Made by a program: the position numbers and the translations under genes
The notes under the pieces: model-generated
Database searches by the model: none
The model's input: only the letters and a program-made list of their open reading frames with translations
Told to the model about the DNA's origin: nothing
Shown here: one piece after another, positions 1 to 64,000 of the stretch
How positions within the stretch are numbered: position 1 is the first letter of the stretch
How the letters are laid out: each line of letters starts with the position of its first letter
Source: Fannyhessea vaginae DSM 15829
GTDB lineage: Bacteria; Actinomycetota; Coriobacteriia; Coriobacteriales; Atopobiaceae
Length of the DNA stretch: 64,000 nt
Reading direction: 5' to 3'
Assembly: GCF_000159235.2 (NCBI RefSeq)
Contig: NZ_ACGK02000001.1
Coordinates: forward strand, 868,001-932,000

Positions 1-77
1 ATAATATCTGAACATGTGAGTGTCTTTGTTTTACGCGCACCCTGTTCAATTTGTGTGTGAGATGTTACATTATCCAT
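1..77 (-). CDS. Partial gene start at left edge, possibly lepB (signal peptidase I)
   Basis: An ATG at 75-77 on the minus strand opens a frame that stays open to the window edge, giving 25 residues that begin MDNVTSHTQIEQGARKTKTL. The polar, basic start would fit the cytoplasmic head of a signal peptidase I, whose gene often follows rplS in bacteria, but no diagnostic motif is inside the window. The identity is an inference from gene order only. No convincing ribosome binding site is seen. The frame could also be a chance opening. Confidence 0.3.
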   Translation of the reverse strand, partial: MDNVTSHTQIEQGARKTKTLTCSDI

Positions 78-96
78 GATAAGCTTTCATGACGAA

Positions 97-117
97 CCTG
101 GTACCTGGTACCTGGTA
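97..117. repeat. Three perfect 7-bp tandem repeats
   Basis: CCTGGTA is repeated three times without error just upstream of the left-edge open frame. It is a short sequence repeat in a non-coding stretch. Its role, if any, is unknown. Confidence 0.7.
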
Positions 118-180
118 CGCAATACATAAAGGGATAGACAAATTTTCGCGCTCATACCAATATAAAATATAGGCGATAAC

Positions 181-207
181 AAAAAAAGCCACCCGAAGGT
201 GACTTTT
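181..207 (-). terminator. Intrinsic terminator of rplS
   Basis: On the minus strand a 7-bp stem (AGTCACC paired with GGTGGCT) closes a UUCG tetraloop and runs into a T tract. It sits directly after the rplS stop codon. Confidence 0.9.
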
Positions 208-220
208 CATGAGGCTTAGC

Positions 221-562
221 TTAGCGTTTCTCGCGAATGCGTGCTGCTTTTCCAACACGATCACGTAGATAGTAAAGCTTAGAACGATTAACGTCACCAT
301 GACGTACAACCTCAAGCTTTGCAATCTTGGGTGAGTGAAGCGGGAACGTACGCTCAACCCCTACACCAAAGCTCATTTTACGAACAGTAAATGTTTCACG
401 CGCGCCTGCACCGCTCATACGGATAACGTCGCCTTGAAACACCTGTTCACGCTCACGTTCACCCTCTTTAATACGATAGTGAACTTTAACATTGTCGCCA
501 GGAATTACGTGTGGCAAATCTTCACGTATTTGCTGACGCTCAAGTGCTTGAATGTAATCCAT
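221..562 (-). CDS. rplS: 50S ribosomal protein L19
   Basis: This 113-residue protein matches ribosomal protein L19 in length and sequence, with the typical start [15 protein letters not shown], the [18 protein letters not shown] strand and the C-terminal [16 protein letters not shown] segment. L19 sits at the 30S-50S interface of the ribosome. An in-frame ATG 90 bases further upstream adds 30 residues unlike any L19, so the start at 562 is preferred. The gene stands alone with its own UUCG-loop terminator. About 200 bases separate it from the acyltransferase gene upstream, so it probably has its own promoter, although I could not identify a clear one. Confidence 0.97.
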
Positions 563-764
563 TACACATCCATTCTCTAGAGGTGCCGACACATGTGAAC
601 GACACATAGCTATACATACAAACTGAAATACTACCGCACAATTTGGGTTCAAACACGATAAAACTTAAAAGCTACAGAAACCTTCGCAATATGCACATGT
701 TACCATGATAGACGCGTACGTAAAATGTGTGCATTCTTACACAACACAGTTCGATGAAACACAG

Positions 765-1817
765 TTATCTACGTACTTGTTGTTTTAAGATATAAGGCTT
801 AATACGTTGTTCAACGAACGATATACCTTGTACAGAAATGAATGCAAAAAACAATGAAAGCGCACAGCTTAAAAGAGCAACACCGTACCAAGAAATTCCA
901 ACAAAGAAATGTGCTACCAGTTGCTCGGTAGGAAATCCCCACAAAAAGATACTATATGAATAATCATGCTTCTGGCTGAAGTGCTCAAAAATGGGTTTTG
1001 TTCCCCATCCTCCCCATATGGTAAGGTAAGGAAAGAAAAGTAACATAGCAGCTAAGTCATGACCAAACAAGATGAGAAGAACACACAAAAGACAAGTCGC
1101 TAAACATAAACGGTGATCTAAAGGTACTTTATCTCTGTAAACCCAAATTTGAATACCAATATAAAACTCAAGTAATGCTCTGACAAAACTAAGCATCGTA
1201 TAGGATCCAAACAAATAGTAAAGAAGTGCAATTACCACAACAGCAACGTTGAGAGCACGCATGTATGTGTGCTTAAAATGCGTGAGCTTATAAAGGCCAA
1301 AACAAAAGAGGTAACATATAAACTCTGCGGTAATTGCCCAAAGAGATGCATTTACCACATGGGGATACGGATTGTTCTCAAAGACTCCCGGTAAAGCATG
1401 TATGGGAATAAGACAAATATTCAGCAGATAGCGGTAGGTATCAGCAGATGTAACGTACGCTTCAAAAGAATACGTAGTGACACATAATCCCAGTATAAAA
1501 ACTGAACAAAGCACGCAAAAAATTAACTCGGGGAATATACGCAATAGGCGGTTTTTGAAAAACTTCCTGACAGAAGAATGAGTTTCACAACTTTTTGCAA
1601 TAAGAATCCCACTGATAAGAAAGAAAAACGCAACAGCAATACCACCGATACTTAAACGATTTTGCGTAATAACGTCTAAAGGAGTGCCAAGAGCGCCTGA
1701 TCCTTCACTTACCGTAAAGGAATGCGAAAAAATAACAGAAAATGCAGCTATAAAACGTAAAAAATTAAGATTATTATGCCGTGTAAGCACACGCGTATTA
1801 AAAGGCAGATCTTGCAT
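765..1817 (-). CDS. Acyltransferase 3 family membrane protein
   Basis: A 350-residue polytopic membrane protein. The N-terminal segment NNLNFLRFIAAFSVIFSHSF is the hallmark first helix of the acyltransferase-3 family (OafA/OatA type), including the conserved histidine. About ten hydrophobic segments follow. These enzymes move acetyl or other acyl groups from the cytoplasm onto exopolysaccharide, peptidoglycan or lipid. No SGNH esterase domain is fused at the C-terminus, so it is the short form. The substrate cannot be told from sequence; a cell-surface glycan is likely given the glycan genes nearby. Both flanks hold unrelated genes, so it appears to be a single-gene unit. Confidence 0.85.
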   Translation of the reverse strand: MQDLPFNTRVLTRHNNLNFLRFIAAFSVIFSHSFTVSEGSGALGTPLDVITQNRLSIGGIAVAFFFLISGILIAKSCETHSSVRKFFKNRLLRIFPELIFCVLCSVFILGLCVTTYSFEAYVTSADTYRYLLNICLIPIHALPGVFENNPYPHVVNASLWAITAEFICYLFCFGLYKLTHFKHTYMRALNVAVVVIALLYYLFGSYTMLSFVRALLEFYIGIQIWVYRDKVPLDHRLCLATCLLCVLLILFGHDLAAMLLFFPYLTIWGGWGTKPIFEHFSQKHDYSYSIFLWGFPTEQLVAHFFVGISWYGVALLSCALSLFFAFISVQGISFVEQRIKPYILKQQVRR

Positions 1818-1868
1818 ATATCAGTAATCCATATCTTTATATCGTCCCAGTTAAACTAGAAGGTGGAA

Positions 1869-1907
1869 CAAAAAAAACGGTACAACCTTCATACAAAGAT
1901 TGTACCG
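1869..1907 (-). terminator. Intrinsic terminator of ppdK
   Basis: A perfect 8-bp stem (CGGTACAA at 1878-1885 with TTGTACCG at 1900-1907) is followed on the minus strand by a run of eight or more T. It lies between the ppdK stop and the acyltransferase start. Confidence 0.85.
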
Positions 1908-1995
1908 AATTTACACATCTGCTAACGAATGTGCACAGAATCAAAAGAACTGAACACTTTGCACGGTATAATACGCTCTATGTGAACAACAGCAA

Positions 1996-4761
1996 CTATT
2001 TAACCTGTGCAGGTCCGCCATTAGAATTGATCTTAGCCTGCGCTCCTGCCAAACGAGCAATAGGAACACGATAAGGCGAACAGGATACATAATCTAATCC
2101 AAGGTCATAATACATCTGGATAGATTGAGGATCTCCTCCGGTCTCACCACATACACCACACACGATAGTTGGATTAGCTTGGTGACCACCCTTAACAGCT
2201 ACATCAACCAATTTTGCAACACCTGAATCAAGCGTTTCAAATGGGTTACTCTTCAAGATCTTTTTATTAAGATATTGAGGAATGAATGCAGACTCAACGT
2301 CATCACGTGAGAAACCAAATACCGTTTGAGTAAGGTCGTTGGTACCAAAGCTAAAGAAGTCTGCATATTTACCAATCTCATCTGCTGTTACAGCTGCACG
2401 AGGAAGCTCAATCATACATCCAACAGGAATGTGGAGTTCAACACCTTCTGACTCGGCAACAGCCTCAACAACATCTTCAATTTGGCTGCGTACAAGCTTA
2501 AGCTCTTCAACGGTAGAAATAAGTGGAACCATGATTTCAGGACATGGATTGAATCCTTCTTTTTTAAGACGTGCAGCAGCTCCTGCAATAGCACGAACTT
2601 GCATGTCGTTAAGCTCGGGGTACACAATACCCAAACGGCAACCACGAAGCCCCAGCATAGGGTTAGCTTCTTGGAACGAATCAAGACGAGCAAGATGTGC
2701 ACGCATAGCTTTAAGAGTAGTGTCGTGCTCACCGCGTGCTTCAGCATGTGCAAGCTGTACAGCCACCGCACGTGGATCATCCAAGAACTCGTGCAGAGGT
2801 GGATCAAGCAAACGAACGATAACATTTCTGCCGTCCATAGCTTTAAACATACCAACAAAGTCTTCGGTTTGAACACGAAGGAGCTGACCTAAAGCTTGCT
2901 GCTTTGCGCCATCGGACTCAGCCAAAATAAACGACTGAATAATTTGTTTACGCTCGCCCAAGAACATGTGCTCAGTACGATCCAAACCAATACCATCGGC
3001 TCCAAAATCAACAGAGAGTTGTGCGTCCGCTGGATTGTCGGCATTGGTACGAACACCGAAGATGCGGCCACGAGATGCATCACGGCGGACATCATCTGCC
3101 CACTCAAGAATGGTTTCAAGGTCTCCCGTAAGCTCGGGACGAGTTAGAGGAACCTCTCCGAGAATAATATCACCTGTTGTTCCGTTAATAGAAATGATAT
3201 CGCCCTCATGAAGAACTACACCAGTACCACTAATTTCTACCTGCTTGGCTTTTGCATCAATACGAAGTGCCTCTGCACCACAGACACAAGGTGCGCCCAT
3301 ACCACGTGCAATTACAGCTGCATGCGAAGTTTTTCCACCATGAGAAGTTAAAATACCTTCTGCCGCAACCATACCACGCAGGTCATCTGGAGTAGTTTCC
3401 CAACGTACAAGAATGCAAGGCTTCTCGATATTGTGATAGTGAACCGCAGCATCAGACGAGAATACAACAGCACCTACCGCAGCACCAGGTGAGGCATTCA
3501 TACCTTTAGCAATGACATCAACTTTTGCTTTTGGATCAAATTGTGGGTGAAGCAGTTGGTCAAGTTGCTCGGGCGCAACACGCATAATTGCTTGCTCACG
3601 AGTAATACGTCCCTCATCGACCATTTGAATGGCAACACGAAGCGCAGAAAGGGCGGTACGTTTACCAACACGAGTTTGCAGCATCCAAAGTTTGCCTTGT
3701 TCAATGGTAAACTCGATATCCATCATGTCGGCATAGTGATCTTCCAAGATCTCAAAAACATGGAACAGCTCTTTACCAGCTTCTTTAAGTGCAGGAACTT
3801 TTACCAAATCGGCAATAGGCTCGGTATTACGAATACCTGCAACAACGTCTTCACCTTGTGCATTAATAAGGAAGTCACCGTAGCGCTCGTTGGTACCATC
3901 GGCAGGATTACGCGTAAAAGCAACACCAGTTGCAGATGTTTCACCTTTATTACCAAAGACCATAACCTGCACGTTAACAGCAGTACCAAGATTATCATCG
4001 ATCTTATTTTGCTTACGATAAATGCATGCACGCTCATTCATCCAGCTTCCAAATACAGCTTGCTCAGCAAGACGAAGTTGGAGATATGGATCTTGTGGGA
4101 AGGAAGCTTTGCCATCAGGCGCAACCTCAGGATGAGCTTGAGAGTCAACGTTTTTAGCGAAGATCGACTTAAAAGTCTGTGTAAGATCTTTAAGATCTTC
4201 TGCATTAAGTTCGGTATCTAAGCGAACGCCTTTTTCTTCCTTTTTCTCATTGATAGCCTCTTCAAACAAGTCACCATCAATACCCATAACAACGTTAGAA
4301 AACATCTGAACAAAACGACGGTAAGAATCCCATGCAAAACGTTCGTTATTAGTTTGCTTAATTAAACCTTGAACAGAAACATCGTTAAGACCAAGGTTCA
4401 AAACAGTATCCATCATACCAGGCATCGAAAAAGGAGCACCTGAACGTACTGAGACAAGCAGTGGATCTTGTGGATCGCCAAGTTTTTTACCCATGCGACG
4501 TTCAAGATCTTTACGAGCAACATCGATCTCATCCAAAACACCTGCTGGCCAGGTATTGTTATGTGTAGCATACGCAACACATGTTTGGCAGGTAATAGAA
4601 AATCCAGGAGGAACAGGAAGACCAATATTTGCCATCTCGGCAAGATTGGCACCTTTACCACCGGTTATCCATTTTGCTTCATTAACAGAAGCACCGGCAA
4701 CTTCGGTAACGTTATTACCGTTTTCGTCATTACCAAAACGGTATACGTGTTTTTCAGCCAT
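1996..4761 (-). CDS. ppdK: Pyruvate, phosphate dikinase
   Basis: A 921-residue enzyme that reversibly converts pyruvate, ATP and phosphate to phosphoenolpyruvate, AMP and diphosphate in the cytoplasm. The N-terminal ATP-grasp domain is seen from TGGKGANLAEMANIGLPVPPGF. The swivelling phosphohistidine domain carries the HGGKTSHAAVIARGMGAPCV motif near residue 460, and the C-terminal PEP/pyruvate TIM barrel carries GLDRTEHMF and CGVCGETGGD. The ATG at 4761 has a good GAGGGG site eight bases upstream, whereas the longer in-frame start at 4794 does not. In anaerobes that lack pyruvate kinase control it often serves glycolysis or gluconeogenesis. It is a single-gene unit with its own terminator. 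Confidence 0.97.
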   Translation of the reverse strand: MAEKHVYRFGNDENGNNVTEVAGASVNEAKWITGGKGANLAEMANIGLPVPPGFSITCQTCVAYATHNNTWPAGVLDEIDVARKDLERRMGKKLGDPQDPLLVSVRSGAPFSMPGMMDTVLNLGLNDVSVQGLIKQTNNERFAWDSYRRFVQMFSNVVMGIDGDLFEEAINEKKEEKGVRLDTELNAEDLKDLTQTFKSIFAKNVDSQAHPEVAPDGKASFPQDPYLQLRLAEQAVFGSWMNERACIYRKQNKIDDNLGTAVNVQVMVFGNKGETSATGVAFTRNPADGTNERYGDFLINAQGEDVVAGIRNTEPIADLVKVPALKEAGKELFHVFEILEDHYADMMDIEFTIEQGKLWMLQTRVGKRTALSALRVAIQMVDEGRITREQAIMRVAPEQLDQLLHPQFDPKAKVDVIAKGMNASPGAAVGAVVFSSDAAVHYHNIEKPCILVRWETTPDDLRGMVAAEGILTSHGGKTSHAAVIARGMGAPCVCGAEALRIDAKAKQVEISGTGVVLHEGDIISINGTTGDIILGEVPLTRPELTGDLETILEWADDVRRDASRGRIFGVRTNADNPADAQLSVDFGADGIGLDRTEHMFLGERKQIIQSFILAESDGAKQQALGQLLRVQTEDFVGMFKAMDGRNVIVRLLDPPLHEFLDDPRAVAVQLAHAEARGEHDTTLKAMRAHLARLDSFQEANPMLGLRGCRLGIVYPELNDMQVRAIAGAAARLKKEGFNPCPEIMVPLISTVEELKLVRSQIEDVVEAVAESEGVELHIPVGCMIELPRAAVTADEIGKYADFFSFGTNDLTQTVFGFSRDDVESAFIPQYLNKKILKSNPFETLDSGVAKLVDVAVKGGHQANPTIVCGVCGETGGDPQSIQMYYDLGLDYVSCSPYRVPIARLAGAQAKINSNGGPAQVK

Positions 4762-5074
4762 AAAACACCCCTCATTTCGCCTGTTCTTACACATCGTTAT
4801 TTGACGTGTTTCTTCCTAACCTTTATACGTTTATGTGCTGATATATAATCTGCACGAGCATATAAACTGTTTATGTAACAAAGTTCATTGTACTTATTAC
4901 ACAACAAAGACCTTTGTCTGTTCGACAAGTGGAGTATTTTTTTCTGTAAATAAATCTATGAATACAAAATGTATAAATTACGCTATACTAAGAAGTGATT
5001 TCGCAATTTTTCCCTTAAAAATCCTTGCACAACATGCATATGTGCTTTTACGTAGGTCTAATAACCTCTAAATT
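4762..5074. other. Intergenic region upstream of ppdK
   Basis: This AT-rich stretch of about 310 bases holds the ppdK leader and the end of murJ. I see a near-palindrome (next entry) but no confident promoter boxes and no gene. The open frames on the plus strand here have no ribosome binding site and no recognisable protein. Confidence 0.5.
4835..4855. promoter_or_regulatory. Possible operator upstream of ppdK
   Basis: A 21-bp imperfect palindrome has arms GTGCTGAT and ATCTGCAC (one mismatch) around an AT-rich centre. It lies 74 bases upstream of the ppdK start. A regulator site is plausible but unproven. Confidence 0.3.
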
Positions 5075-6703
5075 TTACAGCTGTTTTTTATGAACAAGTG
5101 AGCGAATAAAATCAATCTCGGGCATATGAAACACCCAAGCAAACCCAAATGTAACTACAAGTGCAGGTATACCAGACAGTATGAGTACACCAAGCACTAA
5201 CGCTAAACTAACAGTCGAGCGTGAGTCATATAACAAAGCACCATAACCACTCAACCAAAAAATAATTCCTCCAACCACAGCGCCCGCAAGACCACACATG
5301 AGCGAACGCACACAGGATAGAATAAATGACAAAAGTGAAAGTTCATGCAGTCTTGCAAAAAGCATAATGAAGGTAAGGATATCCACAACTACAAACATCA
5401 CTGAGCTTGATAGAGCAACCATGCACAGTCCAAAAAGCGGCGTAAGGTATATGCAAAATGCTACCTGAATAAGTGATGCTACAAGAGTAGAAAATGCGTA
5501 ATATTTCATGGTGCGAAGAGATGAGCAAATTTTTTGCAAATACATACATACACCGTACGCAGGTAAACTAACCGCTAATCCTGCCAAATATAAAGCGGTA
5601 TCTTGTAGTTGTTGCGGATTAAATTTTCCTGCAGCCATAAGGTGGACAAGGGGTAATGCATACATAATAAGAAACAAAGAAAACGGTATCATTAAAAACA
5701 AGATTTTTTGCGTGCCCGTTTGTATACCTGCGCAATATGACCTCATATCATGTTTTGCAATATCATATGAGAGCTCGGTAAACATAGCTGTAGTTATAGG
5801 TACTGCAAGAATTGCATAGGGCAGGGTATACCAAAGACGTGCATAAAATGCTATGGATGCACCCTCGGCGCACACTGAAAGAGCTGAGCTTGTTTGCACG
5901 GATACCGTTACAAATGATCCAACCATAACAACTAAAGACGGAATGCCTATGGAAAGCGTATCTTTAAGTGCAGGATCTTTAAGATCAACGTGAAAACGCA
6001 AACGAATACCTTGCTTAATAAGAGAAGGAATTTGAAGCACAACTTGAATTAAAACACCAAGTGGATTACCAAGGGCTAATATAATAAGCGCTGCTACAGG
6101 GTATGAATTTACCAAAAATGCATAGGCTAAAAACGATGCAATCGTTACAAAGTTATTGAAAATAGGCGCCGCACTACTCCAAAAATAGTCACGTTCGGCG
6201 TTAAGAATACCTGAAAAAATAGAGCTCAATGCATAAAGCAATACTTCGATAACAAAGAACTTAAAGAAATATACAGCTAAAGCTGTATCAAAATCGCTTC
6301 GTGCTGAAAATGACTGAGTATAAACTACCTGCCCTGCAAAAATAAAACCAATGACGGTAACCGCCGCCATAAGAATAGCAACTATAGATGTTAAATTAGA
6401 AGCATATTCACTGGCATGGTGTATCCCCGATTTCTTTTTAACGCTTAAATATACGGGAAGAAAAGCAGTTACGAGCATTCCGCCAATTACCAATTCATAA
6501 AGCTGATTGGGCAAATTGTTAGCTACAGAATAGCAACTTGCAATAACAGTAGCACCTAGTGCATATGCCTGAGCCCAAGTTCTAATAAAACCTGTTATTC
6601 TACTTATAATAACGAGCACGCTGATGAGCGCCGCGCTTTTCCCAAGTTGCTGCTCTCGGTTTTGGGAGCTTACATCAGAAGAAGACTGCTTGTATGTTTC
6701 CAT
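5075..6703 (-). CDS. murJ: Lipid II flippase MurJ (MviN family)
   Basis: A 542-residue multi-spanning membrane protein of the MurJ branch of the MOP superfamily. The opening AALISVLVIISRITGFIRTW and the NLPNQLYELVIGGMLVTAFLPVYL segment are typical MurJ, which flips the peptidoglycan precursor lipid II across the membrane. About 14 hydrophobic segments are visible. The start has an AAAGG site five bases upstream. Actinobacterial MurJ proteins often carry a long C-terminal kinase-like part; this one ends shortly after the last membrane helix. Confidence 0.95.
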   Translation of the reverse strand: METYKQSSSDVSSQNREQQLGKSAALISVLVIISRITGFIRTWAQAYALGATVIASCYSVANNLPNQLYELVIGGMLVTAFLPVYLSVKKKSGIHHASEYASNLTSIVAILMAAVTVIGFIFAGQVVYTQSFSARSDFDTALAVYFFKFFVIEVLLYALSSIFSGILNAERDYFWSSAAPIFNNFVTIASFLAYAFLVNSYPVAALIILALGNPLGVLIQVVLQIPSLIKQGIRLRFHVDLKDPALKDTLSIGIPSLVVMVGSFVTVSVQTSSALSVCAEGASIAFYARLWYTLPYAILAVPITTAMFTELSYDIAKHDMRSYCAGIQTGTQKILFLMIPFSLFLIMYALPLVHLMAAGKFNPQQLQDTALYLAGLAVSLPAYGVCMYLQKICSSLRTMKYYAFSTLVASLIQVAFCIYLTPLFGLCMVALSSSVMFVVVDILTFIMLFARLHELSLLSFILSCVRSLMCGLAGAVVGGIIFWLSGYGALLYDSRSTVSLALVLGVLILSGIPALVVTFGFAWVFHMPEIDFIRSLVHKKQL

Positions 6704-6793
6704 ATAAACCTTTCAAACATATAAACCTTATAACATCAGTATCTAAAACATAAAGATCTATATGCACAAATAATCAAAATGCATCTGTCATGC

Positions 6794-7312
6794 TTATGCT
6801 TTTAACGCATCGTGACAAATATCTTCAAAATGGAACTGAAAATGCGTTTGTAAATCACGTGGATTAAGTTTAAGCGTAATACCACGTTTGCCGCCAGAAA
6901 TCGTAATAAGATCAAACAATAATGCTGTTTCATCGATAATGGTATAAAATTCTTTTTTCATGCCAATAGGGCTACATCCACCGCGAATATAACCTGTAAG
7001 AGCTTCTAGATCTTTGACATGCACCATTGACAGAGATTTTTCTTGCGAAACTTTTGCAGCCTTCTTAAGATCAAGCTCTGCATTGACGGGAATACAGCAT
7101 ACAACATAGGAAGAGCCGCCATGAGTAGTAACCAACGTTTTGAAGGACGCGTCAACTTCGTTGCCTAATGATTGAGCAATACGCACGCCAACACCTGTTG
7201 AGGTATCTTCGTTGTGTGCATCATAGGTTTGAACGGTGTAACTCACGCCTTTTGTATCAAGTTCACGCATGGCATTTGTTTTTTGCACACGCGGCTGTTT
7301 TGTATGCTTCAT
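6794..7312 (-). CDS. ybaK: Cys-tRNA(Pro)/aminoacyl-tRNA deacylase, YbaK/EbsC family
   Basis: A 172-residue protein of the YbaK family, which removes wrongly attached amino acids from tRNA in trans. Visible family features are VSYTVQTYDAHNEDTS near the N-terminus, the catalytic-lysine region FKTLVTTHGGSSYVVCCIPV, and GYIRGGCSPIGMKKEFYTIID towards the end. The first 14 residues are basic and unlike the family, so the internal ATG at 7270 is an alternative start. It lies between uvrA and murJ on the same strand with a gap of about 90-120 bases on each side. Confidence 0.9.
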   Translation of the reverse strand: MKHTKQPRVQKTNAMRELDTKGVSYTVQTYDAHNEDTSTGVGVRIAQSLGNEVDASFKTLVTTHGGSSYVVCCIPVNAELDLKKAAKVSQEKSLSMVHVKDLEALTGYIRGGCSPIGMKKEFYTIIDETALLFDLITISGGKRGITLKLNPRDLQTHFQFHFEDICHDALKA

Positions 7313-7431
7313 CCAACGTCTTTCTATCTAACAAGAAACAGAAAAATCCATATGCAATTCCTACAATTCAGATTTCATTATAATACGCGAATACGTTCTT
7401 CATCTCATTTGCGAAAGTATCGCGTAAGAAA

Positions 7432-10323
7432 TTATGCTTGGGCAGGTAAAACTCTTTTTAGATAGAGTCCTGTATAACTTTTATCACAGGCCGCAAGCTC
7501 TTCGGGCGTACCTGTTGCGATAACGTTACCACCACGCGCTCCTCCTAAAGGACCTAAGTCGATAAGATAATCAGCAACTTTGATAACATCTAAATTGTGC
7601 TCGATAATAACCACGGTATTGCCAGCATCTACCAATTTTTGCAGTACCTCAATAAGCATGCGCACATCCTCAAAATGCAAACCCGTTGTAGGTTCGTCCA
7701 AAATATAAAACGTTTTTCCCGTTTGCTGACGGTGTAATTCGCGAGACAGCTTAACACGCTGCGCTTCCCCACCAGAAAGCGTTGTTGCACTTTGACCTAA
7801 GTGAATATAGCCCAAACCAACATCATAGAGTGTTTGCAGTTTCCGCGAAATCTTGGGAATTGACGCAAAAAAGGCAAGAGCTTCGTGAACAGTCATGTCT
7901 AACACATCGCTTATAGATTTTCCTTTATAGCAAATCTCAAGCGTTTCGCGATTATAGCGCCTGCCATGGCAAACTTCACAAGGAACATAAACATCGGGTA
8001 AAAAGTTCATCTCAATTTTGAGTTGTCCGTCACCTTTGCATGCCTCGCACCTTCCGCCTGAAACGTTAAACGAAAACCGTCCAGCACTATAACCACGCGC
8101 ACGACTATCGGGAAGAGAAGCAAACAGGGCGCGCAAATCGTCCCATAGTCCAATATAGGTAGCAGGATTAGAACGAGGGGTTCGACCAATAGGCGACTGA
8201 TCTATATTGATAACTTTATCTATATAGGATTTATGCAGGCTATCATAGAGGCCCGAAAAACTTTTATACGCCCCTATACGCTGTTTTGAATGGTTGATTT
8301 CATGCGCTAAAAGCGGTGCTAAGGTATCTGTAACCAAAGAAGATTTGCCTGAACCCGAAACACCCGTTACAACGGTAAATGTTCCATACGGTATTGACAC
8401 CTCTATGTTTTGTAAGTTATTTTCGGCAGCACCTGAAAGCGTAAACGCATGGCCTGTACCTGTTCGGCGCAGGCGTGGTACAGCAATTTTTCGTCGACCC
8501 ACAAGATAGTCTGCCGTCAGCGAATGCTTTGCACGCATAATTTGTGAGGGCGTACCCTGAGCAATTACGTCTCCGCCCAACTCGCCTGCACCTGGTCCCA
8601 TATCAATTACATAATCGGCAGCACGAATAGTATCTTCATCATGCTCAACCACAATTACGGTATTACCCTGATCGCGAAGCTGTTTAAGCGTAGTGATAAG
8701 ACGATCGTTGTCTTTTTGATGAAGACCAATTGAAGGCTCATCCAAAATATAAAGCACGCCTGTTAATCCCGATCCAATTTGCGTTGCAAGGCGAATACGT
8801 TGCGCTTCCCCACCAGAAAGAGTAGACGCACTTCGTGCAAGCGTAAGGTAATCCAAGCCAACATGTACCATAAATTCAAGTCGTGTACGAATTTCTTTAA
8901 GAAGCGGACGGGCAATCGCAGAAAGTCGCTCGTCAAAATGAAGCGACTGCACAAAGGACAGAGCCTCAGCACATGAAAGGTCACAAAGTTGCTGGATATT
9001 TTTATCACCAACAGTAACCGCCAAGTATTCGGGCTTAAGACGAGCACCTTTACACGTTGTGCAGGGAACTTCTTTAATAAATTTTGCAAAATGCTGCTTC
9101 ATAGTTTCAGAGGTAGTTTCTTGATACTTATCAAAAAGCACATCACAAATACCTGGAAAAGTTGTTTTCCACTCGTTAATGCGACCATCTTTTGTGTGAT
9201 ATCTAACAGGAATTTCCTGTGATCCTAACCCATAGAGCAACGCATGCTGACACGAATCTGACAAGTCTTTATACGGAGTTGCGGATGAGGCACCCATAAA
9301 ATTACAAACAGCATCGAGGATCTGAGAATAATAATTTGAGCGCGCAAGAACACCACCAAAAACGCCTTCTGCAACCGATAACCGTGGATCTTCGATAATT
9401 GCATCAACATCAATGGATCGCTTACTTCCAAGCCCATCACAATCTGGACATGCACCATAAGGAGCATTAAATGAAAAATCTCGTGGTTGGAGCTCATCTA
9501 TAGAGTGTCCATGAACAGGACAAGCCAGAGCTAATGAAAATTGCGCCTCAAATGCACTCTCATTCTTTGTCGTATCTGCATGTTGACCCGTCTGCTCACG
9601 CGCTTCTAAGACATAAAAAATAACGCGACCAGCGGATAACTTGGTAGCATTCTCACATGCTTCAGCAATACGAACCCGACTCGTTGTGCGTAAAACCAAA
9701 CGATCAACCACAACGTCTATAGTGTGTTTTACCTGCTTCTTTAAGGAAATATCGTCGTCAAGCAGCATAAAAGTGCCGTCAATACGAACACGAGAAAAAC
9801 CCTCGCGCCTTAAATCATCTAACAACTTAGTAAACTGTCCTTTTTTACCTATAACAACAGGTGAAAGGACATATGCACGTCGGTTAGGTGCTTGTTCAAG
9901 AATGCGGTCGATAACTTCGTCAACGGTTTGTTTTTTTATCACGCACCCACACTCAGGACAATGTGCACAACCAAGTCGCGCATATAACAGACGTATATAA
10001 TCATAAATTTCGGTAACAGTTCCAACGGTAGAACGAGGATTATGACCGGTTGTCTTTTGATCTATACAAATTGCCGGAGAAAGGCCTTCGATAGAATCTA
10101 GATCGGGTTTATTCATACGACCTAAAAACATGCGCGCATAGCTCGACAAAGACTCAACATAACGCCGTTGGCCTTCCGCATAAATGGTGTCAAATGCAAG
10201 ACTTGATTTTCCTGAACCTGACAGTCCCGTGATAACAACCAATTTATTGCGAGGGATGGTGAGTGAAATATTTTTTAGATTGTGTTCACGCGCGCCCTTA
10301 ATCGAAATTACCCTGTCACTCAT
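7432..10323 (-). CDS. uvrA: Excinuclease ABC subunit A
   Basis: A 963-residue DNA damage sensor of nucleotide excision repair. It has two ABC ATPase halves, with Walker A motifs GLSGSGKSS near residue 35 and GVSGSGKSS near residue 640, two LSGGEAQR signatures, and zinc-binding cysteine clusters (CAHCPECGC in the first half, CEACKGDGQ and [10 protein letters not shown] in the second). ATG at 10323 has GGGAG seven bases upstream; a TTG one codon earlier is less likely. Its partner uvrB lies elsewhere in the window (31074-33302), so the two are not in one operon. Confidence 0.98.
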
Positions 10324-10411
10324 CAATATGCTCCCATGTTAAGCTGACTACCAAAATTCTATCTCAAAATTAATCTTAATGATATCAAGGATACCCATGT
10401 TTTGGCGCGGC

Positions 10412-11350
10412 TTACATGTGTTTATCTGTTTGAGGTAAAAAGACCGACCAATCAGGAGTTGCTGATAAAATGGTACCTACAAATATAGCAATGCAACAGA
10501 TAATACTCATAAGATTAGGCATAGTAGCTGCATACAACGATGAAAAAATGAGAGCCCATGCGCAATAAGAAATATTGCAAGCCATCGCGCGTGCAGCACC
10601 TGTAACATCGATTGCTTTATAGTAAAACAAATACGACAAAGCACCTGCGACACCTGCGCCTATAACAAATATGCTGGCAGGTGCAACTGACATCTGTGCG
10701 ACAAAACCCCATGCACCAACTAAAGGCAGCACAATTAAAGCGTAGGTAAGACTGGAAGTAAGCTCATGAATTAAAAGCGCTACATCGCAATCTAGATCTT
10801 GGGTAGACTGTAGCCCCCATGAGGCAAAAACAGCACCAGAGCCCCATGCAAGAACACAGATAAATGCTGCTGCAACACCAATAATCGTGTTTCCTTCAGC
10901 TGAACCTTGTGCGGTTTGTAAGCCTACCATAATAACACCTGCAAGCGCCACAAAAAGGGCAACAAGACGTTGAGTATTCATTGATTCCTTAAGGAAGAAT
11001 ACCGCAAGAAATGTACCAACCGCGGGATAAAATGCCGAGATAATTGCAGTTGGTGCCGGTCCTATATTGTTGATACTCGACATATACGCATTCATGCCAA
11101 CAGGGCCGCTCATAAGAGCACCACAACATATGATGAGAGCTCCTTTTGTACGCAATGCCTGCAAAAACTGAGAAAATTTTCCGCGCGCAACAACAAGTGT
11201 AATCAAAACTAACACACTTATAATGTCGTGAACAGCCGCACACACCAAAGCCGCGTCAAGGGCACTATTAAACGGATGATACAAAAATGCAATACCTAAA
11301 ATACAGGTATCTAAACCCCATAAGATACCGCTTAAAAGACCAAATTTCAT
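10412..11350 (-). CDS. licB: EamA/DMT family transporter, LicB-like choline permease
   Basis: A 312-residue membrane protein with about ten helices arranged as two EamA repeats of the drug/metabolite transporter superfamily. LicB of Haemophilus and Streptococcus, which imports choline for phosphocholine synthesis, belongs to this superfamily. The assignment to choline is an inference from context: the gene directly follows the LicC/LicA fusion, with a 78-base gap on the same strand. The start has a strong GGGGAG site six bases upstream. On sequence alone it could be any DMT exporter or importer. Confidence 0.7.
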   Translation of the reverse strand: MKFGLLSGILWGLDTCILGIAFLYHPFNSALDAALVCAAVHDIISVLVLITLVVARGKFSQFLQALRTKGALIICCGALMSGPVGMNAYMSSINNIGPAPTAIISAFYPAVGTFLAVFFLKESMNTQRLVALFVALAGVIMVGLQTAQGSAEGNTIIGVAAAFICVLAWGSGAVFASWGLQSTQDLDCDVALLIHELTSSLTYALIVLPLVGAWGFVAQMSVAPASIFVIGAGVAGALSYLFYYKAIDVTGAARAMACNISYCAWALIFSSLYAATMPNLMSIICCIAIFVGTILSATPDWSVFLPQTDKHM

Positions 11351-11428
11351 ATATGTCTCCCCTGCTTATGCCTAAGCACTCATGCATTCATAGCATCTAG
11401 GTATTCAAGAATACGAATATTGCAATGA

Positions 11429-13222
11429 CTAGTTTTGCCAAGTTGGAGCAATGCCGCTTTCATACCAAGTTAAAATTTTATCGATATATTCGCTGGCATA
11501 GCGGTAGTAAATATAGAGCCACACATCAACATTTTCGCCTTCGGCCTCTTTTTCAAGCGACCAAATATACCAGCACCAGCCTGCAAAAATAACGTACGCC
11601 CAAAAATGTCGACGCTCTTTATCCGAAGCTTTTCTCCCAAAATAATAATCAATACATCTATTGGCACGTTCTTCGTCAAGCGAGCAGCATACACAAAATG
11701 TCCCAAAGTCATTGGCAATATCTGACATTCCTGCATATTCCCAGTCGATAAGCGTCATGGTGTCATGTTCGTCTAACAAAAGGTTAAGCATATAGAAGTC
11801 ATTATGTGAAATGCATAAAGGATACCCATCAGCCTCTGTATACGATTTAAGTAAGGTTACTTTTTCTTTTAATTCATCGTAACCATAAATATCAATAGGT
11901 CCATGCTCTTTAAGAAGCTGCTCGTAGTGCAAACCTTCATCAAAGAAATCAAAGTGACGAGCAAGTTGTGCCGAGCTATCATGAAGCGTTCTACACATCT
12001 GCATAGCACGTTTAAGCTGCGCATCATCGGTTGGATCAAGTGCACGCGCGTTGGGTATAAAACGCGAAATTTTCCAACCCTTTTGTTCATCTTCATAGAT
12101 AAATGTAGCGTCAAGCCCTAATTCGCGAGCTTTAAGAAGCGCCGCGCGCTCGCTTGTTCTATCGATCATTTTATCGGTACCAGCGCCTGGATGACGATAC
12201 ACATATTCTTTACCGCACACCGTAAAATGACAAGACAAATTGGTAAGACCCTGCTTAAGTGGATAAAATCCACCAATATCTTGTTTTGTGCACGAAAGAG
12301 TTTTACAAATATTATCAAATACCTCAGAGTCAACATTTTCCAAAAAATGAGGATCAAACGATCTTAAATCCTCAAGTGAGTCAAATTCTTTAATGTCGTC
12401 ACTCGAATACAATTTTGAAACCATGGACAATTCTTTAAGATGATCAACATAAATATCCTCCCAAAGTTTATCTGCAGTCTCGGGTTTCGGGTATTCTGCC
12501 TGCAAAATATCAACAAATTTTTGTGAAAAAGCCGTATCAAAATACACATGACCAAGCATAATATCACTGTTATGACCACCAATAGTGACCTTGGTAATAC
12601 GCCCTTGTGCCCCTGTTGTTACGCACCATTCATTTGTATCACCATCTACATGTTGCGTTGCGTAATATGCTCTGTAGACATAGCGCTCAAAGGGGTTTAT
12701 AACAAAGTAATTATCAGAGGAACAAATAAAGGTGTTACTCAGGCGATCTTTGACATGCCATAAGGTTGAGTTATTATTGCGTGTTGCATAATCAGGATTC
12801 ACTATAATATCCACGCCATATTTTTGTGCAAGATAGAAAAAACATTCCTTTTTATAGCCAACAACAACCGTAATATCTGAGATACCCTTTTCGAGCAGTT
12901 GCTTAATTTGGCGCTCAATAAGGACTTCGCCCTTAACTTTAAGAACACCTTTAGGACGTTCGTAGGAAATGGGTGCAAAACGAGACGATAAACCAGCCGC
13001 CATAATAATTGCATTGTGGACTTGGTAGGGCTTTAATGCAGCGCGACCCTTTTCACTTAGACGTCCATCTACAAGATATCCATCACGTTTTGCCTGCGTA
13101 TATGCCGTATTTACTGAACCTAATGACATGTGTGTTATTTCGCAAAGCTCACGCTGGGTATAGAGCTGCTGGGAGCTTCCTTGCGCGCGCAAAATATAAA
13201 ACATAGCTCTACTAAGACTCAT
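11429..13222 (-). CDS. licCA: Winged-helix/LicC cytidylyltransferase/LicA choline kinase fusion
   Basis: A 597-residue three-part protein. Residues 1-66 form a winged-helix domain (LYTQRELCEITHMSLGSVNTAYTQAKRDGYL). From about 69 to 300 lies a nucleotidyltransferase with the NAIIMAAGLSSRF and RPKGVLKVKGEVLIERQI signature of LicC, CTP:phosphocholine cytidylyltransferase. From about 315 to the end is a choline-kinase fold with ISHNDFYMLNLLL as catalytic loop and LIDWEYAG as metal-binding loop, as in LicA. It would turn choline into CDP-choline in two steps. LicC-LicA fusions are known in Treponema denticola. Two ATG codons are adjacent; 13222 lies six bases after AAAGGA and is preferred over 13225. 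The gene has its own promoter and operator. Confidence 0.88.
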   Translation of the reverse strand: MSLSRAMFYILRAQGSSQQLYTQRELCEITHMSLGSVNTAYTQAKRDGYLVDGRLSEKGRAALKPYQVHNAIIMAAGLSSRFAPISYERPKGVLKVKGEVLIERQIKQLLEKGISDITVVVGYKKECFFYLAQKYGVDIIVNPDYATRNNNSTLWHVKDRLSNTFICSSDNYFVINPFERYVYRAYYATQHVDGDTNEWCVTTGAQGRITKVTIGGHNSDIMLGHVYFDTAFSQKFVDILQAEYPKPETADKLWEDIYVDHLKELSMVSKLYSSDDIKEFDSLEDLRSFDPHFLENVDSEVFDNICKTLSCTKQDIGGFYPLKQGLTNLSCHFTVCGKEYVYRHPGAGTDKMIDRTSERAALLKARELGLDATFIYEDEQKGWKISRFIPNARALDPTDDAQLKRAMQMCRTLHDSSAQLARHFDFFDEGLHYEQLLKEHGPIDIYGYDELKEKVTLLKSYTEADGYPLCISHNDFYMLNLLLDEHDTMTLIDWEYAGMSDIANDFGTFCVCCSLDEERANRCIDYYFGRKASDKERRHFWAYVIFAGWCWYIWSLEKEAEGENVDVWLYIYYRYASEYIDKILTWYESGIAPTWQN

Positions 13223-13291
13223 CATCTGTCCTTTACAACTACGATACCAACATGGTATCCATGCGTAACGCTCTCTTGCGTTCATTTTTTA

Positions 13292-13320
13292 AGTATAGTT
13301 ATAATTAATTGAACGTTCAA
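13292..13320 (-). promoter_or_regulatory. Promoter of licCA
   Basis: On the minus strand TTGAAC (13315-13320) and TATACT (13292-13297) are separated by exactly 17 bases, a near-consensus sigma-70-type promoter. The predicted start of transcription is about 65 bases upstream of the licCA ATG. Confidence 0.75.
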
Positions 13321-13323
13321 TTA
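13306..13323. promoter_or_regulatory. Perfect 18-bp palindrome over the licCA -35 box
   Basis: TAATTGAACGTTCAATTA reads the same on both strands and covers the whole -35 element of the licCA promoter. A bound dimer would block RNA polymerase. The natural candidate regulator is the winged-helix domain at the start of LicCA itself, but a TetR-type protein would also fit. Confidence 0.65.
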
Positions 13324-13392
13324 TTTTATAGAGCAAACATAATCTGAACACAAAGAGGCCTGGATACGGAAGCAGGTCATAGTTGCATGATT

Positions 13393-14649
13393 TTACCGTG
13401 TCTTTGATCGATTGATCTGTTTCGTTTGTATAAATCCCGCAAGCGTAACGCATAGAAAAACAAGCGCTACGATTAACATCGCCGCGTCGTATATCATGAC
13501 CGCACCACGAATTTTATAGGTACCTACCAATCCATATGCACAAAATGCAAACAAAGACGCAAGACCATACGCAGCAAAAATGTACTTTTGCATACGCATC
13601 GTTACTACAGCATAGTAAAGAATTATGCCACTTGCATTAAAAAGCCCACCAACAATGAGAAGCATAAGTTCAAGCTTATATGCTGCAAGTGGAACCCCAT
13701 AAAGTGCACCAAGAACTTCGATTCCTAAAAACCATGCCGCCAAACAAGTTACAAATGTAGCCGCGCAAATTGCCATGAATCCTTTAAAAATGATCTGCGC
13801 AAAGTCTTTAATACGCGCTTGAGACCAGCACAGTGCCATATCGGTAAGAAGCGGCTTAAAGACAAAGCCACTTAAAAGATTGATAACTAAAGACGGCATA
13901 AATAAAATGGAATAGAGTGCCTGATAATCACGGGTTAAATACATATCTATTGCATATTTGGGAGCATTGGTGATATATACAAGAAAGAATGAGCCTATAC
14001 AAAGTGGCAAACACGTCCAAAACAGTTTAAGTATGGACGCAGGCTTAAATGACGGACGAAGCGACACAAACTGTTGAGCAAAAGGAACATTGCAAAAGAA
14101 AAATGCAAACGCAGACAAAATAAAAGCGACGATACATGAGGAGCATAGATCTTTAGTGATAAACGCCGCGATACAAAAACCAAGCATACACGCAATAATA
14201 CGTGCGAAAAACGCGCGCCCGGCAATGTCAAGTCTGCCTCTCTGCTGAAACATACCATGAAATACATCTTCAAACGCATCAAAGAGCTTAAGCAATGCTA
14301 TCAACATAATGCTTAGTGCAACTGGTGTAATTCCATTCGTATAAAGTGTATATCCAACGATTACCACACACATAACAAGACAGCTTACGTAACGCGCGCC
14401 AAGGTATGTTGCAAACGAAAATCGTTCTTGAGAATCAGTTGCTTGGTAGGAGCGAATTTCAAAATGGCCAATCACTTGAAACTGTTGGGACAAGGCAAAC
14501 GCAATCGCAAAAATACCCGCAGCTTCAAGACCTAAAATGCGTGTAGTCATAAGCAACAAAATTGCGCTGGAAAGTGCATTTGCTGCACTTCCCAGCGTAT
14601 TCCATATATAATTTTTTCTCAGTTGTGCCTTACTTTGAGCTATTTCCAC
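13393..14649 (-). CDS. Polysaccharide flippase (Wzx/TacF-like)
   Basis: A 418-residue membrane protein of the MOP superfamily with about 12-14 hydrophobic segments and a basic N-terminus (KAQLRKNYIWNTLGSAANAL) typical of oligosaccharide flippases. It would move a lipid-linked glycan across the membrane. The GTG start lies three bases after the licD stop, and its AAGGA site lies inside the end of licD, so the two are translationally coupled. In pneumococcus the flippase TacF sits beside licD and moves choline-decorated teichoic acid units; the same partnership is likely here, but TacF identity is an inference from the neighbourhood. Confidence 0.8.
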   Translation of the reverse strand: MEIAQSKAQLRKNYIWNTLGSAANALSSAILLLMTTRILGLEAAGIFAIAFALSQQFQVIGHFEIRSYQATDSQERFSFATYLGARYVSCLVMCVVIVGYTLYTNGITPVALSIMLIALLKLFDAFEDVFHGMFQQRGRLDIAGRAFFARIIACMLGFCIAAFITKDLCSSCIVAFILSAFAFFFCNVPFAQQFVSLRPSFKPASILKLFWTCLPLCIGSFFLVYITNAPKYAIDMYLTRDYQALYSILFMPSLVINLLSGFVFKPLLTDMALCWSQARIKDFAQIIFKGFMAICAATFVTCLAAWFLGIEVLGALYGVPLAAYKLELMLLIVGGLFNASGIILYYAVVTMRMQKYIFAAYGLASLFAFCAYGLVGTYKIRGAVMIYDAAMLIVALVFLCVTLAGFIQTKQINRSKTR

Positions 14650-14652
14650 GCG

Positions 14653-15522
14653 TTATTCCTTAATGTCTTTATACGGTCCAAAGTCTAAACGAGACGGATA
14701 ATGATTTTTTCGATCATTTTCGGGCGGTAATTGCATATAATCGCCAAATCCACGTCTGAGCATAACATCGTAAGCTTTAGGCAGATTAACCGTAATAGTT
14801 TCAAAGGGAGCACGGATAGCCGGATAAGCCTCCGCACGCGTTACCGCCCATGCATGAGGATCTCTGTCCATAAAATCAACGTAGGTTTCGCCTTGTTCAT
14901 GTTCTGCCAGACGAGCATAATGCTCCCAACGTGCATGAATCCAGCGAGGCGAAACATGAAAAATTTTCATTGCCCAATGAGCCAGATAGCACACGACCAA
15001 CACTAAACCTTTAAGCGGCTGAGAAAGCTGAACATGAGGTGCGGGCGTAGCGCGCAAAAAAGCGAGACGTGCAAAAAACCATGTCATACGTCTTTGACGC
15101 TCTAACGTACGCGGATCATTCGAGGGTTTATCCATTGCAAACAGTCCAATACCGATAGGATATTGAAAAGGACAATGTGCAAATTCCTCTGGAACGCAAA
15201 ACGTATTCTTGAGTGAAAAATTAGCATTACAAGCAGGGAAAAACGGATCTGTTCTTCCGCTGACAAGCTCATAGGCTTCCCCCATTTCTTGTGGAGCCTC
15301 GCGCATAAAGCGTTCGTAGTCATCTCTAAAAAGGGCAATATCAACATCGTCATCCCAAGGAACAAAACCTTTATGGCGAACCGTACCAATTGCGGTACCA
15401 CCATACACATAATAATCAATGTTCAGCTTTTGACAAATCCTATCAAATTCACCCAAAATCATCGTTGAAATGAGCTGAAGTTGTCTTAATTCATGAGGTT
15501 CATATTGTTTATACGACATCAT
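14653..15522 (-). CDS. licD: LicD family phosphotransferase
   Basis: A 289-residue protein with the LicD core near residue 40: YYVYGGTAIGTVRHKGFVPW followed by DDDVDIALFRDDYERFM, the metal-binding aspartates of the nucleotidyltransferase fold. LicD enzymes transfer phosphocholine from CDP-choline to sugars of teichoic acid, lipopolysaccharide or capsule. Two ATG codons are adjacent (15522 and 15519) behind a GGAAG site, and either may be used. A hydrophobic stretch near residue 190 may hold it at the membrane. It is first in the minus-strand unit licD-flippase. Some LicD relatives transfer other groups, for example ribitol phosphate, so the exact donor is not proven. Confidence 0.88.
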   Translation of the reverse strand: MMSYKQYEPHELRQLQLISTMILGEFDRICQKLNIDYYVYGGTAIGTVRHKGFVPWDDDVDIALFRDDYERFMREAPQEMGEAYELVSGRTDPFFPACNANFSLKNTFCVPEEFAHCPFQYPIGIGLFAMDKPSNDPRTLERQRRMTWFFARLAFLRATPAPHVQLSQPLKGLVLVVCYLAHWAMKIFHVSPRWIHARWEHYARLAEHEQGETYVDFMDRDPHAWAVTRAEAYPAIRAPFETITVNLPKAYDVMLRRGFGDYMQLPPENDRKNHYPSRLDFGPYKDIKE

Positions 15523-15649
15523 ACTTCCACTTCTGTAATAACCTGTAATAGTTATGTATGTACATAAGTTTTTTTGTTCATTTTATACTTTCAATTGTTA
15601 TTATACTAGGTAAGTTTCTACAAAGCATAAAAGCAACCAAAGGAATACT

Positions 15650-16450
15650 GTGTATACATCTAACGACCATTGTTTTGTAATTTGCGCTTATAAAGATAGC
15701 CCCTATCTAGAAGATTGCATGCGCTCACTTAAAAACCAAAGTGTAACAAGTCGTGTGCTTTTAGTTACCTCCACGCCATCGCACACTATAGAACATCTTT
15801 GTTCACAATATGACATACCCTTTTATATTAATACCACCGATTCTCATGGCATAGGTGGCGACTGGAATTTTGCGTTATCACGTGCAACCACACAGCTTGT
15901 AACAATTGCACACCAAGACGACGTATATAAACCCCGTTATGTAGAAGAAATGCTTGCACATATAAATGCGGTCACAGATCCACTGCTGTATTTTTCGGGA
16001 TACGCAGAGCTGCGCGGAACTACAGAAGTTTGTGACAATCGTCTGTTGGGAATTAAACGCCTCATGCTTATGCCGCTTCAATTACGTCCTTTAGCTCACC
16101 TCAAACTCATAAAACGCTTAATTTTAGCTTTTGGCAACCCTATTTGTTGTCCTGCTGTCACCTATGTTATGCATAAATTTACACGTCCTCTTTTTGAAAC
16201 GAGCTATGGATCCAATCTTGACTGGCAAACATGGGAGTTTTTAAGTAGAAAACAAGGCACGTTTGTTTATAATCCAAAGCCACTTATGTGTCATCGAATC
16301 CATGAGGGCTCAGAAACATCTCGTTTAATTGAAAATAATAAACGCGAACAAGAGGACTTAAGCATGCTCAAACGTTTTTGGCCAACCTGCATTGCACGCG
16401 CCATCAACAAACTGTATGCACGAGGACAACAAAGTAACAAAAACTCGTAG
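15650..16450 (+). CDS. Glycosyltransferase family 2
   Basis: A 266-residue enzyme with a GT-A fold. It opens with HCFVICAYKDSPYLEDCMRSL, and the metal/nucleotide-binding segment QLVTIAHQDDVYKPRYVEEML contains the DxD-like DD. No membrane helix is obvious, so it should work on the inner face of the membrane on a lipid-linked acceptor. The start is GTG with an AAAGGAA site eight bases before it. It is divergent from licD with about 130 bases between, and is followed by another GT2 gene on the same strand. The sugar donor is unknown. Confidence 0.85.
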   Translation: MYTSNDHCFVICAYKDSPYLEDCMRSLKNQSVTSRVLLVTSTPSHTIEHLCSQYDIPFYINTTDSHGIGGDWNFALSRATTQLVTIAHQDDVYKPRYVEEMLAHINAVTDPLLYFSGYAELRGTTEVCDNRLLGIKRLMLMPLQLRPLAHLKLIKRLILAFGNPICCPAVTYVMHKFTRPLFETSYGSNLDWQTWEFLSRKQGTFVYNPKPLMCHRIHEGSETSRLIENNKREQEDLSMLKRFWPTCIARAINKLYARGQQSNKNS

Positions 16451-16582
16451 TGCTATATTGTTGTCTTTGCCAATCGAATTATATGTCATACGTATTAATT
16501 TTTGGAGTCTACAACCTAAATCTGGGTTCGGAAGAATATAAGATGAGAATCAAAAACTCTTATTTCAATTGGAGGTTTGCAC

Positions 16583-17812
16583 ATGCCCGTTGCATCTATC
16601 ATAATCCCATGCTATAACGCAAGTCTCTATATTTCTCAAACCATTGACTCGGCGTGCAAACAAACAGAACAAGACCTCGAAATTATCTGCGTTGATGACG
16701 GTTCTACCGATGACACGCTGTCTATTTTACACAAAAAAGCGGAACTAGACACCCGTATTAAGGTCTTCACACAACAAAATGCAGGTGAAGGACCTGCTCG
16801 CGAATATGGTCGAACGCAGGCTCACGGTCGCTGGCTTTATTTTCTTGACAGCGATGATCTTATGGAACCTACTCTCATTGAAAAAGCGGTCGCTCAAGGT
16901 GAGGCTACACGCGCCGATATGGTTATTTTTAAAACGCGTGAACTTGATAATCAAACAGGAGAGCTGCGCTCGTTTTACTGGTCGTTTGTTACCGATTGGC
17001 TCCAAGCACCTAAAGGAGTGAGCGAGTTAGTTGGAAAAACCGGCATTGATCGTATTGTATTAGATGGGATGAGCGGCGTATTTTCGCCACGCGAGCATCC
17101 AGAGCGTATCTTTAATTCCTTTCAAAATTGGGTCCATAACAAATTATTCAGAAAAAGTTTTGTTGACGCACGACATCTTGTGTTTCAGCCTGTACATAGA
17201 ACTGCGGACCTTCTCTTTGTTTGCAGAGCGCTTGCCGAGGCGGATCGCATTGCGCTTCTTGACGAAGAACTTCACCAATATCGCGTTAATAACACCGCGA
17301 GTGCGCTGTTTACTAGCGATTCGTATCCCTTAGATTTTTATGAAGCATTTTGCGAGCTTAAAGATTCATTAGAAAAGCAAGGCACATGGACACTCTATAG
17401 AGATTCGTTTGTAAACTGGGTACAAGAAGGCGTTGCAATGAATCTTCAGCGTGCGCGTTCGTACGAAGGTTTTATGCAAATTGTTCATACCATGCGAGAC
17501 GAAAATGGACTCGCGCGTTTAGGATTTTTGCAAAGCAGTAGAAGCACCGCAATAAATCCCGACCGCTGGGATAGATGTTATGCCATTTTGCATTCATCCA
17601 CCGAGGAGCTTTTATTCCTCTACTTTTCGCTGGAGCGTGCCGAAGTTATGCGCACACAAACGCAAAACTCGCAACAACGCTTGGATATAAAACATGCCTA
17701 TGAAACATGCCGTCCTATGCGTATTGGAAAAGCAGTGGCACGCGTTATCGATCGCCCTGGTATAAGCAATGCAGTACGAGTTCTTCATATAAAGAAACTA
17801 TTTGGATTATAG
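16583..17812 (+). CDS. Glycosyltransferase family 2
   Basis: A 409-residue glycosyltransferase. The N-terminal GT-A domain shows ASIIIPCYNASLYISQTIDS, the IICVDDGSTDDTLSIL nucleotide-binding segment and the WLYFLDSDDLMEPTLI DxD motif. The C-terminal third is mainly helical and not characteristic. ATG at 16583 sits seven bases after a strong GGAGG; the TTG two codons upstream overlaps that site and is rejected. Enzymes like this build repeat units of capsules or teichoic acids. Its place beside licD and the flippase suggests a role in the same surface polymer, which is an inference. Confidence 0.9.
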   Translation: MPVASIIIPCYNASLYISQTIDSACKQTEQDLEIICVDDGSTDDTLSILHKKAELDTRIKVFTQQNAGEGPAREYGRTQAHGRWLYFLDSDDLMEPTLIEKAVAQGEATRADMVIFKTRELDNQTGELRSFYWSFVTDWLQAPKGVSELVGKTGIDRIVLDGMSGVFSPREHPERIFNSFQNWVHNKLFRKSFVDARHLVFQPVHRTADLLFVCRALAEADRIALLDEELHQYRVNNTASALFTSDSYPLDFYEAFCELKDSLEKQGTWTLYRDSFVNWVQEGVAMNLQRARSYEGFMQIVHTMRDENGLARLGFLQSSRSTAINPDRWDRCYAILHSSTEELLFLYFSLERAEVMRTQTQNSQQRLDIKHAYETCRPMRIGKAVARVIDRPGISNAVRVLHIKKLFGL

Positions 17813-17864
17813 TCCGAATAGGTCTTAAAAATGCAGCAAAACACAAGGTAGTGCGCACACGTTT

Positions 17865-18461
17865 CTAAAACGAAACTTTACTATCTCTTAAGAAAGGATG
17901 CGTTTTATCTTTTTCGGACAAAATAAGCTCTGATGGATCAAACGCTGTATCGCCTGATAAAGCAGGCCACTCAATGGCAATATCAGGGTCATTCCACATA
18001 ATACCACCCTCATCACCTGGGTGATAGATGTCGTCACACTTATAACAAAATTCGGCCTCATCGCTCAAAACCAAAAAACCATGGGCAAATCCTTGAGGTA
18101 TAAAAAATTGCGTATGATTGTCTTCAGAAAGAATAACGCCTTCCCATTGGCCATAGGTAGCAGAGTCTTTTCTTAAATCGACCGCTACATCAAAGACGCG
18201 GCCTTTTACCACGCGAACAAGCTTTGATTGCGGATGATGAATTTGAAAATGGAGGCCGCGCAAAACACCACGGCAAGATTTTGAGTGATTGTCCTGAACA
18301 AACTTGGTAGTAATACCTGCTTGTATAAAGTCGGGTTCTTTATACGTTTCCATAAAGAAGCCACGCTCATCGCCAAATATCTTTGTATTGATAATGAAAA
18401 GTCCATCAACTTTACTGCGATGAAAGACAAAATTTCCCTGTTCAATGCATGGTGATTCCAT
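17865..18461 (-). CDS. rfbC: dTDP-4-dehydrorhamnose 3,5-epimerase
   Basis: A 198-residue enzyme for the third step of dTDP-L-rhamnose synthesis. Diagnostic segments are DERGFFMETYKEPDF, the catalytic-histidine CRGVLRGLHFQ and FIPQGFAHGFLVLSD. The ATG at 18461 follows AAGGAG by six bases; an upstream in-frame ATG adds 14 unrelated residues and is rejected. It stands alone on the minus strand between plus-strand glycosyltransferase genes, about 5.8 kb from rfbA-rfbD-rfbB, so the rhamnose pathway is split into two transcription units. Confidence 0.95.
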   Translation of the reverse strand: MESPCIEQGNFVFHRSKVDGLFIINTKIFGDERGFFMETYKEPDFIQAGITTKFVQDNHSKSCRGVLRGLHFQIHHPQSKLVRVVKGRVFDVAVDLRKDSATYGQWEGVILSEDNHTQFFIPQGFAHGFLVLSDEAEFCYKCDDIYHPGDEGGIMWNDPDIAIEWPALSGDTAFDPSELILSEKDKTHPFLRDSKVSF

Positions 18462-18668
18462 AGTAACTCCTTGATATAACCCGATGTATGAGCGCAGAGG
18501 CATTTACCTCTGGTGCGCTCACGAAACTCCTTTATTGTAACCCATAGAAAATGCGATAAACCTACTTGGCGTTTCTTCATAAATTCATAATAGATGAGCA
18601 TACACGGCAAATTACACGTGCGTAAATAGTGTATACTCATGCATGTAAAAACACTTATGAGGAGTTTT

Positions 18669-19349
18669 ATGTCAAAAATATTAGCAGTTGTTCCTGCTTA
18701 CAATGAAGCCGCCTGTATAGAGCGAACTATTCGGGAATTAACGGCCAGTTGTCCTCAAATAGATTATCTCGTTGTAAACGATGGCTCAAAAGATGCAACC
18801 GCACTTATCTGCGAGCAGAACAAGTTTAATTACTTGTCTCTCCCCATTAACTGCGGGCTTACTGCAGGTTTTCAAACAGGTATGAAATATGCCTATCGGC
18901 ATAACTATGATGCTGTTGTTCAATTTGATGCAGATGGACAACATATGCCCGACTATATTATGAGTATGTACGAATGCATGTGCGCTCAAGATGCCGACAT
19001 TGTCATTGGTTCGCGTACCGGAGTTGATAAACCCACGGGCGCGCGCGGACTTGGATCGCGCCTTATTTCGGCGCTTATTCATCTTATAGCTCACATATCA
19101 ATTCAGGATCCAACATCGGGGATGCGTATGTACAACAAAAAGCTTATACGCACCTACGCTCAAGCTTTTGACTTAGCACCAGAGCCCGACGCATTGGCAT
19201 ATTTTGCGCGACACGGTTATACCATTAAGGAAGTGCCCGTAAAAATGCGCGAACGACAAGGCGGCCAAAGCTACTTTGATATTGGTCATATCATTTCATA
19301 CATGAGTCGTACCTGCATGTCTATCGTTTTATTTCAGTGGTTTAGATAA
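18669..19349 (+). CDS. Polyprenyl-phosphate glycosyltransferase (DPM1-like GT2)
   Basis: A 226-residue GT2 enzyme with AVVPAYNEAACIERTIREL at the start, VVQFDADGQHMPDYI as the DxD segment, and the PTSGMRMYNKKLI and VKMRERQGGQSYF motifs typical of enzymes that load a sugar onto undecaprenyl phosphate. It has no C-terminal membrane helices of its own; the next gene encodes a small DUF2304 membrane protein that often accompanies this type. ATG at 18669 follows GAGGAG at a good distance. With the two downstream membrane proteins it probably supplies lipid-linked single sugars for surface glycan decoration outside the cell. Confidence 0.9.
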   Translation: MSKILAVVPAYNEAACIERTIRELTASCPQIDYLVVNDGSKDATALICEQNKFNYLSLPINCGLTAGFQTGMKYAYRHNYDAVVQFDADGQHMPDYIMSMYECMCAQDADIVIGSRTGVDKPTGARGLGSRLISALIHLIAHISIQDPTSGMRMYNKKLIRTYAQAFDLAPEPDALAYFARHGYTIKEVPVKMRERQGGQSYFDIGHIISYMSRTCMSIVLFQWFR

Positions 19350-19413
19350 CCTAAAACTTAAGCAAAAATATGCATGAAGTGGTACATACACTTATTGTAT
19401 AAGGGAGAACTAT

Positions 19414-19812
19414 ATGTCAATTATCTTACGTATATTGTTGATCATAGGTGCTGTAGGACTTATGGCTGTTGTTTTACGAAGCATTAAAAAGTCACGCATA
19501 CAGATAGAAGACTCACTTTTTTGGGTATCGTTCGTGGGAATTGTAGTTATTATAGCTTTGGTACCTGCTGTAATGATCTTTTTTGCACGCATATTAGGTT
19601 TTGTTTCTACCAGTAATTTTGTCTTTTTATGTGTAGTGGGTATCTTGCTTATCAAGGTCTTTACCTCATCTGTCGAAATTTCTCGCCTTAAATTTAGACT
19701 TAATCAGCTCGCGCAAGAAATGGCACTTGCGCAAAAGAAAACACGCGAAGACAACGAAAAGAAACTCCCCTTTGAAGAAATTGTTGAGCCATTTAAGAAC
19801 ACACGCATTTAA
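19414..19812 (+). CDS. DUF2304 family membrane protein
   Basis: A 132-residue protein with three hydrophobic helices (about residues 3-20, 35-60 and 70-85) followed by a charged, probably coiled-coil tail rich in Gln, Lys and Glu. It matches the DUF2304 family, which is regularly encoded next to polyprenyl-phosphate GT2 enzymes and may anchor or assist them. GGGAGAAC lies upstream of the ATG. It follows the GT2 gene by 64 bases and precedes the large membrane protein by about 80, so the three probably form one operon. Confidence 0.8.
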   Translation: MSIILRILLIIGAVGLMAVVLRSIKKSRIQIEDSLFWVSFVGIVVIIALVPAVMIFFARILGFVSTSNFVFLCVVGILLIKVFTSSVEISRLKFRLNQLAQEMALAQKKTREDNEKKLPFEEIVEPFKNTRI

Positions 19813-19890
19813 TACGTAGTACCAATTTAAACGTATCAAATTATTGCAAGCGTCAAACTTTTGGCGAGATCTATTACAAGGAATGAGCCG

Positions 19891-22029
19891 ATGACATCAC
19901 TTCTTATTGCATATCTCTACGGACTTTTACTTCTCGTTATACCTGGGTACACACTCGGTACAACTCTGCCTATTTCAAAGGTATGGAGACTGATCTTTGC
20001 TCCTCTTTTAAGCGCAGCGCTTATATCTATAATTGGTGAAGTAGCCTATCGCTTAGGAATAACGCTTACCACATCACGTTTAGTAACACTTGCGCTTCTT
20101 AGTTCTTGTATGATTCTTGTCATATATACAGCCTATCTCGTACACACCAGTGGCGAGTCGCTTAAAACGATAGGTAAAGAAGTTATACGGCAAATATGCG
20201 TCCGCAATCCAAAGGACGCAGGCAGCACTCCAAAGACGTACTCAACACTTGCTCCTATTGACTGGCGCATCGCATTATTTGCGGTAGTTTTTGCAGTGCT
20301 TGTTGGCTGGGCTTGCTATGCACAACCTCTAGGAGACCCCAATCAAATTGGTACGCTGTGGGATATTATGTGGCATGTCTCCTCACCGCGCACCATGATT
20401 AAAACGGGGATTTTTTCCTCATTTAATACCAGTATGTATTTACCCACAGAAGCAAACCTTGCGCCTTTTGACGTTGTTACTAGAACCATGTATCCATCCA
20501 TTTGGCATATCTTGGCAGCGTGTATATCTCAAGGCACAAATACACCAATTTCAATAGCTGTTCATGCGCTTAATTTACTGTGTATTACCTTCATTTTTCC
20601 TCTGGGCATTTTAGGATTTATGAAATGTATCATCCCAAATCGTCGCTTTGTTCTCATTGCAACTGCCACCATATCTCCATTCTTTTTCTCATTTGTTTGG
20701 TTTGCTTTAATCTACGGACCAATTTTACCCTTTGACTTTGCTCAGTGTATGATACCTGCCTTATGTTGCAGTTGGTTTTATTTGGTAAAAGGTTGGAAAT
20801 CATCTCAAAAAGTACTTTTGATTTTATTGTTTATATTGTCATCTTATACGATGGCTTTCACACATACATCAGGAATTTTTACGGCCGCAATTATCCTATG
20901 GCCTTGGACTGCATGGTACCTATATCATCTCGACTCTCATTGCATAAACTGGTTTGGCAAAAGAATATCACCAAAGGTCGTCAGCTTTGTGTTCGTGTGT
21001 TTATGTGTTGCTATATGGGTAGTTTTCTTTTTCCTTATTGTTAAAGATGGATACTTACGAGGGTATAACTGGTATGCAGAAAAAGACATGCTGACAGCAA
21101 TCAGAGATACTTTATTTCTCAACTTTGCGAATGGTCGTATTTATGTATATATTATCCCACAGCCACTCCTACCTGTACTTGTAGCAGTAGGCATCTATGC
21201 GACTGTAAAACGGACAAAAACCTCGTTTTTGCTTTTCCCATTTTTCTATTTTGTACTTACCACATTTTATATACAACAATTTGATTCGATCGTAAAAAGA
21301 TTTCTATCGGGATTTTGGTATACCGATTTTGCACGTACGGGCTCATGTGCAAGTTTGATTGCTATCATGCTTGCTGCTCAAGGTCTAGATACCATTATTG
21401 ATAAAGCATACAAGTTCATGCAAACTTCTAAACTCACACAAAAGATCAGCCGCGCTAAAAGTCTTCATACGCTTTGTGCAGCAGCTGTCCTTGCACTCTC
21501 GGTCCTATGCTTCTTTTTTCTTAAAAACCCAAGTAAAAACTATAATCAAACTGAGCCTTTTGAATATCGTAATCAAATCAGAGCCTTTTACACACACAAC
21601 GATGATTTAAGCCAAGAAGAGAGAGCGTTCATGCTGAAAGTTCGCGATCTTGTTGGAACAAATACTACGATACTCAATAATCCCTATGACGGCTCATTGC
21701 TAGGATACGGGCTTTTTGATCTTAAAATTGTATATCGTCATCCATATATATGGTATGGAGATGAGCTCCATCATACGCAATGTTTGCGCACAAATATTAT
21801 AAACTGGACAAGGAGCGCAGAGTTAAGACAGGCACTTCAAGAAACAGGAGTTCGCTACGTTATGAAGCTTAACAAGCCTGGACAAATTTCGTTTGGATGC
21901 CAGTATATACCTCAACAGTTTGCAGGCATAAATTCTATAAACGATACAACTCCTGGCTTTAAGTGTGTACTGGCCGAAGGTACCATGCGTTTATATGAGA
22001 TAGACGATTCAGCGACAATTGCACAATAA
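19891..22029 (+). CDS. Large polytopic membrane protein, probably DUF6541-like
   Basis: A 712-residue protein with many hydrophobic segments and a C-terminal soluble part of roughly 150 residues. The overall shape resembles the DUF6541/GT-C-like proteins of Actinobacteria that often lie beside GT2/DUF2304 pairs. Such proteins are suspected lipid-linked sugar transferases acting on the outer side of the membrane. Near residue 145 is DPNQIGTLWDIMWHVSSPRT, with acidic and His residues on a predicted outer loop as expected for GT-C enzymes. ATG at 19891 follows AAGGA by about ten bases. The function is inferred from architecture and neighbours only. Confidence 0.65.
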   Translation: MTSLLIAYLYGLLLLVIPGYTLGTTLPISKVWRLIFAPLLSAALISIIGEVAYRLGITLTTSRLVTLALLSSCMILVIYTAYLVHTSGESLKTIGKEVIRQICVRNPKDAGSTPKTYSTLAPIDWRIALFAVVFAVLVGWACYAQPLGDPNQIGTLWDIMWHVSSPRTMIKTGIFSSFNTSMYLPTEANLAPFDVVTRTMYPSIWHILAACISQGTNTPISIAVHALNLLCITFIFPLGILGFMKCIIPNRRFVLIATATISPFFFSFVWFALIYGPILPFDFAQCMIPALCCSWFYLVKGWKSSQKVLLILLFILSSYTMAFTHTSGIFTAAIILWPWTAWYLYHLDSHCINWFGKRISPKVVSFVFVCLCVAIWVVFFFLIVKDGYLRGYNWYAEKDMLTAIRDTLFLNFANGRIYVYIIPQPLLPVLVAVGIYATVKRTKTSFLLFPFFYFVLTTFYIQQFDSIVKRFLSGFWYTDFARTGSCASLIAIMLAAQGLDTIIDKAYKFMQTSKLTQKISRAKSLHTLCAAAVLALSVLCFFFLKNPSKNYNQTEPFEYRNQIRAFYTHNDDLSQEERAFMLKVRDLVGTNTTILNNPYDGSLLGYGLFDLKIVYRHPYIWYGDELHHTQCLRTNIINWTRSAELRQALQETGVRYVMKLNKPGQISFGCQYIPQQFAGINSINDTTPGFKCVLAEGTMRLYEIDDSATIAQ

Positions 22030-22115
22030 CTCAAAAAGACACTATCGTCTCCTTTTATATCTGGCAAAGTAAAAAAAATGAATACCTCCTCATAAAGACT
22101 AAAAGCATAATGAAC

Positions 22116-22163
22116 CAAAAAAAATACTGCTCTCGTCCTTTATTCAAAGAACGAGAGCAGTAT
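22116..22163 (-). terminator. Terminator of the rfbA-rfbD-rfbB operon
   Basis: A perfect 13-bp stem (22124-22136 with 22151-22163) with a 14-base loop runs into an eight-base T tract on the minus strand. It lies between the converging large membrane protein gene and rfbB, so it may also slow transcription from the plus side. Confidence 0.9.
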
Positions 22164-22189
22164 ACATACGTATTTAATAGCCTGTCGAC

Positions 22190-23293
22190 TTAGCGATTTT
22201 CATACATCTTTTTGTAGTAGCTTTGATACGCACCTGAGCAGACATGCTCGGTCCATGCCTGATGCGATAAATACCAATCAATGGTTTTAATAATACCGTC
22301 TTCATACGTTGTTTCTGGGTACCAACCAAGTTCATCTTTAATCTTGGTAGGCTCAATACCATAACGCCTATCATGACCTTTTCTATCCCCAACGTAGCGG
22401 ATTAAATCTTCTGTGATTGCACGGTCTCCTGTGACGTTACGGACGTGCTCAACAATGGTTTTTACAATGTAGATATTTGAGCGCTCATTATGACCGCCAA
22501 CGTTATAGGCATTGCCCAACCGTCCGCGTTGTAGCACCATATCAATTGCCTTGCAATGATCATCTACATACAGCCAATCGCGCACATTAAGACCATCTCC
22601 ATAGACCGGCAATTCTTTATGGTGAAGCGCATTATGAATCATAAGCGGAATCAATTTTTCTGGAAACTGATATGGTCCGTAATTATTTGAACAGCGCGTC
22701 ACAAGTGCGGGAAACTTATACGTATCCCAATAAGCGCGCGTGAGCATGTCTGCAGATGCTTTTGAAGCAGAATACGGGCTATGACCACACAATGGTGTAT
22801 CTTCATGAAAATAGGTAGTATGTGCAGGATCTTTAGGACTCCCGTTTGGATTTACCTGATCTGGAATTGCAAGCGCACCGTAAACTTCGTCAGTTGAAAC
22901 TTGTAAAAAGCGATGATCACCAAAACTTCCTTTATCATCAAGCCAAAGCTTCTTACAACAGTTAAGAAGGGTAACGCAGCCTAAAACATTTGTTTCGACA
23001 AAAATCTGAGGAGTCTCAATGGAGCGATCTACGTGGGACTCAGCTGCAAAATTTACCACATAGTTAGGTTTATAGGTACGCAGCACGCGTGAAACCTCAT
23101 CAGCATTACGAATGTCCACACGCTCAAAGGAATACCGCGAATCATCTTCTATGGAACGCAGGTTTTCAAGATTTCCTGCATAGGTAAGGCAGTCCATGTT
23201 AACGATGCGAATATCGGTATAGTTACGCAGCATATAAAGGATAAAATTAGAGCCAATAAAGCCTGCACCGCCGGTAACCAGATATGTTTTCAT
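22190..23293 (-). CDS. rfbB: dTDP-glucose 4,6-dehydratase
   Basis: A 367-residue enzyme of the extended SDR family catalysing the second step of dTDP-rhamnose synthesis. The Rossmann motif VTGGAGFIGSNFI is at the N-terminus, the STDEVYGAL and YSASKASADML active-site segments follow, and VRDWLYVDDHCKAI completes the family pattern. ATG at 23293 has AAAGGAAC upstream; the longer frame adds 13 unrelated residues. It is last in the rfbA-rfbD-rfbB operon, 52 bases after rfbD. Confidence 0.97.
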   Translation of the reverse strand: MKTYLVTGGAGFIGSNFILYMLRNYTDIRIVNMDCLTYAGNLENLRSIEDDSRYSFERVDIRNADEVSRVLRTYKPNYVVNFAAESHVDRSIETPQIFVETNVLGCVTLLNCCKKLWLDDKGSFGDHRFLQVSTDEVYGALAIPDQVNPNGSPKDPAHTTYFHEDTPLCGHSPYSASKASADMLTRAYWDTYKFPALVTRCSNNYGPYQFPEKLIPLMIHNALHHKELPVYGDGLNVRDWLYVDDHCKAIDMVLQRGRLGNAYNVGGHNERSNIYIVKTIVEHVRNVTGDRAITEDLIRYVGDRKGHDRRYGIEPTKIKDELGWYPETTYEDGIIKTIDWYLSHQAWTEHVCSGAYQSYYKKMYENR

Positions 23294-23345
23294 GATTGTT
23301 CCTTTCACGTTTGCGAGGTTGCATGTAAACACATGCTGACAATAG

Positions 23346-24275
23346 TTAGTGCGCGTTCAAAGAGCTCTGTACATATTCGATATGTTCAAAATAGCTTGCC
23401 AGCGCATCTGACCAAGGGCGCATTTCGTTGCCTATGGTTTGTGCAAGATGTGCATTTTCTAAGCTTGAATAGCAAGGACGCTGCGCCGCTTGAGGATTCA
23501 TGCGCTTATACTCTTGAGAGGTACATGCAACAACCTTACACGCAAGCTGCGCGTGCTTCATAATTGCCGAAGCAAAATCGAACCATGAACAAGTTCCTTC
23601 ATTAGTCACATGATAAATTCCATAGGACTGAGTTTGAGCAATACGCAAAATCTCGTATGCCAAATCATTTGCAGAAGTTGGATTTCCCATCTGATCACAA
23701 ACAACAGAAATCTGGTCATGGGTTTTACCAAGCCCAATCATGGTTTGCACAAAATTCTTGCCGACATATCCATAAAGCCAAGCAGTTCGAACAACAAATG
23801 ATTTTGGATTTTGCGCCAAAACTAAAGCTTCGCCAGCAAGCTTAGTACGACCGTATGCACTTATTGGACATGGATAATCATCTTCGGTGCGAGGACGTGC
23901 CTCGGTTCCGCTAAAAACATAATCGGTAGAAACTTGAACGAGTTTTGCGCCTTGTTCTGCACATATTCGTGCAAGATTGAGAGGTCCTTGTGCATTGGCA
24001 CTAAAGGCCGCTGCCTCGTGTTGCTCACATCCGTCAACGTTGGTCATAGCGGCACCGTTAATAACCAAATCATAAGGATCTCTGTCAGCAATATAGGCAC
24101 GCACAGCTTCATAATCAGAAATGTCTAGATCTTCAAGATCGGCGTAATCAACATGTGCGTTAGCATATTCAGAAGGCACTGGCCCTATTTCGGCTTGTAA
24201 GGTGCTCAAAAGGCGTTGCAATTCACAGCCAAGCTGGCCATGTGAACCCGTAATAAGAATATGAAGTGGTTTCAT
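23346..24275 (-). CDS. rfbD: dTDP-4-dehydrorhamnose reductase
   Basis: A 309-residue SDR-family reductase for the last step of dTDP-L-rhamnose synthesis. It starts with ILITGSHGQLGCELQRLL, a variant of the NAD(P)-binding GxxGxxG motif, and has VQVSTDYVFSGTE and YGRTKLAGEALV, the latter holding the catalytic Tyr-x3-Lys. Its ATG shares one base with the rfbA stop (TAATG), so the two genes are translationally coupled. Confidence 0.96.
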   Translation of the reverse strand: MKPLHILITGSHGQLGCELQRLLSTLQAEIGPVPSEYANAHVDYADLEDLDISDYEAVRAYIADRDPYDLVINGAAMTNVDGCEQHEAAAFSANAQGPLNLARICAEQGAKLVQVSTDYVFSGTEARPRTEDDYPCPISAYGRTKLAGEALVLAQNPKSFVVRTAWLYGYVGKNFVQTMIGLGKTHDQISVVCDQMGNPTSANDLAYEILRIAQTQSYGIYHVTNEGTCSWFDFASAIMKHAQLACKVVACTSQEYKRMNPQAAQRPCYSSLENAHLAQTIGNEMRPWSDALASYFEHIEYVQSSLNAH

Positions 24276-25177
24276 TACTCAAAATCCTTTTCACTTGGTA
24301 TGATTTTACCTTCGGCAACAGCTTTAAGATGCCGACCATAATCGCTTTTTCCGTAACGATCAGCACAGCATAACAGCTGTTCTTGGGTGATCCATCCATT
24401 CTCGTATGCAATTTCTTCGGGAACACTCACAGGTAAATCCTGAGCTTGTTCAACCGTACGTACAAATTGCGATGCTTCAAACAACGATTCCATGGTTCCC
24501 GTATCGAGCCAGGCAAAACCACGACCCAAAGTAACAACATCTAAACTGCCATCATCTAGGTACATACGATTAAGATCGGTGATTTCATACTCGCCACGGG
24601 CGGATGGTGTAACTTTTGACGCAAAATCAACTACGCGATTATCATAAAAATAAAGCCCCGTAACTGCATAATTGCTTTTAGGCACCAAAGGCTTTTCTTC
24701 AATAGACACCGCGTTAAAATGCTTGTCAAATTCAACCACCCCAAAACGCTCGGGGTCATCAACTCGATAGCCAAATACCGTTGCACGACCTTGTTGCGCA
24801 CGCGCAGAAGCTTTGCGCATACGAAGCGCAAGGCCGTTACCATAAAAAATATTATCGCCCAACACTAATGCACATGCATCTGTCCCAACAAAATCTTTGC
24901 CTATAATAAAAGCTTGGGCAAGCCCGTCTGGACTTGGTTGTACAGCATACGAAAGAGATATACCAAAATCATCTCCTGTACCTAACAGGCGTTTGAAATT
25001 AGGTAGATCATGAGGCGTTGAGATAATCATGATATCTCGAATACCTGCAAGCATAAGGGTTGACAACGGGTAATACACCATTGGTTTATCATATACAGGC
25101 AAAAGCTGTTTGCTAGTAACGGTGGTAAGCGGATAAAGTCTTGTACCTGAACCACCTGCTAAAATGATACCTTTCAC
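24275..25177 (-). CDS. rfbA: Glucose-1-phosphate thymidylyltransferase
   Basis: A 300-residue nucleotidyltransferase that makes dTDP-glucose, the first step of the rhamnose pathway. It opens with [17 protein letters not shown] and continues with [20 protein letters not shown], the classical RmlA signature. [12 protein letters not shown] is the metal-binding region. The start codon is GTG with a GGGG site just upstream. It heads the minus-strand operon rfbA-rfbD-rfbB. The roughly 270-base gap before the divergent mrp gene must hold its promoter, though no clear boxes could be chosen. Confidence 0.97.
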
Positions 25178-25447
25178 ATGAACCCCTTACAGAAGTGTTC
25201 TCTTAAGTTATCTCAATGTATTAAGTCTAACATGAACATGCATGAACGTAAAAATCACAACAGTTGCAACATAGATACCATTGACTTCAGTAACAATTTT
25301 GTACGCACACGCAAAGAGATGTGCATGGTAATACTATTGAATCGATCGCTTTGCCTAAAAAATTATGTTCAAGTAGGGTATATTTTTAATGCAAGATAAC
25401 TTACCACACAACACAGCATGCTCATACATGCAATAAAAGGAGTATTT

Positions 25448-26317
25448 GTGGCAGTCGATATTGATAAAGAGGCGCTCAGGCGCGAGGTAGCGCAAACCTT
25501 AGGTCACGGGCGTGCTCACGAACAACAGCTAAGATCACCTCAACTCTTTGAACTTACCGAACATGCCCATGTAAAGCATATTATTGGCGTTATATCGGGC
25601 AAAGGCGGCGTTGGTAAGTCACTCATCTGTGGAGCATCTGCAATTGAGCTTAAACGTCAAGGATTTAACGTAGGCATATTGGATGCAGACATTACAGGTC
25701 CATCTATCCCAAAGATGTTTGGGCTTTCTGGACAGCATGCCTATGGAAAAGACGACAAAATTATCCCTGCTCGCTCGTCACAAGACATAAAAATCATGAG
25801 CACCAATTTAGTTGTTGAACACGAAACTGATCCTGTCCTATGGCGTGGACCCATGCTTATGGGCGCGCTCAAGCAGTTTTTTGAGGATACTCTTTGGGGC
25901 AACCTTGATTATTTGCTTATTGATATGCCTCCTGGAACGGGCGATGTTGCCATAACGGTTTTTCAGTCGATGCCTATAGACGGCGTAATTATTGTGTCCT
26001 CGCCGCAAGATTTGGTACAAATGGTTGTTGGAAAAGCTCTAAAAATGGCAAAGATGATGCAAGTTGATATCTTGGGCATTGTTGAAAACATGTCATTTAT
26101 AAAGTGCCCCGACTGCGACAAAACAATCTATCCCTATGGCGAGTCGCATTTGTTAGATACGTCACAACACTTTAATGTTTGCGCACTTGATCAGGTAGAA
26201 ATCATGCCCTACATAGCTCAAAGTTGTGATACAGGATTACTAGAAACTACCCTACAAACAGGCCTTATACCAAAGACACTTAAGGTGTTAACTGATCTTG
26301 AAGCACAACAAAACTAA
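25448..26317 (+). CDS. mrp: Mrp/NBP35 family iron-sulfur carrier ATPase
   Basis: A 289-residue P-loop ATPase of the Mrp/ApbC family, which carries and delivers iron-sulfur clusters. The deviant Walker A motif VISGKGGVGKS appears near residue 45, LLIDMPPGTGD is the switch region, and CPDC near the C-terminal third is the conserved CxxC that binds the bridging cluster. The chosen start is a GTG at 25448, five bases after AAAAGGAG; the ATG 30 bases upstream overlaps that site poorly. A cysteine desulfurase gene lies far downstream at 54345. Confidence 0.93.
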   Translation: MAVDIDKEALRREVAQTLGHGRAHEQQLRSPQLFELTEHAHVKHIIGVISGKGGVGKSLICGASAIELKRQGFNVGILDADITGPSIPKMFGLSGQHAYGKDDKIIPARSSQDIKIMSTNLVVEHETDPVLWRGPMLMGALKQFFEDTLWGNLDYLLIDMPPGTGDVAITVFQSMPIDGVIIVSSPQDLVQMVVGKALKMAKMMQVDILGIVENMSFIKCPDCDKTIYPYGESHLLDTSQHFNVCALDQVEIMPYIAQSCDTGLLETTLQTGLIPKTLKVLTDLEAQQN

Positions 26318-26419
26318 GTGCATAGCTACTATTGCTCCTATTAACCGATGCGGAGCTATATAAAAGCACAACTTTCGGTCTGCAAACATGTGGGCTGCTG
26401 TGATTTTAGGATACTACGT

Positions 26420-27802
26420 ATGAAACATACCACTTGGAAAAAACCTTCACGACGCGCGCGGACGGCGCAACTCATCCAACAGGCTTATAAAGTCACGGCT
26501 CCTCGTAGCGCAGATGTTGTAATCGTAGGAGGAGGTGCCGCTGGTTTAGCGTGCGCCATTATCTTGGCTGAACATGGTATCTCCCCTTGCATTATCGAAC
26601 AAAATCTAGAACTGGGAACTTCCATTCTTCCTACTGGTAATGGTGCATGTAATTTCTCAACAACGAGTCTTAATCCCTTAGGCTATAACAATCCACATTT
26701 TGTTGAGCAATCCTTTGGATCTGACGCACTTCAAGATATTTATGCGTTCTTTAAGCGATGCGGCCTCTTATGGTGTTCAAAAGAAGACCGACTTTATCCT
26801 CATTCGTTGCAAGCTTCGTCGGTGACCTCGGTGTTGCGAAGTACCCTAGAATCCTATAAGCACACTCATATATGCGGATGTACAGTTACTCGTATTGATC
26901 AACGAGATACGGGTTTTAAAATTAGCTATGAGAACTTATGGGATTTGCAAACAATGCAACGTGCAACTCACGATCGTATACGCAAAACGATTCTTGCACA
27001 AAGTGTTGTGATTGCATGCGGCGGAAAAAACAATCTGCCAAACCTTCCATCTCTACTATCAACAACAGACTTTACTCCCCTGTTATGTCCTTTGCTTTGC
27101 GCGGATGATCCACTTTTCGTGTTAACTGGATTACGCGCGCAAGCAAAATTATCTCTTGAACGCGCAGATAAGGTAATTTGGCAAGAAGCAGGCGAGCTTC
27201 TCATACGTGACTATGGCATATCGGGTATCGTAAGTTTTAATGCATCGCGATTCGCACGTCCACAAGATCGTATAATTGTTAACTTTTTGCCTGAATATAC
27301 AACATCACAGGCTTACGAGCTTATCTATAACGCGCTTTTATCCTACAAAGAGCGCGTGCATAACGTGCATATGTCTGTAGCTGTAGTGCAAAAGACGTAT
27401 ACTGAGCGCGATCTAGCTTGTGCGCTTAGTGGCATATTTGCGCCCGAACTTGCTCAGTTTTTTGCAAAAACAAGCTTTATAAACCTCAACCAAAAGACTC
27501 AAAATTCTACCGATCTAAACACATATGCAGAGGCTTTACGCTTAACTATACAAAGCTATAAACTTAGGTTTATTTCAACTACTCAAACTATGTCAGCACA
27601 GGTACATCGAGGTGGTATTTCTAGTACTGATATAAATCCTCACACGTTGGAGGCTCATCATATCCCCGGCTTATACGTTATAGGAGAAGCGCTTGACATA
27701 GACGGCATGTGTGGTGGGTATAATCTCTCGTGGGCATGGAAGTCTGGCATAACGGCTGCTCAAAGCATATGCGCGTCATACAAAACTCTTAAGGATAAAT
27801 AA
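26420..27802 (+). CDS. Flavoprotein, BaiN/HI0933 family oxidoreductase
   Basis: A 460-residue FAD-binding protein. VVIVGGGAAGLACAIILAEHG gives the Rossmann dinucleotide motif, LPTGNGACNFSTT is the typical HI0933/BaiN sequence after it, and the C-terminal HIPGLYVIGEALDIDGMCGG closes the FAD site. Family members include bile-acid-related and other reductases, and the physiological substrate is usually unknown. The frame opens 72 bases earlier, but that start lacks a ribosome site; ATG at 26420 follows AGGA. The next gene starts two bases after its stop region, so the two flavoprotein genes form an operon. Confidence 0.88.
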   Translation: MKHTTWKKPSRRARTAQLIQQAYKVTAPRSADVVIVGGGAAGLACAIILAEHGISPCIIEQNLELGTSILPTGNGACNFSTTSLNPLGYNNPHFVEQSFGSDALQDIYAFFKRCGLLWCSKEDRLYPHSLQASSVTSVLRSTLESYKHTHICGCTVTRIDQRDTGFKISYENLWDLQTMQRATHDRIRKTILAQSVVIACGGKNNLPNLPSLLSTTDFTPLLCPLLCADDPLFVLTGLRAQAKLSLERADKVIWQEAGELLIRDYGISGIVSFNASRFARPQDRIIVNFLPEYTTSQAYELIYNALLSYKERVHNVHMSVAVVQKTYTERDLACALSGIFAPELAQFFAKTSFINLNQKTQNSTDLNTYAEALRLTIQSYKLRFISTTQTMSAQVHRGGISSTDINPHTLEAHHIPGLYVIGEALDIDGMCGGYNLSWAWKSGITAAQSICASYKTLKDK

Positions 27803-27804
27803 AC

Positions 27805-29562
27805 ATGATTGATGTATCTTCACTTACCTGCAGTTTACAAACATATAAGCGTTGGCATGCCGATGAAAAACGCTGGGTCATTCAACAACTTTGCGCTATG
27901 TTTGGCATTTCTGATCATGAAATAGACAACTGCCTCATTATCCGAAAATCACTTGATGCGCGTCATAAGGGTGCTCTTACCATGCTGTATCATGTTCGGA
28001 TCGCTCTAAAACAAGGAGCAGCCTATGAACAACAACTCATTGATACCTACAACAAAAATCAAACGGATGCAAAGGGCACGGCGCACAGTACCCGCGGCAA
28101 TAAGAAAGGCGCTCGTAAAGGTCTCCACCATGAGAAAGTATCTTATGCACGAGTAACATATTGCGAAGCAAAACCCGCACCACAATTTCCAGCTTCGTGC
28201 AATCTTTCCCTCACCTCTCCAATTGTTGTGGTGGGAGCCGGATGCGCTGGACTCTTTGCTGCACTGTATCTTGCACACGCAGGATTAAAGCCGCTGCTTA
28301 TCGAGCGCGGAGAATCGGCCTCCGCACGCATGCATTCAATACAAGACTTTATAGCTCACAAGAAACTTAATGCCAACAGCAATATTCAGTTTGGCATAGG
28401 CGGTGCAGGAACGTTTTCTGATGGCAAACTAGGAACTGGTACAAAAAGCCCGTTGCATAAGCTTATCCTAGAAACGTTTGTTCGTATGGGTGCGCCTGAG
28501 CACATACTATGGGATGCAAAACCTCATATTGGCTCTGATATCTTGCCACGTATCGTTACCAACATGGTAAAAGAAATAGAAGAGTTCGGTGGCGAAGTTC
28601 GCTTTTCTACCTTGATGACACGGCTAGAACTTAAGAACAAACAAGTTACAGGTATATGGCTCAGTTCAACGGCAAACGATACTCTTCATAGCGAAGAACA
28701 CATTGCAACGAATCATGTGATTCTTGCCACGGGACATTCTGCGCGTGATACCTATATCATGTTGCAACGCGCAGGCATATATATGGAAAAAAAGACGTTT
28801 GCTATGGGAGTTAGGATTGAGCATTTGCAAACGGCAATAAATGCCGCACAGTATGGATCAAATCCTGCTACAAAAATTTTAGGAGCAGCAGATTACAAAA
28901 TAGCTTGTCATCTTGGATCCAGAAGAAGCGCGTTTAGCTTTTGCATGTGCCCAGGTGGTTATGTAGTTGCGGCAACAAGCGAAAAACACGCGGTGGTGAC
29001 AAACGGTATGAGCCTTTCAACACGCGAAGGAGCCAACGCAAACGCAGGCTTTCTTGCCAATGTATTCCCCGAAGATTTAGACAGCGCGGATGTTCTTGCA
29101 GGATTAAAATTACAAGAGGAATGCGAACAAAAAGCATATACCATTGCAGGCGAAACGTATCAAGCACCTGCGCAATTGGTAGGCGACTTTTTACAGCATC
29201 GAGCATCTACCGGCGCTAGAAGCGTTACTCCTACATATCCGCTTGGCGTAACATGGACCGATATAACACTGTGCCTGCCAAACTATATTACGCAAACCCT
29301 GCGCGAGGCACTGCCAGAGCTTGACAAAAAATTACATGGATTTAACTGTGAAGACGCTGTTTTAACAGGAGTTGAAACGCGTTCGAGTTCACCGCTTAGA
29401 CTTACACGGAGCGAAACGCTTGAATCTCTTTCAACGAAAGGACTCATGCCTTGCGGAGAAGGAGCTGGATATGCAGGAGGGATCATGAGTGCAGCAACTG
29501 ATGGCTTACGCGCGGCACAAGCGCTTATTCAACTGCTCACGTCATCAACGCTTAGTGATTGA
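27805..29562 (+). CDS. FAD-dependent oxidoreductase (COG2509-type)
   Basis: A 585-residue flavoprotein. The first 130 residues form a small basic domain with alternating charged segments, followed by the FAD motif PIVVVGAGCAGLFAALYLAH near residue 140 and FGIGGAGTFSDGKLGTGT, a hallmark of this uncharacterised dehydrogenase family. Near the C-terminus MPCGEGAGYAGGIMSAATDG contacts the FAD. Ribosome site AAGGAT lies eight bases before the ATG and overlaps the end of the preceding flavoprotein gene, so the two are co-translated. No experimentally known substrate can be assigned. Confidence 0.88.
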   Translation: MIDVSSLTCSLQTYKRWHADEKRWVIQQLCAMFGISDHEIDNCLIIRKSLDARHKGALTMLYHVRIALKQGAAYEQQLIDTYNKNQTDAKGTAHSTRGNKKGARKGLHHEKVSYARVTYCEAKPAPQFPASCNLSLTSPIVVVGAGCAGLFAALYLAHAGLKPLLIERGESASARMHSIQDFIAHKKLNANSNIQFGIGGAGTFSDGKLGTGTKSPLHKLILETFVRMGAPEHILWDAKPHIGSDILPRIVTNMVKEIEEFGGEVRFSTLMTRLELKNKQVTGIWLSSTANDTLHSEEHIATNHVILATGHSARDTYIMLQRAGIYMEKKTFAMGVRIEHLQTAINAAQYGSNPATKILGAADYKIACHLGSRRSAFSFCMCPGGYVVAATSEKHAVVTNGMSLSTREGANANAGFLANVFPEDLDSADVLAGLKLQEECEQKAYTIAGETYQAPAQLVGDFLQHRASTGARSVTPTYPLGVTWTDITLCLPNYITQTLREALPELDKKLHGFNCEDAVLTGVETRSSSPLRLTRSETLESLSTKGLMPCGEGAGYAGGIMSAATDGLRAAQALIQLLTSSTLSD

Positions 29563-29632
29563 TTCCTGTTTTGGCTTAAGGCGCTTAAATGCTTAAGTCT
29601 TTAGTCCTTTAAGGCTTCGGGCGTTTGGAAAA

Positions 29633-29938
29633 TTATGCCTTTAAAAGTTTAGACATGTAGTCCTTAAGGATCTGCATAAGATGTGCAAGTTCTGCACGCG
29701 CACCTTTACCGGTCAAAAATGGTATTCCGTTAATCACAGGCACATCATGGTATTGAGATGATTTAACAAGAGAAACATAAGCCACAGCATCTTTAAGCGC
29801 ACAAGGTAAATCCTTAATTGGAACACACTGGATCTCAACATCAAATGAATGTTTACTACAAAATTGCATAAGTTTGGCTGCAACAATCTGCGAAGAAGCA
29901 ACACCAGTTCCACACGCAACAACAATTTTTGGTTTCAT
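29633..29938 (-). CDS. PTS system IIB component, galactitol type
   Basis: A 101-residue protein beginning MKPKIVVACGTGVASSQIVA, the phosphocysteine loop of galactitol-family PTS IIB proteins with the active cysteine at residue 9. It would pass a phosphate from IIA to a sugar during uptake. ATG at 29938 follows AAGGGGG at seven bases; the longer frame is not family-like. No IIA or IIC gene is next to it. The only neighbour on the strand is the GntR regulator ending about 100 bases upstream, so it is an orphan IIB, either regulatory or served by components elsewhere. Confidence 0.88.
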   Translation of the reverse strand: MKPKIVVACGTGVASSQIVAAKLMQFCSKHSFDVEIQCVPIKDLPCALKDAVAYVSLVKSSQYHDVPVINGIPFLTGKGARAELAHLMQILKDYMSKLLKA

Positions 29939-30041
29939 AAACAGCCCCCTTATACCTTCTAGACAGATAAGCAGATAGAATACCATAAATTCTATCTGCT
30001 CTGCAAAGTGTTTGTGGCTGAAAAAAACTAGATGAACCACC

Positions 30042-30689
30042 TTACCATGTTACAAGATTAGTTTTTGATGAGTTCCAATGAACGTTGCAAATAAACGTAA
30101 AGAGCTCATCCAATTTGTGATCTTTAAGCAAATCAACAATTTTCTGATGGTCTTCATTAGCAGAACGAACAATTTCAAGCATTCTTTCGCTATGATTACT
30201 CACGTGCTCACGACGAATAAAATAACGTTTTTGCTGTTGAAGAAGGCTTATTAAACGCTCATTGCCGCAACGTGATACAAAATATTCATGAAATTTGCGC
30301 TGAAGCTGATCGTACTGCGAAAGAAGACCCCCACGAATTGCAAGATCCATCGAATCGATTAAAAATTGCAACTGCTGGTAATCACTGTCAGTTAAATGCT
30401 GTGCTGCAAGACAGGCAGCTTGGCCTTCAAGCGGTCCTATAATTTGGAAAATCTCAACAGCAGCCTGTTCATCAAATCCATGAACACGAAAACCTTTGCG
30501 AAGTTCGTTGTCTAGGTAGCCATCGTCAGACAGCTTGATAAGTGCTTCACGTACAGGCGTACGTGAGACGCCCATAGCATCACAGATCATTTGCTCACTT
30601 ACGCGATCACCAGCGGTAATCTTTCCATCATTGATTAACGCGATAATATACTCGTATACATGATCATTAAGCGGTCTGTATTGATCCAT
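30042..30689 (-). CDS. GntR family transcriptional regulator (FadR/FCD subfamily)
   Basis: A 215-residue DNA-binding regulator. The N-terminal winged helix contains RVSEQMICDAMGVSRTPVREAL, the canonical GntR recognition helix. The C-terminal all-helical FCD domain (from about residue 78) should bind a small acid or sugar acid, often through a metal. The ATG follows GGAGG closely. It is just upstream of the orphan PTS IIB gene and probably controls it. The effector is unknown. Confidence 0.92.
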   Translation of the reverse strand: MDQYRPLNDHVYEYIIALINDGKITAGDRVSEQMICDAMGVSRTPVREALIKLSDDGYLDNELRKGFRVHGFDEQAAVEIFQIIGPLEGQAACLAAQHLTDSDYQQLQFLIDSMDLAIRGGLLSQYDQLQRKFHEYFVSRCGNERLISLLQQQKRYFIRREHVSNHSERMLEIVRSANEDHQKIVDLLKDHKLDELFTFICNVHWNSSKTNLVTW

Positions 30690-31073
30690 GTTTCCTCCGT
30701 ACTTTCTAATTAACTCTCATCGTGTTCAGTGAAATGCGTTCGTGTAGCTTTAAGCTTATGGAGTTTAATACTTACTACCCAAATAAAATCATATTTACAC
30801 GGTAATGAGACCGACTTGTATATAGTGCATAAGAATCTTACACACCAAAGGGAACTTAGTATATATCAAATAGGGTGAATCATAATTTTATCATATTAAT
30901 AACCTAAAAATTATAAAGACGACGACCACACGCGCACGCGTTTAAGCAGACAAAAAAATGATAATACGTGAGTTGTTCTTAGAAGATATACAAGGTGTCC
31001 GAAGCAATTTTGCTGCAATCATACATATTACTCAAAACTTGTTATACAAAGAACGTATACAACGCACAAAAAC
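30690..31073. other. Intergenic region between gntR and uvrB
   Basis: About 380 AT-rich bases without a supportable gene. The only signal is a candidate minus-strand promoter for gntR (next entry). An open frame at 30958 on plus overlaps the uvrB end and looks like chance. Confidence 0.5.
30819..30848 (-). promoter_or_regulatory. Candidate promoter of gntR
   Basis: TTGGTG (30843-30848) and TATATA (30819-30824) are 18 bases apart on the minus strand. This would give a leader of about 120 bases. The match is moderate. Confidence 0.3.
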
Positions 31074-33302
31074 TTATTTCTTAAACCTACTACGCGCGCG
31101 ACCAAAACTACTCTTTGAGCGAGCCTGTACTTTGAGACGGGCAAGTATATCATCAGCTGACAAACCTTCTAGAACGCTTTGAACCTCTACAATTTGGTCA
31201 CGTAACTTGGCTGCACGTTCAAAGTCCATAGAAGCCGACGCCGCAAGCATTTCGTCTTGCAGTGCGCCCAAAATCTTGGCGACATCTTCTTTTGGCATAC
31301 CCTCAAGCGACGAACAAAGCTGAGTTGCAGAATTTTCGCCTGAACTCTTTGAAGGTTGATGTGTTTCGTTGTTGTCAGAAAGCGTACCTGAGGCAGTATA
31401 GAAAACGCCGTCTTTACGCTGTTTGGAATCGAGCGTTTCATGTGCCGCTTGTATAAAACTTGTAACGTCCACCATTGATTTTTTGATAGTTTGCGGAACA
31501 ATATGATGCTGAGCGTTGTAACGCATTTGCAACGTGCGCCTGCGTTTTGTTTCGTCTACGGCAATTTGCATAGAATCAGTCATACGATCTGCATACATAA
31601 TAACTGAACCAGCTGCATTTCGTGCTGCACGCCCCATAGTTTGAATGAGCGAACGTTTATTACGAAGAAACCCTTCTTTATCTGCATCAAGAATAGCTAC
31701 AAGTGAAACTTCGGGAATATCAAGACCTTCACGCAAAAGATTAATGCCCACTAAAACATCCAACGTGCCTGTGCGCAAAGCACGAATAATATCAATACGA
31801 TCGAGCGTGGCGGTGTCAGAGTGCATGTAGTTTACCTTAAAGCCCTCGTCAAGCAAATGTTCAGTAAGATCTTCTGCCATATGTTTGGTAAGCGTAGTAA
31901 CAAGTACACGTTCATGCTTTGTCACACGCGTGCGAATTTCATCGGCCAAATCGTCAATTTGACCACGGGTAGGACGAATTTCAACACGAGGATCTAGTAA
32001 ACCTGTAGGGCGAATAACTTGCTCTACAACGTTTTGACTTACACTCAGCTCGTAATCGCCCGGTGTAGCCGATACAAAAACAAATTGCGGTATACGTTGC
32101 TCAAATTCGTCATAACGCAAAGGACGATTATCAAGAGCACAAGGGAGCCTAAAACCGTGGTCAACAAGGGTAATTTTGCGCGATCGGTCACCTTCATACA
32201 TGCCTCTAATTTGAGGAACGCTGACATGCGACTCATCAATAATGCACAGCATATCCTCAGGAAAATAATCTATAAGCGTATAGGGAGCCTCACCGGGCTT
32301 GCGGCCATCCAAATGGCGCGAATAATTTTCGATACCCGAACAAAACCCCATCGTTTCGAGCATTTCCAAATCGTAGCTGCACCTTTGCTGCAAACGCTGA
32401 GCTTCAAGAAGCATATTATGTGCTTTGAGCTCTTGCACGCGCGCTTCAAGCTCATCTCTAATCGTAAGAATTGCATGATTTATCTTAGGCCGCGCGCTCA
32501 CATAATGCGTAGCTGGCCAAATGGGAAGCGCATCATACTGCGAAAGCGTATCTCCGGTTACCTCGTCAAATTCGGCAATCATCTCTATCTCATCGCCAAA
32601 AAATGACACACGAATGGGATGTTCACCATAAGGAGTAAACACATCAACGCAATCGCCACGTACACGAAACGTTCCACGGATCAAATCAACATCGTTTCGA
32701 TCATATTGAATATCAATAAGACTTCGTATAAAATCATCACGTTCAAGCGGCGTATTTTTGTCGATAGTAGGCGCAAGACCTGCATAATCTTGTGGACTTC
32801 CAATACCGTAAATGCACGATACTGACGCGACTACAATTACATCACGGCGCGAAAGCAAACTTGAAGTTGTTTGATGTCGTAATTTTTCGACTTCCTCGTT
32901 GATGGACGAATCTTTTTCTATATAGGTATCAGTCTGCGGAATATACGCTTCGGGTTGATAGTAATCGTAGTACGAAACAAAATAGACAACCGCATTATGA
33001 GGGAAAAGCGTTTTCATTTCACTTGCAACTTGCGCGGCAAGCGTTTTATTTGGCTCAATAATAAGCGTTGTTTTTTGCGTTTGCTCAATAAGGTTTGCCA
33101 TGGTAAATGTTTTGCCCGAACCCGTTACACCAAGAAGCGTTTGATAACGCAGCTTGTCCTGCATGACGCCTTTGGTAAGCGCGTTAATTGCGCGAGGTTG
33201 GTCTCCTTTTGGTGCAAAATCAGCAACAACTTGAAAGGGTTGCTGCTGTTTTGAATGTCCAAATCGAACAAGTTCTGCGCCAAAATGATTGTAAGCACTC
33301 AT
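31074..33302 (-). CDS. uvrB: Excinuclease ABC subunit B
   Basis: A 742-residue helicase-like subunit of nucleotide excision repair. It shows FAPKGDQPRAINALTKG, the Walker A LLGVTGSGKTFTMANLIE, the beta-hairpin YYDYYQPEAYIPQTDTYIEK, the later helicase motifs (GINLLREGLDIPEV) and a C-terminal UVR domain (ASMDFERAAKLRDQI). Two ATG codons are adjacent; 33302 is at the better distance from AAAGGA. It is the last gene of a tight minus-strand operon after the lytic transglycosylase. A long linker between the helicase core and the UVR domain makes it longer than the usual 670 residues. Confidence 0.98.
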   Translation of the reverse strand: MSAYNHFGAELVRFGHSKQQQPFQVVADFAPKGDQPRAINALTKGVMQDKLRYQTLLGVTGSGKTFTMANLIEQTQKTTLIIEPNKTLAAQVASEMKTLFPHNAVVYFVSYYDYYQPEAYIPQTDTYIEKDSSINEEVEKLRHQTTSSLLSRRDVIVVASVSCIYGIGSPQDYAGLAPTIDKNTPLERDDFIRSLIDIQYDRNDVDLIRGTFRVRGDCVDVFTPYGEHPIRVSFFGDEIEMIAEFDEVTGDTLSQYDALPIWPATHYVSARPKINHAILTIRDELEARVQELKAHNMLLEAQRLQQRCSYDLEMLETMGFCSGIENYSRHLDGRKPGEAPYTLIDYFPEDMLCIIDESHVSVPQIRGMYEGDRSRKITLVDHGFRLPCALDNRPLRYDEFEQRIPQFVFVSATPGDYELSVSQNVVEQVIRPTGLLDPRVEIRPTRGQIDDLADEIRTRVTKHERVLVTTLTKHMAEDLTEHLLDEGFKVNYMHSDTATLDRIDIIRALRTGTLDVLVGINLLREGLDIPEVSLVAILDADKEGFLRNKRSLIQTMGRAARNAAGSVIMYADRMTDSMQIAVDETKRRRTLQMRYNAQHHIVPQTIKKSMVDVTSFIQAAHETLDSKQRKDGVFYTASGTLSDNNETHQPSKSSGENSATQLCSSLEGMPKEDVAKILGALQDEMLAASASMDFERAAKLRDQIVEVQSVLEGLSADDILARLKVQARSKSSFGRARSRFKK

Positions 33303-33312
33303 CATGCGTCCT

Positions 33313-33900
33313 TTAAGAATCAATACCGTCGGGGTAAAGATGCTTATAAATTTCATAGGTCTGATTAACATTAGCCAGATAAATGCTGGTTTCGGCATAG
33401 GTTATATTTTTATGAATGGGATCATCACTGCCGTGCTTCCATTCTTGGACTTTGCCTGGACCTGCATTATAAGCCGCAACAACTTCATCTCGACTTGAAA
33501 GCTGAGACTGCAAATATGCAAGATACGCCACACCGTACTCAATATTATTCCGAGGATTAAAAAGATCCTGGTAGGGATATGTTTTTGAAGAAATTAAACC
33601 TTTGTTTGCCATATGCTGAGCAGTGTCGGGCAAAAGCTGCATAAGCCCAACTGCACCTGCCTGAGACTTAGCATCTTTATTCCAATTAGACTCACATTTG
33701 ATAACCGCACACACAAGATAGGGATCAACACCATATTTTTGAGAAGCCTGTTTAATAATTTTTGCATACGGAACTGGATAGAACGTTTTTGCAATCTGTT
33801 TATCTTGGCTTAGATGAACAAAAAGAACAACAGCCGATATACCTATCACAAAAATAAGTGGTATTACTCTAAACCAGCGAAAAAACCGAGGCTTACCCAT
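33313..33900 (-). CDS. Lytic transglycosylase with SLT domain
   Basis: A 195-residue enzyme with one N-terminal membrane anchor (RVIPLIFVIGISAVVLFVHL) and an extracellular SLT goose-lysozyme-like domain. The catalytic glutamate is in IKCESNWNKDAKSQAGAVGL, followed by MQLLPDTAQ and VAYLAYL. It would cut peptidoglycan glycan strands, leaving 1,6-anhydro ends. It begins two bases after the coaE stop and ends about ten bases before uvrB, so it is in the same operon. Small membrane-bound forms like this are common in Gram-positive bacteria. Confidence 0.93.
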   Translation of the reverse strand: MGKPRFFRWFRVIPLIFVIGISAVVLFVHLSQDKQIAKTFYPVPYAKIIKQASQKYGVDPYLVCAVIKCESNWNKDAKSQAGAVGLMQLLPDTAQHMANKGLISSKTYPYQDLFNPRNNIEYGVAYLAYLQSQLSSRDEVVAAYNAGPGKVQEWKHGSDDPIHKNITYAETSIYLANVNQTYEIYKHLYPDGIDS

Positions 33901-33902
33901 AT

Positions 33903-34547
33903 TTACAATCCTTTACCAATCCGTTTCATACGGCTCAGATACCACGCTTTAACGTGCTGTTTAAGCATTGTTACCGAGCCTGCATTTAATATAAGCGTAT
34001 CGCTCTTATGACAAAGCAGTGAATTTCCCACTTGTGCACGCATACGCGCACACATCTGTTCTCTCGAGAGCCCGCGAACTTGTGCATAGCGAAAACGTGC
34101 CTTCAAAGGTGCAATAAGAGCTAGTATTTCATCTGCTAAATAGCTCACTTCCGAAACTTTATTAATAAGCGGAACCTCAACTACGATCATCCGCTGAGAC
34201 GATGAGGACTTTGAACACACACAAAGCTCTTGTATGCGCGACTTAAGTGCACAAAAAACAAAAGGATGTGTAATACGTTCAAGTTCTGCCAGTGTATAAG
34301 GATCACCAAATACCTTATGTGCAAGCGCTTGGCGGTCTATAGCGCCCTGAGACAGGATTTCTACTCCAAAAGATGTTACAAGCTGTTGGCGACATAGTGT
34401 ATCTGAGGCCAAAATTTCGTGATACAACTCATCCAAATCAATACGCACAGCACCAAGTGTTTCAAGATAGCGCCCCACAAGCGACTTACCCGACGCGATT
34501 CCTCCGGTAAGAAATACGATATAAGGTGTTGACAAAGCGCTTTTCAC
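33903..34547 (-). CDS. coaE: Dephospho-CoA kinase
   Basis: A 214-residue kinase for the last step of coenzyme A synthesis. The P-loop GGIASGKS is at residues 15-22, with RIDLDELYHEIL after it and the TLAELERITHPFV substrate segment further on. A Ser-rich insert (CVCSKSSSSQRM) near residue 110 replaces a loop found in most homologues. The gene lies two bases from both neighbours in the operon zinc-ribbon protein-coaE-slt-uvrB. Confidence 0.93.
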   Translation of the reverse strand: MKSALSTPYIVFLTGGIASGKSLVGRYLETLGAVRIDLDELYHEILASDTLCRQQLVTSFGVEILSQGAIDRQALAHKVFGDPYTLAELERITHPFVFCALKSRIQELCVCSKSSSSQRMIVVEVPLINKVSEVSYLADEILALIAPLKARFRYAQVRGLSREQMCARMRAQVGNSLLCHKSDTLILNAGSVTMLKQHVKAWYLSRMKRIGKGL

Positions 34548-34549
34548 CT

Positions 34550-34996
34550 TTACGATTTGCTCTCAAACGTGTGATTACACTTAGGGCAGGTTACGCGAAT
34601 AATTCCCTTTCCACGAGGCACACGCATGTGCTGATGACATTGGGCGCAACTGAGGTGCTTGTAATCTTTTACTTCTTTCGCAAAAAGAAGCGGCTGAGAA
34701 ATACACAGACGAAAAGCTCCTAGTTTACTTACCGCAGCATAAGATTCCTTACGACGTGCAGAAATGTTATAAGACATGCACCTAAACACGATGTAAACCA
34801 CAAGAAGTACCATTAACCATGCAAGAAAGAACTGGTGAAACAAAAACGTATTAAGTACGAACAAAATAACGGCGATCTCAAGCAAGAACAGGGAAAGCTC
34901 ATCCAATCCGTTGCGTCCTTGCAAAAAATCACCAATTTGTTGACTTAATGATTCTGTATTACGTGTAGAACGATTGAGATTTTGCATGCGTGCCAT
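34550..34996 (-). CDS. Membrane protein with C-terminal zinc ribbon
   Basis: A 148-residue protein of unknown function. It has two neighbouring membrane helices (about residues 32-72) and a cytoplasmic C-terminal domain with two CxxC pairs, CAQCHQHMRVPRGKG and VTCPKCNHTF, which should bind one zinc ion. The N-terminal part is polar and rich in Arg, Asn and Gln. It heads the operon with coaE, the lytic transglycosylase and uvrB. Proteins like this, often annotated as zinc-ribbon hypothetical proteins, have no known role. Confidence 0.75.
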   Translation of the reverse strand: MARMQNLNRSTRNTESLSQQIGDFLQGRNGLDELSLFLLEIAVILFVLNTFLFHQFFLAWLMVLLVVYIVFRCMSYNISARRKESYAAVSKLGAFRLCISQPLLFAKEVKDYKHLSCAQCHQHMRVPRGKGIIRVTCPKCNHTFESKS

Positions 34997-35192
34997 ATTC
35001 CTACCTCATATATTGCAAGACCGCACAACCTTAAAGAGGTATGCAAAGCCTGTGCACAAAACTTTACAACTGTTAATACATCTGTATTGTACAACATTTT
35101 GGATGCTATTTTTACATCGTTTCCGCAAGATAAGCGTATACTTATTCCGTGTGGTAACACATGCATAAAAATTTTAGATTAAGGAGCAAAGT

Positions 35193-35372
35193 ATGCCTTT
35201 AGTACATGTAGAACTTATCGAAGGAAGATCTGACGAAGCAAAGAAAAAGATGGCTCAAGAAATTATTGAGACCATACACACCTATGCTAACGCACCCAAA
35301 GAGCATATTCATGTGATTTTTAACGATATGAAACGCTCAAACTACTTCCATGAAGAAGGATCAAACAAGTAA
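35193..35372 (+). CDS. 4-oxalocrotonate tautomerase family protein
   Basis: A 59-residue protein beginning MPLVHVELIEGRSDEAKKKM. After loss of the initiator Met, the N-terminal proline would be the catalytic base of the tautomerase superfamily. HIHVIFNDMKRSNYFHEEG matches the C-terminal half of the small 4-OT enzymes, which form hexamers. AAGGAG lies six bases before the ATG. The gene is isolated; the natural substrate of such stand-alone tautomerases in anaerobes is usually unknown. Confidence 0.85.
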   Translation: MPLVHVELIEGRSDEAKKKMAQEIIETIHTYANAPKEHIHVIFNDMKRSNYFHEEGSNK

Positions 35373-35488
35373 AAACCAATCAGCTGTAACCAGCAGTTAC
35401 ATCACCATGCAGTTTGCGACCACGCGCAGAACAAGCGCAGTATGTATGAGACGCGTGCGGTTTGGCTGTACAGCTTCGATGTATGCAA

Positions 35489-35545
35489 AACTCCCGAGTG
35501 CACATTCGTTTAACTCACTATGAGTTGCGAGGCTGCTCGGGAGTT
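35489..35545. terminator. Long inverted repeat downstream of the tautomerase gene
   Basis: Perfect 10-bp arms AACTCCCGAG (35489-35498) and CTCGGGAGTT (35536-35545) enclose 37 bases that contain an inner AACTCA/TGAGTT hairpin (35512-35526). It lies between the converging tautomerase and ackA genes. It is probably a shared terminator, though the T tracts are short; a small structured RNA is the alternative. Confidence 0.45.
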
Positions 35546-35645
35546 TCTATATATCTTTCGATATGGTATTCGAAATGCGTTTCATCACGTCCATTACGCG
35601 CAAAATGCTTTAGCTAAGGCCCAGCATCTAGAAACGCAAGTTCAA

Positions 35646-36815
35646 CTAACCAACCAATTTTTGTACGTCCAAAGCAATCATAAGCTCTTCGTTAGTAGGA
35701 ACAACAAGCACACGAATCTTTGAATCTGGTGCAGAAATATCGCGGACTTCCCCACTTCTCACAGCATTTTTCTCGGCGTCAATTTTAACTCCAAGCCATT
35801 CAAGGCGTTTGGCAACGCCCGCACGAACAGTTGCAGAATTTTCACCAATACCTGCAGAAAATGCCATAGCATCAAAGCCCTGCATAGCTTGCGCCATCTC
35901 TGCAATAAGAGCAGCGCAACGATAGTAATACATGTTGAGTGTAAGTTGGCAATCTTTATTTCCTTCTTGCGCACCTTGTTCAATATCACGAGAATCAGAT
36001 GAAATAGCTGAGAGAGCCTTTAAGCCAGACTGCTTATTCATCATGGTATCAATTTCATCGATAGTATAATGGCCCTCACGCACAAGATAAAAGACAACAG
36101 CTGGATCAAGCGTTCCACAACGAGTACCCATAATAAGTCCGTCAAGTGGTGTTAAGCCCATGGTTGTATCAATGGATTTTCCGTCCTTAATTGCACAAAG
36201 CGACGCGCCCGATCCTAAGTGACAGCTTACAAGTTTATGAATAGCACCATCCGTGAATTCGTGAGCAGCTTTCCAAATAAAACGATGCGAAGTACCGTGC
36301 GCACCATATTTTCTAATATGTAATTTTTGGGCAACATCACGAGGCAATGCGTAGCGAGACGCTTCCTCAGGCATATGAAAATGAAACGAAGTATCACACA
36401 CAATTACATTGGGAATAGAAGGAAACATAGTGCGGCAGATGTCAATTACATCGGCTTCAACAGGATTGTGAAGCGGTGCAAGTGGTGCAACTTCACGAAC
36501 CCAACGCATATTTTCATCGGTTACAATCTGCGATTCGGGAATGTACCAACCACCCTGTACAACACGGTGTCCAATTCCTGCAACTTCTTTGCCCAAAGGC
36601 TTAATAATCTCAAAAACGTACTTGATAGCGTCCTTGTGCGTAGGAAGAGCAACGTTCATAATTTGCTTTTCGCCACCAAGCTCTTCGTGACCAATAAAGG
36701 AGCCATCAATACCAATACGCTCACAATTTCCTTTTGCAAATACCTCTTTGGTATCAGGATTTAGCAGCTGATATTTAAGCGAAGAACTTCCCGCATTAAT
36801 CACAAGTACATTCAT
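35646..36815 (-). CDS. ackA: Acetate kinase
   Basis: A 389-residue enzyme that makes ATP from acetyl phosphate. It shows MNVLVINAGSSSLKYQLL at the start, the FDTSFH-like segment CDTSFHFHMPEEASRYALP, HLGSGASLCAI and MGLTPLDGLIMGTRCGTLDP. ATG at 36815 follows GAGAGG at six bases; the longer frame adds six residues. No phosphotransacetylase gene is adjacent. It follows the HIT gene by about 95 bases on the same strand. Acetate formation is expected in a fermenting anaerobe. Confidence 0.97.
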   Translation of the reverse strand: MNVLVINAGSSSLKYQLLNPDTKEVFAKGNCERIGIDGSFIGHEELGGEKQIMNVALPTHKDAIKYVFEIIKPLGKEVAGIGHRVVQGGWYIPESQIVTDENMRWVREVAPLAPLHNPVEADVIDICRTMFPSIPNVIVCDTSFHFHMPEEASRYALPRDVAQKLHIRKYGAHGTSHRFIWKAAHEFTDGAIHKLVSCHLGSGASLCAIKDGKSIDTTMGLTPLDGLIMGTRCGTLDPAVVFYLVREGHYTIDEIDTMMNKQSGLKALSAISSDSRDIEQGAQEGNKDCQLTLNMYYYRCAALIAEMAQAMQGFDAMAFSAGIGENSATVRAGVAKRLEWLGVKIDAEKNAVRSGEVRDISAPDSKIRVLVVPTNEELMIALDVQKLVG

Positions 36816-36910
36816 AGCGAACCTCTCAAGCATTAAATCAAAACGTTACAGACTCAAACATTGTTGCATATATTAGACAAAACAAACCCAACATAAAAGA
36901 GCTACATAAA

Positions 36911-37261
36911 TTAAGCTTTTCCAAACGAATTTGAAAGCGGAGCTGCACCCAAAAGATGAATGTGTAGGTGGTGTACGCTTTGTCCTGCATCATCACCTTT
37001 ATTAGTTACTAGGCGAAGCCCATGCTCTAGCTTGTAATGCGCAGCTATTTCGTGCGCAGCATGCACCAACGCAGATAGCGTATCAGCATCTACATCATCG
37101 AGTATGTCGGCATAGTGATGTTTGGGAACAATTAAAATATGAACTGGTGCTAGCGGATTTAAGTCTTTAAAAGCGCAAACAAGATCATCTTCATATACAA
37201 ATTCTGAAGGAATTTTTCCTTCTATAATCTTGCAAAAAATACAATCATCTACTGTTTTCAT
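36911..37261 (-). CDS. HIT family nucleotide-binding protein
   Basis: A 116-residue histidine-triad hydrolase (HinT type). CIFCKIIEGKIPSEFVYEDD at the N-terminus and the HHLHIHLLGAAPL triad near residue 97 are diagnostic. These enzymes cleave nucleoside phosphoramidates. It begins eight bases after the xseB stop, so it is in the xseA-xseB-hit unit. Confidence 0.95.
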   Translation of the reverse strand: MKTVDDCIFCKIIEGKIPSEFVYEDDLVCAFKDLNPLAPVHILIVPKHHYADILDDVDADTLSALVHAAHEIAAHYKLEHGLRLVTNKGDDAGQSVHHLHIHLLGAAPLSNSFGKA

Positions 37262-37269
37262 AACAAGTC

Positions 37270-37563
37270 CTATTCATCTATATACGCAACAGACGGAGCA
37301 GCACAGGTATCGGATGTTTCAAGCGATTCTGAAGATGCATCTACAAGAACCTGTACCTTTTGTTCAGCATGCTCAAGTCTTTGACGAAGACTTTTAAGTA
37401 ACTCTACGCCACGGCTGTAATTCTCAAGCGATGCTTCAAGCTCCAAATCACCGCTTTCAAGGCTACGAACAATGCGCTCAAGCTCAATAGATGCTTCTTT
37501 AAAGCTCATTGCTTCAACGTCTTGTGCTTGAGATACTGCACTTTTTTCTTCTTGGTTTGACAT
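37270..37563 (-). CDS. xseB: Exodeoxyribonuclease VII small subunit
   Basis: A 97-residue protein with SFKEASIELERIVRSLESGD followed by LELEASLENYSRGVELLKS, the helical core of XseB, which holds several copies on the large subunit. ATG at 37563 follows AAAGG; the longer frame adds 16 residues unlike the family. An acidic/Ser tail follows the core. It lies about 97 bases downstream of xseA. Confidence 0.93.
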   Translation of the reverse strand: MSNQEEKSAVSQAQDVEAMSFKEASIELERIVRSLESGDLELEASLENYSRGVELLKSLRQRLEHAEQKVQVLVDASSESLETSDTCAAPSVAYIDE

Positions 37564-37660
37564 AACAGAACCTTTCTCTTGTGCGAAAACAAAGTTTTCG
37601 CTTGTACTCATAGGTAACTATCTGCTATCTAACAGACAAAATACACACCTTACGTAATGC

Positions 37661-39013
37661 TTAGCTCTTTGAAAGTTTATTGGTGGTGCAAATATCGCTG
37701 ACAGATGCATGAACCGAACCAGTACCAAGCATAATAGCAATACGGTCTCCAACGTTAACATCTAAAGCAGACGAAACTACATGGCCGTCATCTGCTTGAA
37801 CGATGCTATATCCGCGTGCAAGCGATTTAAGCGGCGAAAGCGTATCAAGTGCTTGAGCATACAAACTTAAAGCATGTTTGTACGGTTGTAGGAAACTTTC
37901 TCCTGCCTTATTAAAACGCATGAAAAGCGGCGTGGTCCGCTCGCGAAAACGTGAAATATCGCGTGGCATCGCAGCAAAAAGTCGCTCGGCTGTAAGCTCT
38001 AAAGATGTTTGTTTTTCGCTGATAAACGCATCAGGACTGGTGAGACACTTACGCGATGAAATATGGTCAAGATATACTTTTGTTTCGGCAAGTTTAGAGT
38101 GTATAACACGATTTGCGCTCTGAGAAAGACTTTCGATATTTGCACGCTGTGCTTTTAAAATTGCTGACATAGCTTGAGCAAGTCTTCTCTGACGTTCCCA
38201 AATTTGACCCTGTACCTCGTCAAAAGCAGGCGCAACCGATTCGGCAGCGGCAGTAGGCGTAGACGTTCTTCTATCAGAAACCAAATCGCAAATGGACGTA
38301 TCGGGCTCATGACCGATTCCTGTAATGACAGGTATTGGAGACGCCGCTACGGCGCGCGCAACACTTTCATCGTTAAAGCACATAAGGTCTTCAAAGGAGC
38401 CACCACCTCTCACCAAAAGAATGGCATCGGGCTTTGCCTGCGCAGCTATTGCCAGTGCACGACAAATGGTAGCAGGAGCTTGAGCACCCTGAACAGAGCA
38501 CCCTACTGCTTGTATTTCAACTAAAGGATTTCTGCGCGCAAGCGTTCTTTTAACGTCTTCGATAACGCTTCCAGAAAGCGATGTGCAAACAACGATTCTT
38601 GAGCAAAAACGCGGAATAGAGCGTTTGCGCGCATCGGACATCAAACCTTCGGCCTCAAGCTTTTTGGCAAGCTGCGCTACCTGCAGGCGCAAAAGACCTT
38701 CACCTGCAACATGAGCAGACGTTATAACAAACGAAAGTTTTCCGCTTGCACCATAAATATTAAAAGAACCACGAACCTCAAGCTGAAGACCATCTTTCAT
38801 CTGAAAGTTGCAAGCATTGAAGGTGGATCGCCACATAATGACGTCCATGCTTGATTGTGCGTCTTTAAGCTGAAAGTAACAATGCCCTGAGCGGGCGTTA
38901 GGACCTCTATAACCACTTACCTCGCCATTGACACACAGAGAAGGCATGGTTTTAACACAGGACTGGGCTTGTGCAACAGCATCACATACAGAAATAGGTT
39001 TAGCGTTTTCCAT
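37661..39013 (-). CDS. xseA: Exodeoxyribonuclease VII large subunit
   Basis: A 450-residue nuclease subunit. An OB-fold N-terminal part contains LCVNGEVSGYRGPNARSGHC and YFQLKDAQSSMDVIMW, followed by the catalytic domain with DAILLVRGGGSFEDLMCFND and ITGIGHEPDTSICDLVSDRR. The complex degrades single-stranded DNA. The frame also has an upstream TTG (39037) inside the ribosome site region; ATG at 39013 is used here with AAGGAG about twelve bases before it, so the start is slightly uncertain. Confidence 0.95.
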   Translation of the reverse strand: MENAKPISVCDAVAQAQSCVKTMPSLCVNGEVSGYRGPNARSGHCYFQLKDAQSSMDVIMWRSTFNACNFQMKDGLQLEVRGSFNIYGASGKLSFVITSAHVAGEGLLRLQVAQLAKKLEAEGLMSDARKRSIPRFCSRIVVCTSLSGSVIEDVKRTLARRNPLVEIQAVGCSVQGAQAPATICRALAIAAQAKPDAILLVRGGGSFEDLMCFNDESVARAVAASPIPVITGIGHEPDTSICDLVSDRRTSTPTAAAESVAPAFDEVQGQIWERQRRLAQAMSAILKAQRANIESLSQSANRVIHSKLAETKVYLDHISSRKCLTSPDAFISEKQTSLELTAERLFAAMPRDISRFRERTTPLFMRFNKAGESFLQPYKHALSLYAQALDTLSPLKSLARGYSIVQADDGHVVSSALDVNVGDRIAIMLGTGSVHASVSDICTTNKLSKS

Positions 39014-39119
39014 ATATCTTATCCACTCCTTATACAATGCTCTACATCGTCTTTTATACTGCAGGGCAAGTCATTACACACAAGACATGAGTGTCGAAAA
39101 TCCTTAAGTTCTCCCCCAA

Positions 39120-39815
39120 CTAATCGCGACTACCCCGTACACGGCTTAACATATAAACCAACTGAAGAATAGAAATAAGTGCAGCTGACACATAGGTAAG
39201 TGCTGCGGCAATAAGCACCGAACGCGCACCTGCTTCGTCGATGGGGGTACCAGCTTGTCTAAGATATGCCAGGGCTCTTCGCGAAGCATCTATTTCTACA
39301 GGAAGCGTAATAATCTGAAAAATCACAACCGCAAAAAAGAGGAGAACGCCAAACTGAACAAGCTGAATAACATTAAGAAAAACACCCATAAACAAAATGA
39401 CACTCCAGCTGTTTTGTGCAAAATTAACCAAAGGCACGCATAACGAGCGCAACTGTGCAAATACAAAACCACGTGCATGTTGTACCGCGTGTCCTGCCTC
39501 GTGACAAGCAACCGCAACAGAGGCTACACTTGCTTGCGAAAAGTTAGCAAGGCTTAAGTGCAAACTATTATCGCGTGGGTCAAAATAATCGGTTAAGTCA
39601 CCATCAACATGGCCAATGCTCGTAGAAGCACTACCTAAATCAGATAACATATTTTGCGCAATTTGCGCGCCTGTTAGGCTAAAAGATGTTTCGATCTGAG
39701 ACCAACGTGCATACGTTTTTTTAATATAGGATTGAGATAAAGCACCGATGACCAGAGAAACAACGACTATACCCATATAGATTGGATCGAAGCCGAACAT
39801 ATATCCGTATAACAT
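39120..39815 (-). CDS. Membrane zinc metallopeptidase, YugP family
   Basis: A 231-residue membrane protein with the zinc motif ACHEAGHAVQHARGF near residue 105. Hydrophobic helices at the N-terminus, after the zinc motif and at the C-terminus place it in the membrane. It matches the YugP/Zn_peptidase_2 family, common in Firmicutes and Actinobacteria, with no firm physiological substrate. GAGGTACTT precedes the ATG. It lies about 100 bases upstream of xseA on the same strand. Confidence 0.9.
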   Translation of the reverse strand: MLYGYMFGFDPIYMGIVVVSLVIGALSQSYIKKTYARWSQIETSFSLTGAQIAQNMLSDLGSASTSIGHVDGDLTDYFDPRDNSLHLSLANFSQASVASVAVACHEAGHAVQHARGFVFAQLRSLCVPLVNFAQNSWSVILFMGVFLNVIQLVQFGVLLFFAVVIFQIITLPVEIDASRRALAYLRQAGTPIDEAGARSVLIAAALTYVSAALISILQLVYMLSRVRGSRD

Positions 39816-39942
39816 AAGTACCTCACAACATTAAAAACCAACAGATTAAAATATCTAGATTATTTTATACCACATCGCGCGGACATTAATGCAAAGCACC
39901 AACAAAGGGCACGTACACATTATGAGGCAAACCATGATTACC

Positions 39943-41073
39943 TTATAAAAGCTCAACCTTGCCATCTTTTACGGTAAGTCCAACCCGACCTTCCATAAGC
40001 GCCTGCAGTTTTTGCCCAATCATCTCAAAACGCCAGGAATCAGACAATTGTGTATCCGAAACACCACGTACAAAGGCGCATAAATCATCTCGCGTTGCCA
40101 AAAGTTGCGTTGCAACACCAGTTTTTTCAGACTGTAATCTTACGAGCGCATACATAAGATCAACAACACTTTCCATCTCCTGAGATGCACGTTCGTGACG
40201 TTTTGTAGTGGGATATAATTCACGAGGACACGCCACGCCCTTTTCGATTGCTTGCAAAAGCGTTTGTTTATCGTCAATAGAAAGCGTATCGACCGAACGA
40301 ATGCGCTCAAGGCGCTCCATTGTTTTAGGTACGCTTTTACACAGATCGATAACAATTTCATCGGGAATAACCCATTTGCGTGGAATATCCTTATGTGACG
40401 CAATAACATCGCGCCAGATACCAATTTCTCGCGCAATGGCTAGCTGCTTTCTCGTTAAAGAAGAAATGCGACGCATATGAAGATATGCCTCTTGAGGTTT
40501 TTTAATCACATGATGCTCGTTACAAACCTCATGCATTTCTTCCAAAAACCATGCATAACGCTCTTTTTCTTTCAGTTCGTGTAAAAGCGTGTCATACATA
40601 CGCGGCAAATAACGCACATCATCTGCTGCATATTCAAGCTGCTCTTCTGCCAAAGGGCGACGCGTCCAATCGGTAAGCGATTCGGCTTTTGGCAAATGCA
40701 CATGACAAAGAGCATCAACCAAAGGCCCATAACCAATCTGAAAACGATGACCTAAAAATGCTGCAGCAACCTGCGTGTCAAACACCGGTTTTGGAAGGCA
40801 CGAAAAAATATCATAAATAAGCTCAAGGTCTTGGGAGCACGCATGAAATATTTTAGTGATCTTTTTATCCAAAAACAGCTTACACAAATCAGTAAGATCA
40901 GGTATAGACAACGGATCAACCAGAACTATTTCTGAACGCGTAGCGAGTTGTATCAAACAGAGCTTTGGGTAAAAGGTTTTTTCACGCATGAATTCTGTAT
41001 CAATTGCTAATACATCACTTTTTGTTGCACGCTCACAAAAACTGGCAAGCTGTTCATAGGTTTCTATATACAA
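39943..41073 (-). CDS. rnd: Ribonuclease D
   Basis: A 376-residue 3'-5' exoribonuclease. The DEDD catalytic motifs are VLAIDTEFMREKTFYPKLCL (Asp25 and Glu27), FHACSQDLELIYDIF and YAADDVRYLPRMYDTL. An HRDC-like helical region covers the C-terminal half. It trims tRNA and other RNA 3' ends. The start codon is TTG, preceded by AGGAG at about ten bases; no ATG fits the N-terminus. It is divergent from the MutT gene. Confidence 0.93.
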   Translation of the reverse strand: MYIETYEQLASFCERATKSDVLAIDTEFMREKTFYPKLCLIQLATRSEIVLVDPLSIPDLTDLCKLFLDKKITKIFHACSQDLELIYDIFSCLPKPVFDTQVAAAFLGHRFQIGYGPLVDALCHVHLPKAESLTDWTRRPLAEEQLEYAADDVRYLPRMYDTLLHELKEKERYAWFLEEMHEVCNEHHVIKKPQEAYLHMRRISSLTRKQLAIAREIGIWRDVIASHKDIPRKWVIPDEIVIDLCKSVPKTMERLERIRSVDTLSIDDKQTLLQAIEKGVACPRELYPTTKRHERASQEMESVVDLMYALVRLQSEKTGVATQLLATRDDLCAFVRGVSDTQLSDSWRFEMIGQKLQALMEGRVGLTVKDGKVELL

Positions 41074-41266
41074 AAGTTCCCGTCTCCTGAAGAATGAATT
41101 AACAAAACTATTGTAATATAGGTTACAAATTCAAGCGCCACTCATACGCTTAAAATCCTAGAATTTCTATGAGACAATCAATAAGCAACACTAATTTATT
41201 ACAATAGATAAGAAAATAAATGTAATACCTACCAACATTGGCTCACAATTTACACAAAGAGGTGCT

Positions 41267-41686
41267 ATGAAAACAATTCATGTTGCAGCAGCTGTTATCG
41301 AACACGACGAAAAAGTTTTAGCTGCAAAACGCCTACAACCTGTTGAGGATCACTATTGGGAATTTCCCGGTGGAAAAATAGAAGAAGGCGAAACTCCAGA
41401 AGCAGCACTGAGAAGAGAAATTAAAGAAGAGCTTGACATAGAACTTGGATCTATATGGCCACTTGATTGTATTGAATACGATGTGGACGATATCCATATT
41501 GTTCTTCATGCATTTGGCTGCCATTTTCCCTGTGGAGCAACCATAACGCTCGTGGCACATTCAGAATACACATGGCTTGAATATGGCGACTTACTCACGC
41601 TTGATTGGCTTGTGCCCGATAAACAACTTGCCACGTCTGTTGGACTTGCCTGGGGCGAACTATTTTACACCTCTCATGGTTGCTAA
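41267..41686 (+). CDS. mutT: NUDIX hydrolase, MutT-like 8-oxo-dGTP diphosphatase
   Basis: A 139-residue enzyme with the Nudix box GGKIEEGETPEAALRREIKE followed by EL. The start VAAAVIEHDEKVLAAKR and the FPGGK segment are typical of MutT, which clears 8-oxo-dGTP. The ATG follows AGAGG. It lies upstream of thyA and folA on the same strand, forming a nucleotide-metabolism group. Related family members hydrolyse other nucleoside diphosphate derivatives. Confidence 0.92.
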   Translation: MKTIHVAAAVIEHDEKVLAAKRLQPVEDHYWEFPGGKIEEGETPEAALRREIKEELDIELGSIWPLDCIEYDVDDIHIVLHAFGCHFPCGATITLVAHSEYTWLEYGDLLTLDWLVPDKQLATSVGLAWGELFYTSHGC

Positions 41687-41797
41687 TGAGCACATACGTA
41701 GAGTTGAACTAGAGTTAAAACTGTTTGCGCGACATGGTAAAACTCGACAACAAAAGTCAAGTTCACGTGAGACGCAAACCATCACAAAGGAGCACAA

Positions 41798-42646
41798 ATG
41801 AGTAAAGCTGATAATCTGTTTATATCAATGTGCAAAGACATCATAGAGCATGGAACAACTACTCAAGGAGAAAAAGTCCGCCCACATTGGGAAGACGGAA
41901 CAAGTGCTTATACCATTAAAAAATTTGGTGTATGTAATCGCTATGATTTGCGTGAAGAGTTCCCTGCTCTTACACTGCGCAGAACCGCACTTAAAAGTGC
42001 TATGGACGAGATTCTTTGGATTTATCAAAAAAAGTCAAACAATATTCATGACCTACATTCGCATATTTGGGATTCATGGGCCGATGAAACTGGATCAATT
42101 GGAAAAGCATACGGGTATCAAATTGGTGTTAAAAACCATTATCCCGAAGGTGATATGGATCAAATGGATAAAGTCTTATACGACCTTAAACATAATCCAT
42201 ATTCACGACGTATTATGACGTCAACCTACACCTTTGCTGATTTATCTCAGATGAATCTCTATCCTTGTGCTTACAGTGCAATTTATAATGTTACGCACGA
42301 AGAAGGAAACCCTCAACCAACCCTCAACATGCTACTCATTCAACGTTCACAAGATATATTGGCGGCAAACAACTGGAACGTATGTCAATATGCGATCCTT
42401 CTTATGATGGTTGCACAAGTTAATCATATGCAGGCAGGAGAGCTCGTTCATATGATTTCTGATGCACATATTTATGACCGTCATGTTGACATTGTAAAAG
42501 AACTTATTACGCGTCCAACATATCCCGCTCCCCTAGTGCATCTGAATCCTGATATTCATAACTTTTATGAATTTACAACTGATGATCTCATCGTTGAAAA
42601 CTATCAACATGGACCTCAAGTTAAGGGTATTCCTATTGCAGTGTAG
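41798..42646 (+). CDS. thyA: Thymidylate synthase
   Basis: A 282-residue enzyme that methylates dUMP to dTMP with methylenetetrahydrofolate. The nucleophilic cysteine is in MNLYPCAYSAIYNV, and IQRSQDILAANNWNVCQYA and DAHIYDRHVDIV complete the substrate site. In most ThyA proteins the residue after the Cys is His (PCH); here it is Ala, a variant seen in some anaerobe homologues. AAGGAG precedes the ATG. It forms a pair with folA, which regenerates tetrahydrofolate from the dihydrofolate this reaction makes. Confidence 0.96.
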   Translation: MSKADNLFISMCKDIIEHGTTTQGEKVRPHWEDGTSAYTIKKFGVCNRYDLREEFPALTLRRTALKSAMDEILWIYQKKSNNIHDLHSHIWDSWADETGSIGKAYGYQIGVKNHYPEGDMDQMDKVLYDLKHNPYSRRIMTSTYTFADLSQMNLYPCAYSAIYNVTHEEGNPQPTLNMLLIQRSQDILAANNWNVCQYAILLMMVAQVNHMQAGELVHMISDAHIYDRHVDIVKELITRPTYPAPLVHLNPDIHNFYEFTTDDLIVENYQHGPQVKGIPIAV

Positions 42647-42712
42647 TGGTTGTGCTACCTCGTAACGTTACAAGCACTCAAAGTGAAATCTAAACCTATC
42701 AAAGGAAATGTA

Positions 42713-43243
42713 ATGATTAAAGCAATCGTTTCTGTTACACAAGACTGGGGTATTGGATATAAAGGCGAGCTCCTTGTCCCCAACAAAGCCGATATGCAGC
42801 ACTTTGTACGTATGACCACTGGAGCATGCGTTATTATGGGTTCAACAACATTTGAAACATTTCCAAAAGGCCCACTTAAAAATAGACGCAATATCGTCTT
42901 AGCGCAAACACATTCCTATGAACGCGAAGGTTTTCCAAAAACTACCTGTACAGAGCAAGGAACATCCGTGCAAAATTACGAGGTATACACATCCACCCAA
43001 GACGCACTCTCTCACATAAAGCCTGATGAGGACGTTTGGATTATTGGAGGAGCCTATACCTATCAACAATTTCTTCCTTATTGCACAGAAGTCGTAGTCA
43101 CTAAAAACGACTGCATACGCCAGGCAGATGCATATTTTCCTAATTTAGACAAGATGGACGACTGGCGCATAACAAGCACCACAGAAGGCGGCATAACTTC
43201 TGAAGGTGTGCACTTTTTGTTTGTAACATACCAACATGTATAA
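42713..43243 (+). CDS. folA: Dihydrofolate reductase
   Basis: A 176-residue enzyme with the opening IKAIVSVTQDWGIGYKGELL, the loop GACVIMGSTTFETFPKGPLK and the VWIIGGAYTYQQFLP nucleotide-binding motif. It reduces dihydrofolate with NADPH. ATG at 42713 follows AAAGGAAATG; the longer frame adds 21 unrelated residues. It follows thyA by about 65 bases and ends before a strong terminator. Confidence 0.95.
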   Translation: MIKAIVSVTQDWGIGYKGELLVPNKADMQHFVRMTTGACVIMGSTTFETFPKGPLKNRRNIVLAQTHSYEREGFPKTTCTEQGTSVQNYEVYTSTQDALSHIKPDEDVWIIGGAYTYQQFLPYCTEVVVTKNDCIRQADAYFPNLDKMDDWRITSTTEGGITSEGVHFLFVTYQHV

Positions 43244-43287
43244 CTTTCACCTTTAACTTAAGCGTTAGAGTTTAGGTCATAATCGAT

Positions 43288-43315
43288 AGGCGCGCCTTTT
43301 GCGCGCCTTTTTCTT
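43288..43315 (+). terminator. Terminator of thyA-folA
   Basis: A GC-rich 7-bp stem GGCGCGC/GCGCGCC with a five-base loop is followed by TTTTT. It lies between folA and the converging cca gene. Confidence 0.92.
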
Positions 43316-43324
43316 ACCCTTTTA

Positions 43325-44776
43325 TCAGCGGCTTATATGTTCGTAGGTCTTTAAATTTTTCAAATATGCGCGTAAGACACAGCGGCTATTAACTAAACGA
43401 CCTTCCTGTACAAGTGCAAGCACATGTTCAAGAGTGCACGCTACCCCTTTGCCAGCGCTCATGTTGCAAACTTCCATCACATCGTAGCCATTTATTGCAA
43501 GCTCTTTACAAGACAAAGGCACTTTCTGCTGCTTTATACACCAAAGCATATAACGTAGATCTTCAATTCGTATGCATGCATGAGTAGGCACTTTCATAAA
43601 TGTACGGCAATACAGGCGCGCAAACGTCAACAGATGAAACATCTCAATATAAGGATCTGGACTTTTTTTCAATAAAAGATAGTGTAAACCAGAGATAAGC
43701 TCTTTTCGCATTGAGCACCTGCGAACATCATCCATGCAATTTTGTCTGCCACTATTTTGCGCCTTACTGTCACAACAAATGTATTCCTTTATAAGTTTAT
43801 GCAATACTTCATGCTCTCTAATGATTCGCATGGTTTGCGCGCGTGGGACATTGAATCTTTCTAGGCGCTTATAAAAATCTTGTAATACCTGCACAGGTAA
43901 TGCTTCTGATATGAGAAGCACCATCGAAATAAAACGTTCATCTTCAGGTATACAGCGAGTAATAGCTGTTTCAGCGTTACCATACTGTGAAAAATCACGG
44001 TCACCAAGACATTTATACAGCTCCTTAAATTCTGGGATGCACACCGTAAAAATTTTCTCATGCGTCCGCAGACTCCTAAAGAATAAACCTGAAGTTGAGA
44101 GTTTAATAATTTCTGAACCAATGCGCTCAGGGGCAATACGCAACAATTCGAGATAATGCCTGTCAAGTGCAGTTTGAATATCTCTATCGAGCACAAAATG
44201 TAAGGTAGCTTGAAAACGCAAGGCTCGCAGCATGCGTAGAGCGTCTTCTGCAAAACGAACATCGGCTTTGCCAACACAGCGCAATATATGTGCATGTATA
44301 TCGTCTATTCCACCGTATACGTCCAAAAGCTTGCGCTCGTGATGATAAGCAAGCGCATTACACGTAAAATCACGACGCGCAAGATCTTTTTGGATAGAAT
44401 CAACAAACGTAACAGAATCGGGATGGCGATGATCGCTATATGTTGTTTCGCTTCGATACGTTGTCACTTCAAAAGCATAATGATCCAGTACAACGGTAAT
44501 AGTTCCATGCTTACAGCCAGTTCTAAAAACACTACATCCACTATCACAGAAGAGTCGCTCACTTTGTTGCCATGATGCAGAGGTTGCTATGTCAATATCA
44601 TGAGATGGTTGCCTCATAACCATATCGCGCACCCATCCGCCTACTATCCACGCACTCCAACCATGCGATTCAAGAATGGTAAGAATACGTATTGCCTGAT
44701 AAGGCACATCCCAATCGAAAGACATCTGTTCCCAAGAAGTGTTGTTATCATTGGTATGTTTTAAAGAAGTGTCCAC
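43325..44776 (-). CDS. cca: CCA-adding enzyme / polynucleotide adenylyltransferase family
   Basis: A 483-residue class II nucleotidyltransferase. AWIVGGWVRDMVMRQPSHDI is followed by DIATSA, the catalytic GG-RD and DxD motif; RRDFTCNALAYH is the second conserved block and FAEDALRMLRALRFQA the third. It would add or repair the CCA end of tRNA. The C-terminal 200 residues are helical and diverged, without an evident HD motif. The start codon is GTG with GGAAA upstream. It is divergent from pepC. Confidence 0.92.
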   Translation of the reverse strand: MDTSLKHTNDNNTSWEQMSFDWDVPYQAIRILTILESHGWSAWIVGGWVRDMVMRQPSHDIDIATSASWQQSERLFCDSGCSVFRTGCKHGTITVVLDHYAFEVTTYRSETTYSDHRHPDSVTFVDSIQKDLARRDFTCNALAYHHERKLLDVYGGIDDIHAHILRCVGKADVRFAEDALRMLRALRFQATLHFVLDRDIQTALDRHYLELLRIAPERIGSEIIKLSTSGLFFRSLRTHEKIFTVCIPEFKELYKCLGDRDFSQYGNAETAITRCIPEDERFISMVLLISEALPVQVLQDFYKRLERFNVPRAQTMRIIREHEVLHKLIKEYICCDSKAQNSGRQNCMDDVRRCSMRKELISGLHYLLLKKSPDPYIEMFHLLTFARLYCRTFMKVPTHACIRIEDLRYMLWCIKQQKVPLSCKELAINGYDVMEVCNMSAGKGVACTLEHVLALVQEGRLVNSRCVLRAYLKNLKTYEHISR

Positions 44777-44880
44777 AAAGATGTTTCCTTTTCAAAAAAT
44801 AAATACGTAGTTTTACCGTATTGTATAAAGGTTTTGTATAATTTTACATCGTTGGATGTATAACATGATCAATTTATGAA

Positions 44881-44904
44881 ATTCAAATTGTATTGCATTT
44901 GAAT
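44881..44904. promoter_or_regulatory. Perfect 8-bp inverted repeat before the pepC ribosome site
   Basis: ATTCAAAT and ATTTGAAT are separated by eight bases and end two bases before the AAGGAGG of pepC. It could be an operator or a leader hairpin that masks the ribosome site. Confidence 0.35.
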
Positions 44905-44915
44905 AAGGAGGCCAT

Positions 44916-46439
44916 ATGGCACAAGTAAGTTCACACAATACGCTTTCACCTGCATGGGCAAAACAACAAAATAAACATTTTACCAAACAACGAGCAAATA
45001 AAATTGCACGTAATGCTGTTACCTCCATGGACATTATGAGCGCAGCGCGCGACATTTCTACCATGAGAACATATACTGACACCTATGGAATAGCAATTCC
45101 TAAAGTAGGAGAAATTACCAACCAACGCCACAGCGGTCGTTGTTGGATGTTTGCATCGTACAATGTTGCACGCCAAGAAACCATGAAGTTCCTAGATGTT
45201 GATACCTTTGAATTTAGTCAAGCCTATGGAATGTTCTACGATAAGCTCGAAAAAGCAAACGCCACACTTGAATACATTATCTCTACCCGAGATAAAGATC
45301 TTGAAAGTAGAGAAGTTGAATATTTATTAGATGGTGTAGCGGCTGACGGTGGGTATTTCTTTTATGCTATGAACCTTATTCGCAAATGGGGCGTTGTTCC
45401 TAAAGAAGCTATGCCAGAAACTGCATGTTCTGAAAATTCTGAACAGATGGACAATCAACTTGCTCGACTTTTACATAAGGATATTTTTGAGTTGCGCACA
45501 CAGGCAGAACAAGGAGCATCTGTAGAAACCCTTCACGAACTCAAGGATGAAATGCTTAAAGAAGTTTACACGTTCTTGTGTATTTGTCTTGGCAACCCAC
45601 CCGAAAGCTTTGGCCTTCATATTGAAGTTGGTTCCAAATGTAAAGCTGATGCTTCTAAGATTCACGCTGTTTTACCAGAACCTCAAGATGATGAAAAGGA
45701 TGACTCTCAAAAGTCTAAAGCTAAAGTTAAGGATAAAGCTAAGGATGAGGATGAGGAAAAAGACCATAAAGATCGCGTAACCGTTTTGTACGACACCAAC
45801 CTAACTCCTCAAGAATTTACCAAGAAATACGTGCCTTTTAACCCCGAGGAGTACATTCAGCTTACTTCGATTCCATCATCCAAATTTGAATATAACAAGG
45901 TGTATCACGTTCAATTTGACGATTCTGTTTTAGGCGGATTTGCTGCACGTTTCTTAAATGTCGAACCTGAAGTGCTTGAGCAGGCAGCTATTAGTGCTCT
46001 TAAAGACGGACGTCCCGTATCGATGGCATGTGATGTTTGCCAACAATTCCCGCGTTATATTGATGACTTTAAGTACATATTAGCAACGGATACTGTTGAC
46101 ATGAATGGTTTGTTTGGGATCGATTTTGATATGAGCAGACCATCAATGGTAGATACCCATGAAACTGGTTTAACGCACGCTATGACGTTCCAGGGAGTTC
46201 AACTAGATAAGAAAGGCAAACCACAAGCTTGGAGAATCGAAAATAGCTGGGGTAAAGACGCCGGTAAAGATGGATATCTTATTATGAGCTCCGACTGGTT
46301 TAGACTCTATGGTGGAGAAATTGATATCGCAAGAAAGTATCTTTCTTCTCAATTATTGGATATTTGGGATAATGGAGTTGATATAGAAGTTATGCCATGG
46401 TCTAACATGGGACGAGCTCTGAATCTTCGTAAAAAATAG
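44916..46439 (+). CDS. pepC: Aminopeptidase C (bleomycin hydrolase family)
   Basis: A 507-residue C1-family cysteine aminopeptidase. The catalytic Cys is in RHSGRCWMFASYNVARQETM near residue 75, the His in THETGLTHAMTFQGV, and the Asn in WRIENSWGKDAGKDGYL. The enzyme forms hexameric barrels and removes N-terminal amino acids from peptides in the cytoplasm. It is longer than the usual 445 residues because of a highly charged insert near residues 255-290 rich in Asp, Lys and Glu. Strong AAGGAGG before the ATG. After the TAG stop the same frame stays open for 25 codons (see findings). Confidence 0.95.
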   Translation: MAQVSSHNTLSPAWAKQQNKHFTKQRANKIARNAVTSMDIMSAARDISTMRTYTDTYGIAIPKVGEITNQRHSGRCWMFASYNVARQETMKFLDVDTFEFSQAYGMFYDKLEKANATLEYIISTRDKDLESREVEYLLDGVAADGGYFFYAMNLIRKWGVVPKEAMPETACSENSEQMDNQLARLLHKDIFELRTQAEQGASVETLHELKDEMLKEVYTFLCICLGNPPESFGLHIEVGSKCKADASKIHAVLPEPQDDEKDDSQKSKAKVKDKAKDEDEEKDHKDRVTVLYDTNLTPQEFTKKYVPFNPEEYIQLTSIPSSKFEYNKVYHVQFDDSVLGGFAARFLNVEPEVLEQAAISALKDGRPVSMACDVCQQFPRYIDDFKYILATDTVDMNGLFGIDFDMSRPSMVDTHETGLTHAMTFQGVQLDKKGKPQAWRIENSWGKDAGKDGYLIMSSDWFRLYGGEIDIARKYLSSQLLDIWDNGVDIEVMPWSNMGRALNLRKK

Positions 46440-46457
46440 CGGTATAACAAGAATGGT

Positions 46458-46511
46458 GTTCTAACTTCTGTAATTGTTCTAACTGTTCTAGCTGCTCTAA
46501 CTACTGTAACA
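46458..46511 (+). repeat. Six-unit 9-bp degenerate tandem repeat after pepC
   Basis: Units GTTCTAACT, TCTGTAATT, GTTCTAACT, GTTCTAGCT, GCTCTAACT and ACTGTAACA follow each other with an exact 9-base period. The array begins 18 bases after the pepC stop codon, in the pepC frame. Confidence 0.75.
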
Positions 46512-46529
46512 GTATAAAATTACGAATGT

Positions 46530-46560
46530 ATACGCGCACGGTTTTCCGTGCGCGTATTTA
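46530..46560. terminator. Terminator between pepC and yigZ
   Basis: A perfect 12-bp stem, ATACGCGCACGG and CCGTGCGCGTAT, encloses a TTTT loop. It directly abuts the yigZ stop codon. The T tract after it on plus is short (TTTAT). Confidence 0.8.
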
Positions 46561-47199
46561 TATCTCGTGAACATATCTATCGGTTATAAAGCCATCAATC
46601 TGACCACGCGAGAGATCTTTAAGTTCTTCTAAACAGCGCTTAGCTCTCTCATCTTGGGCAATAAAACGCACCGTAACCTGTATGGATGTTTCAAAAAGCG
46701 TATCCGCAATAGTTCCTTGATAGCGTGCAATACAACTTTGAACACTGCCGTATAAGGCATACGAGCATGAGAGCACAAGATTTTCTACTATACCCATGCT
46801 TACCAGTTGTTTTTGCATGCATGCATCTTCACACGCTTTCTCAATAGCCGTGCTGTAAGCTCGCTTTAGACCACCTGTGCCTAACAAAATTCCACCAAAG
46901 TAGCGCACAACTACTCCTACACAAGCTTGTAACTCATAATGTTGTAATACAGATAATATGGGGATTCCTGCAGTTTTAGAAGGCTCTCCATCATCACTAA
47001 CATGAGATATGCCCTCAGGTAAAAGCCAAGCCGAACACACATGACGTGCATGAGGATGTTCTGCTCGTTTTTGTTCTATATATGTTTGTGCTTCAGACTT
47101 ACATGTGGCGCGGCTGAGATAAGCTATAAATTTACTTGACTTTTCAGCATAGATGCCAAGCGGTTCACAACCAGCTTTTATCGTCTTAAATTCCTGCAT
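46558..47199 (-). CDS. yigZ: YigZ/IMPACT family protein
   Basis: A 213-residue protein. The N-terminal UPF0029 domain shows SKFIAYLSRATCKSEAQTYI, SDDGEPSKTAGIPIL and VVRYFGGILLGTGGLKRAYS, which is the defining IMPACT motif, and a small ferredoxin-like domain follows. The family is linked to translational control in eukaryotes; the bacterial role is not settled. The start has GGGG three bases before the ATG. It follows the binding-protein gene by about 30 bases on the same strand. Confidence 0.93.
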   Translation of the reverse strand: MQEFKTIKAGCEPLGIYAEKSSKFIAYLSRATCKSEAQTYIEQKRAEHPHARHVCSAWLLPEGISHVSDDGEPSKTAGIPILSVLQHYELQACVGVVVRYFGGILLGTGGLKRAYSTAIEKACEDACMQKQLVSMGIVENLVLSCSYALYGSVQSCIARYQGTIADTLFETSIQVTVRFIAQDERAKRCLEELKDLSRGQIDGFITDRYVHEI

Positions 47200-47231
47200 A
47201 ATCCCCTACGACACCACATAACATGTAAACA

Positions 47232-48365
47232 TTACTTCTTAAAGCGGTCATCACCACCGTGAAGCGCGGCCATAACTTCCTGAACGTACTTCTCAGTATT
47301 TTGTTTAGCGTCCTCAAAATCGTACTCCATAAGGTCATCGAAACTAGGATCAAGACCCAAATCAAGCGGAGCCTGCGGCTGCTGACCATCATCAATAACC
47401 AAGAATTGATTAGATCCGACCGTTTGCGCAAGGTTTACGCACTGCGGTGAAAGCGCAAACTCAACCCAAAGCTTAGCTGCGTCTGGATGCTTGCAACCCT
47501 TCATGATGGCCGTAGCGCCAATCTCATATCCCGAACCCGAAGACGGCGTGATGAGGCTAATGTTAGTGTATCCGTTTGAAACAATTTGTTCAATTGCCTG
47601 ACTTAAGAATCCAATACCAAGAATGCATTCACCCGTACCAACATTTTTAGCAGGACCCGCACCACTCTTTGTGTATACGGCGATGTTTTTATCCAGATCA
47701 ACAAGATATTGAATTCCCTTGTCATGACCATATTTTTGAATTGCCGTATTGCAAATAAGTTTCGCGGTACCTGCTGTATAGTAGTTAGACGACCATATAA
47801 GCCCTTTATACTTGGGGTCAAGTAAGTCAGGCCAGTCTTTAGGAACGTCCAAATTAAGACGTTTTACCTCGTCGGAATTATAGAAAAAGCCCAAGGAACC
47901 CTTATAAATTCCATGCCACATATCTTGTGCATCTTTGTAACGCGAAGCCATAAGATGAGAGTCATTACGAGCTTTATACGGCTCGAGCAAGCCTTTTGCA
48001 GCTGCAATATTATAAGGATCGGTCGTACCACCAAACCATATATCGCCTGATGGATGCCCATTTTCCTCTTCGATTTTTGCCTGAACCTCGCCCGTTGACA
48101 TACGTTGGAATTGAGCATCTATACCAAAGAGCTCCTTAAATTTTTCGCAGACAACCGCAAGATACGGCTCGTCACATGAACCATAAACAATAAGCTCTTT
48201 GTCTTTCTTTGCAGCATCAATAACATCTTGAGTTGCAATGCGCTCCAAATCACTGGACGAAGCACCGCCGTTTGAGCCTGCGCCTGAACTACAACCACCT
48301 AACAAGGCAGACAAAGAAAGAGCAGCTGAAGAAGCTAAAAACGACCTTCTCGAGAGAGTATTCAT
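47232..48365 (-). CDS. Tat-exported lipoprotein, ABC transporter solute-binding protein
   Basis: A 377-residue binding protein of the iron/AfuA-like class (COG1840). The N-terminus NTLSRRSFLASSAALSLSAL has a twin-arginine pair and is followed by LGGCSSG, a lipobox. The mature part has KELIVYGSCDEPYLAVV and the GDIWFGGTTDPYN segment typical of Fe(III) or related solute-binding proteins. ATG at 48365 follows GAGGAT; the longer frame has no site. No permease or ATPase genes lie nearby, so its transporter partners must be elsewhere or it has another role. The ligand is not known. Confidence 0.87.
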   Translation of the reverse strand: MNTLSRRSFLASSAALSLSALLGGCSSGAGSNGGASSSDLERIATQDVIDAAKKDKELIVYGSCDEPYLAVVCEKFKELFGIDAQFQRMSTGEVQAKIEEENGHPSGDIWFGGTTDPYNIAAAKGLLEPYKARNDSHLMASRYKDAQDMWHGIYKGSLGFFYNSDEVKRLNLDVPKDWPDLLDPKYKGLIWSSNYYTAGTAKLICNTAIQKYGHDKGIQYLVDLDKNIAVYTKSGAGPAKNVGTGECILGIGFLSQAIEQIVSNGYTNISLITPSSGSGYEIGATAIMKGCKHPDAAKLWVEFALSPQCVNLAQTVGSNQFLVIDDGQQPQAPLDLGLDPSFDDLMEYDFEDAKQNTEKYVQEVMAALHGGDDRFKK

Positions 48366-48399
48366 ATCATCCTCAATTCTATTGACAAGGACATTCTCA

Positions 48400-48416
48400 T
48401 CACAAACGTTTTGTGA
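48400..48416. promoter_or_regulatory. 17-bp operator-like palindrome upstream of the binding protein
   Basis: TCACAAA-CGT-TTTGTGA is a perfect inverted repeat with a three-base centre, 35 bases upstream of the binding-protein ATG. It is well placed for a dimeric repressor, but the regulator is unknown. Confidence 0.55.
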
Positions 48417-48526
48417 CATTACATGCACTATAACGCCAAGATAATTGCCGCCTTGGTAAATATTCGATAAATGGTATAAAATATGCAATGAAAGTAACTT
48501 TTACGTAATGGTCGAAAAAATATCCA

Positions 48527-48555
48527 TTGACTTTAGATATAAACTGTTATACATT
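48527..48555 (+). promoter_or_regulatory. Promoter of the surface-protein gene
   Basis: TTGACT (48527-48532) and TACATT (48550-48555) are 17 bases apart. This implies a long untranslated leader of about 280 bases. Confidence 0.5.
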
Positions 48556-48838
48556 TCTTGTATCAAATCAGACTCCGTTTTCTCCGCAATGGTTTGTAAC
48601 AAATGAGTGCCAAGTTTGTTTTGCAGCAGATTTAATTCAACTGTGCAGAGAAAACGTATGCCATGCGAAAAGCGCATAAAACTCCATTCAAACATACCTT
48701 ATAAGCTGGCTCTAACACATGCGTATACAAGCATAAATCTGCCTAATTTTCAAAGAATTTATGGACATATTGCAGCACAATAACATTGCGCACTCAACAA
48801 ATCCTCTGTCACTGTTATGCGAAAGGAGTGCGTTTTTT

Positions 48839-51800
48839 ATGCGCCAACGTCCCGTAAAAGGAATAATAGGTAACCATAGAATTTGGTGTGTTTATGCCAA
48901 ACAACTTTGTCATACCTTGCATTTTATGCTCAATAGATATGCCACGCATGTCCAAGCTTTATATGTACCTCGGTTTTTTATGAATCTACAGCGCCCTAAA
49001 CAAGCAAAATATCAAACAATACTTCTAACAAGTTTCTTTGCATGCCTGCTGTTTGCAACATTTTCGCAGGCAAAGCCAATTAACTTAGCTGGTGGCGGTA
49101 CGGTAGAACTTCATTCAGACGGTACAATTACAGGTACATGCTATCAAAAGTTTGACTTGCAAAATTATAAGAATAATCCCTGGTCGCTCGCTGAATTTAA
49201 TGTTACTATGCCCGATGGTGTAATCATCAAAACGCAATGTATCAACCCAGACAGATTTGTTTCTGCCGATGGATTTTACTCATTCACAGGAGTTCCTGAT
49301 GCAAGTGGAAAATCCTATGAGATAACTGTTCATTCGGCGGTATCTGCAAAATATGCAGGGTATGGAAAAGATGTAGACACAGGTTATGGGCATGGTAATA
49401 TTGGGCAAAACACCTCTACAGCTGGCTGCCATCCAAAATGGTCACCACACATGACAGGCTGGATTGCCATTCAAAAAGCTAGTTCAAATCCCGATTGTAG
49501 CGACCATAATTCCATGTATTCCCTTGAAGGTGCGCAATATGATGTGTATGATACCCAAGGACAGGTTGTAGATACCATTACCACTGATGAAAATGGATAT
49601 GGGTGTTCTCATGAGCTTCTGCCTGGCTACTATAAGGTATGGGAAAGAACCGCACCAAAAGGTTACGCACTTGACACTCAAGGACATGCTGTAGATGTCT
49701 TGGCAGGTGATACTCAAACACTGAATGTAGTAGATACCCCTCAAAATGACCCTGTTCGTATGGTGGTACAAAAAATAGACGCAGATACGCAAACTCCTAC
49801 AGGCGAAGGAGCAGGAACACTTGAAGGAGCAGAATTTACCTTAAAGTTCTATCCTCGTGAAAGTGCAACAGGTGAGCCTGCGCGCACCTGGGTGCTTAAA
49901 ACTGATAAGGACGGTGTAACATCACCTCGTAAAGCGTTGGTTAATCCTGAGATTTATCTAGCAGATGTTCCACAAGATATGTTTTATCTTAATAGTGATA
50001 ATAAACCTATTATTCCCCTCGGCACACTTACCATTGAGGAAACAAAAGCACCAAGCGGCTATCTGCTCAATTCTCACGATGTTCACACCGTGCATATCAC
50101 ATCTGATAATACAAGCGAAGAAGAAGTACACAGCTATGTTGTTCCTAAGCATAATGAACAAGTACAACGCGGTGGCATTCGCATAGAAAAGCTAGATCAA
50201 GAGCTTATGAGTAATAAGACACAAGGTGACGCAACACTTGAAGGTATTACCTTTGCGGTTGTAAACTTAAACCCTCAAGCTGTTAAAACATCTTTAGGTG
50301 TATGTGAACCTCAACAAGTATGTGCTCGTATTACGACCACCAATAAAGATGGTCACTTTATAGCACAAACCTCTGATCAAGATCTACCTTATGGACACTA
50401 TAGAATCTATGAGGAAAGCTCTAATGATTCATACTTAAATGATGGTTTTGAAGCTGAGTTTGATATTACCCACGATAAAGAACTAGTAAGTCTAACAGAC
50501 GCTAACTCATGCGCAAAAGATAGCGTTGTAAGAGGTGGTATTAAGCTTGGAAAGATAGATAAGGAGCTAAACGTACACTCACCTCAAGGCTCAGCAACAC
50601 TAGAAGGAGCAGAATTTAGCATTTATAACAAAAGCGCAGCACCTGTACAAATAGGTGATAAACTCGTAGCTCCTAACGAGCTTGTTACCACACTTACCAC
50701 CGATGAAACAGCTTGTGCTGAAACTGATAAGCGTTTTCTTCCCTATGGAACGTATCTTATACAAGAAACCAAAGCTCCTAGAGGATATGAACTTAATAGT
50801 ACATGGCAACGTCTTGTAAAAATCAGAAAAGATGGAACTTTGTATGACTTATCAAGTGAGAAAGAATCAGTAGATGATCAAGTAAACCGTGGTGATATTC
50901 GCTTAATTAAGCGAGATGATCAAACCCAAAAACCTCTAAGCGGTGTTATCTTTAAGCTCACAAGTAAAACAACTGGTGAAACACATCTGCTTATGACTGA
51001 TGAAAATGGTGAAATTAACACCTCATCTGAGTTTGTAAAGCACTCATACATGACCAATCAAAATGATAGTGCATTAAACGCTGATGGTAGATGTGACGCA
51101 ACTAAGCTTGTGATGGATACAGGTGTATGGTTTGGCGGCACACAAGACACTGAAGATGGAGCAAAGGTATGCGATACACTGGGAGCACTGCCTTATGATA
51201 CCTATACCATTCAAGAACTTAGTTCACCTCAAAACAAAGGTAAAAAGCTTATAAGCTTTGATATACAGCTCACTCGTCCTCACTATAACCTGATTCTAGG
51301 AACGCTTAATAATAAGCCAGCTGAATCCTTTATCAGTGAACTTTTAAGTACTAACTTAAATCATAGTGCTTATACAGAAGAAAAAACTACCCTCACCGAT
51401 ACGCTTTCCTTTGAGAATCTAAACGTAGGTTCAAGCTATACGGTAAGCGGATACTTAGTAGATAAAGATACAGGAAATGTAGTACAAGACGCACAGGGTA
51501 AGGATATACGTGTAGAGAAAACCTTTACTGCACGTATGGCAGCTGATAGGGTAAAGCTTGTGTATACCCTCAATGCAAAGGGTCTTAATGGTAAAAGCGT
51601 TGTAGCGTTTGCTACCCTGAAAGATAAAGATGGAAACATCATCTTTAGTGAAAAAGACTTAGACGAGCCTGATCAAAGCGTAAGCTTTACTGATTCCCCA
51701 ATGCCGCCTACTACACCAGACGAGCCGCCAACACCGCCTGTCACTCCACCTGATGAGCTACCTACTACACCACCTGACGAGCCGCATGCTCCCCTTGCAA

Positions 51801-51904
51801 AGACTTCTGATATGCTGCAACTTGGACTTGGGCTTCTAGCACTTGGTGCAGGTGTAGGACTTATCTCGTACGGTATATACCGCAAACATAAAAAGCGCGT
51901 ATGA
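48839..51904 (+). CDS. Cna-B/VaFE repeat surface protein with sortase signal
   Basis: A 1021-residue wall-anchored protein. A long N-terminus carries a signal helix near residue 60 (TILLTSFFACLLFATFSQAK). Then come a unique domain and at least four Cna-B/SpaA-type domains marked by TLEGAEF and ETKAPSGY or ETKAPRGY, which usually form internal isopeptide bonds. Near residue 830-960 is a VaFE-type domain (SSYTVSGYLVDKDTGNVVQD). A proline-rich stalk leads to the sorting signal PLAKTSD, a membrane helix and a KHKKRV tail, so the motif is LAKTS rather than LPxTG. ATG at 48839 follows AAAGGAG at ten bases. It is probably an adhesin or pilin; no sortase gene is in the window. Confidence 0.88.
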   Translation: MRQRPVKGIIGNHRIWCVYAKQLCHTLHFMLNRYATHVQALYVPRFFMNLQRPKQAKYQTILLTSFFACLLFATFSQAKPINLAGGGTVELHSDGTITGTCYQKFDLQNYKNNPWSLAEFNVTMPDGVIIKTQCINPDRFVSADGFYSFTGVPDASGKSYEITVHSAVSAKYAGYGKDVDTGYGHGNIGQNTSTAGCHPKWSPHMTGWIAIQKASSNPDCSDHNSMYSLEGAQYDVYDTQGQVVDTITTDENGYGCSHELLPGYYKVWERTAPKGYALDTQGHAVDVLAGDTQTLNVVDTPQNDPVRMVVQKIDADTQTPTGEGAGTLEGAEFTLKFYPRESATGEPARTWVLKTDKDGVTSPRKALVNPEIYLADVPQDMFYLNSDNKPIIPLGTLTIEETKAPSGYLLNSHDVHTVHITSDNTSEEEVHSYVVPKHNEQVQRGGIRIEKLDQELMSNKTQGDATLEGITFAVVNLNPQAVKTSLGVCEPQQVCARITTTNKDGHFIAQTSDQDLPYGHYRIYEESSNDSYLNDGFEAEFDITHDKELVSLTDANSCAKDSVVRGGIKLGKIDKELNVHSPQGSATLEGAEFSIYNKSAAPVQIGDKLVAPNELVTTLTTDETACAETDKRFLPYGTYLIQETKAPRGYELNSTWQRLVKIRKDGTLYDLSSEKESVDDQVNRGDIRLIKRDDQTQKPLSGVIFKLTSKTTGETHLLMTDENGEINTSSEFVKHSYMTNQNDSALNADGRCDATKLVMDTGVWFGGTQDTEDGAKVCDTLGALPYDTYTIQELSSPQNKGKKLISFDIQLTRPHYNLILGTLNNKPAESFISELLSTNLNHSAYTEEKTTLTDTLSFENLNVGSSYTVSGYLVDKDTGNVVQDAQGKDIRVEKTFTARMAADRVKLVYTLNAKGLNGKSVVAFATLKDKDGNIIFSEKDLDEPDQSVSFTDSPMPPTTPDEPPTPPVTPPDELPTTPPDEPHAPLAKTSDMLQLGLGLLALGAGVGLISYGIYRKHKKRV

Positions 51905-51941
51905 GTACTCCATACACGTGTTAGATAGGTACGCATACCAT

Positions 51942-51980
51942 AAGACGGTGGTCACGAGATTTGTGACTACCGTCTTTGTG
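51942..51980 (+). terminator. Terminator of the surface-protein gene
   Basis: A 14-bp stem with one wobble pair (AAGACGGTGGTCAC with GTGACTACCGTCTT) and a seven-base loop follows the stop codon and ends in TTTGTGTT. Confidence 0.85.
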
Positions 51981-52267
51981 TTACTACTCATAGATGAGAT
52001 CGTTAATGTTTACTCCCAGTGACCTTGTTCGGGGCGTGTGTGCCATTTATGATAGAAGAAATGTATCCAAGCCTACATACAAACTATACTATGTAAAGAG
52101 TGCCTCTGACATATTGCCAGAAACAACTTGAATAAGACATATGAGGCTGTTTTTTAGACAAACAAAACTGCTCATTATTTTCTCCATCGTTTTCTTCTTG
52201 CAAAGAATACCTAAACTTACAATACTCCCAGACTTTTGACGAGACATGGAGCAATTCCGTGTACATG
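51981..52267. other. Intergenic region before the TetR cassette
   Basis: About 290 bases between the surface-protein terminator and the end of the DUF2871 gene. Open frames on the minus strand here are chance overlaps. I see no further feature. Confidence 0.5.
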
Positions 52268-52699
52268 CTACTTTTCTGAAAAAGATTCTGCTGACGCATT
52301 TCGTAATGTCAGTAGCAACAAAACAAGACCTGCACCCACGAGCACATGAGATATACCAGCAAAGCCCGTCAAGATCATCGAAAGTTGCTGTGAAATGGTA
52401 CATCTCGTAACCTGAATTATGCCTCGCACAGCCATAGATAAAGCTAATAAGGGCAAGCCAAGATTATACACATACAAAAAAATACGAAACGTTTTGTTTT
52501 TCTCCAACGCCTGCGTGCGGGTAAATAGAGCTAATAGTAAAAATACAAACATTCCTAAAATAAAAAGATGCGTATGCACTTTACCTAAGCTTGTCACACC
52601 ACTAAAATCACAGTATTTGGTAAACTCTCGATAAAAAACACCGCTGGCTGCAGCTGCTCCTGCATAACACAAAGTCAAATTAAAATATTTTCTATTCAT
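52268..52699 (-). CDS. DUF2871 family membrane protein
   Basis: A 143-residue protein with four hydrophobic helices. NRKYFNLTLCYAGAAAASGVFYREFTKY and KVHTHLFILGMFVFLLLALF match DUF2871, a small Firmicutes membrane family of unknown function; the conserved HTH resembles a metal- or haem-binding membrane histidine pair. ATG at 52699 overlaps the upstream gene's TGA (ATGA), so the two are translationally coupled. AAAGGA lies about nine bases upstream. It is the last gene of the TetR-controlled pair. Confidence 0.8.
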   Translation of the reverse strand: MNRKYFNLTLCYAGAAAASGVFYREFTKYCDFSGVTSLGKVHTHLFILGMFVFLLLALFTRTQALEKNKTFRIFLYVYNLGLPLLALSMAVRGIIQVTRCTISQQLSMILTGFAGISHVLVGAGLVLLLLTLRNASAESFSEK

Positions 52700-53373
52700 A
52701 ATAAAACGTCCTTTCTCTCCTTTTTCCAAGCTTTATAAGCAATTTGGACCATCCACAAATACGCACAAGTTTTTGGAACCATCAAAATTCCGATTGCAGG
52801 AAACGTCCCAGAACCAACAACTACCGGCAGATAAAAAGCAAAACTGAGTGCGATCGTCACCCAAAGATAACGGAAATCTGTATCTTTTTGCTGACAAGCG
52901 AAACGGTAAAACAAGACAAGTAACAGTAGCCCTATCAAAGTAAAAGGAATATTTCGATAAATCCCCCAAATTAAAGGAGGTTGTGAGCTTAGCCACTCGT
53001 TTTGTGGTAAAAGCACCAAGAATCCTCGCAACGCTACCAAGAACCAAACCAAAAACGTTAAACCCTTCTGCTGCTTAATCTGATACCGTTCACGCCAAAC
53101 GTAGTAAAGCAAAAGATAGAATAACGTCATAGTCAGTGATGTGATCAATTTTCCAATACCCAAGGCAACTGGATAAGCTGCTGTACCTAAAGTATTCAAG
53201 GCAATTATCCTTGGCACCAAATGAAAAGTATCTCCTATACCCAAAACCAATGCCATAATCCCAAACAGACGAAATTGTTTGATATCACCAGCTGATGTAA
53301 TTAACTTAAAACCTGCACAGATTACTACCGCCAAATACGTGGCATCAAAAATCGTTTCAAAAACAGCTTGCAT
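52696..53373 (-). CDS. Seven-helix membrane protein of unknown function
   Basis: A 225-residue integral membrane protein with about seven helices, no signal peptide and a basic C-terminus (KAWKKERKDVLL). I do not recognise a named family. The conserved-looking features are a His near residue 51 (DTFHLVPRII) and a PQNEW loop. AAGGAGG sits before the ATG. The promoter in front carries a TetR-type operator within its spacer, so it is very likely repressed by the adjacent TetR protein. Together with DUF2871 it may be a two-component membrane complex, for example an efflux or stress protein; this is speculation. Confidence 0.75.
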   Translation of the reverse strand: MQAVFETIFDATYLAVVICAGFKLITSAGDIKQFRLFGIMALVLGIGDTFHLVPRIIALNTLGTAAYPVALGIGKLITSLTMTLFYLLLYYVWRERYQIKQQKGLTFLVWFLVALRGFLVLLPQNEWLSSQPPLIWGIYRNIPFTLIGLLLLVLFYRFACQQKDTDFRYLWVTIALSFAFYLPVVVGSGTFPAIGILMVPKTCAYLWMVQIAYKAWKKERKDVLL

Positions 53374-53384
53374 TGTTCCTCCTT

Positions 53385-53414
53385 ATAATATGAACGTTGT
53401 TCAATTTGGTGCAA
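53385..53414 (-). promoter_or_regulatory. Promoter of the membrane-protein pair with TetR operator
   Basis: TTGCAC (53409-53414) and TATTAT (53385-53390) are 18 bases apart on the minus strand. The spacer holds TGAACGTTGTTCA (53391-53403), an inverted repeat TGAAC-N3-GTTCA that matches the site upstream of tetR. Confidence 0.75.
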
Positions 53415-53454
53415 AAAAAATTTTCTCCGTTATCCAAAAGGGAAAGCGGGAAAA
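53413..53454 (-). terminator. Terminator of tetR
   Basis: Arms TTTTCCCG and CGG-A-GAAAA (53447-53454 and 53421-53429) pair with a one-base bulge and are followed on the minus strand by eight T. Confidence 0.7.
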
Positions 53455-53457
53455 TTC

Positions 53458-54021
53458 TTATTTGCAATAAATAATTCGTCTAATTATCTCGATCAAAACC
53501 GTACAATTAAAATCTTTCTGCAGCATCAGAGACATCATATGCATAATAATAAAATCAACAAATTCATCTTCTGTAAAGATATCACTGAATACGTCAGGTT
53601 GTACTGCCTGATCGTTTTGCAAAACCTGCAGCATATTTGTTTTCATCTTTGCCAAATATTTTTGCATCGTCTTTTGTCCCTTTGCCTGACCTCGCGTAGA
53701 AAAACTAAGCGAATGGACCGTAAAGAAATTGGGGTATTTCAGGATTCCCAGCTTAAGATGCTCAAAGAAATTCGTAATATAACGATCAAAAGGTAAAGCC
53801 GCATGAGTTAATTTTTCACTGTTAAAAATATCATCCCAAACACTCTCGACAGTTGCCAATAGAAGTTCATCTTTAGAAGGGAAATAATAATACAGCGAGC
53901 CTAATGCCACATGACAGAGCTGCGCTACTTTCCGCATATTGACAGCAGCCAAACCAGACGTGGCAACAAGTTGACGACAAGCAGTAAGTATCTCTTCTCT
54001 TGAAGTTACCGCTGTATTCAT
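53458..54021 (-). CDS. TetR family transcriptional repressor
   Basis: A 187-residue regulator. The N-terminal helix-turn-helix is MRKVAQLCHVALGSLYYYF followed by PSKDELL, the standard TetR recognition helix. The C-terminal ligand domain is not similar to a family I can name. ATG at 54021 follows GGAGG at five bases. It has a consensus promoter with an operator just after the transcription start and a matching operator in the next promoter, so it should repress itself and the two membrane-protein genes downstream. The inducer is unknown. Confidence 0.92.
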   Translation of the reverse strand: MNTAVTSREEILTACRQLVATSGLAAVNMRKVAQLCHVALGSLYYYFPSKDELLLATVESVWDDIFNSEKLTHAALPFDRYITNFFEHLKLGILKYPNFFTVHSLSFSTRGQAKGQKTMQKYLAKMKTNMLQVLQNDQAVQPDVFSDIFTEDEFVDFIIMHMMSLMLQKDFNCTVLIEIIRRIIYCK

Positions 54022-54033
54022 GTTCACCTCCCT

Positions 54034-54050
54034 ACTGAACATTGTTCAGT
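54034..54050. promoter_or_regulatory. TetR operator upstream of tetR
   Basis: ACTGAAC-ATT-GTTCAGT is a perfect 17-bp inverted repeat with a three-base centre. It lies just after the predicted transcription start of tetR and shares the TGAAC-N3-GTTCA core with the site at 53391-53403. Confidence 0.8.
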
Positions 54051-54063
54051 TTGCATAGCTAGA

Positions 54064-54092
54064 ATTGTAAGACCACTGCAGCTCGTTGTCAA
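54064..54092 (-). promoter_or_regulatory. Promoter of tetR
   Basis: TTGACA (54087-54092) and TACAAT (54064-54069) are exactly 17 bases apart on the minus strand, close to a perfect sigma-70-type promoter. Confidence 0.85.
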
Positions 54093-54344
54093 TCCTATTT
54101 CCGAGACCTGTGATTACGATAACTAAAAATAAGGTCAACGTAATAAAAACGGTGGTTAATTACACACGTAAGTCGAACACTACCTAAAACAGCTACGTCT
54201 CTGAAAAATGCGTGACAACTACCGATATGTGCTCTTAAACCCTTTCATCATGTATAATTACAAGCATGTAAAAAACGTGCAGCAGGCATAATCAGCCATA
54301 TGCATAACCTTAAAAACGCTTACATCAACATGTAAAAGGACACC

Positions 54345-55562
54345 ATGGAAGTTTATCTTGACTACGCAGCAGCAACGCCTATGGATAAAGAGGTTTACGA
54401 GGCACAACTCCCCTACTTTACTCAGAAGTTTTACAACCCTTCTGCTTCTTATTGTGTAGCGCAAAAAATTCGGCAAGATCTCAATAATGCAAAGACGCAT
54501 ATTGCACAAACACTTGGTACAAAAAGCGCATCAATAGTTATGACGGCAGGCGCAACAGAGGCAAATAATCTTGCTTTAGCATGTGTAACTGGCCCCGTGA
54601 TCTCTGATTCGCTTGAGCACGATAGTATCTTAGCATGTGTTAATCAACGCGAGCATACGCTGCTGCGCCCCACAAAAGAGGGTTTTATTACACCTGAGAA
54701 CCTCCAACAAGCTCTTACGCCACAGACACAACTGGTTTCTATAGAATATGCAAATGGCGAAATCGGGGTAATACAGCCACTACGAGAGCTTGCTAAAGTT
54801 ATCGAACAAGAACGTTACCGCAGGCTTGTTCATCATGAAACAACCCCTTTGTTTTTTCACGCGGATGCATCTCAAGCAGCTCTTACCTGCTCGGTTAATG
54901 TGTCCTCATTAGGCGTAGACCTTATGACCTTATCGGCGGCTAAAATTTATGGACCAAAACAGGTTGGGCTGTTGTACGTATCGCCAAATGTTGCGCTCAA
55001 ACCACAGATTTTAGGTGGCGGACAAGAAGGCGGCATGCGTTCGGGCACCGAAAATGTTGCAGGTACCATAGCATTTGCCAAAGCTTTAGAGCTCGCTCAA
55101 CAATATCGAACAAGTTCAGGACTTCAAGAACTTAAGCGCAATAGAAATTTTATGCAAAAACAATTAACTCGTTTATTCAAATGCGCGGTAATTTCGGGTC
55201 CACGCAACGATCGACATCGCTTACCCGGACTGTTACACATATCATTTCCCTATCTTGAAGCACGACGCCTTATCATTATATTGGAAAATATGGGTGTCTA
55301 CGTTGCAACAGGCTCTGCATGTGCAGCTAGTAAGATGAAAATTTCCCACGTACTCAAAGCACTTGGAATACCAGAATACATAGCACAGGGATCCTTGCGA
55401 ATTACCCTCGGCAAGCACACAACTCAAGAAGAAATAACCTATGCAATTTCTAGTATAGAAAAGGCAGTTAACTCTGAGATGCAGCGCCTTAACCTTACTG
55501 ACAAAATCATATGCGAGAGAATGAATAATGAATCTGTCACATCACTTCATACCAATGCGTAA
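54345..55562 (+). CDS. iscS: Cysteine desulfurase
   Basis: A 405-residue PLP enzyme that removes sulfur from cysteine for iron-sulfur clusters and tRNA thiolation. VYLDYAAATPMDKEVYEA begins the fold, MTAGATEANNLAL is the PLP phosphate loop, LSAAKIYGPKQVGLLY holds the PLP lysine (most homologues have SAHK), and ATGSACAASKMKISHVLKAL holds the catalytic cysteine. AAAGGA precedes the ATG. It lies about 80 bases before mnmA, so it probably supplies sulfur to that enzyme. NifS-like paralogues cannot be separated by sequence alone. Confidence 0.94.
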   Translation: MEVYLDYAAATPMDKEVYEAQLPYFTQKFYNPSASYCVAQKIRQDLNNAKTHIAQTLGTKSASIVMTAGATEANNLALACVTGPVISDSLEHDSILACVNQREHTLLRPTKEGFITPENLQQALTPQTQLVSIEYANGEIGVIQPLRELAKVIEQERYRRLVHHETTPLFFHADASQAALTCSVNVSSLGVDLMTLSAAKIYGPKQVGLLYVSPNVALKPQILGGGQEGGMRSGTENVAGTIAFAKALELAQQYRTSSGLQELKRNRNFMQKQLTRLFKCAVISGPRNDRHRLPGLLHISFPYLEARRLIIILENMGVYVATGSACAASKMKISHVLKALGIPEYIAQGSLRITLGKHTTQEEITYAISSIEKAVNSEMQRLNLTDKIICERMNNESVTSLHTNA

Positions 55563-55645
55563 AGCACGAGCAGTTTTCAACGCATATGTTTAAACATATA
55601 TGTTACAAGCAACATTTACATCAAACGCCTAGAACGGATGAACTT

Positions 55646-56878
55646 ATGACAACAAATACACCACACGAGACAGGCACGCCCCTTAATACGCCTTCCCCGC
55701 TAAAACCTGAAGCAGATTTAGATACACTGCTCAATACCGTAATTACCTCGGCTCAAGAAATGCCTGCACGCCCTTCATACGCTCCTTTTGGAGCGCGTGT
55801 ATATCTTGGTATGAGCGGTGGCGTAGATTCGGCATTATCTGCTGCCTTGCTCCAAGAATGGGGATATGACGTTAAAGCGATCTACATGCGCAACTGGTCG
55901 CGTGATTTACCAGGTTTTAAGTGCACATGGGCAGATGATCTAGCGGACGCAGAGCGACTTGCCGTTAAATTAGGTCTTACCCTAGAAGTGTGGGATTGCG
56001 AAAAAGAGTACAAAGAAACAGTTGTTGACTACCTCATAAATGCATATCAGCACGGATTTACACCAAACCCTGATGTGATGTGCAATCAAACGGTAAAGTT
56101 TGGTACCTTTGCAACGCGCGCCTTTGAGCACGGAGCAGATTTTATTGCAACGGGACATTATGCGCGCGTCTATACCGATAGACACAGCCACGTGCATTTG
56201 TTACGAGCAGCAGACGAACATAAAGATCAGACGTATTTTCTTTGGCGCGTAAATCCTTCTTTGCTTGAAAAAACTATCTTCCCTATCGGATCAATTGCGT
56301 CTAAAGAAATTGTTCGCCAGATGTGTGCTACACGCGGCTTAGGTATAGAATCAAAACCAGACTCGGACGGCATTTGTTTTATTGGTGAGGTAGGTATTCG
56401 CACCTTTTTACTTGATACACTCTCCAAACGTGCAGGTGACATTATTGAATGGGAAACTGGTAATGTTTTAGGTCATCATGACGGAGCATTTCTGTACACC
56501 ATTGGCCAGCGCAAAGGCTTAAATTTAGGTGGAGGTCCTGCACGCTATGTTGTTGGTACCGATACCGAAAGAAATCGTGTATATGTTACTGCCAATACCA
56601 AATGTCCTGATTTATGGTGCCAAACCATGGTATTAGACGATGTATATCTTCTTAATGAATCAATCGACGAACACGCCTTATATCAAGTCCGTCTTCGTCA
56701 TACCGGAAAGCTTCAAGATGTGCACGTAAAACTAATACATGATCATAAAATAGAGCTACATTTTGAAAGTGCTGTGCCAAAAATTGCTGCAGGACAAAGT
56801 GCTGTTATCTATCAAGGAAAAATTTGTGTAGGTGGCGGCATAATTCAAAAGCAACCCCTGCATCTTTCGTGGTGTTAA
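55646..56878 (+). CDS. mnmA: tRNA 2-thiouridylase
   Basis: A 410-residue enzyme that thiolates uridine 34 of certain tRNAs. The P-loop LGMSGGVDSALSAAL, the catalytic cysteines in NPDVMCNQTVKFG and DGICFIGEVG, and ATGHYARV are all present. It has an N-terminal extension of about 55 residues rich in Thr, Pro and Asn before the fold begins. The start at 55646 has only a weak GGATG site; the frame opens 60 bases earlier. It follows the cysteine desulfurase and overlaps the region before the next gene. Confidence 0.95.
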   Translation: MTTNTPHETGTPLNTPSPLKPEADLDTLLNTVITSAQEMPARPSYAPFGARVYLGMSGGVDSALSAALLQEWGYDVKAIYMRNWSRDLPGFKCTWADDLADAERLAVKLGLTLEVWDCEKEYKETVVDYLINAYQHGFTPNPDVMCNQTVKFGTFATRAFEHGADFIATGHYARVYTDRHSHVHLLRAADEHKDQTYFLWRVNPSLLEKTIFPIGSIASKEIVRQMCATRGLGIESKPDSDGICFIGEVGIRTFLLDTLSKRAGDIIEWETGNVLGHHDGAFLYTIGQRKGLNLGGGPARYVVGTDTERNRVYVTANTKCPDLWCQTMVLDDVYLLNESIDEHALYQVRLRHTGKLQDVHVKLIHDHKIELHFESAVPKIAAGQSAVIYQGKICVGGGIIQKQPLHLSWC

Positions 56879-56961
56879 AAGAACATGCGGTAAAATATAA
56901 GCCTATTGAGCATACAGCTCCAAGGTCTATGCAATATGAAAACACACGAAAGGAGGTAATC

Positions 56962-58251
56962 TTGCAGCAGCCCCACGTAGCTCGTCAAAGCAAAACAACT
57001 CGTGATGTAAAAAATCGTGCACCAAAAAACGTTTCGATACGTGTATCGGCATCATCAAGTGTAAGCGAGAACCAAGAACAAGCAGAACAGCAAAGTATGT
57101 CTCTTGTTCGTAAGAGCTTACTATTTTTATGCGCTGTTGGAGTAGCATATCTTCTTTATTTAGTGTTTTCAGGTCAGCTAGACGAATTTATTGAAGCACT
57201 TCAAGGCGTTAACACCGATTGGGTTATATATGCCATGCTCTGCTACGTAGTTTACTACATTTTAGGTGTAAGTGCGTATATTATAGCAGTTATAAAAGAT
57301 CCGCATTGTCCCGTTGGAATACGTGATCTTATGAGCGTAGAAGCGTCGGGTATATTTTTCTACAACTTAACACCTAATGGCGCAGGAGGTCCTCCCTCTC
57401 AAATTTTTAGACTGACGCGCGCAGGACTCTCAATTGCGCAAGCAGGAGCTCTTGAATATACACGTTTTATTATTTACGAAGCAGGCGAAGGTATATTTGC
57501 AGCCCTTATGATGCTGTTTAGAGGTCATTATTTCTTTGAAACCTATGGTGACGTATTTTACGTAGGTGCAGCACTTTTCCTCTTTAAAATTTTGCAGGTA
57601 TTTGGCCTACTTGCCATTTGTCTTTGGCCGCAAAGCATCGCAAGAGTTGGCAAATTTGCACTTAAGATGCTATCTCATATAGGGTATTTTAGAAAAACAA
57701 GCCAAGCATGGTCAGCAACTTTTGAAGCACAGATCACAGAATTTTCCCACGGTTTTAAATCTGCTGCAAAGAATATTCCAGAGATGCTCCTCACACTTCT
57801 TATAACGCTCTTTCAGCTGGGTTGTTTATACGCCCTGCCGTGGTTTGTTCTCAAAGCATTTGGCTTACCCGCAGATCTTCTTACGTGCCTTGCCTGCGGT
57901 AGCATGCTTGAATTGCTCACCTCCGCTGTTCCGCTACCAGGTGGTACACTTGGTGCCGAAGGTGGTTTTGCATTTTTATTCATGCCGATGTTTGGAGTAA
58001 ATACCGCTGCAGGTTATGTAGTTTGGCGTATGGTTGAGTATTTCTTACCTGTTCTTGCAGCTGTTCCATTACTGGGGTTGCGCTCCACACACCAAGCAAC
58101 CATACATGCACGATGGACTCACCTAGAAAAACGAGTTAAACGTCTGGCACAAAGAGGCATTAAAGAATATACATCGCCTCACAGCGATGGAGTAAGAATT
58201 GCTATACACAGCAAAACAAAATCTCAATCAAAAAAGAAATCAAGATTATAG
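56962..58251 (+). CDS. Lysylphosphatidylglycerol synthase-like membrane protein (UPF0104)
   Basis: A 429-residue polytopic membrane protein. A basic, Ser/Arg-rich cytoplasmic head is followed by eight or more helices with the conserved FFYNLTPNGAGGPPSQIF and PLPGGTLGAEGGFAFLF motifs of the flippase-like YbhN/UPF0104 family, as found in the membrane part of MprF. No soluble aminoacyltransferase domain is fused. I choose a TTG start at 56962 because AAGGAGG lies five bases before it; upstream ATG codons overlap mnmA and lack a site. The lipid it handles is unknown. Confidence 0.85.
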   Translation: MQQPHVARQSKTTRDVKNRAPKNVSIRVSASSSVSENQEQAEQQSMSLVRKSLLFLCAVGVAYLLYLVFSGQLDEFIEALQGVNTDWVIYAMLCYVVYYILGVSAYIIAVIKDPHCPVGIRDLMSVEASGIFFYNLTPNGAGGPPSQIFRLTRAGLSIAQAGALEYTRFIIYEAGEGIFAALMMLFRGHYFFETYGDVFYVGAALFLFKILQVFGLLAICLWPQSIARVGKFALKMLSHIGYFRKTSQAWSATFEAQITEFSHGFKSAAKNIPEMLLTLLITLFQLGCLYALPWFVLKAFGLPADLLTCLACGSMLELLTSAVPLPGGTLGAEGGFAFLFMPMFGVNTAAGYVVWRMVEYFLPVLAAVPLLGLRSTHQATIHARWTHLEKRVKRLAQRGIKEYTSPHSDGVRIAIHSKTKSQSKKKSRL

Positions 58252-58369
58252 CATCAATAGTCTATAAGGTATTACACCGATAAGCTCTATAAACAGCCAT
58301 TACACCTCTAGGAGGCGTAAACAAAATATATACCTTAAATTATTACCTTACACATGGATTAAAAGGAAA

Positions 58370-58444
58370 TGGTGGGCGTTAGAAGATTTGAACTTCTGAC
58401 CTCTTCCGTGTCAGGGAAGCGCTCTCCCCCTGAGCTAAACGCCC
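58370..58444 (-). tRNA. tRNA-Val (GAC)
   Basis: The minus strand folds into a full cloverleaf: acceptor GGGCGTT/AACGCCC, D arm GCTC/GAGC, anticodon stem CTTCC/GGAAG with loop CTGACAC (anticodon GAC), T arm AGAAG/CTTCT with TTCAAAT, discriminator A and an encoded CCA (58370-58372). It reads the valine codon GUC. Confidence 0.96.
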
Positions 58445-58606
58445 ACATCAAACAAAGCACATCTTAGGGTAAACATATGTACGTAACACAACCCCTAACA
58501 ACAGTGCGTAAGCTACTATAAATGAAAACGCGCCCACATGCAAGTAAAGACGCGCCTTATGTGTCTATTTTCAAAAGAAACATACAAACCAGGGTGAGTA
58601 CGCCTT

Positions 58607-58633
58607 AAAGGTTTGTGCGGACACAAACCCTTT
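58607..58633 (-). terminator. Hairpin after trpS
   Basis: An 11-12-bp stem (AAAGGTTTGTG with CACAAACCCTTT, one bulge) with a four-base loop lies just after the trpS stop. The T tract is weak, so it may be a partly Rho-dependent end or an RNA stabiliser. Confidence 0.5.
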
Positions 58634-58648
58634 GACCTTACTTCTACC

Positions 58649-59698
58649 TTAGTAAACCATACCCATTGCCTCACGAACTTCCGCAAGCGTCTGTTCTGCT
58701 TTGGCACAAGCGCGTGCATTACCCTGATGTAAAACATCTTTAATGTAAGACATATCCTGCTCAAGCTCACGACGCTTTGCGCGAATTGGTTCAAAGTAGG
58801 AATTAACAGCATCAATAACTAAAGATTTAAGCGCTCCTGAACCTGCATTACCAATCTCTTCAGCAATTTCTTGTGGATCACGATTAAGGCAAATACCTGC
58901 CGTGGTAAGTAGCGCCGAAACACCTGGGCGAGCCTCAGGATCAAAGGTAATCATACGCTCGGAGTCGGTCTTTGATTTCTTAATAAGTTTTGCAGTTTGC
59001 TGCTCATCCATACACAAAGAAATGGCATTACCGTAAGATTTACTCATCTTGCGTCCATCTAAGCCCGGAAGCAGCGGCATAGACGTAAGTAAGCCATTTA
59101 CCTCGGGGAAAACGTTGCCATAGCGCGCGTTAAAGCGATGAGCAATTTTATTGGTAGCTTCAATATGTGGAAGCTGATCGCGACCAACCGGAACAATATT
59201 TCCCTTGCAAAATAGGATATCGCAGGCCTGATGAACGGGATAGGTAAGCAGCAAGCCCGTAAGTGCATGACCAGAGGCTTCTTGTTCGGCTTTAACGGTA
59301 GGATTGCGCTCCATTTCGGCTTCGGTAAGAAGCGACAAGAACGGAAGCATTAACTGATTTTCAGCAGGAATAGCCGAGTGCGTAAAAATCATAGTTTTAT
59401 CTGGATCGATACCACAGGCAAGATAATCAATAACCATGTTATACACATTATCAGCAATGTGCTCGGTGGTGTCGCGATCGGTAATAACTTGATAATCAGC
59501 AATTACAATATTGGTGCTAATCCCCATATTTTGCAGACGAACACGCTCTTTAAGCGTTCCAAAGTAATGCCCCAGATGAAGCCTTCCTGTTGGTCTATCG
59601 CCAGTAAGCATGGTATATGATTGCGGATGAACAGCAAGATCTTGCTGAATTGCATTACTTGTTTCTAATGCTTTCTCATAACTTTTTTCGTTGGGCAT
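58649..59698 (-). CDS. trpS: Tryptophanyl-tRNA synthetase
   Basis: A 349-residue class I synthetase. The HIGH-like motif is GRLHLGHYFG near residue 40 and the KMSKS motif is GRKMSKSYGNAI near residue 220. It charges tRNA-Trp. The ATG follows GAGG at seven bases. The leader is under 150 bases with no T-box features, so regulation by uncharged tRNA is not evident. It follows rpmA after a terminator. Confidence 0.97.
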   Translation of the reverse strand: MPNEKSYEKALETSNAIQQDLAVHPQSYTMLTGDRPTGRLHLGHYFGTLKERVRLQNMGISTNIVIADYQVITDRDTTEHIADNVYNMVIDYLACGIDPDKTMIFTHSAIPAENQLMLPFLSLLTEAEMERNPTVKAEQEASGHALTGLLLTYPVHQACDILFCKGNIVPVGRDQLPHIEATNKIAHRFNARYGNVFPEVNGLLTSMPLLPGLDGRKMSKSYGNAISLCMDEQQTAKLIKKSKTDSERMITFDPEARPGVSALLTTAGICLNRDPQEIAEEIGNAGSGALKSLVIDAVNSYFEPIRAKRRELEQDMSYIKDVLHQGNARACAKAEQTLAEVREAMGMVY

Positions 59699-59772
59699 CT
59701 TAACACCTCACAACTTTACCTGACCATAGCTTATGCTTACAGAACACGCGCGTGGCATCTTCAAACAGATAC

Positions 59773-59800
59773 AAAATAACCCGCCTCAATCAGACGGGTT
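59773..59800 (-). terminator. Terminator of rplU-rpmA
   Basis: A nine-base-pair stem with one wobble (AACCCGTCT with AGGCGGGTT, loop GATTG) is followed by ATTTTG on the minus strand. Confidence 0.88.
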
Positions 59801-59843
59801 TATGTTAGATCATTATATAAAATCTCGTTTGTAGATTACAAAA

Positions 59844-60092
59844 CTATGCAGTACGAACGTGTACAAAATGCTTTGCACCTTTTACAAACTCAACTTTACC
59901 GTCTGCCAATGCAAACAATGTATCGTCTTTACCGCGACCAACATTCTCACCAGGAGTAATGTGAGTACCACGTTGACGAACAATAATCTGACCAGCCTTA
60001 ATGTCTTGGCCACCAAAAACCTTGGTACCAAGGCGCTGTGCGTTGGAATCACGACCATTACGGGATGAACCCAAACCTTTTTTATGTGCCAT
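59844..60092 (-). CDS. rpmA: 50S ribosomal protein L27
   Basis: An 82-residue protein, full length for L27, with [20 protein letters not shown] followed by LGTKVFGGQ. No processed N-terminal extension of the Firmicute type is present, since the sequence starts directly at MAHKK. It helps place tRNA in the peptidyl transferase centre. It follows rplU by about 50 bases in a standard ribosomal pair. Confidence 0.98.
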
Positions 60093-60143
60093 AACTAACC
60101 TACCTTATACGTTCAATCAACTTAATCTTGCAACCCATAAGCC

Positions 60144-60494
60144 TTAAGCTTCGGTACTGTCTGCCTTTTTAGCAGCGGCAGAACGAGTAGTTGGTAAGCT
60201 TGACACAACAAGCTTAGTAAGGTTTTGACGATGTCCCTTTGTGCGGTGATAACGTTTACGTTTCTTGAGTTTAAACACAATGACCTTTTTGTCTTTGTAT
60301 TGCTCAAGTACCTCACAGGTAACTTTTTTCTTTGATAACGTAGCGGCATCACAAATGGTTTTTTTACCATCATTGAGCATAAGAACGTCAAGCTTAACCT
60401 TGTCGCCAGGTTGCGCGTCGAGCTTCTCAACACTAATAATGTCGCCCTTGGCAACCTTATACTGCTTGCCACCAGTGGTAACGATTGCGTACAT
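60144..60494 (-). CDS. rplU: 50S ribosomal protein L21
   Basis: A 116-residue protein with MYAIVTTGGKQYKVAKGDII at the start and KKRKRYHRTKGHRQNLTKL near the end, as in L21. The C-terminal tail is Ala/Lys-rich (RSAAAKKADSTEA). It is the first gene of rplU-rpmA. A separate promoter lies just upstream. Confidence 0.97.
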   Translation of the reverse strand: MYAIVTTGGKQYKVAKGDIISVEKLDAQPGDKVKLDVLMLNDGKKTICDAATLSKKKVTCEVLEQYKDKKVIVFKLKKRKRYHRTKGHRQNLTKLVVSSLPTTRSAAAKKADSTEA

Positions 60495-60534
60495 GTGCTA
60501 ACCCTTCATTACAGTATCTGTGCAACAGCTCCCA

Positions 60535-60564
60535 ATCTTACTCTAAAACCTGCGGTAAAGTCAA
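60535..60564 (-). promoter_or_regulatory. Promoter of rplU-rpmA
   Basis: TTGACT (60559-60564) and TAAGAT (60535-60540) are 18 bases apart on the minus strand, placing transcription start about 35 bases before the rplU ATG. Confidence 0.6.
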
Positions 60565-60671
60565 TAAAGGGAAAGAAGACTTTTTATACAGCCGCATGGC
60601 AAGATAAGAACGTGCAGTTGAATGCACATTTTTTACCAAACGTATGGTTGTCTTCATAATAATCACAAAAT

Positions 60672-60708
60672 AAAAAAACAATACTCTCCCAAATAGAGTA
60701 TAAAAAAA
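60672..60708 (-). terminator. Terminator after the 441-residue gene
   Basis: A 7-bp stem ATACTCT/AGAGTAT (60681-60687 with 60695-60701) with a seven-base loop is followed on the minus strand by a run of seven T. Confidence 0.8.
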
Positions 60709-60721
60709 CGAGCAAGCCAAT

Positions 60722-62047
60722 CTAAGAGCTTTTGATCTCGATATGGTGTTCTTTATCTTGATGATGCCTATCAGAAGACCACACATTATTATCTTCTGTT
60801 TTGTGCATATGTGAACTAAAAATTATCGGATACACAGAAGATGCGCAACTTATAGGCGCGGACGCACTATCAACTTGCAAATTTTGTAGACGATTGTCTA
60901 AAGCATATCTACCATGGACCTCGTCGTTGTGGTGTGAGGATAGGGATTTACCTGTATGAATTGTTTCTTGTGCTCCCGTGCTGTGCAATGCCGTACGGTG
61001 ATTATGTTGTAGTACGTCAACAACACGTTTAACAAAATCTGAACTATGTAAAAGGACATATCCATGCCCCATAAGGGTAACTGTGCCATATGCAATGCAA
61101 GGTTTGATGACAGGCGAAAGCAAGGAAAGGCGCCTCGTAAGAGTGCGTGCAAGACTTCGACTTATAAAGCCTAAGCAGATAAGTGCTGCAGCGTTGTAGA
61201 CCTTATGATTGGAAGCAGCATCAGCGTGGACTCCTGTGGCCGCAACATTGTAATCTGAAGGTACAGACCGCAAAGATTCACCTGTACTAGAATTTGAGCA
61301 ATCCCCCACTACAGCCTGTGAATGTATGTAAGAAGCATCATGAGTCTGTGTAGGTTTTGGATACAAACGTGAAAGCTCATGCAAGAGCTTAAACTCTTCA
61401 GCAATCATACGCGGCATATCACCTAAGCGCAAAATCTTTGGTAAAAAAGGATACAACAACGAATGAGTAGATGCAATATCGGTGATTTTACGCCGATGAC
61501 GATACACAATTTCGTGTGCTAAAGCCTGCTTAAACCATGGATATGCACGAACTAGTTGAGCCTGGTATGAAGCGTGATAACGCGCAAAATAATCTGAAAG
61601 CGTAGCTCTGCACGCATTGGACGTTTGTACAAGATATGAAACAACTTGCGTTTCGCAAGGAGCCCCACCTTGTAAAATATTTGATATTGCAGAAGGCGGA
61701 CAGATTTCAGCAATACTTACGATAGGAACTAAAGTAGCATCGGCTTCTTGGATAAGATCTAAAAGGTGATGGGCGCACAAAGAAGAGCTTTGACCGGTGC
61801 TGCGATCGTTGGGATGGGTGCAAGAGGATTTTTCCTCGTCGCCTATAAGCAATAAAGCATCGCAATCATTTGGTAGATGGTCACCATCCAAAAGCTGCAC
61901 GATCTCTACATCGCAAGTTTGAGGTGCAAGATAAGATTGCACAAGGTTAAACAAAGGTGCTGGCTGCAAATTATATAAAGCAAAAACAAGCCGTTTTGTA
62001 TCCGTAAGATAAGGTGTATCCCCAGAAGAAAAATTTATGTTATTCAT
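60722..62047 (-). CDS. Protein of unknown function between rodA and rplU
   Basis: A 441-residue protein I do not recognise. The first 130 residues look like an alpha/beta domain with VFALYNLQPAPLFNLVQSYL and CDALLLIGDEEKSSC. The middle is helical with many charged residues (RHRRKITDIASTHSLLYPFL and RMIAEEFKLLHELSRLY). A hydrophobic segment lies near residues 290-340 (NAAALICLGFISRSLARTL and PCIAYGTVTLMGHGYVLL), faintly like the DUF697 membrane region. The tail is rich in His, Ser and Asp (SSHHNDEVHGRYALDN, then SSDRHHQDKEHHIEIKSS). It shares a strand with rodA and the penicillin-binding protein, 75 bases away, and may belong to cell-wall elongation. Confidence 0.7.
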   Translation of the reverse strand: MNNINFSSGDTPYLTDTKRLVFALYNLQPAPLFNLVQSYLAPQTCDVEIVQLLDGDHLPNDCDALLLIGDEEKSSCTHPNDRSTGQSSSLCAHHLLDLIQEADATLVPIVSIAEICPPSAISNILQGGAPCETQVVSYLVQTSNACRATLSDYFARYHASYQAQLVRAYPWFKQALAHEIVYRHRRKITDIASTHSLLYPFLPKILRLGDMPRMIAEEFKLLHELSRLYPKPTQTHDASYIHSQAVVGDCSNSSTGESLRSVPSDYNVAATGVHADAASNHKVYNAAALICLGFISRSLARTLTRRLSLLSPVIKPCIAYGTVTLMGHGYVLLHSSDFVKRVVDVLQHNHRTALHSTGAQETIHTGKSLSSHHNDEVHGRYALDNRLQNLQVDSASAPISCASSVYPIIFSSHMHKTEDNNVWSSDRHHQDKEHHIEIKSS

Positions 62048-62122
62048 ATCACAGCCATCCTCTTAGAACACGCAACACTTTTCTCTATCTTGCATATACA
62101 ACGCTTGAGGCCTTGTACGCTT

Positions 62123-63409
62123 TTATGCAGCTTTAGGTCGATGATGCCAAACCGATTGGACAAGACCCACGCTTAATAACTGCGCCACCATAGAAGAAGA
62201 ACCAAAACTTACAAATGGGAGCGGAATACCTGTAATGGGCATAATACCAATACACATGCCAACATTTTGTAATAACTGAAACGCCCACATCGTAGCGCAC
62301 CCAACAAGCACAAGTTTACCAAAGGGAAGTTCAATTTTTTGCGCAAGCAGCAATGTTGAAAAAATCATAAGGCCAAAAAGCGCCAACAAAATACAAGAAC
62401 CCACAAAGCCAAACTCTTCGGCAAGCAGGGCAAAAACAAAGTCGGTATGTGCCTCGGGCAAAAATCCACTTCCTGCCTGAGAAGCACCGCCAATACCTTT
62501 ACCCCAAATGCCTCCTGATCCAACAGCAATTTTAGCCTGCTGAAGGTTGTAACCAAAACCACCTGGGTCAACCGTTGGATCAACAAAAACAATCAACCTA
62601 TTCATCTGATACTGTTTGAGAATATGGGGCAAGCCTTCGGTCATCGAGCAAAAAATAACAACCGCTGCTAATAAAACGATAAGAGCAATTGTGCTCAATA
62701 CCCAGGTTTTTTTTGCGCCAGAGCAAATAATAATGGCAGCACCAACAACCATAACAATAAGACCAGTACCAAGGTCGGGTTGGAGCAAGATCAAAATAAA
62801 CGGTACGCACAAAATTGCGCAGAGTTTAAGGTAGTCTTTGAGGGAATCTATTTTTCCGTTGTACGCACTACCTAGTGATGCCATAAGCAAAATAACAACG
62901 ATTTTAGCAGGCTCGGACGGTTGAAAACGCAAACCCAAAAGCGGCAACTTTACCCAACCCGTTAAACCTTTTGCTTGAACGCCTAATCCTGGTATAAGTG
63001 GTAGCAAAATGAGGATAACTACTAATACTAAAAGTGACGAGTTCATACGAGAAAATGCACGATAGTCGTATTTCCACAAAGCAGCTGCTAGAACAAGTCC
63101 AAATACAATTCCACCAACATGTCGTACAAAGGAAGCCTTTGGGATGCTAAGCGATGCAGTATAAATAATAAGCGCGCCAAAAGCAACGATCAAAAGTGCA
63201 GGAAGTAGTTGCATAAGATATAAAGGTCCATTAAATCGTCCATACGTAGACTTAAATCCTGCAAGTCGCGCTAACGCAACCGCTATAGATGATCTAAAAC
63301 CATTTGAAGTTAGAGATGACCGCTTGGTTGCATGTGCTCCTGAAAATGCATTTCTTTTATGTGCATGAGCAAACTTATACAATTGTTTTGTATTCAAACT
63401 TTTTTTCAT
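62123..63409 (-). CDS. rodA: Rod shape-determining protein RodA (SEDS glycosyltransferase)
   Basis: A 428-residue SEDS-family membrane enzyme that polymerises lipid II. VQAKGLTGWVKLPLLGLRFQ followed by PSEPAKI, LLQPDLGTGLIVMVVGAA, the IAVGSGGIWGKGIGG loop, and PITGIPLPFVSFGSSSMVAQ are classical. A basic N-terminal tail of about 65 residues precedes the first helix. The ATG at 63409 follows AAGGA by five bases; the frame opens two codons earlier. It starts about eight bases after the penicillin-binding protein stop, so the two form the usual elongasome pair. Confidence 0.96.
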   Translation of the reverse strand: MKKSLNTKQLYKFAHAHKRNAFSGAHATKRSSLTSNGFRSSIAVALARLAGFKSTYGRFNGPLYLMQLLPALLIVAFGALIIYTASLSIPKASFVRHVGGIVFGLVLAAALWKYDYRAFSRMNSSLLVLVVILILLPLIPGLGVQAKGLTGWVKLPLLGLRFQPSEPAKIVVILLMASLGSAYNGKIDSLKDYLKLCAILCVPFILILLQPDLGTGLIVMVVGAAIIICSGAKKTWVLSTIALIVLLAAVVIFCSMTEGLPHILKQYQMNRLIVFVDPTVDPGGFGYNLQQAKIAVGSGGIWGKGIGGASQAGSGFLPEAHTDFVFALLAEEFGFVGSCILLALFGLMIFSTLLLAQKIELPFGKLVLVGCATMWAFQLLQNVGMCIGIMPITGIPLPFVSFGSSSMVAQLLSVGLVQSVWHHRPKAA

Positions 63410-63417
63410 GCTCATCC

Positions 63418-64000
63418 TTAATACGCGCCTGTTGTATCGACCATAGTTGAAGTATCTGGTTCATGATAGAGTGCACCTAATATATCACGAACAACATACA
63501 TCGCTCCATCGCTACCAAATCCGCTATTTTCTAGCACACTTGCTACAACATAACGAGGTTTATCGTAAGGTGCATACGCTATAAACCAACCAGTTGGTGT
63601 TTCGTGTGAAGTTTCAGCGGTACCAGTTTTTCCTGCAACTTTTTCTTTCATATTAGTAAAATGCGACGCCTGTGCTTGAGACTCTTCGTAAATTACACCA
63701 TAGAGGCCTCTTTGTATCAAATCCATATATTCGTCTTTTTCGTCCACGGAAATACGTGTAGAACATTTATAGTCAATAATAGAGCCAGAATTTGAGGTCG
63801 ATTTAATTGACTTCATGAGATGCGGCTGAGGTATGGATCCTCGATTTGCAATACCTGCATATACGCATAACATTTGAAGAGGCGTAACCAATAAGTCGCC
63901 TTGACCAATGGCCAAATTGGTGTTATCTCCACCTTGCCATGCCTTAGCGTCATCGGGATACGAAGCAAAATATTCACGTTTCCACGCTTCATCAGGAATA
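63418..64000 (-). CDS. mrdA: Penicillin-binding protein 2, C-terminal part (cut by window edge)
   Basis: The last 193 residues of a class B transpeptidase. The frame remains open to the right edge (IPDEAWKREYFASYPDDAKA), so the true gene is larger. GGDNTNLAIGQGDLLVTPLQ and the KTGTAE motif of the active site (EKVAGKTGTAETSHETPTGW) are present, followed by FIAYAPYDKPRYVVASVLEN. It cross-links peptidoglycan together with RodA. The SxxK and SxN motifs lie outside the window. Confidence 0.95.
   Translation of the reverse strand, partial: IPDEAWKREYFASYPDDAKAWQGGDNTNLAIGQGDLLVTPLQMLCVYAGIANRGSIPQPHLMKSIKSTSNSGSIIDYKCSTRISVDEKDEYMDLIQRGLYGVIYEESQAQASHFTNMKEKVAGKTGTAETSHETPTGWFIAYAPYDKPRYVVASVLENSGFGSDGAMYVVRDILGALYHEPDTSTMVDTTGAY

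Follow-up and report, generated by a model that had tools for sequence, protein, structure and literature searches.

We analysed a 64,000-nt stretch of DNA (the window) from Fannyhessea vaginae DSM 15829 (assembly GCF_000159235.2, contig NZ_ACGK02000001.1, positions 868,001-932,000, forward strand), a relative of Atopobium (Actinomycetota; Coriobacteriia; Coriobacteriales; Atopobiaceae). Four open reading frames (ORFs) on the minus strand, at 10412-11350 (312 aa), 11429-13285 (618 aa), 13393-14649 (418 aa) and 14653-15522 (289 aa), had been predicted to encode a LicB-like permease, a winged-helix/LicC/LicA fusion, a flippase and a LicD transferase, respectively. ORF calls, Pfam matches and solved relatives confirmed this gene set. 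The Pfam scan covered 45 proteins of the window (44 of the 49 ORFs of at least 150 aa, and one of 132 aa).

The permease (licB; DMT/EamA, EamA 56 bits) has a single solved relative at E ≤ 0.01 in a sequence search, Streptococcus pneumoniae LicB (7b0k, 3e-34), which bears out its assignment. LicD matches PF04991 at 86 bits (cut-off 22.6) and is 71% to its counterpart in locus L041. The flippase is assigned to the MOP superfamily as Wzx-like. Its Polysacc_synt score of 26.7 bits lies under the cut-off of 28.2, and a PDB sequence search at E ≤ 0.1 gave no match; WzxE was the best among the structure matches listed, and TacF (9XZN) was not among them. Within the fusion, the LicC domain (CTP:phosphocholine cytidylyltransferase) comprises residues 88-315 (12341..13024, minus strand) and the LicA domain (choline kinase) residues 319-610 (11456..12331, minus strand). 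By sequence search, the best solved match of residues 89-311 is pneumococcal LicC (1jyk, 1.3e-40) and that of residues 345-587 pneumococcal LicA (4r77, 1.4e-21); LicA was also the best solved match of the kinase half by fold. Pfam gave NTP_transf_3 (39 bits), APH (43.9 bits) and Choline_kinase (42.8 bits). The locus thus holds the LicA-type kinase, LicC-type cytidylyltransferase, LicB permease and LicD transferase of a Lic-1 pathway. These gene identities, like the conservation and near-restriction of the operator described below and its co-change with the recognition helix, come from sequence comparison.

The LicA catalytic residues T29, D176, N181, D194 and E196 and the aromatic residues Y197, W251 and W254 (sites as given in the available part of PMC4364537) are conserved in the fusion. 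E213, which contacts the choline nitrogen in LicA, is replaced by Cys in the fusion and in 27/27 aligned rows, which counts against choline as the substrate. In the LicC domain, D105 is replaced by Ser and D192 by Glu.

The 618-aa ORF is probably overlong by about 20 residues, with the true start at about 13225 (Met21/22; gene 11429..13225, minus strand). This is suggested by four observations: 16 of the 27 rows of alignment A1 start at column 21 or 22, residues 1-21 have a pLDDT below 50 in the predicted model, AAAGGA sits just 5' of the ATG ATG at Met21/22, and the first-called ATG overlaps an operator half-site. The winged-helix domain would then span residues about 21-88 (13022..13225, minus strand). 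Its helices in the model are 26-37, 44-51 and 55-67, the last being the putative recognition helix, with SLGSVN. Pfam matches to PF24409 and HTH_24 were both under cut-off; Q44, R45, L55, G56 and N59 are invariant across the 27 aligned fusion rows. The model helices and the conserved recognition helix point to a DNA-binding domain fused to a metabolic enzyme, a feature of enzyme-repressors.

Two abutting 35-bp inverted repeats of the form GTTCA-N25-TGAAC (operator 1, 13280..13314; operator 2, 13315..13349) span the predicted licCA-licB promoter, where licCA denotes the fusion gene. The promoter-like element, TTGAAC-17-TATACT (13292..13320, minus strand), lies inside the operators and is a consensus match only; such matches were not enriched in the region (14 found, 15.4 expected). 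The form of the operator, GTTCA-N24/25-TGAAC, was established from relatives. In the 64-kb window GTTCA-N25-TGAAC occurs twice, both times upstream of licCA, against 0.19 matches expected. Two other candidate motifs were discarded: TTGAACGTTCAA with up to two mismatches occurred 6 times in the window, no more often than chance would give (4.9 expected), and GTTCAA-N8-36-TTGAAC had no exact match there. Abutting operator pairs were also found in L041, L042 and L044, and pairs 5-6 bp apart in L057-L059.

Upstream regions were collected for a single gene in each of 91 of the 103 fusion-bearing genomes of the class (12 left out); the G010 family sample contributed 31 of 64 such genomes. We excluded L006 because its gene lies at the locus edge. 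L002 and L023 represent one gene that entered the count twice, without an operator by the GTTC-N26/27-GAAC pattern in either. Where a row had several matches, the last was used. GTTC-N26/27-GAAC was present upstream of the fusion gene in 107/128 rows, and the reversed pattern in 2/128. With at most one mismatch, operator spacings of 22, 23 and 24 were seen in 22, 38 and 6 of 98 rows, respectively, and every other spacing in at most three; spacing 23 with at most two mismatches was found in 29/31 Actinomycetaceae rows. Among twenty 20-kb loci, 23 of 25 operator sites preceded a fusion gene by no more than 300 bp. None stood upstream of the 87 homologues of other lic genes, rml genes, glycosyltransferases, DUF6541, murJ, uvrA and ybaK. 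Across the loci covered, the operator is nearly confined to the fusion gene. It forms a conserved candidate operator at the gene's own promoter, a second feature of enzyme-repressors. Genome-wide, 78/296 genomes had at least one exact site. Among the 75 exact sites listed, 21 immediately preceded a fusion gene and 6 more lay no farther than 12 kb from one; 18 were at other places in fusion-bearing genomes and 30 in genomes without the fusion. Taken by itself, the exact pattern lacks specificity.

The operator varies in step with residue 56, which lies in the recognition helix. Its usual A/T form was found in 0/9 Ala56 rows versus 58/67 Gly56 Coriobacteriia rows, and an operator was seen in 0/4 Asp/Glu56 rows versus 97/113 Gly56 rows; since the rows are related, p values for these counts overstate the significance. 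More than residue 56 is involved: 16/113 Gly56 rows had no operator, 19/30 Actinomycetaceae Gly56 rows had an A/C form, and L079 (Gly56), the tree neighbour of two acidic rows, also lacked an operator.

Around the four genes lies what appears to be a rhamnose-glycan locus. Pfam identified three GT2 glycosyltransferases on the plus strand, at 15650..16450 (beside licD in L041, L043, L046, L048 and L049), 16577..17812 (66% in L041) and 18639..19349. The third stands beside the gene for a DUF2304 membrane protein (19414..19812, plus strand; PF10066, 91 bits). A DUF6541 membrane protein is encoded at 19861..22029 (plus strand; PF20176, 404 bits). On the minus strand are rmlC (17865..18503; PF00908, 247 bits) and, assigned from families and relatives, rmlB, rmlD and rmlA for dTDP-rhamnose synthesis (22190..25177). 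A survey of related genomes found LicD, flippase and glycan genes adjacent in the same five loci, and the glycan genes around the lic genes were retained in L043, L046, L048 and L049. No second LicD was found in the window, and one is present in L041, L043, L046 and L048. A role for it as an AEP transferase was not supported, as it also occurs in G249, G003, G092 and G078, which have no PEP mutase above cut-off.

Such a locus had been expected to be rare in an actinobacterial relative. This expectation was not borne out: lic genes have already been published for Atopobium rimae and Olsenella uli, and the fusion was matched in 103/296 Coriobacteriia genomes. It was found in 1/296 genomes of the class sample around G010, namely G010 itself, and in 64/200 of the G010 family sample. 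The control loop proposed below would be carried by many Coriobacteriia and Actinomycetaceae. The available part of a Gardnerella paper (PMC2928729) mentions a lone LicD only. The literature search, in which subscription papers were mostly beyond reach, turned up no earlier account of either the winged helix or the operator. What is new is likely to be the regulatory part, that is, the self-operator of a LicC-LicA enzyme.

We propose, with a probability of roughly two in three, that this is a Lic-type phosphocholine locus joined to a rhamnose-glycan cluster, with licCA-licB repressed by the fusion's own winged helix. LicB would import choline, the LicA domain would phosphorylate it and the LicC domain would form CDP-choline. 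LicD would transfer phosphocholine to a lipid-linked glycan, for which the neighbouring genes allow only a guess at the acceptor, and the Wzx-type flippase would export the product. The winged helix would bind the two adjacent operators over its own promoter, and we infer that binding represses, rather than activates, the licCA-licB operon; candidate ligands of the switch are phosphocholine and CDP-choline. The enzyme that makes CDP-choline would then also set choline import and activation. On balance we favour a more specific form of this proposal, in which the fusion is a trifunctional enzyme-repressor, a choline counterpart of NadR, and responds to an intermediate or product of its own reactions; in some Coriobacteriia a divergent Pce-like phosphorylcholine esterase would be under the control of the same operator. 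NadR and BirA are enzyme-repressors, and NadR combines DNA-binding, nucleotidyltransferase and kinase parts. The fusion resembles both in that a DNA-binding domain is joined to metabolic enzymes and the promoter of the target carries an operator; the enzymes and ligand differ, and we claim a similar plan, not common descent.

The winged helix could instead be a passenger or dimerisation module in an ordinary lic locus, with another regulator of choline genes binding the repeat. An operator common to another regulator and the genes it controls is conceivable, the Pfam scores of the winged helix are below cut-offs, and some rows have the operator or the winged helix without the other. We nevertheless regard this as unlikely, because the operator is altered or absent along with residue 56 of the same helix, and its absence from all 87 neighbouring genes is unexpected for a general choline regulator. 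Improbable, too, is activation of another amino alcohol such as ethanolamine. The two enzyme domains match LicA and LicC best, and the aromatic cage is conserved. Choline is further supported by the co-occurrence of choline-binding repeats: at least four PF01473 repeats are found in 47/103 lic-positive versus 4/193 lic-negative genomes, with fewer than four in 56/103 lic-positive genomes. In L055, a Pce-like esterase with such repeats (2bib match, 2.8e-78) is divergent from licCA and shares its operator. The window itself contains neither a choline-binding repeat nor a Pce domain. Of the complete phosphocholine locus in the original prediction, LicA, LicB, LicC and LicD are supported by sequence, and choline stays a prediction.

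Two other uses of the cytidylyltransferase carry little weight. CDP-choline might serve phosphatidylcholine synthesis, as the available part of PMC8590670 describes for the Treponema denticola LicCA, which likewise has LicC and LicA in one chain; LicD would be unrelated to it. This is very unlikely, since LicD, flippase and glycan genes adjoin both here and in the five related loci. Still harder to credit is a phosphonate (Pnt) cluster activating 2-aminoethylphosphonate: PntC, the AEP cytidylyltransferase of A. rimae and T. denticola, is more distant than LicC, and here there is a kinase fusion and no PEP mutase among the 45 window proteins scanned. PEP mutase was clear in 4/20 relatives, and barely above cut-off in a fifth.

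Our proposed system is closest to the pneumococcal lic pathway, which supplies the nearest solved relatives of LicA, LicB and LicC and to which the LicD family and adjacent flippase also correspond. Unlike in that pathway, licC and licA are fused behind a winged helix with its own operator, the surroundings are those of a rhamnose glycan, and the flippase is nearer WzxE among the structures listed. The pneumococcal esterase Pce/CbpE has its like in the L055 protein, that is, in relatives and not in the window. Surface phosphocholine serves bacteria in engaging host receptors and as an anchor for choline-binding proteins. If our reading is true, the way in which phosphocholine, choline-binding proteins and a Pce esterase are combined in pneumococci would extend to Coriobacteriia, in some of which the addition and removal of surface phosphocholine would be under one switch. 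The control loop would be a simple one, in which a synthetic enzyme responds to the product it makes and controls the entry of choline, and it could be tested in vitro.

The fusion gene licCA (probable extent 11429..13225 in the window, minus strand), which encodes a winged helix-turn-helix (wHTH)–LicC–LicA protein, is preceded by two abutting 35-bp inverted repeats of the form GTTCA-N25-TGAAC (13280-13314 and 13315-13349). They are the only GTTCA-N24/25-TGAAC matches within the 64 kb; 0.19 were expected, and two were reached by 1 of 100 shuffles. Paired sites also occur in six loci of relatives, abutting in L041, L042 and L044 and 5–6 bp apart in L057, L058 and L059. In 98 upstream regions of fusion genes, GTTCAA/TTGAAC pairs with at most one mismatch were spaced by 22 in 22 regions, by 23 in 38 and by 24 in 6, and every other spacing from 5 to 45 was seen in at most three; the shuffle means were 0.075 at spacing 22 and 0.025 at 23. 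Either of the latter two spacings was found in 57 of the 98 regions at ≤ 1 mismatch and in 74 at ≤ 2, and, when similar regions were grouped, in 49 and 65 of 85 clusters, respectively. Regions from the Actinomycetaceae family had spacing 23 in 29 of 31 cases at ≤ 2 mismatches (next-best spacing, 6 cases). In each of the two sets, a motif-blind search for any inverted pentamer placed GTTCA-N25, together with the shifted form TGTTC-N27, at the top. GTTC-N26/27-GAAC was present in 107 of 128 regions versus 2 for the reversed control.

In the loci examined, the operator was largely confined to the fusion gene. These twenty 20-kb loci contain 25 core sites, of which 23 were located ≤ 300 bp upstream of a fusion gene, in 17 of the 20 loci; of the remaining two, one lay within another ORF and one where a second fusion paralogue begins in L047. 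The inner spacer of this paralogue operator (L047:13416-13450) is palindromic too (GTTCAATCTATGG...CCATAGATTGAAC). Sites were found upstream of 14 of 21 fusion ORFs with called starts, of 5 of 163 unassigned ORFs, and of none of 87 homologues of the other lic, rml, glycosyltransferase, DUF6541, murJ, uvrA and ybaK genes. Four of the five unassigned cases are themselves licCA operators (three belong to divergent ORFs, and in one the start of licCA was mis-called).

At residue 56, in the recognition helix (residues 55-67), 113 fusion proteins have Gly, 10 have Ala, 4 have an acidic residue (Asp or Glu) and 1 has Thr; the operator was present in 97, 9, 0 and 1 of these, respectively. Among Coriobacteriia with an operator, the usual A/T form accompanied Gly56 in 58 of 67 cases and Ala56 in 0 of 9 (the last match was taken where a region had several). 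The Ala56 operators were G/C (4), C/C (2), G/A (2) and A/C (1), and their genes are spread over at least two clades. This co-change, with p values of 6.5e-4 and 3.4e-7 that ignore ancestry, is what would be predicted if the enzyme's own helix recognises the operator. Sixteen Gly56 genes had no site, and two of the four with an acidic residue are sisters of one such gene (L079). In the family of G010, an Actinomycetaceae bacterium, Gly56 went with A/C in 19 of 30 cases, A/T in 10 and G/C in 1.

The window operators contain a promoter-like TTGAAC-17-TATACT element, so that a bound protein would cover it, and repression is the natural reading; promoter-like matches in the region were no commoner than in shuffles (14 versus 15.4). 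The operators would control licCA and licB (10412..11350), which are 78 nt apart, but not licD (14653..15522) or the flippase gene (13393..14649), both located upstream. In 20 of 30 loci (L011-L040), the gene immediately after the fusion gene is licB (≥ 35% identity).

Downstream of the lic genes are uvrA, a tRNA-editing protein gene and murJ; upstream are genes for three GT2 glycosyltransferases, DUF2304 and DUF6541 proteins and four dTDP-rhamnose genes. L041 carries murJ, ybaK-like, uvrA, licB, licCA, flippase and licD in the same order (48-71% identity), plus a second licD, and L043, L046, L048 and L049 combine licB, licCA, flippase, two licD, rml genes and DUF6541. Given these neighbouring genes, here and in relatives, the acceptor is probably a rhamnose-containing glycan. 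The second, divergent LicD of close relatives (L041:15624-16487, L043:10877-11722, L046:7921-8832, L048:11296-12141) is ∼ 32% identical to the window LicD and was not found in the window. Beside licB, L046:11796-14228 holds two genes resembling, by eye from sequence, a cytidylyltransferase–oxidoreductase fusion and a class V aminotransferase. Elsewhere, the window encodes a 1047-aa candidate surface protein with SpaA and T-Q ester-bond domains (48761-51904, plus strand) and two minus-strand ORFs that hit no Pfam family at E ≤ 1e-4 (60722-62047, 441 aa; 52696-53373, 225 aa).

Choline-binding repeats (PF01473) tend to co-occur with the fusion gene in the Coriobacteriia sample: ignoring kinship, at least four repeats occurred in 47 of 103 genomes with it versus 4 of 193 without (odds ratio 40), and at least one in 57 versus 13. 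Among the matches listed, glucosyltransferases and other proteins carry such repeats as well, so their presence is no proof of choline binding. In L055, the gene on the far side of the operator, transcribed away from licCA (11139-12869, plus strand), encodes a metallo-beta-lactamase-fold protein with these repeats; the solved structure that it matches best is 2bib, the teichoic acid phosphorylcholine esterase of the pneumococcus (2.8e-78), making it a Pce/CbpE-like esterase candidate. A similar metallo-beta-lactamase domain is present in L054 (6867-8883, minus strand), L056 and L057, and L047 has a short match; in L054 and L056 the copy is split over two frames. Neither the repeats nor this domain was found in the window at E ≤ 1e-6.

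We aligned the LicA domain with the contact residues given in passages of PMC4364537. T29, D176, N181, D194 and E196 are retained, as are the aromatic Y197, W251 and W254; V178 is replaced by tyrosine, Q31 and N32 are not conserved, and the alignment does not include Y268. E213, described there as the glutamate touching the choline nitrogen, is replaced by cysteine (fusion residue 533), invariant in 27 of 27 aligned fusion proteins. In LicC, D107 is retained, D105 is replaced by Ser and D192 by Glu; at the latter two positions, passages of PMC6697681 assign Asp to LicC versus Glu to PntC. Substrate choice is not fixed by residue comparison alone.

The locus, which the original prediction took as a notable case for an actinobacterial relative, is not rare. 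In Coriobacteriia, the class to which Atopobium fossor belongs, 103 of 296 genomes match the fusion protein, as do 64 of 200 in the G010 family; when sampling around G010 was widened to its class, G010 was the sole match among 296. For A. rimae and O. uli, lic genes have already been published (passages of PMC6697681), as they have for Actinomyces. The phosphocholine pathway itself is thus one more example of a familiar type, from a group where it had been reported before. No prior description of the winged helix or operator was found in the literature searched. NadR and BirA have plans similar to that of a wHTH–enzyme fusion with its own operator. Fusion of LicC to LicA has a precedent in Treponema denticola (passage of PMC8590670). 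What we find new is a wHTH–LicC–LicA protein with a matching, co-varying putative operator at its own promoter.
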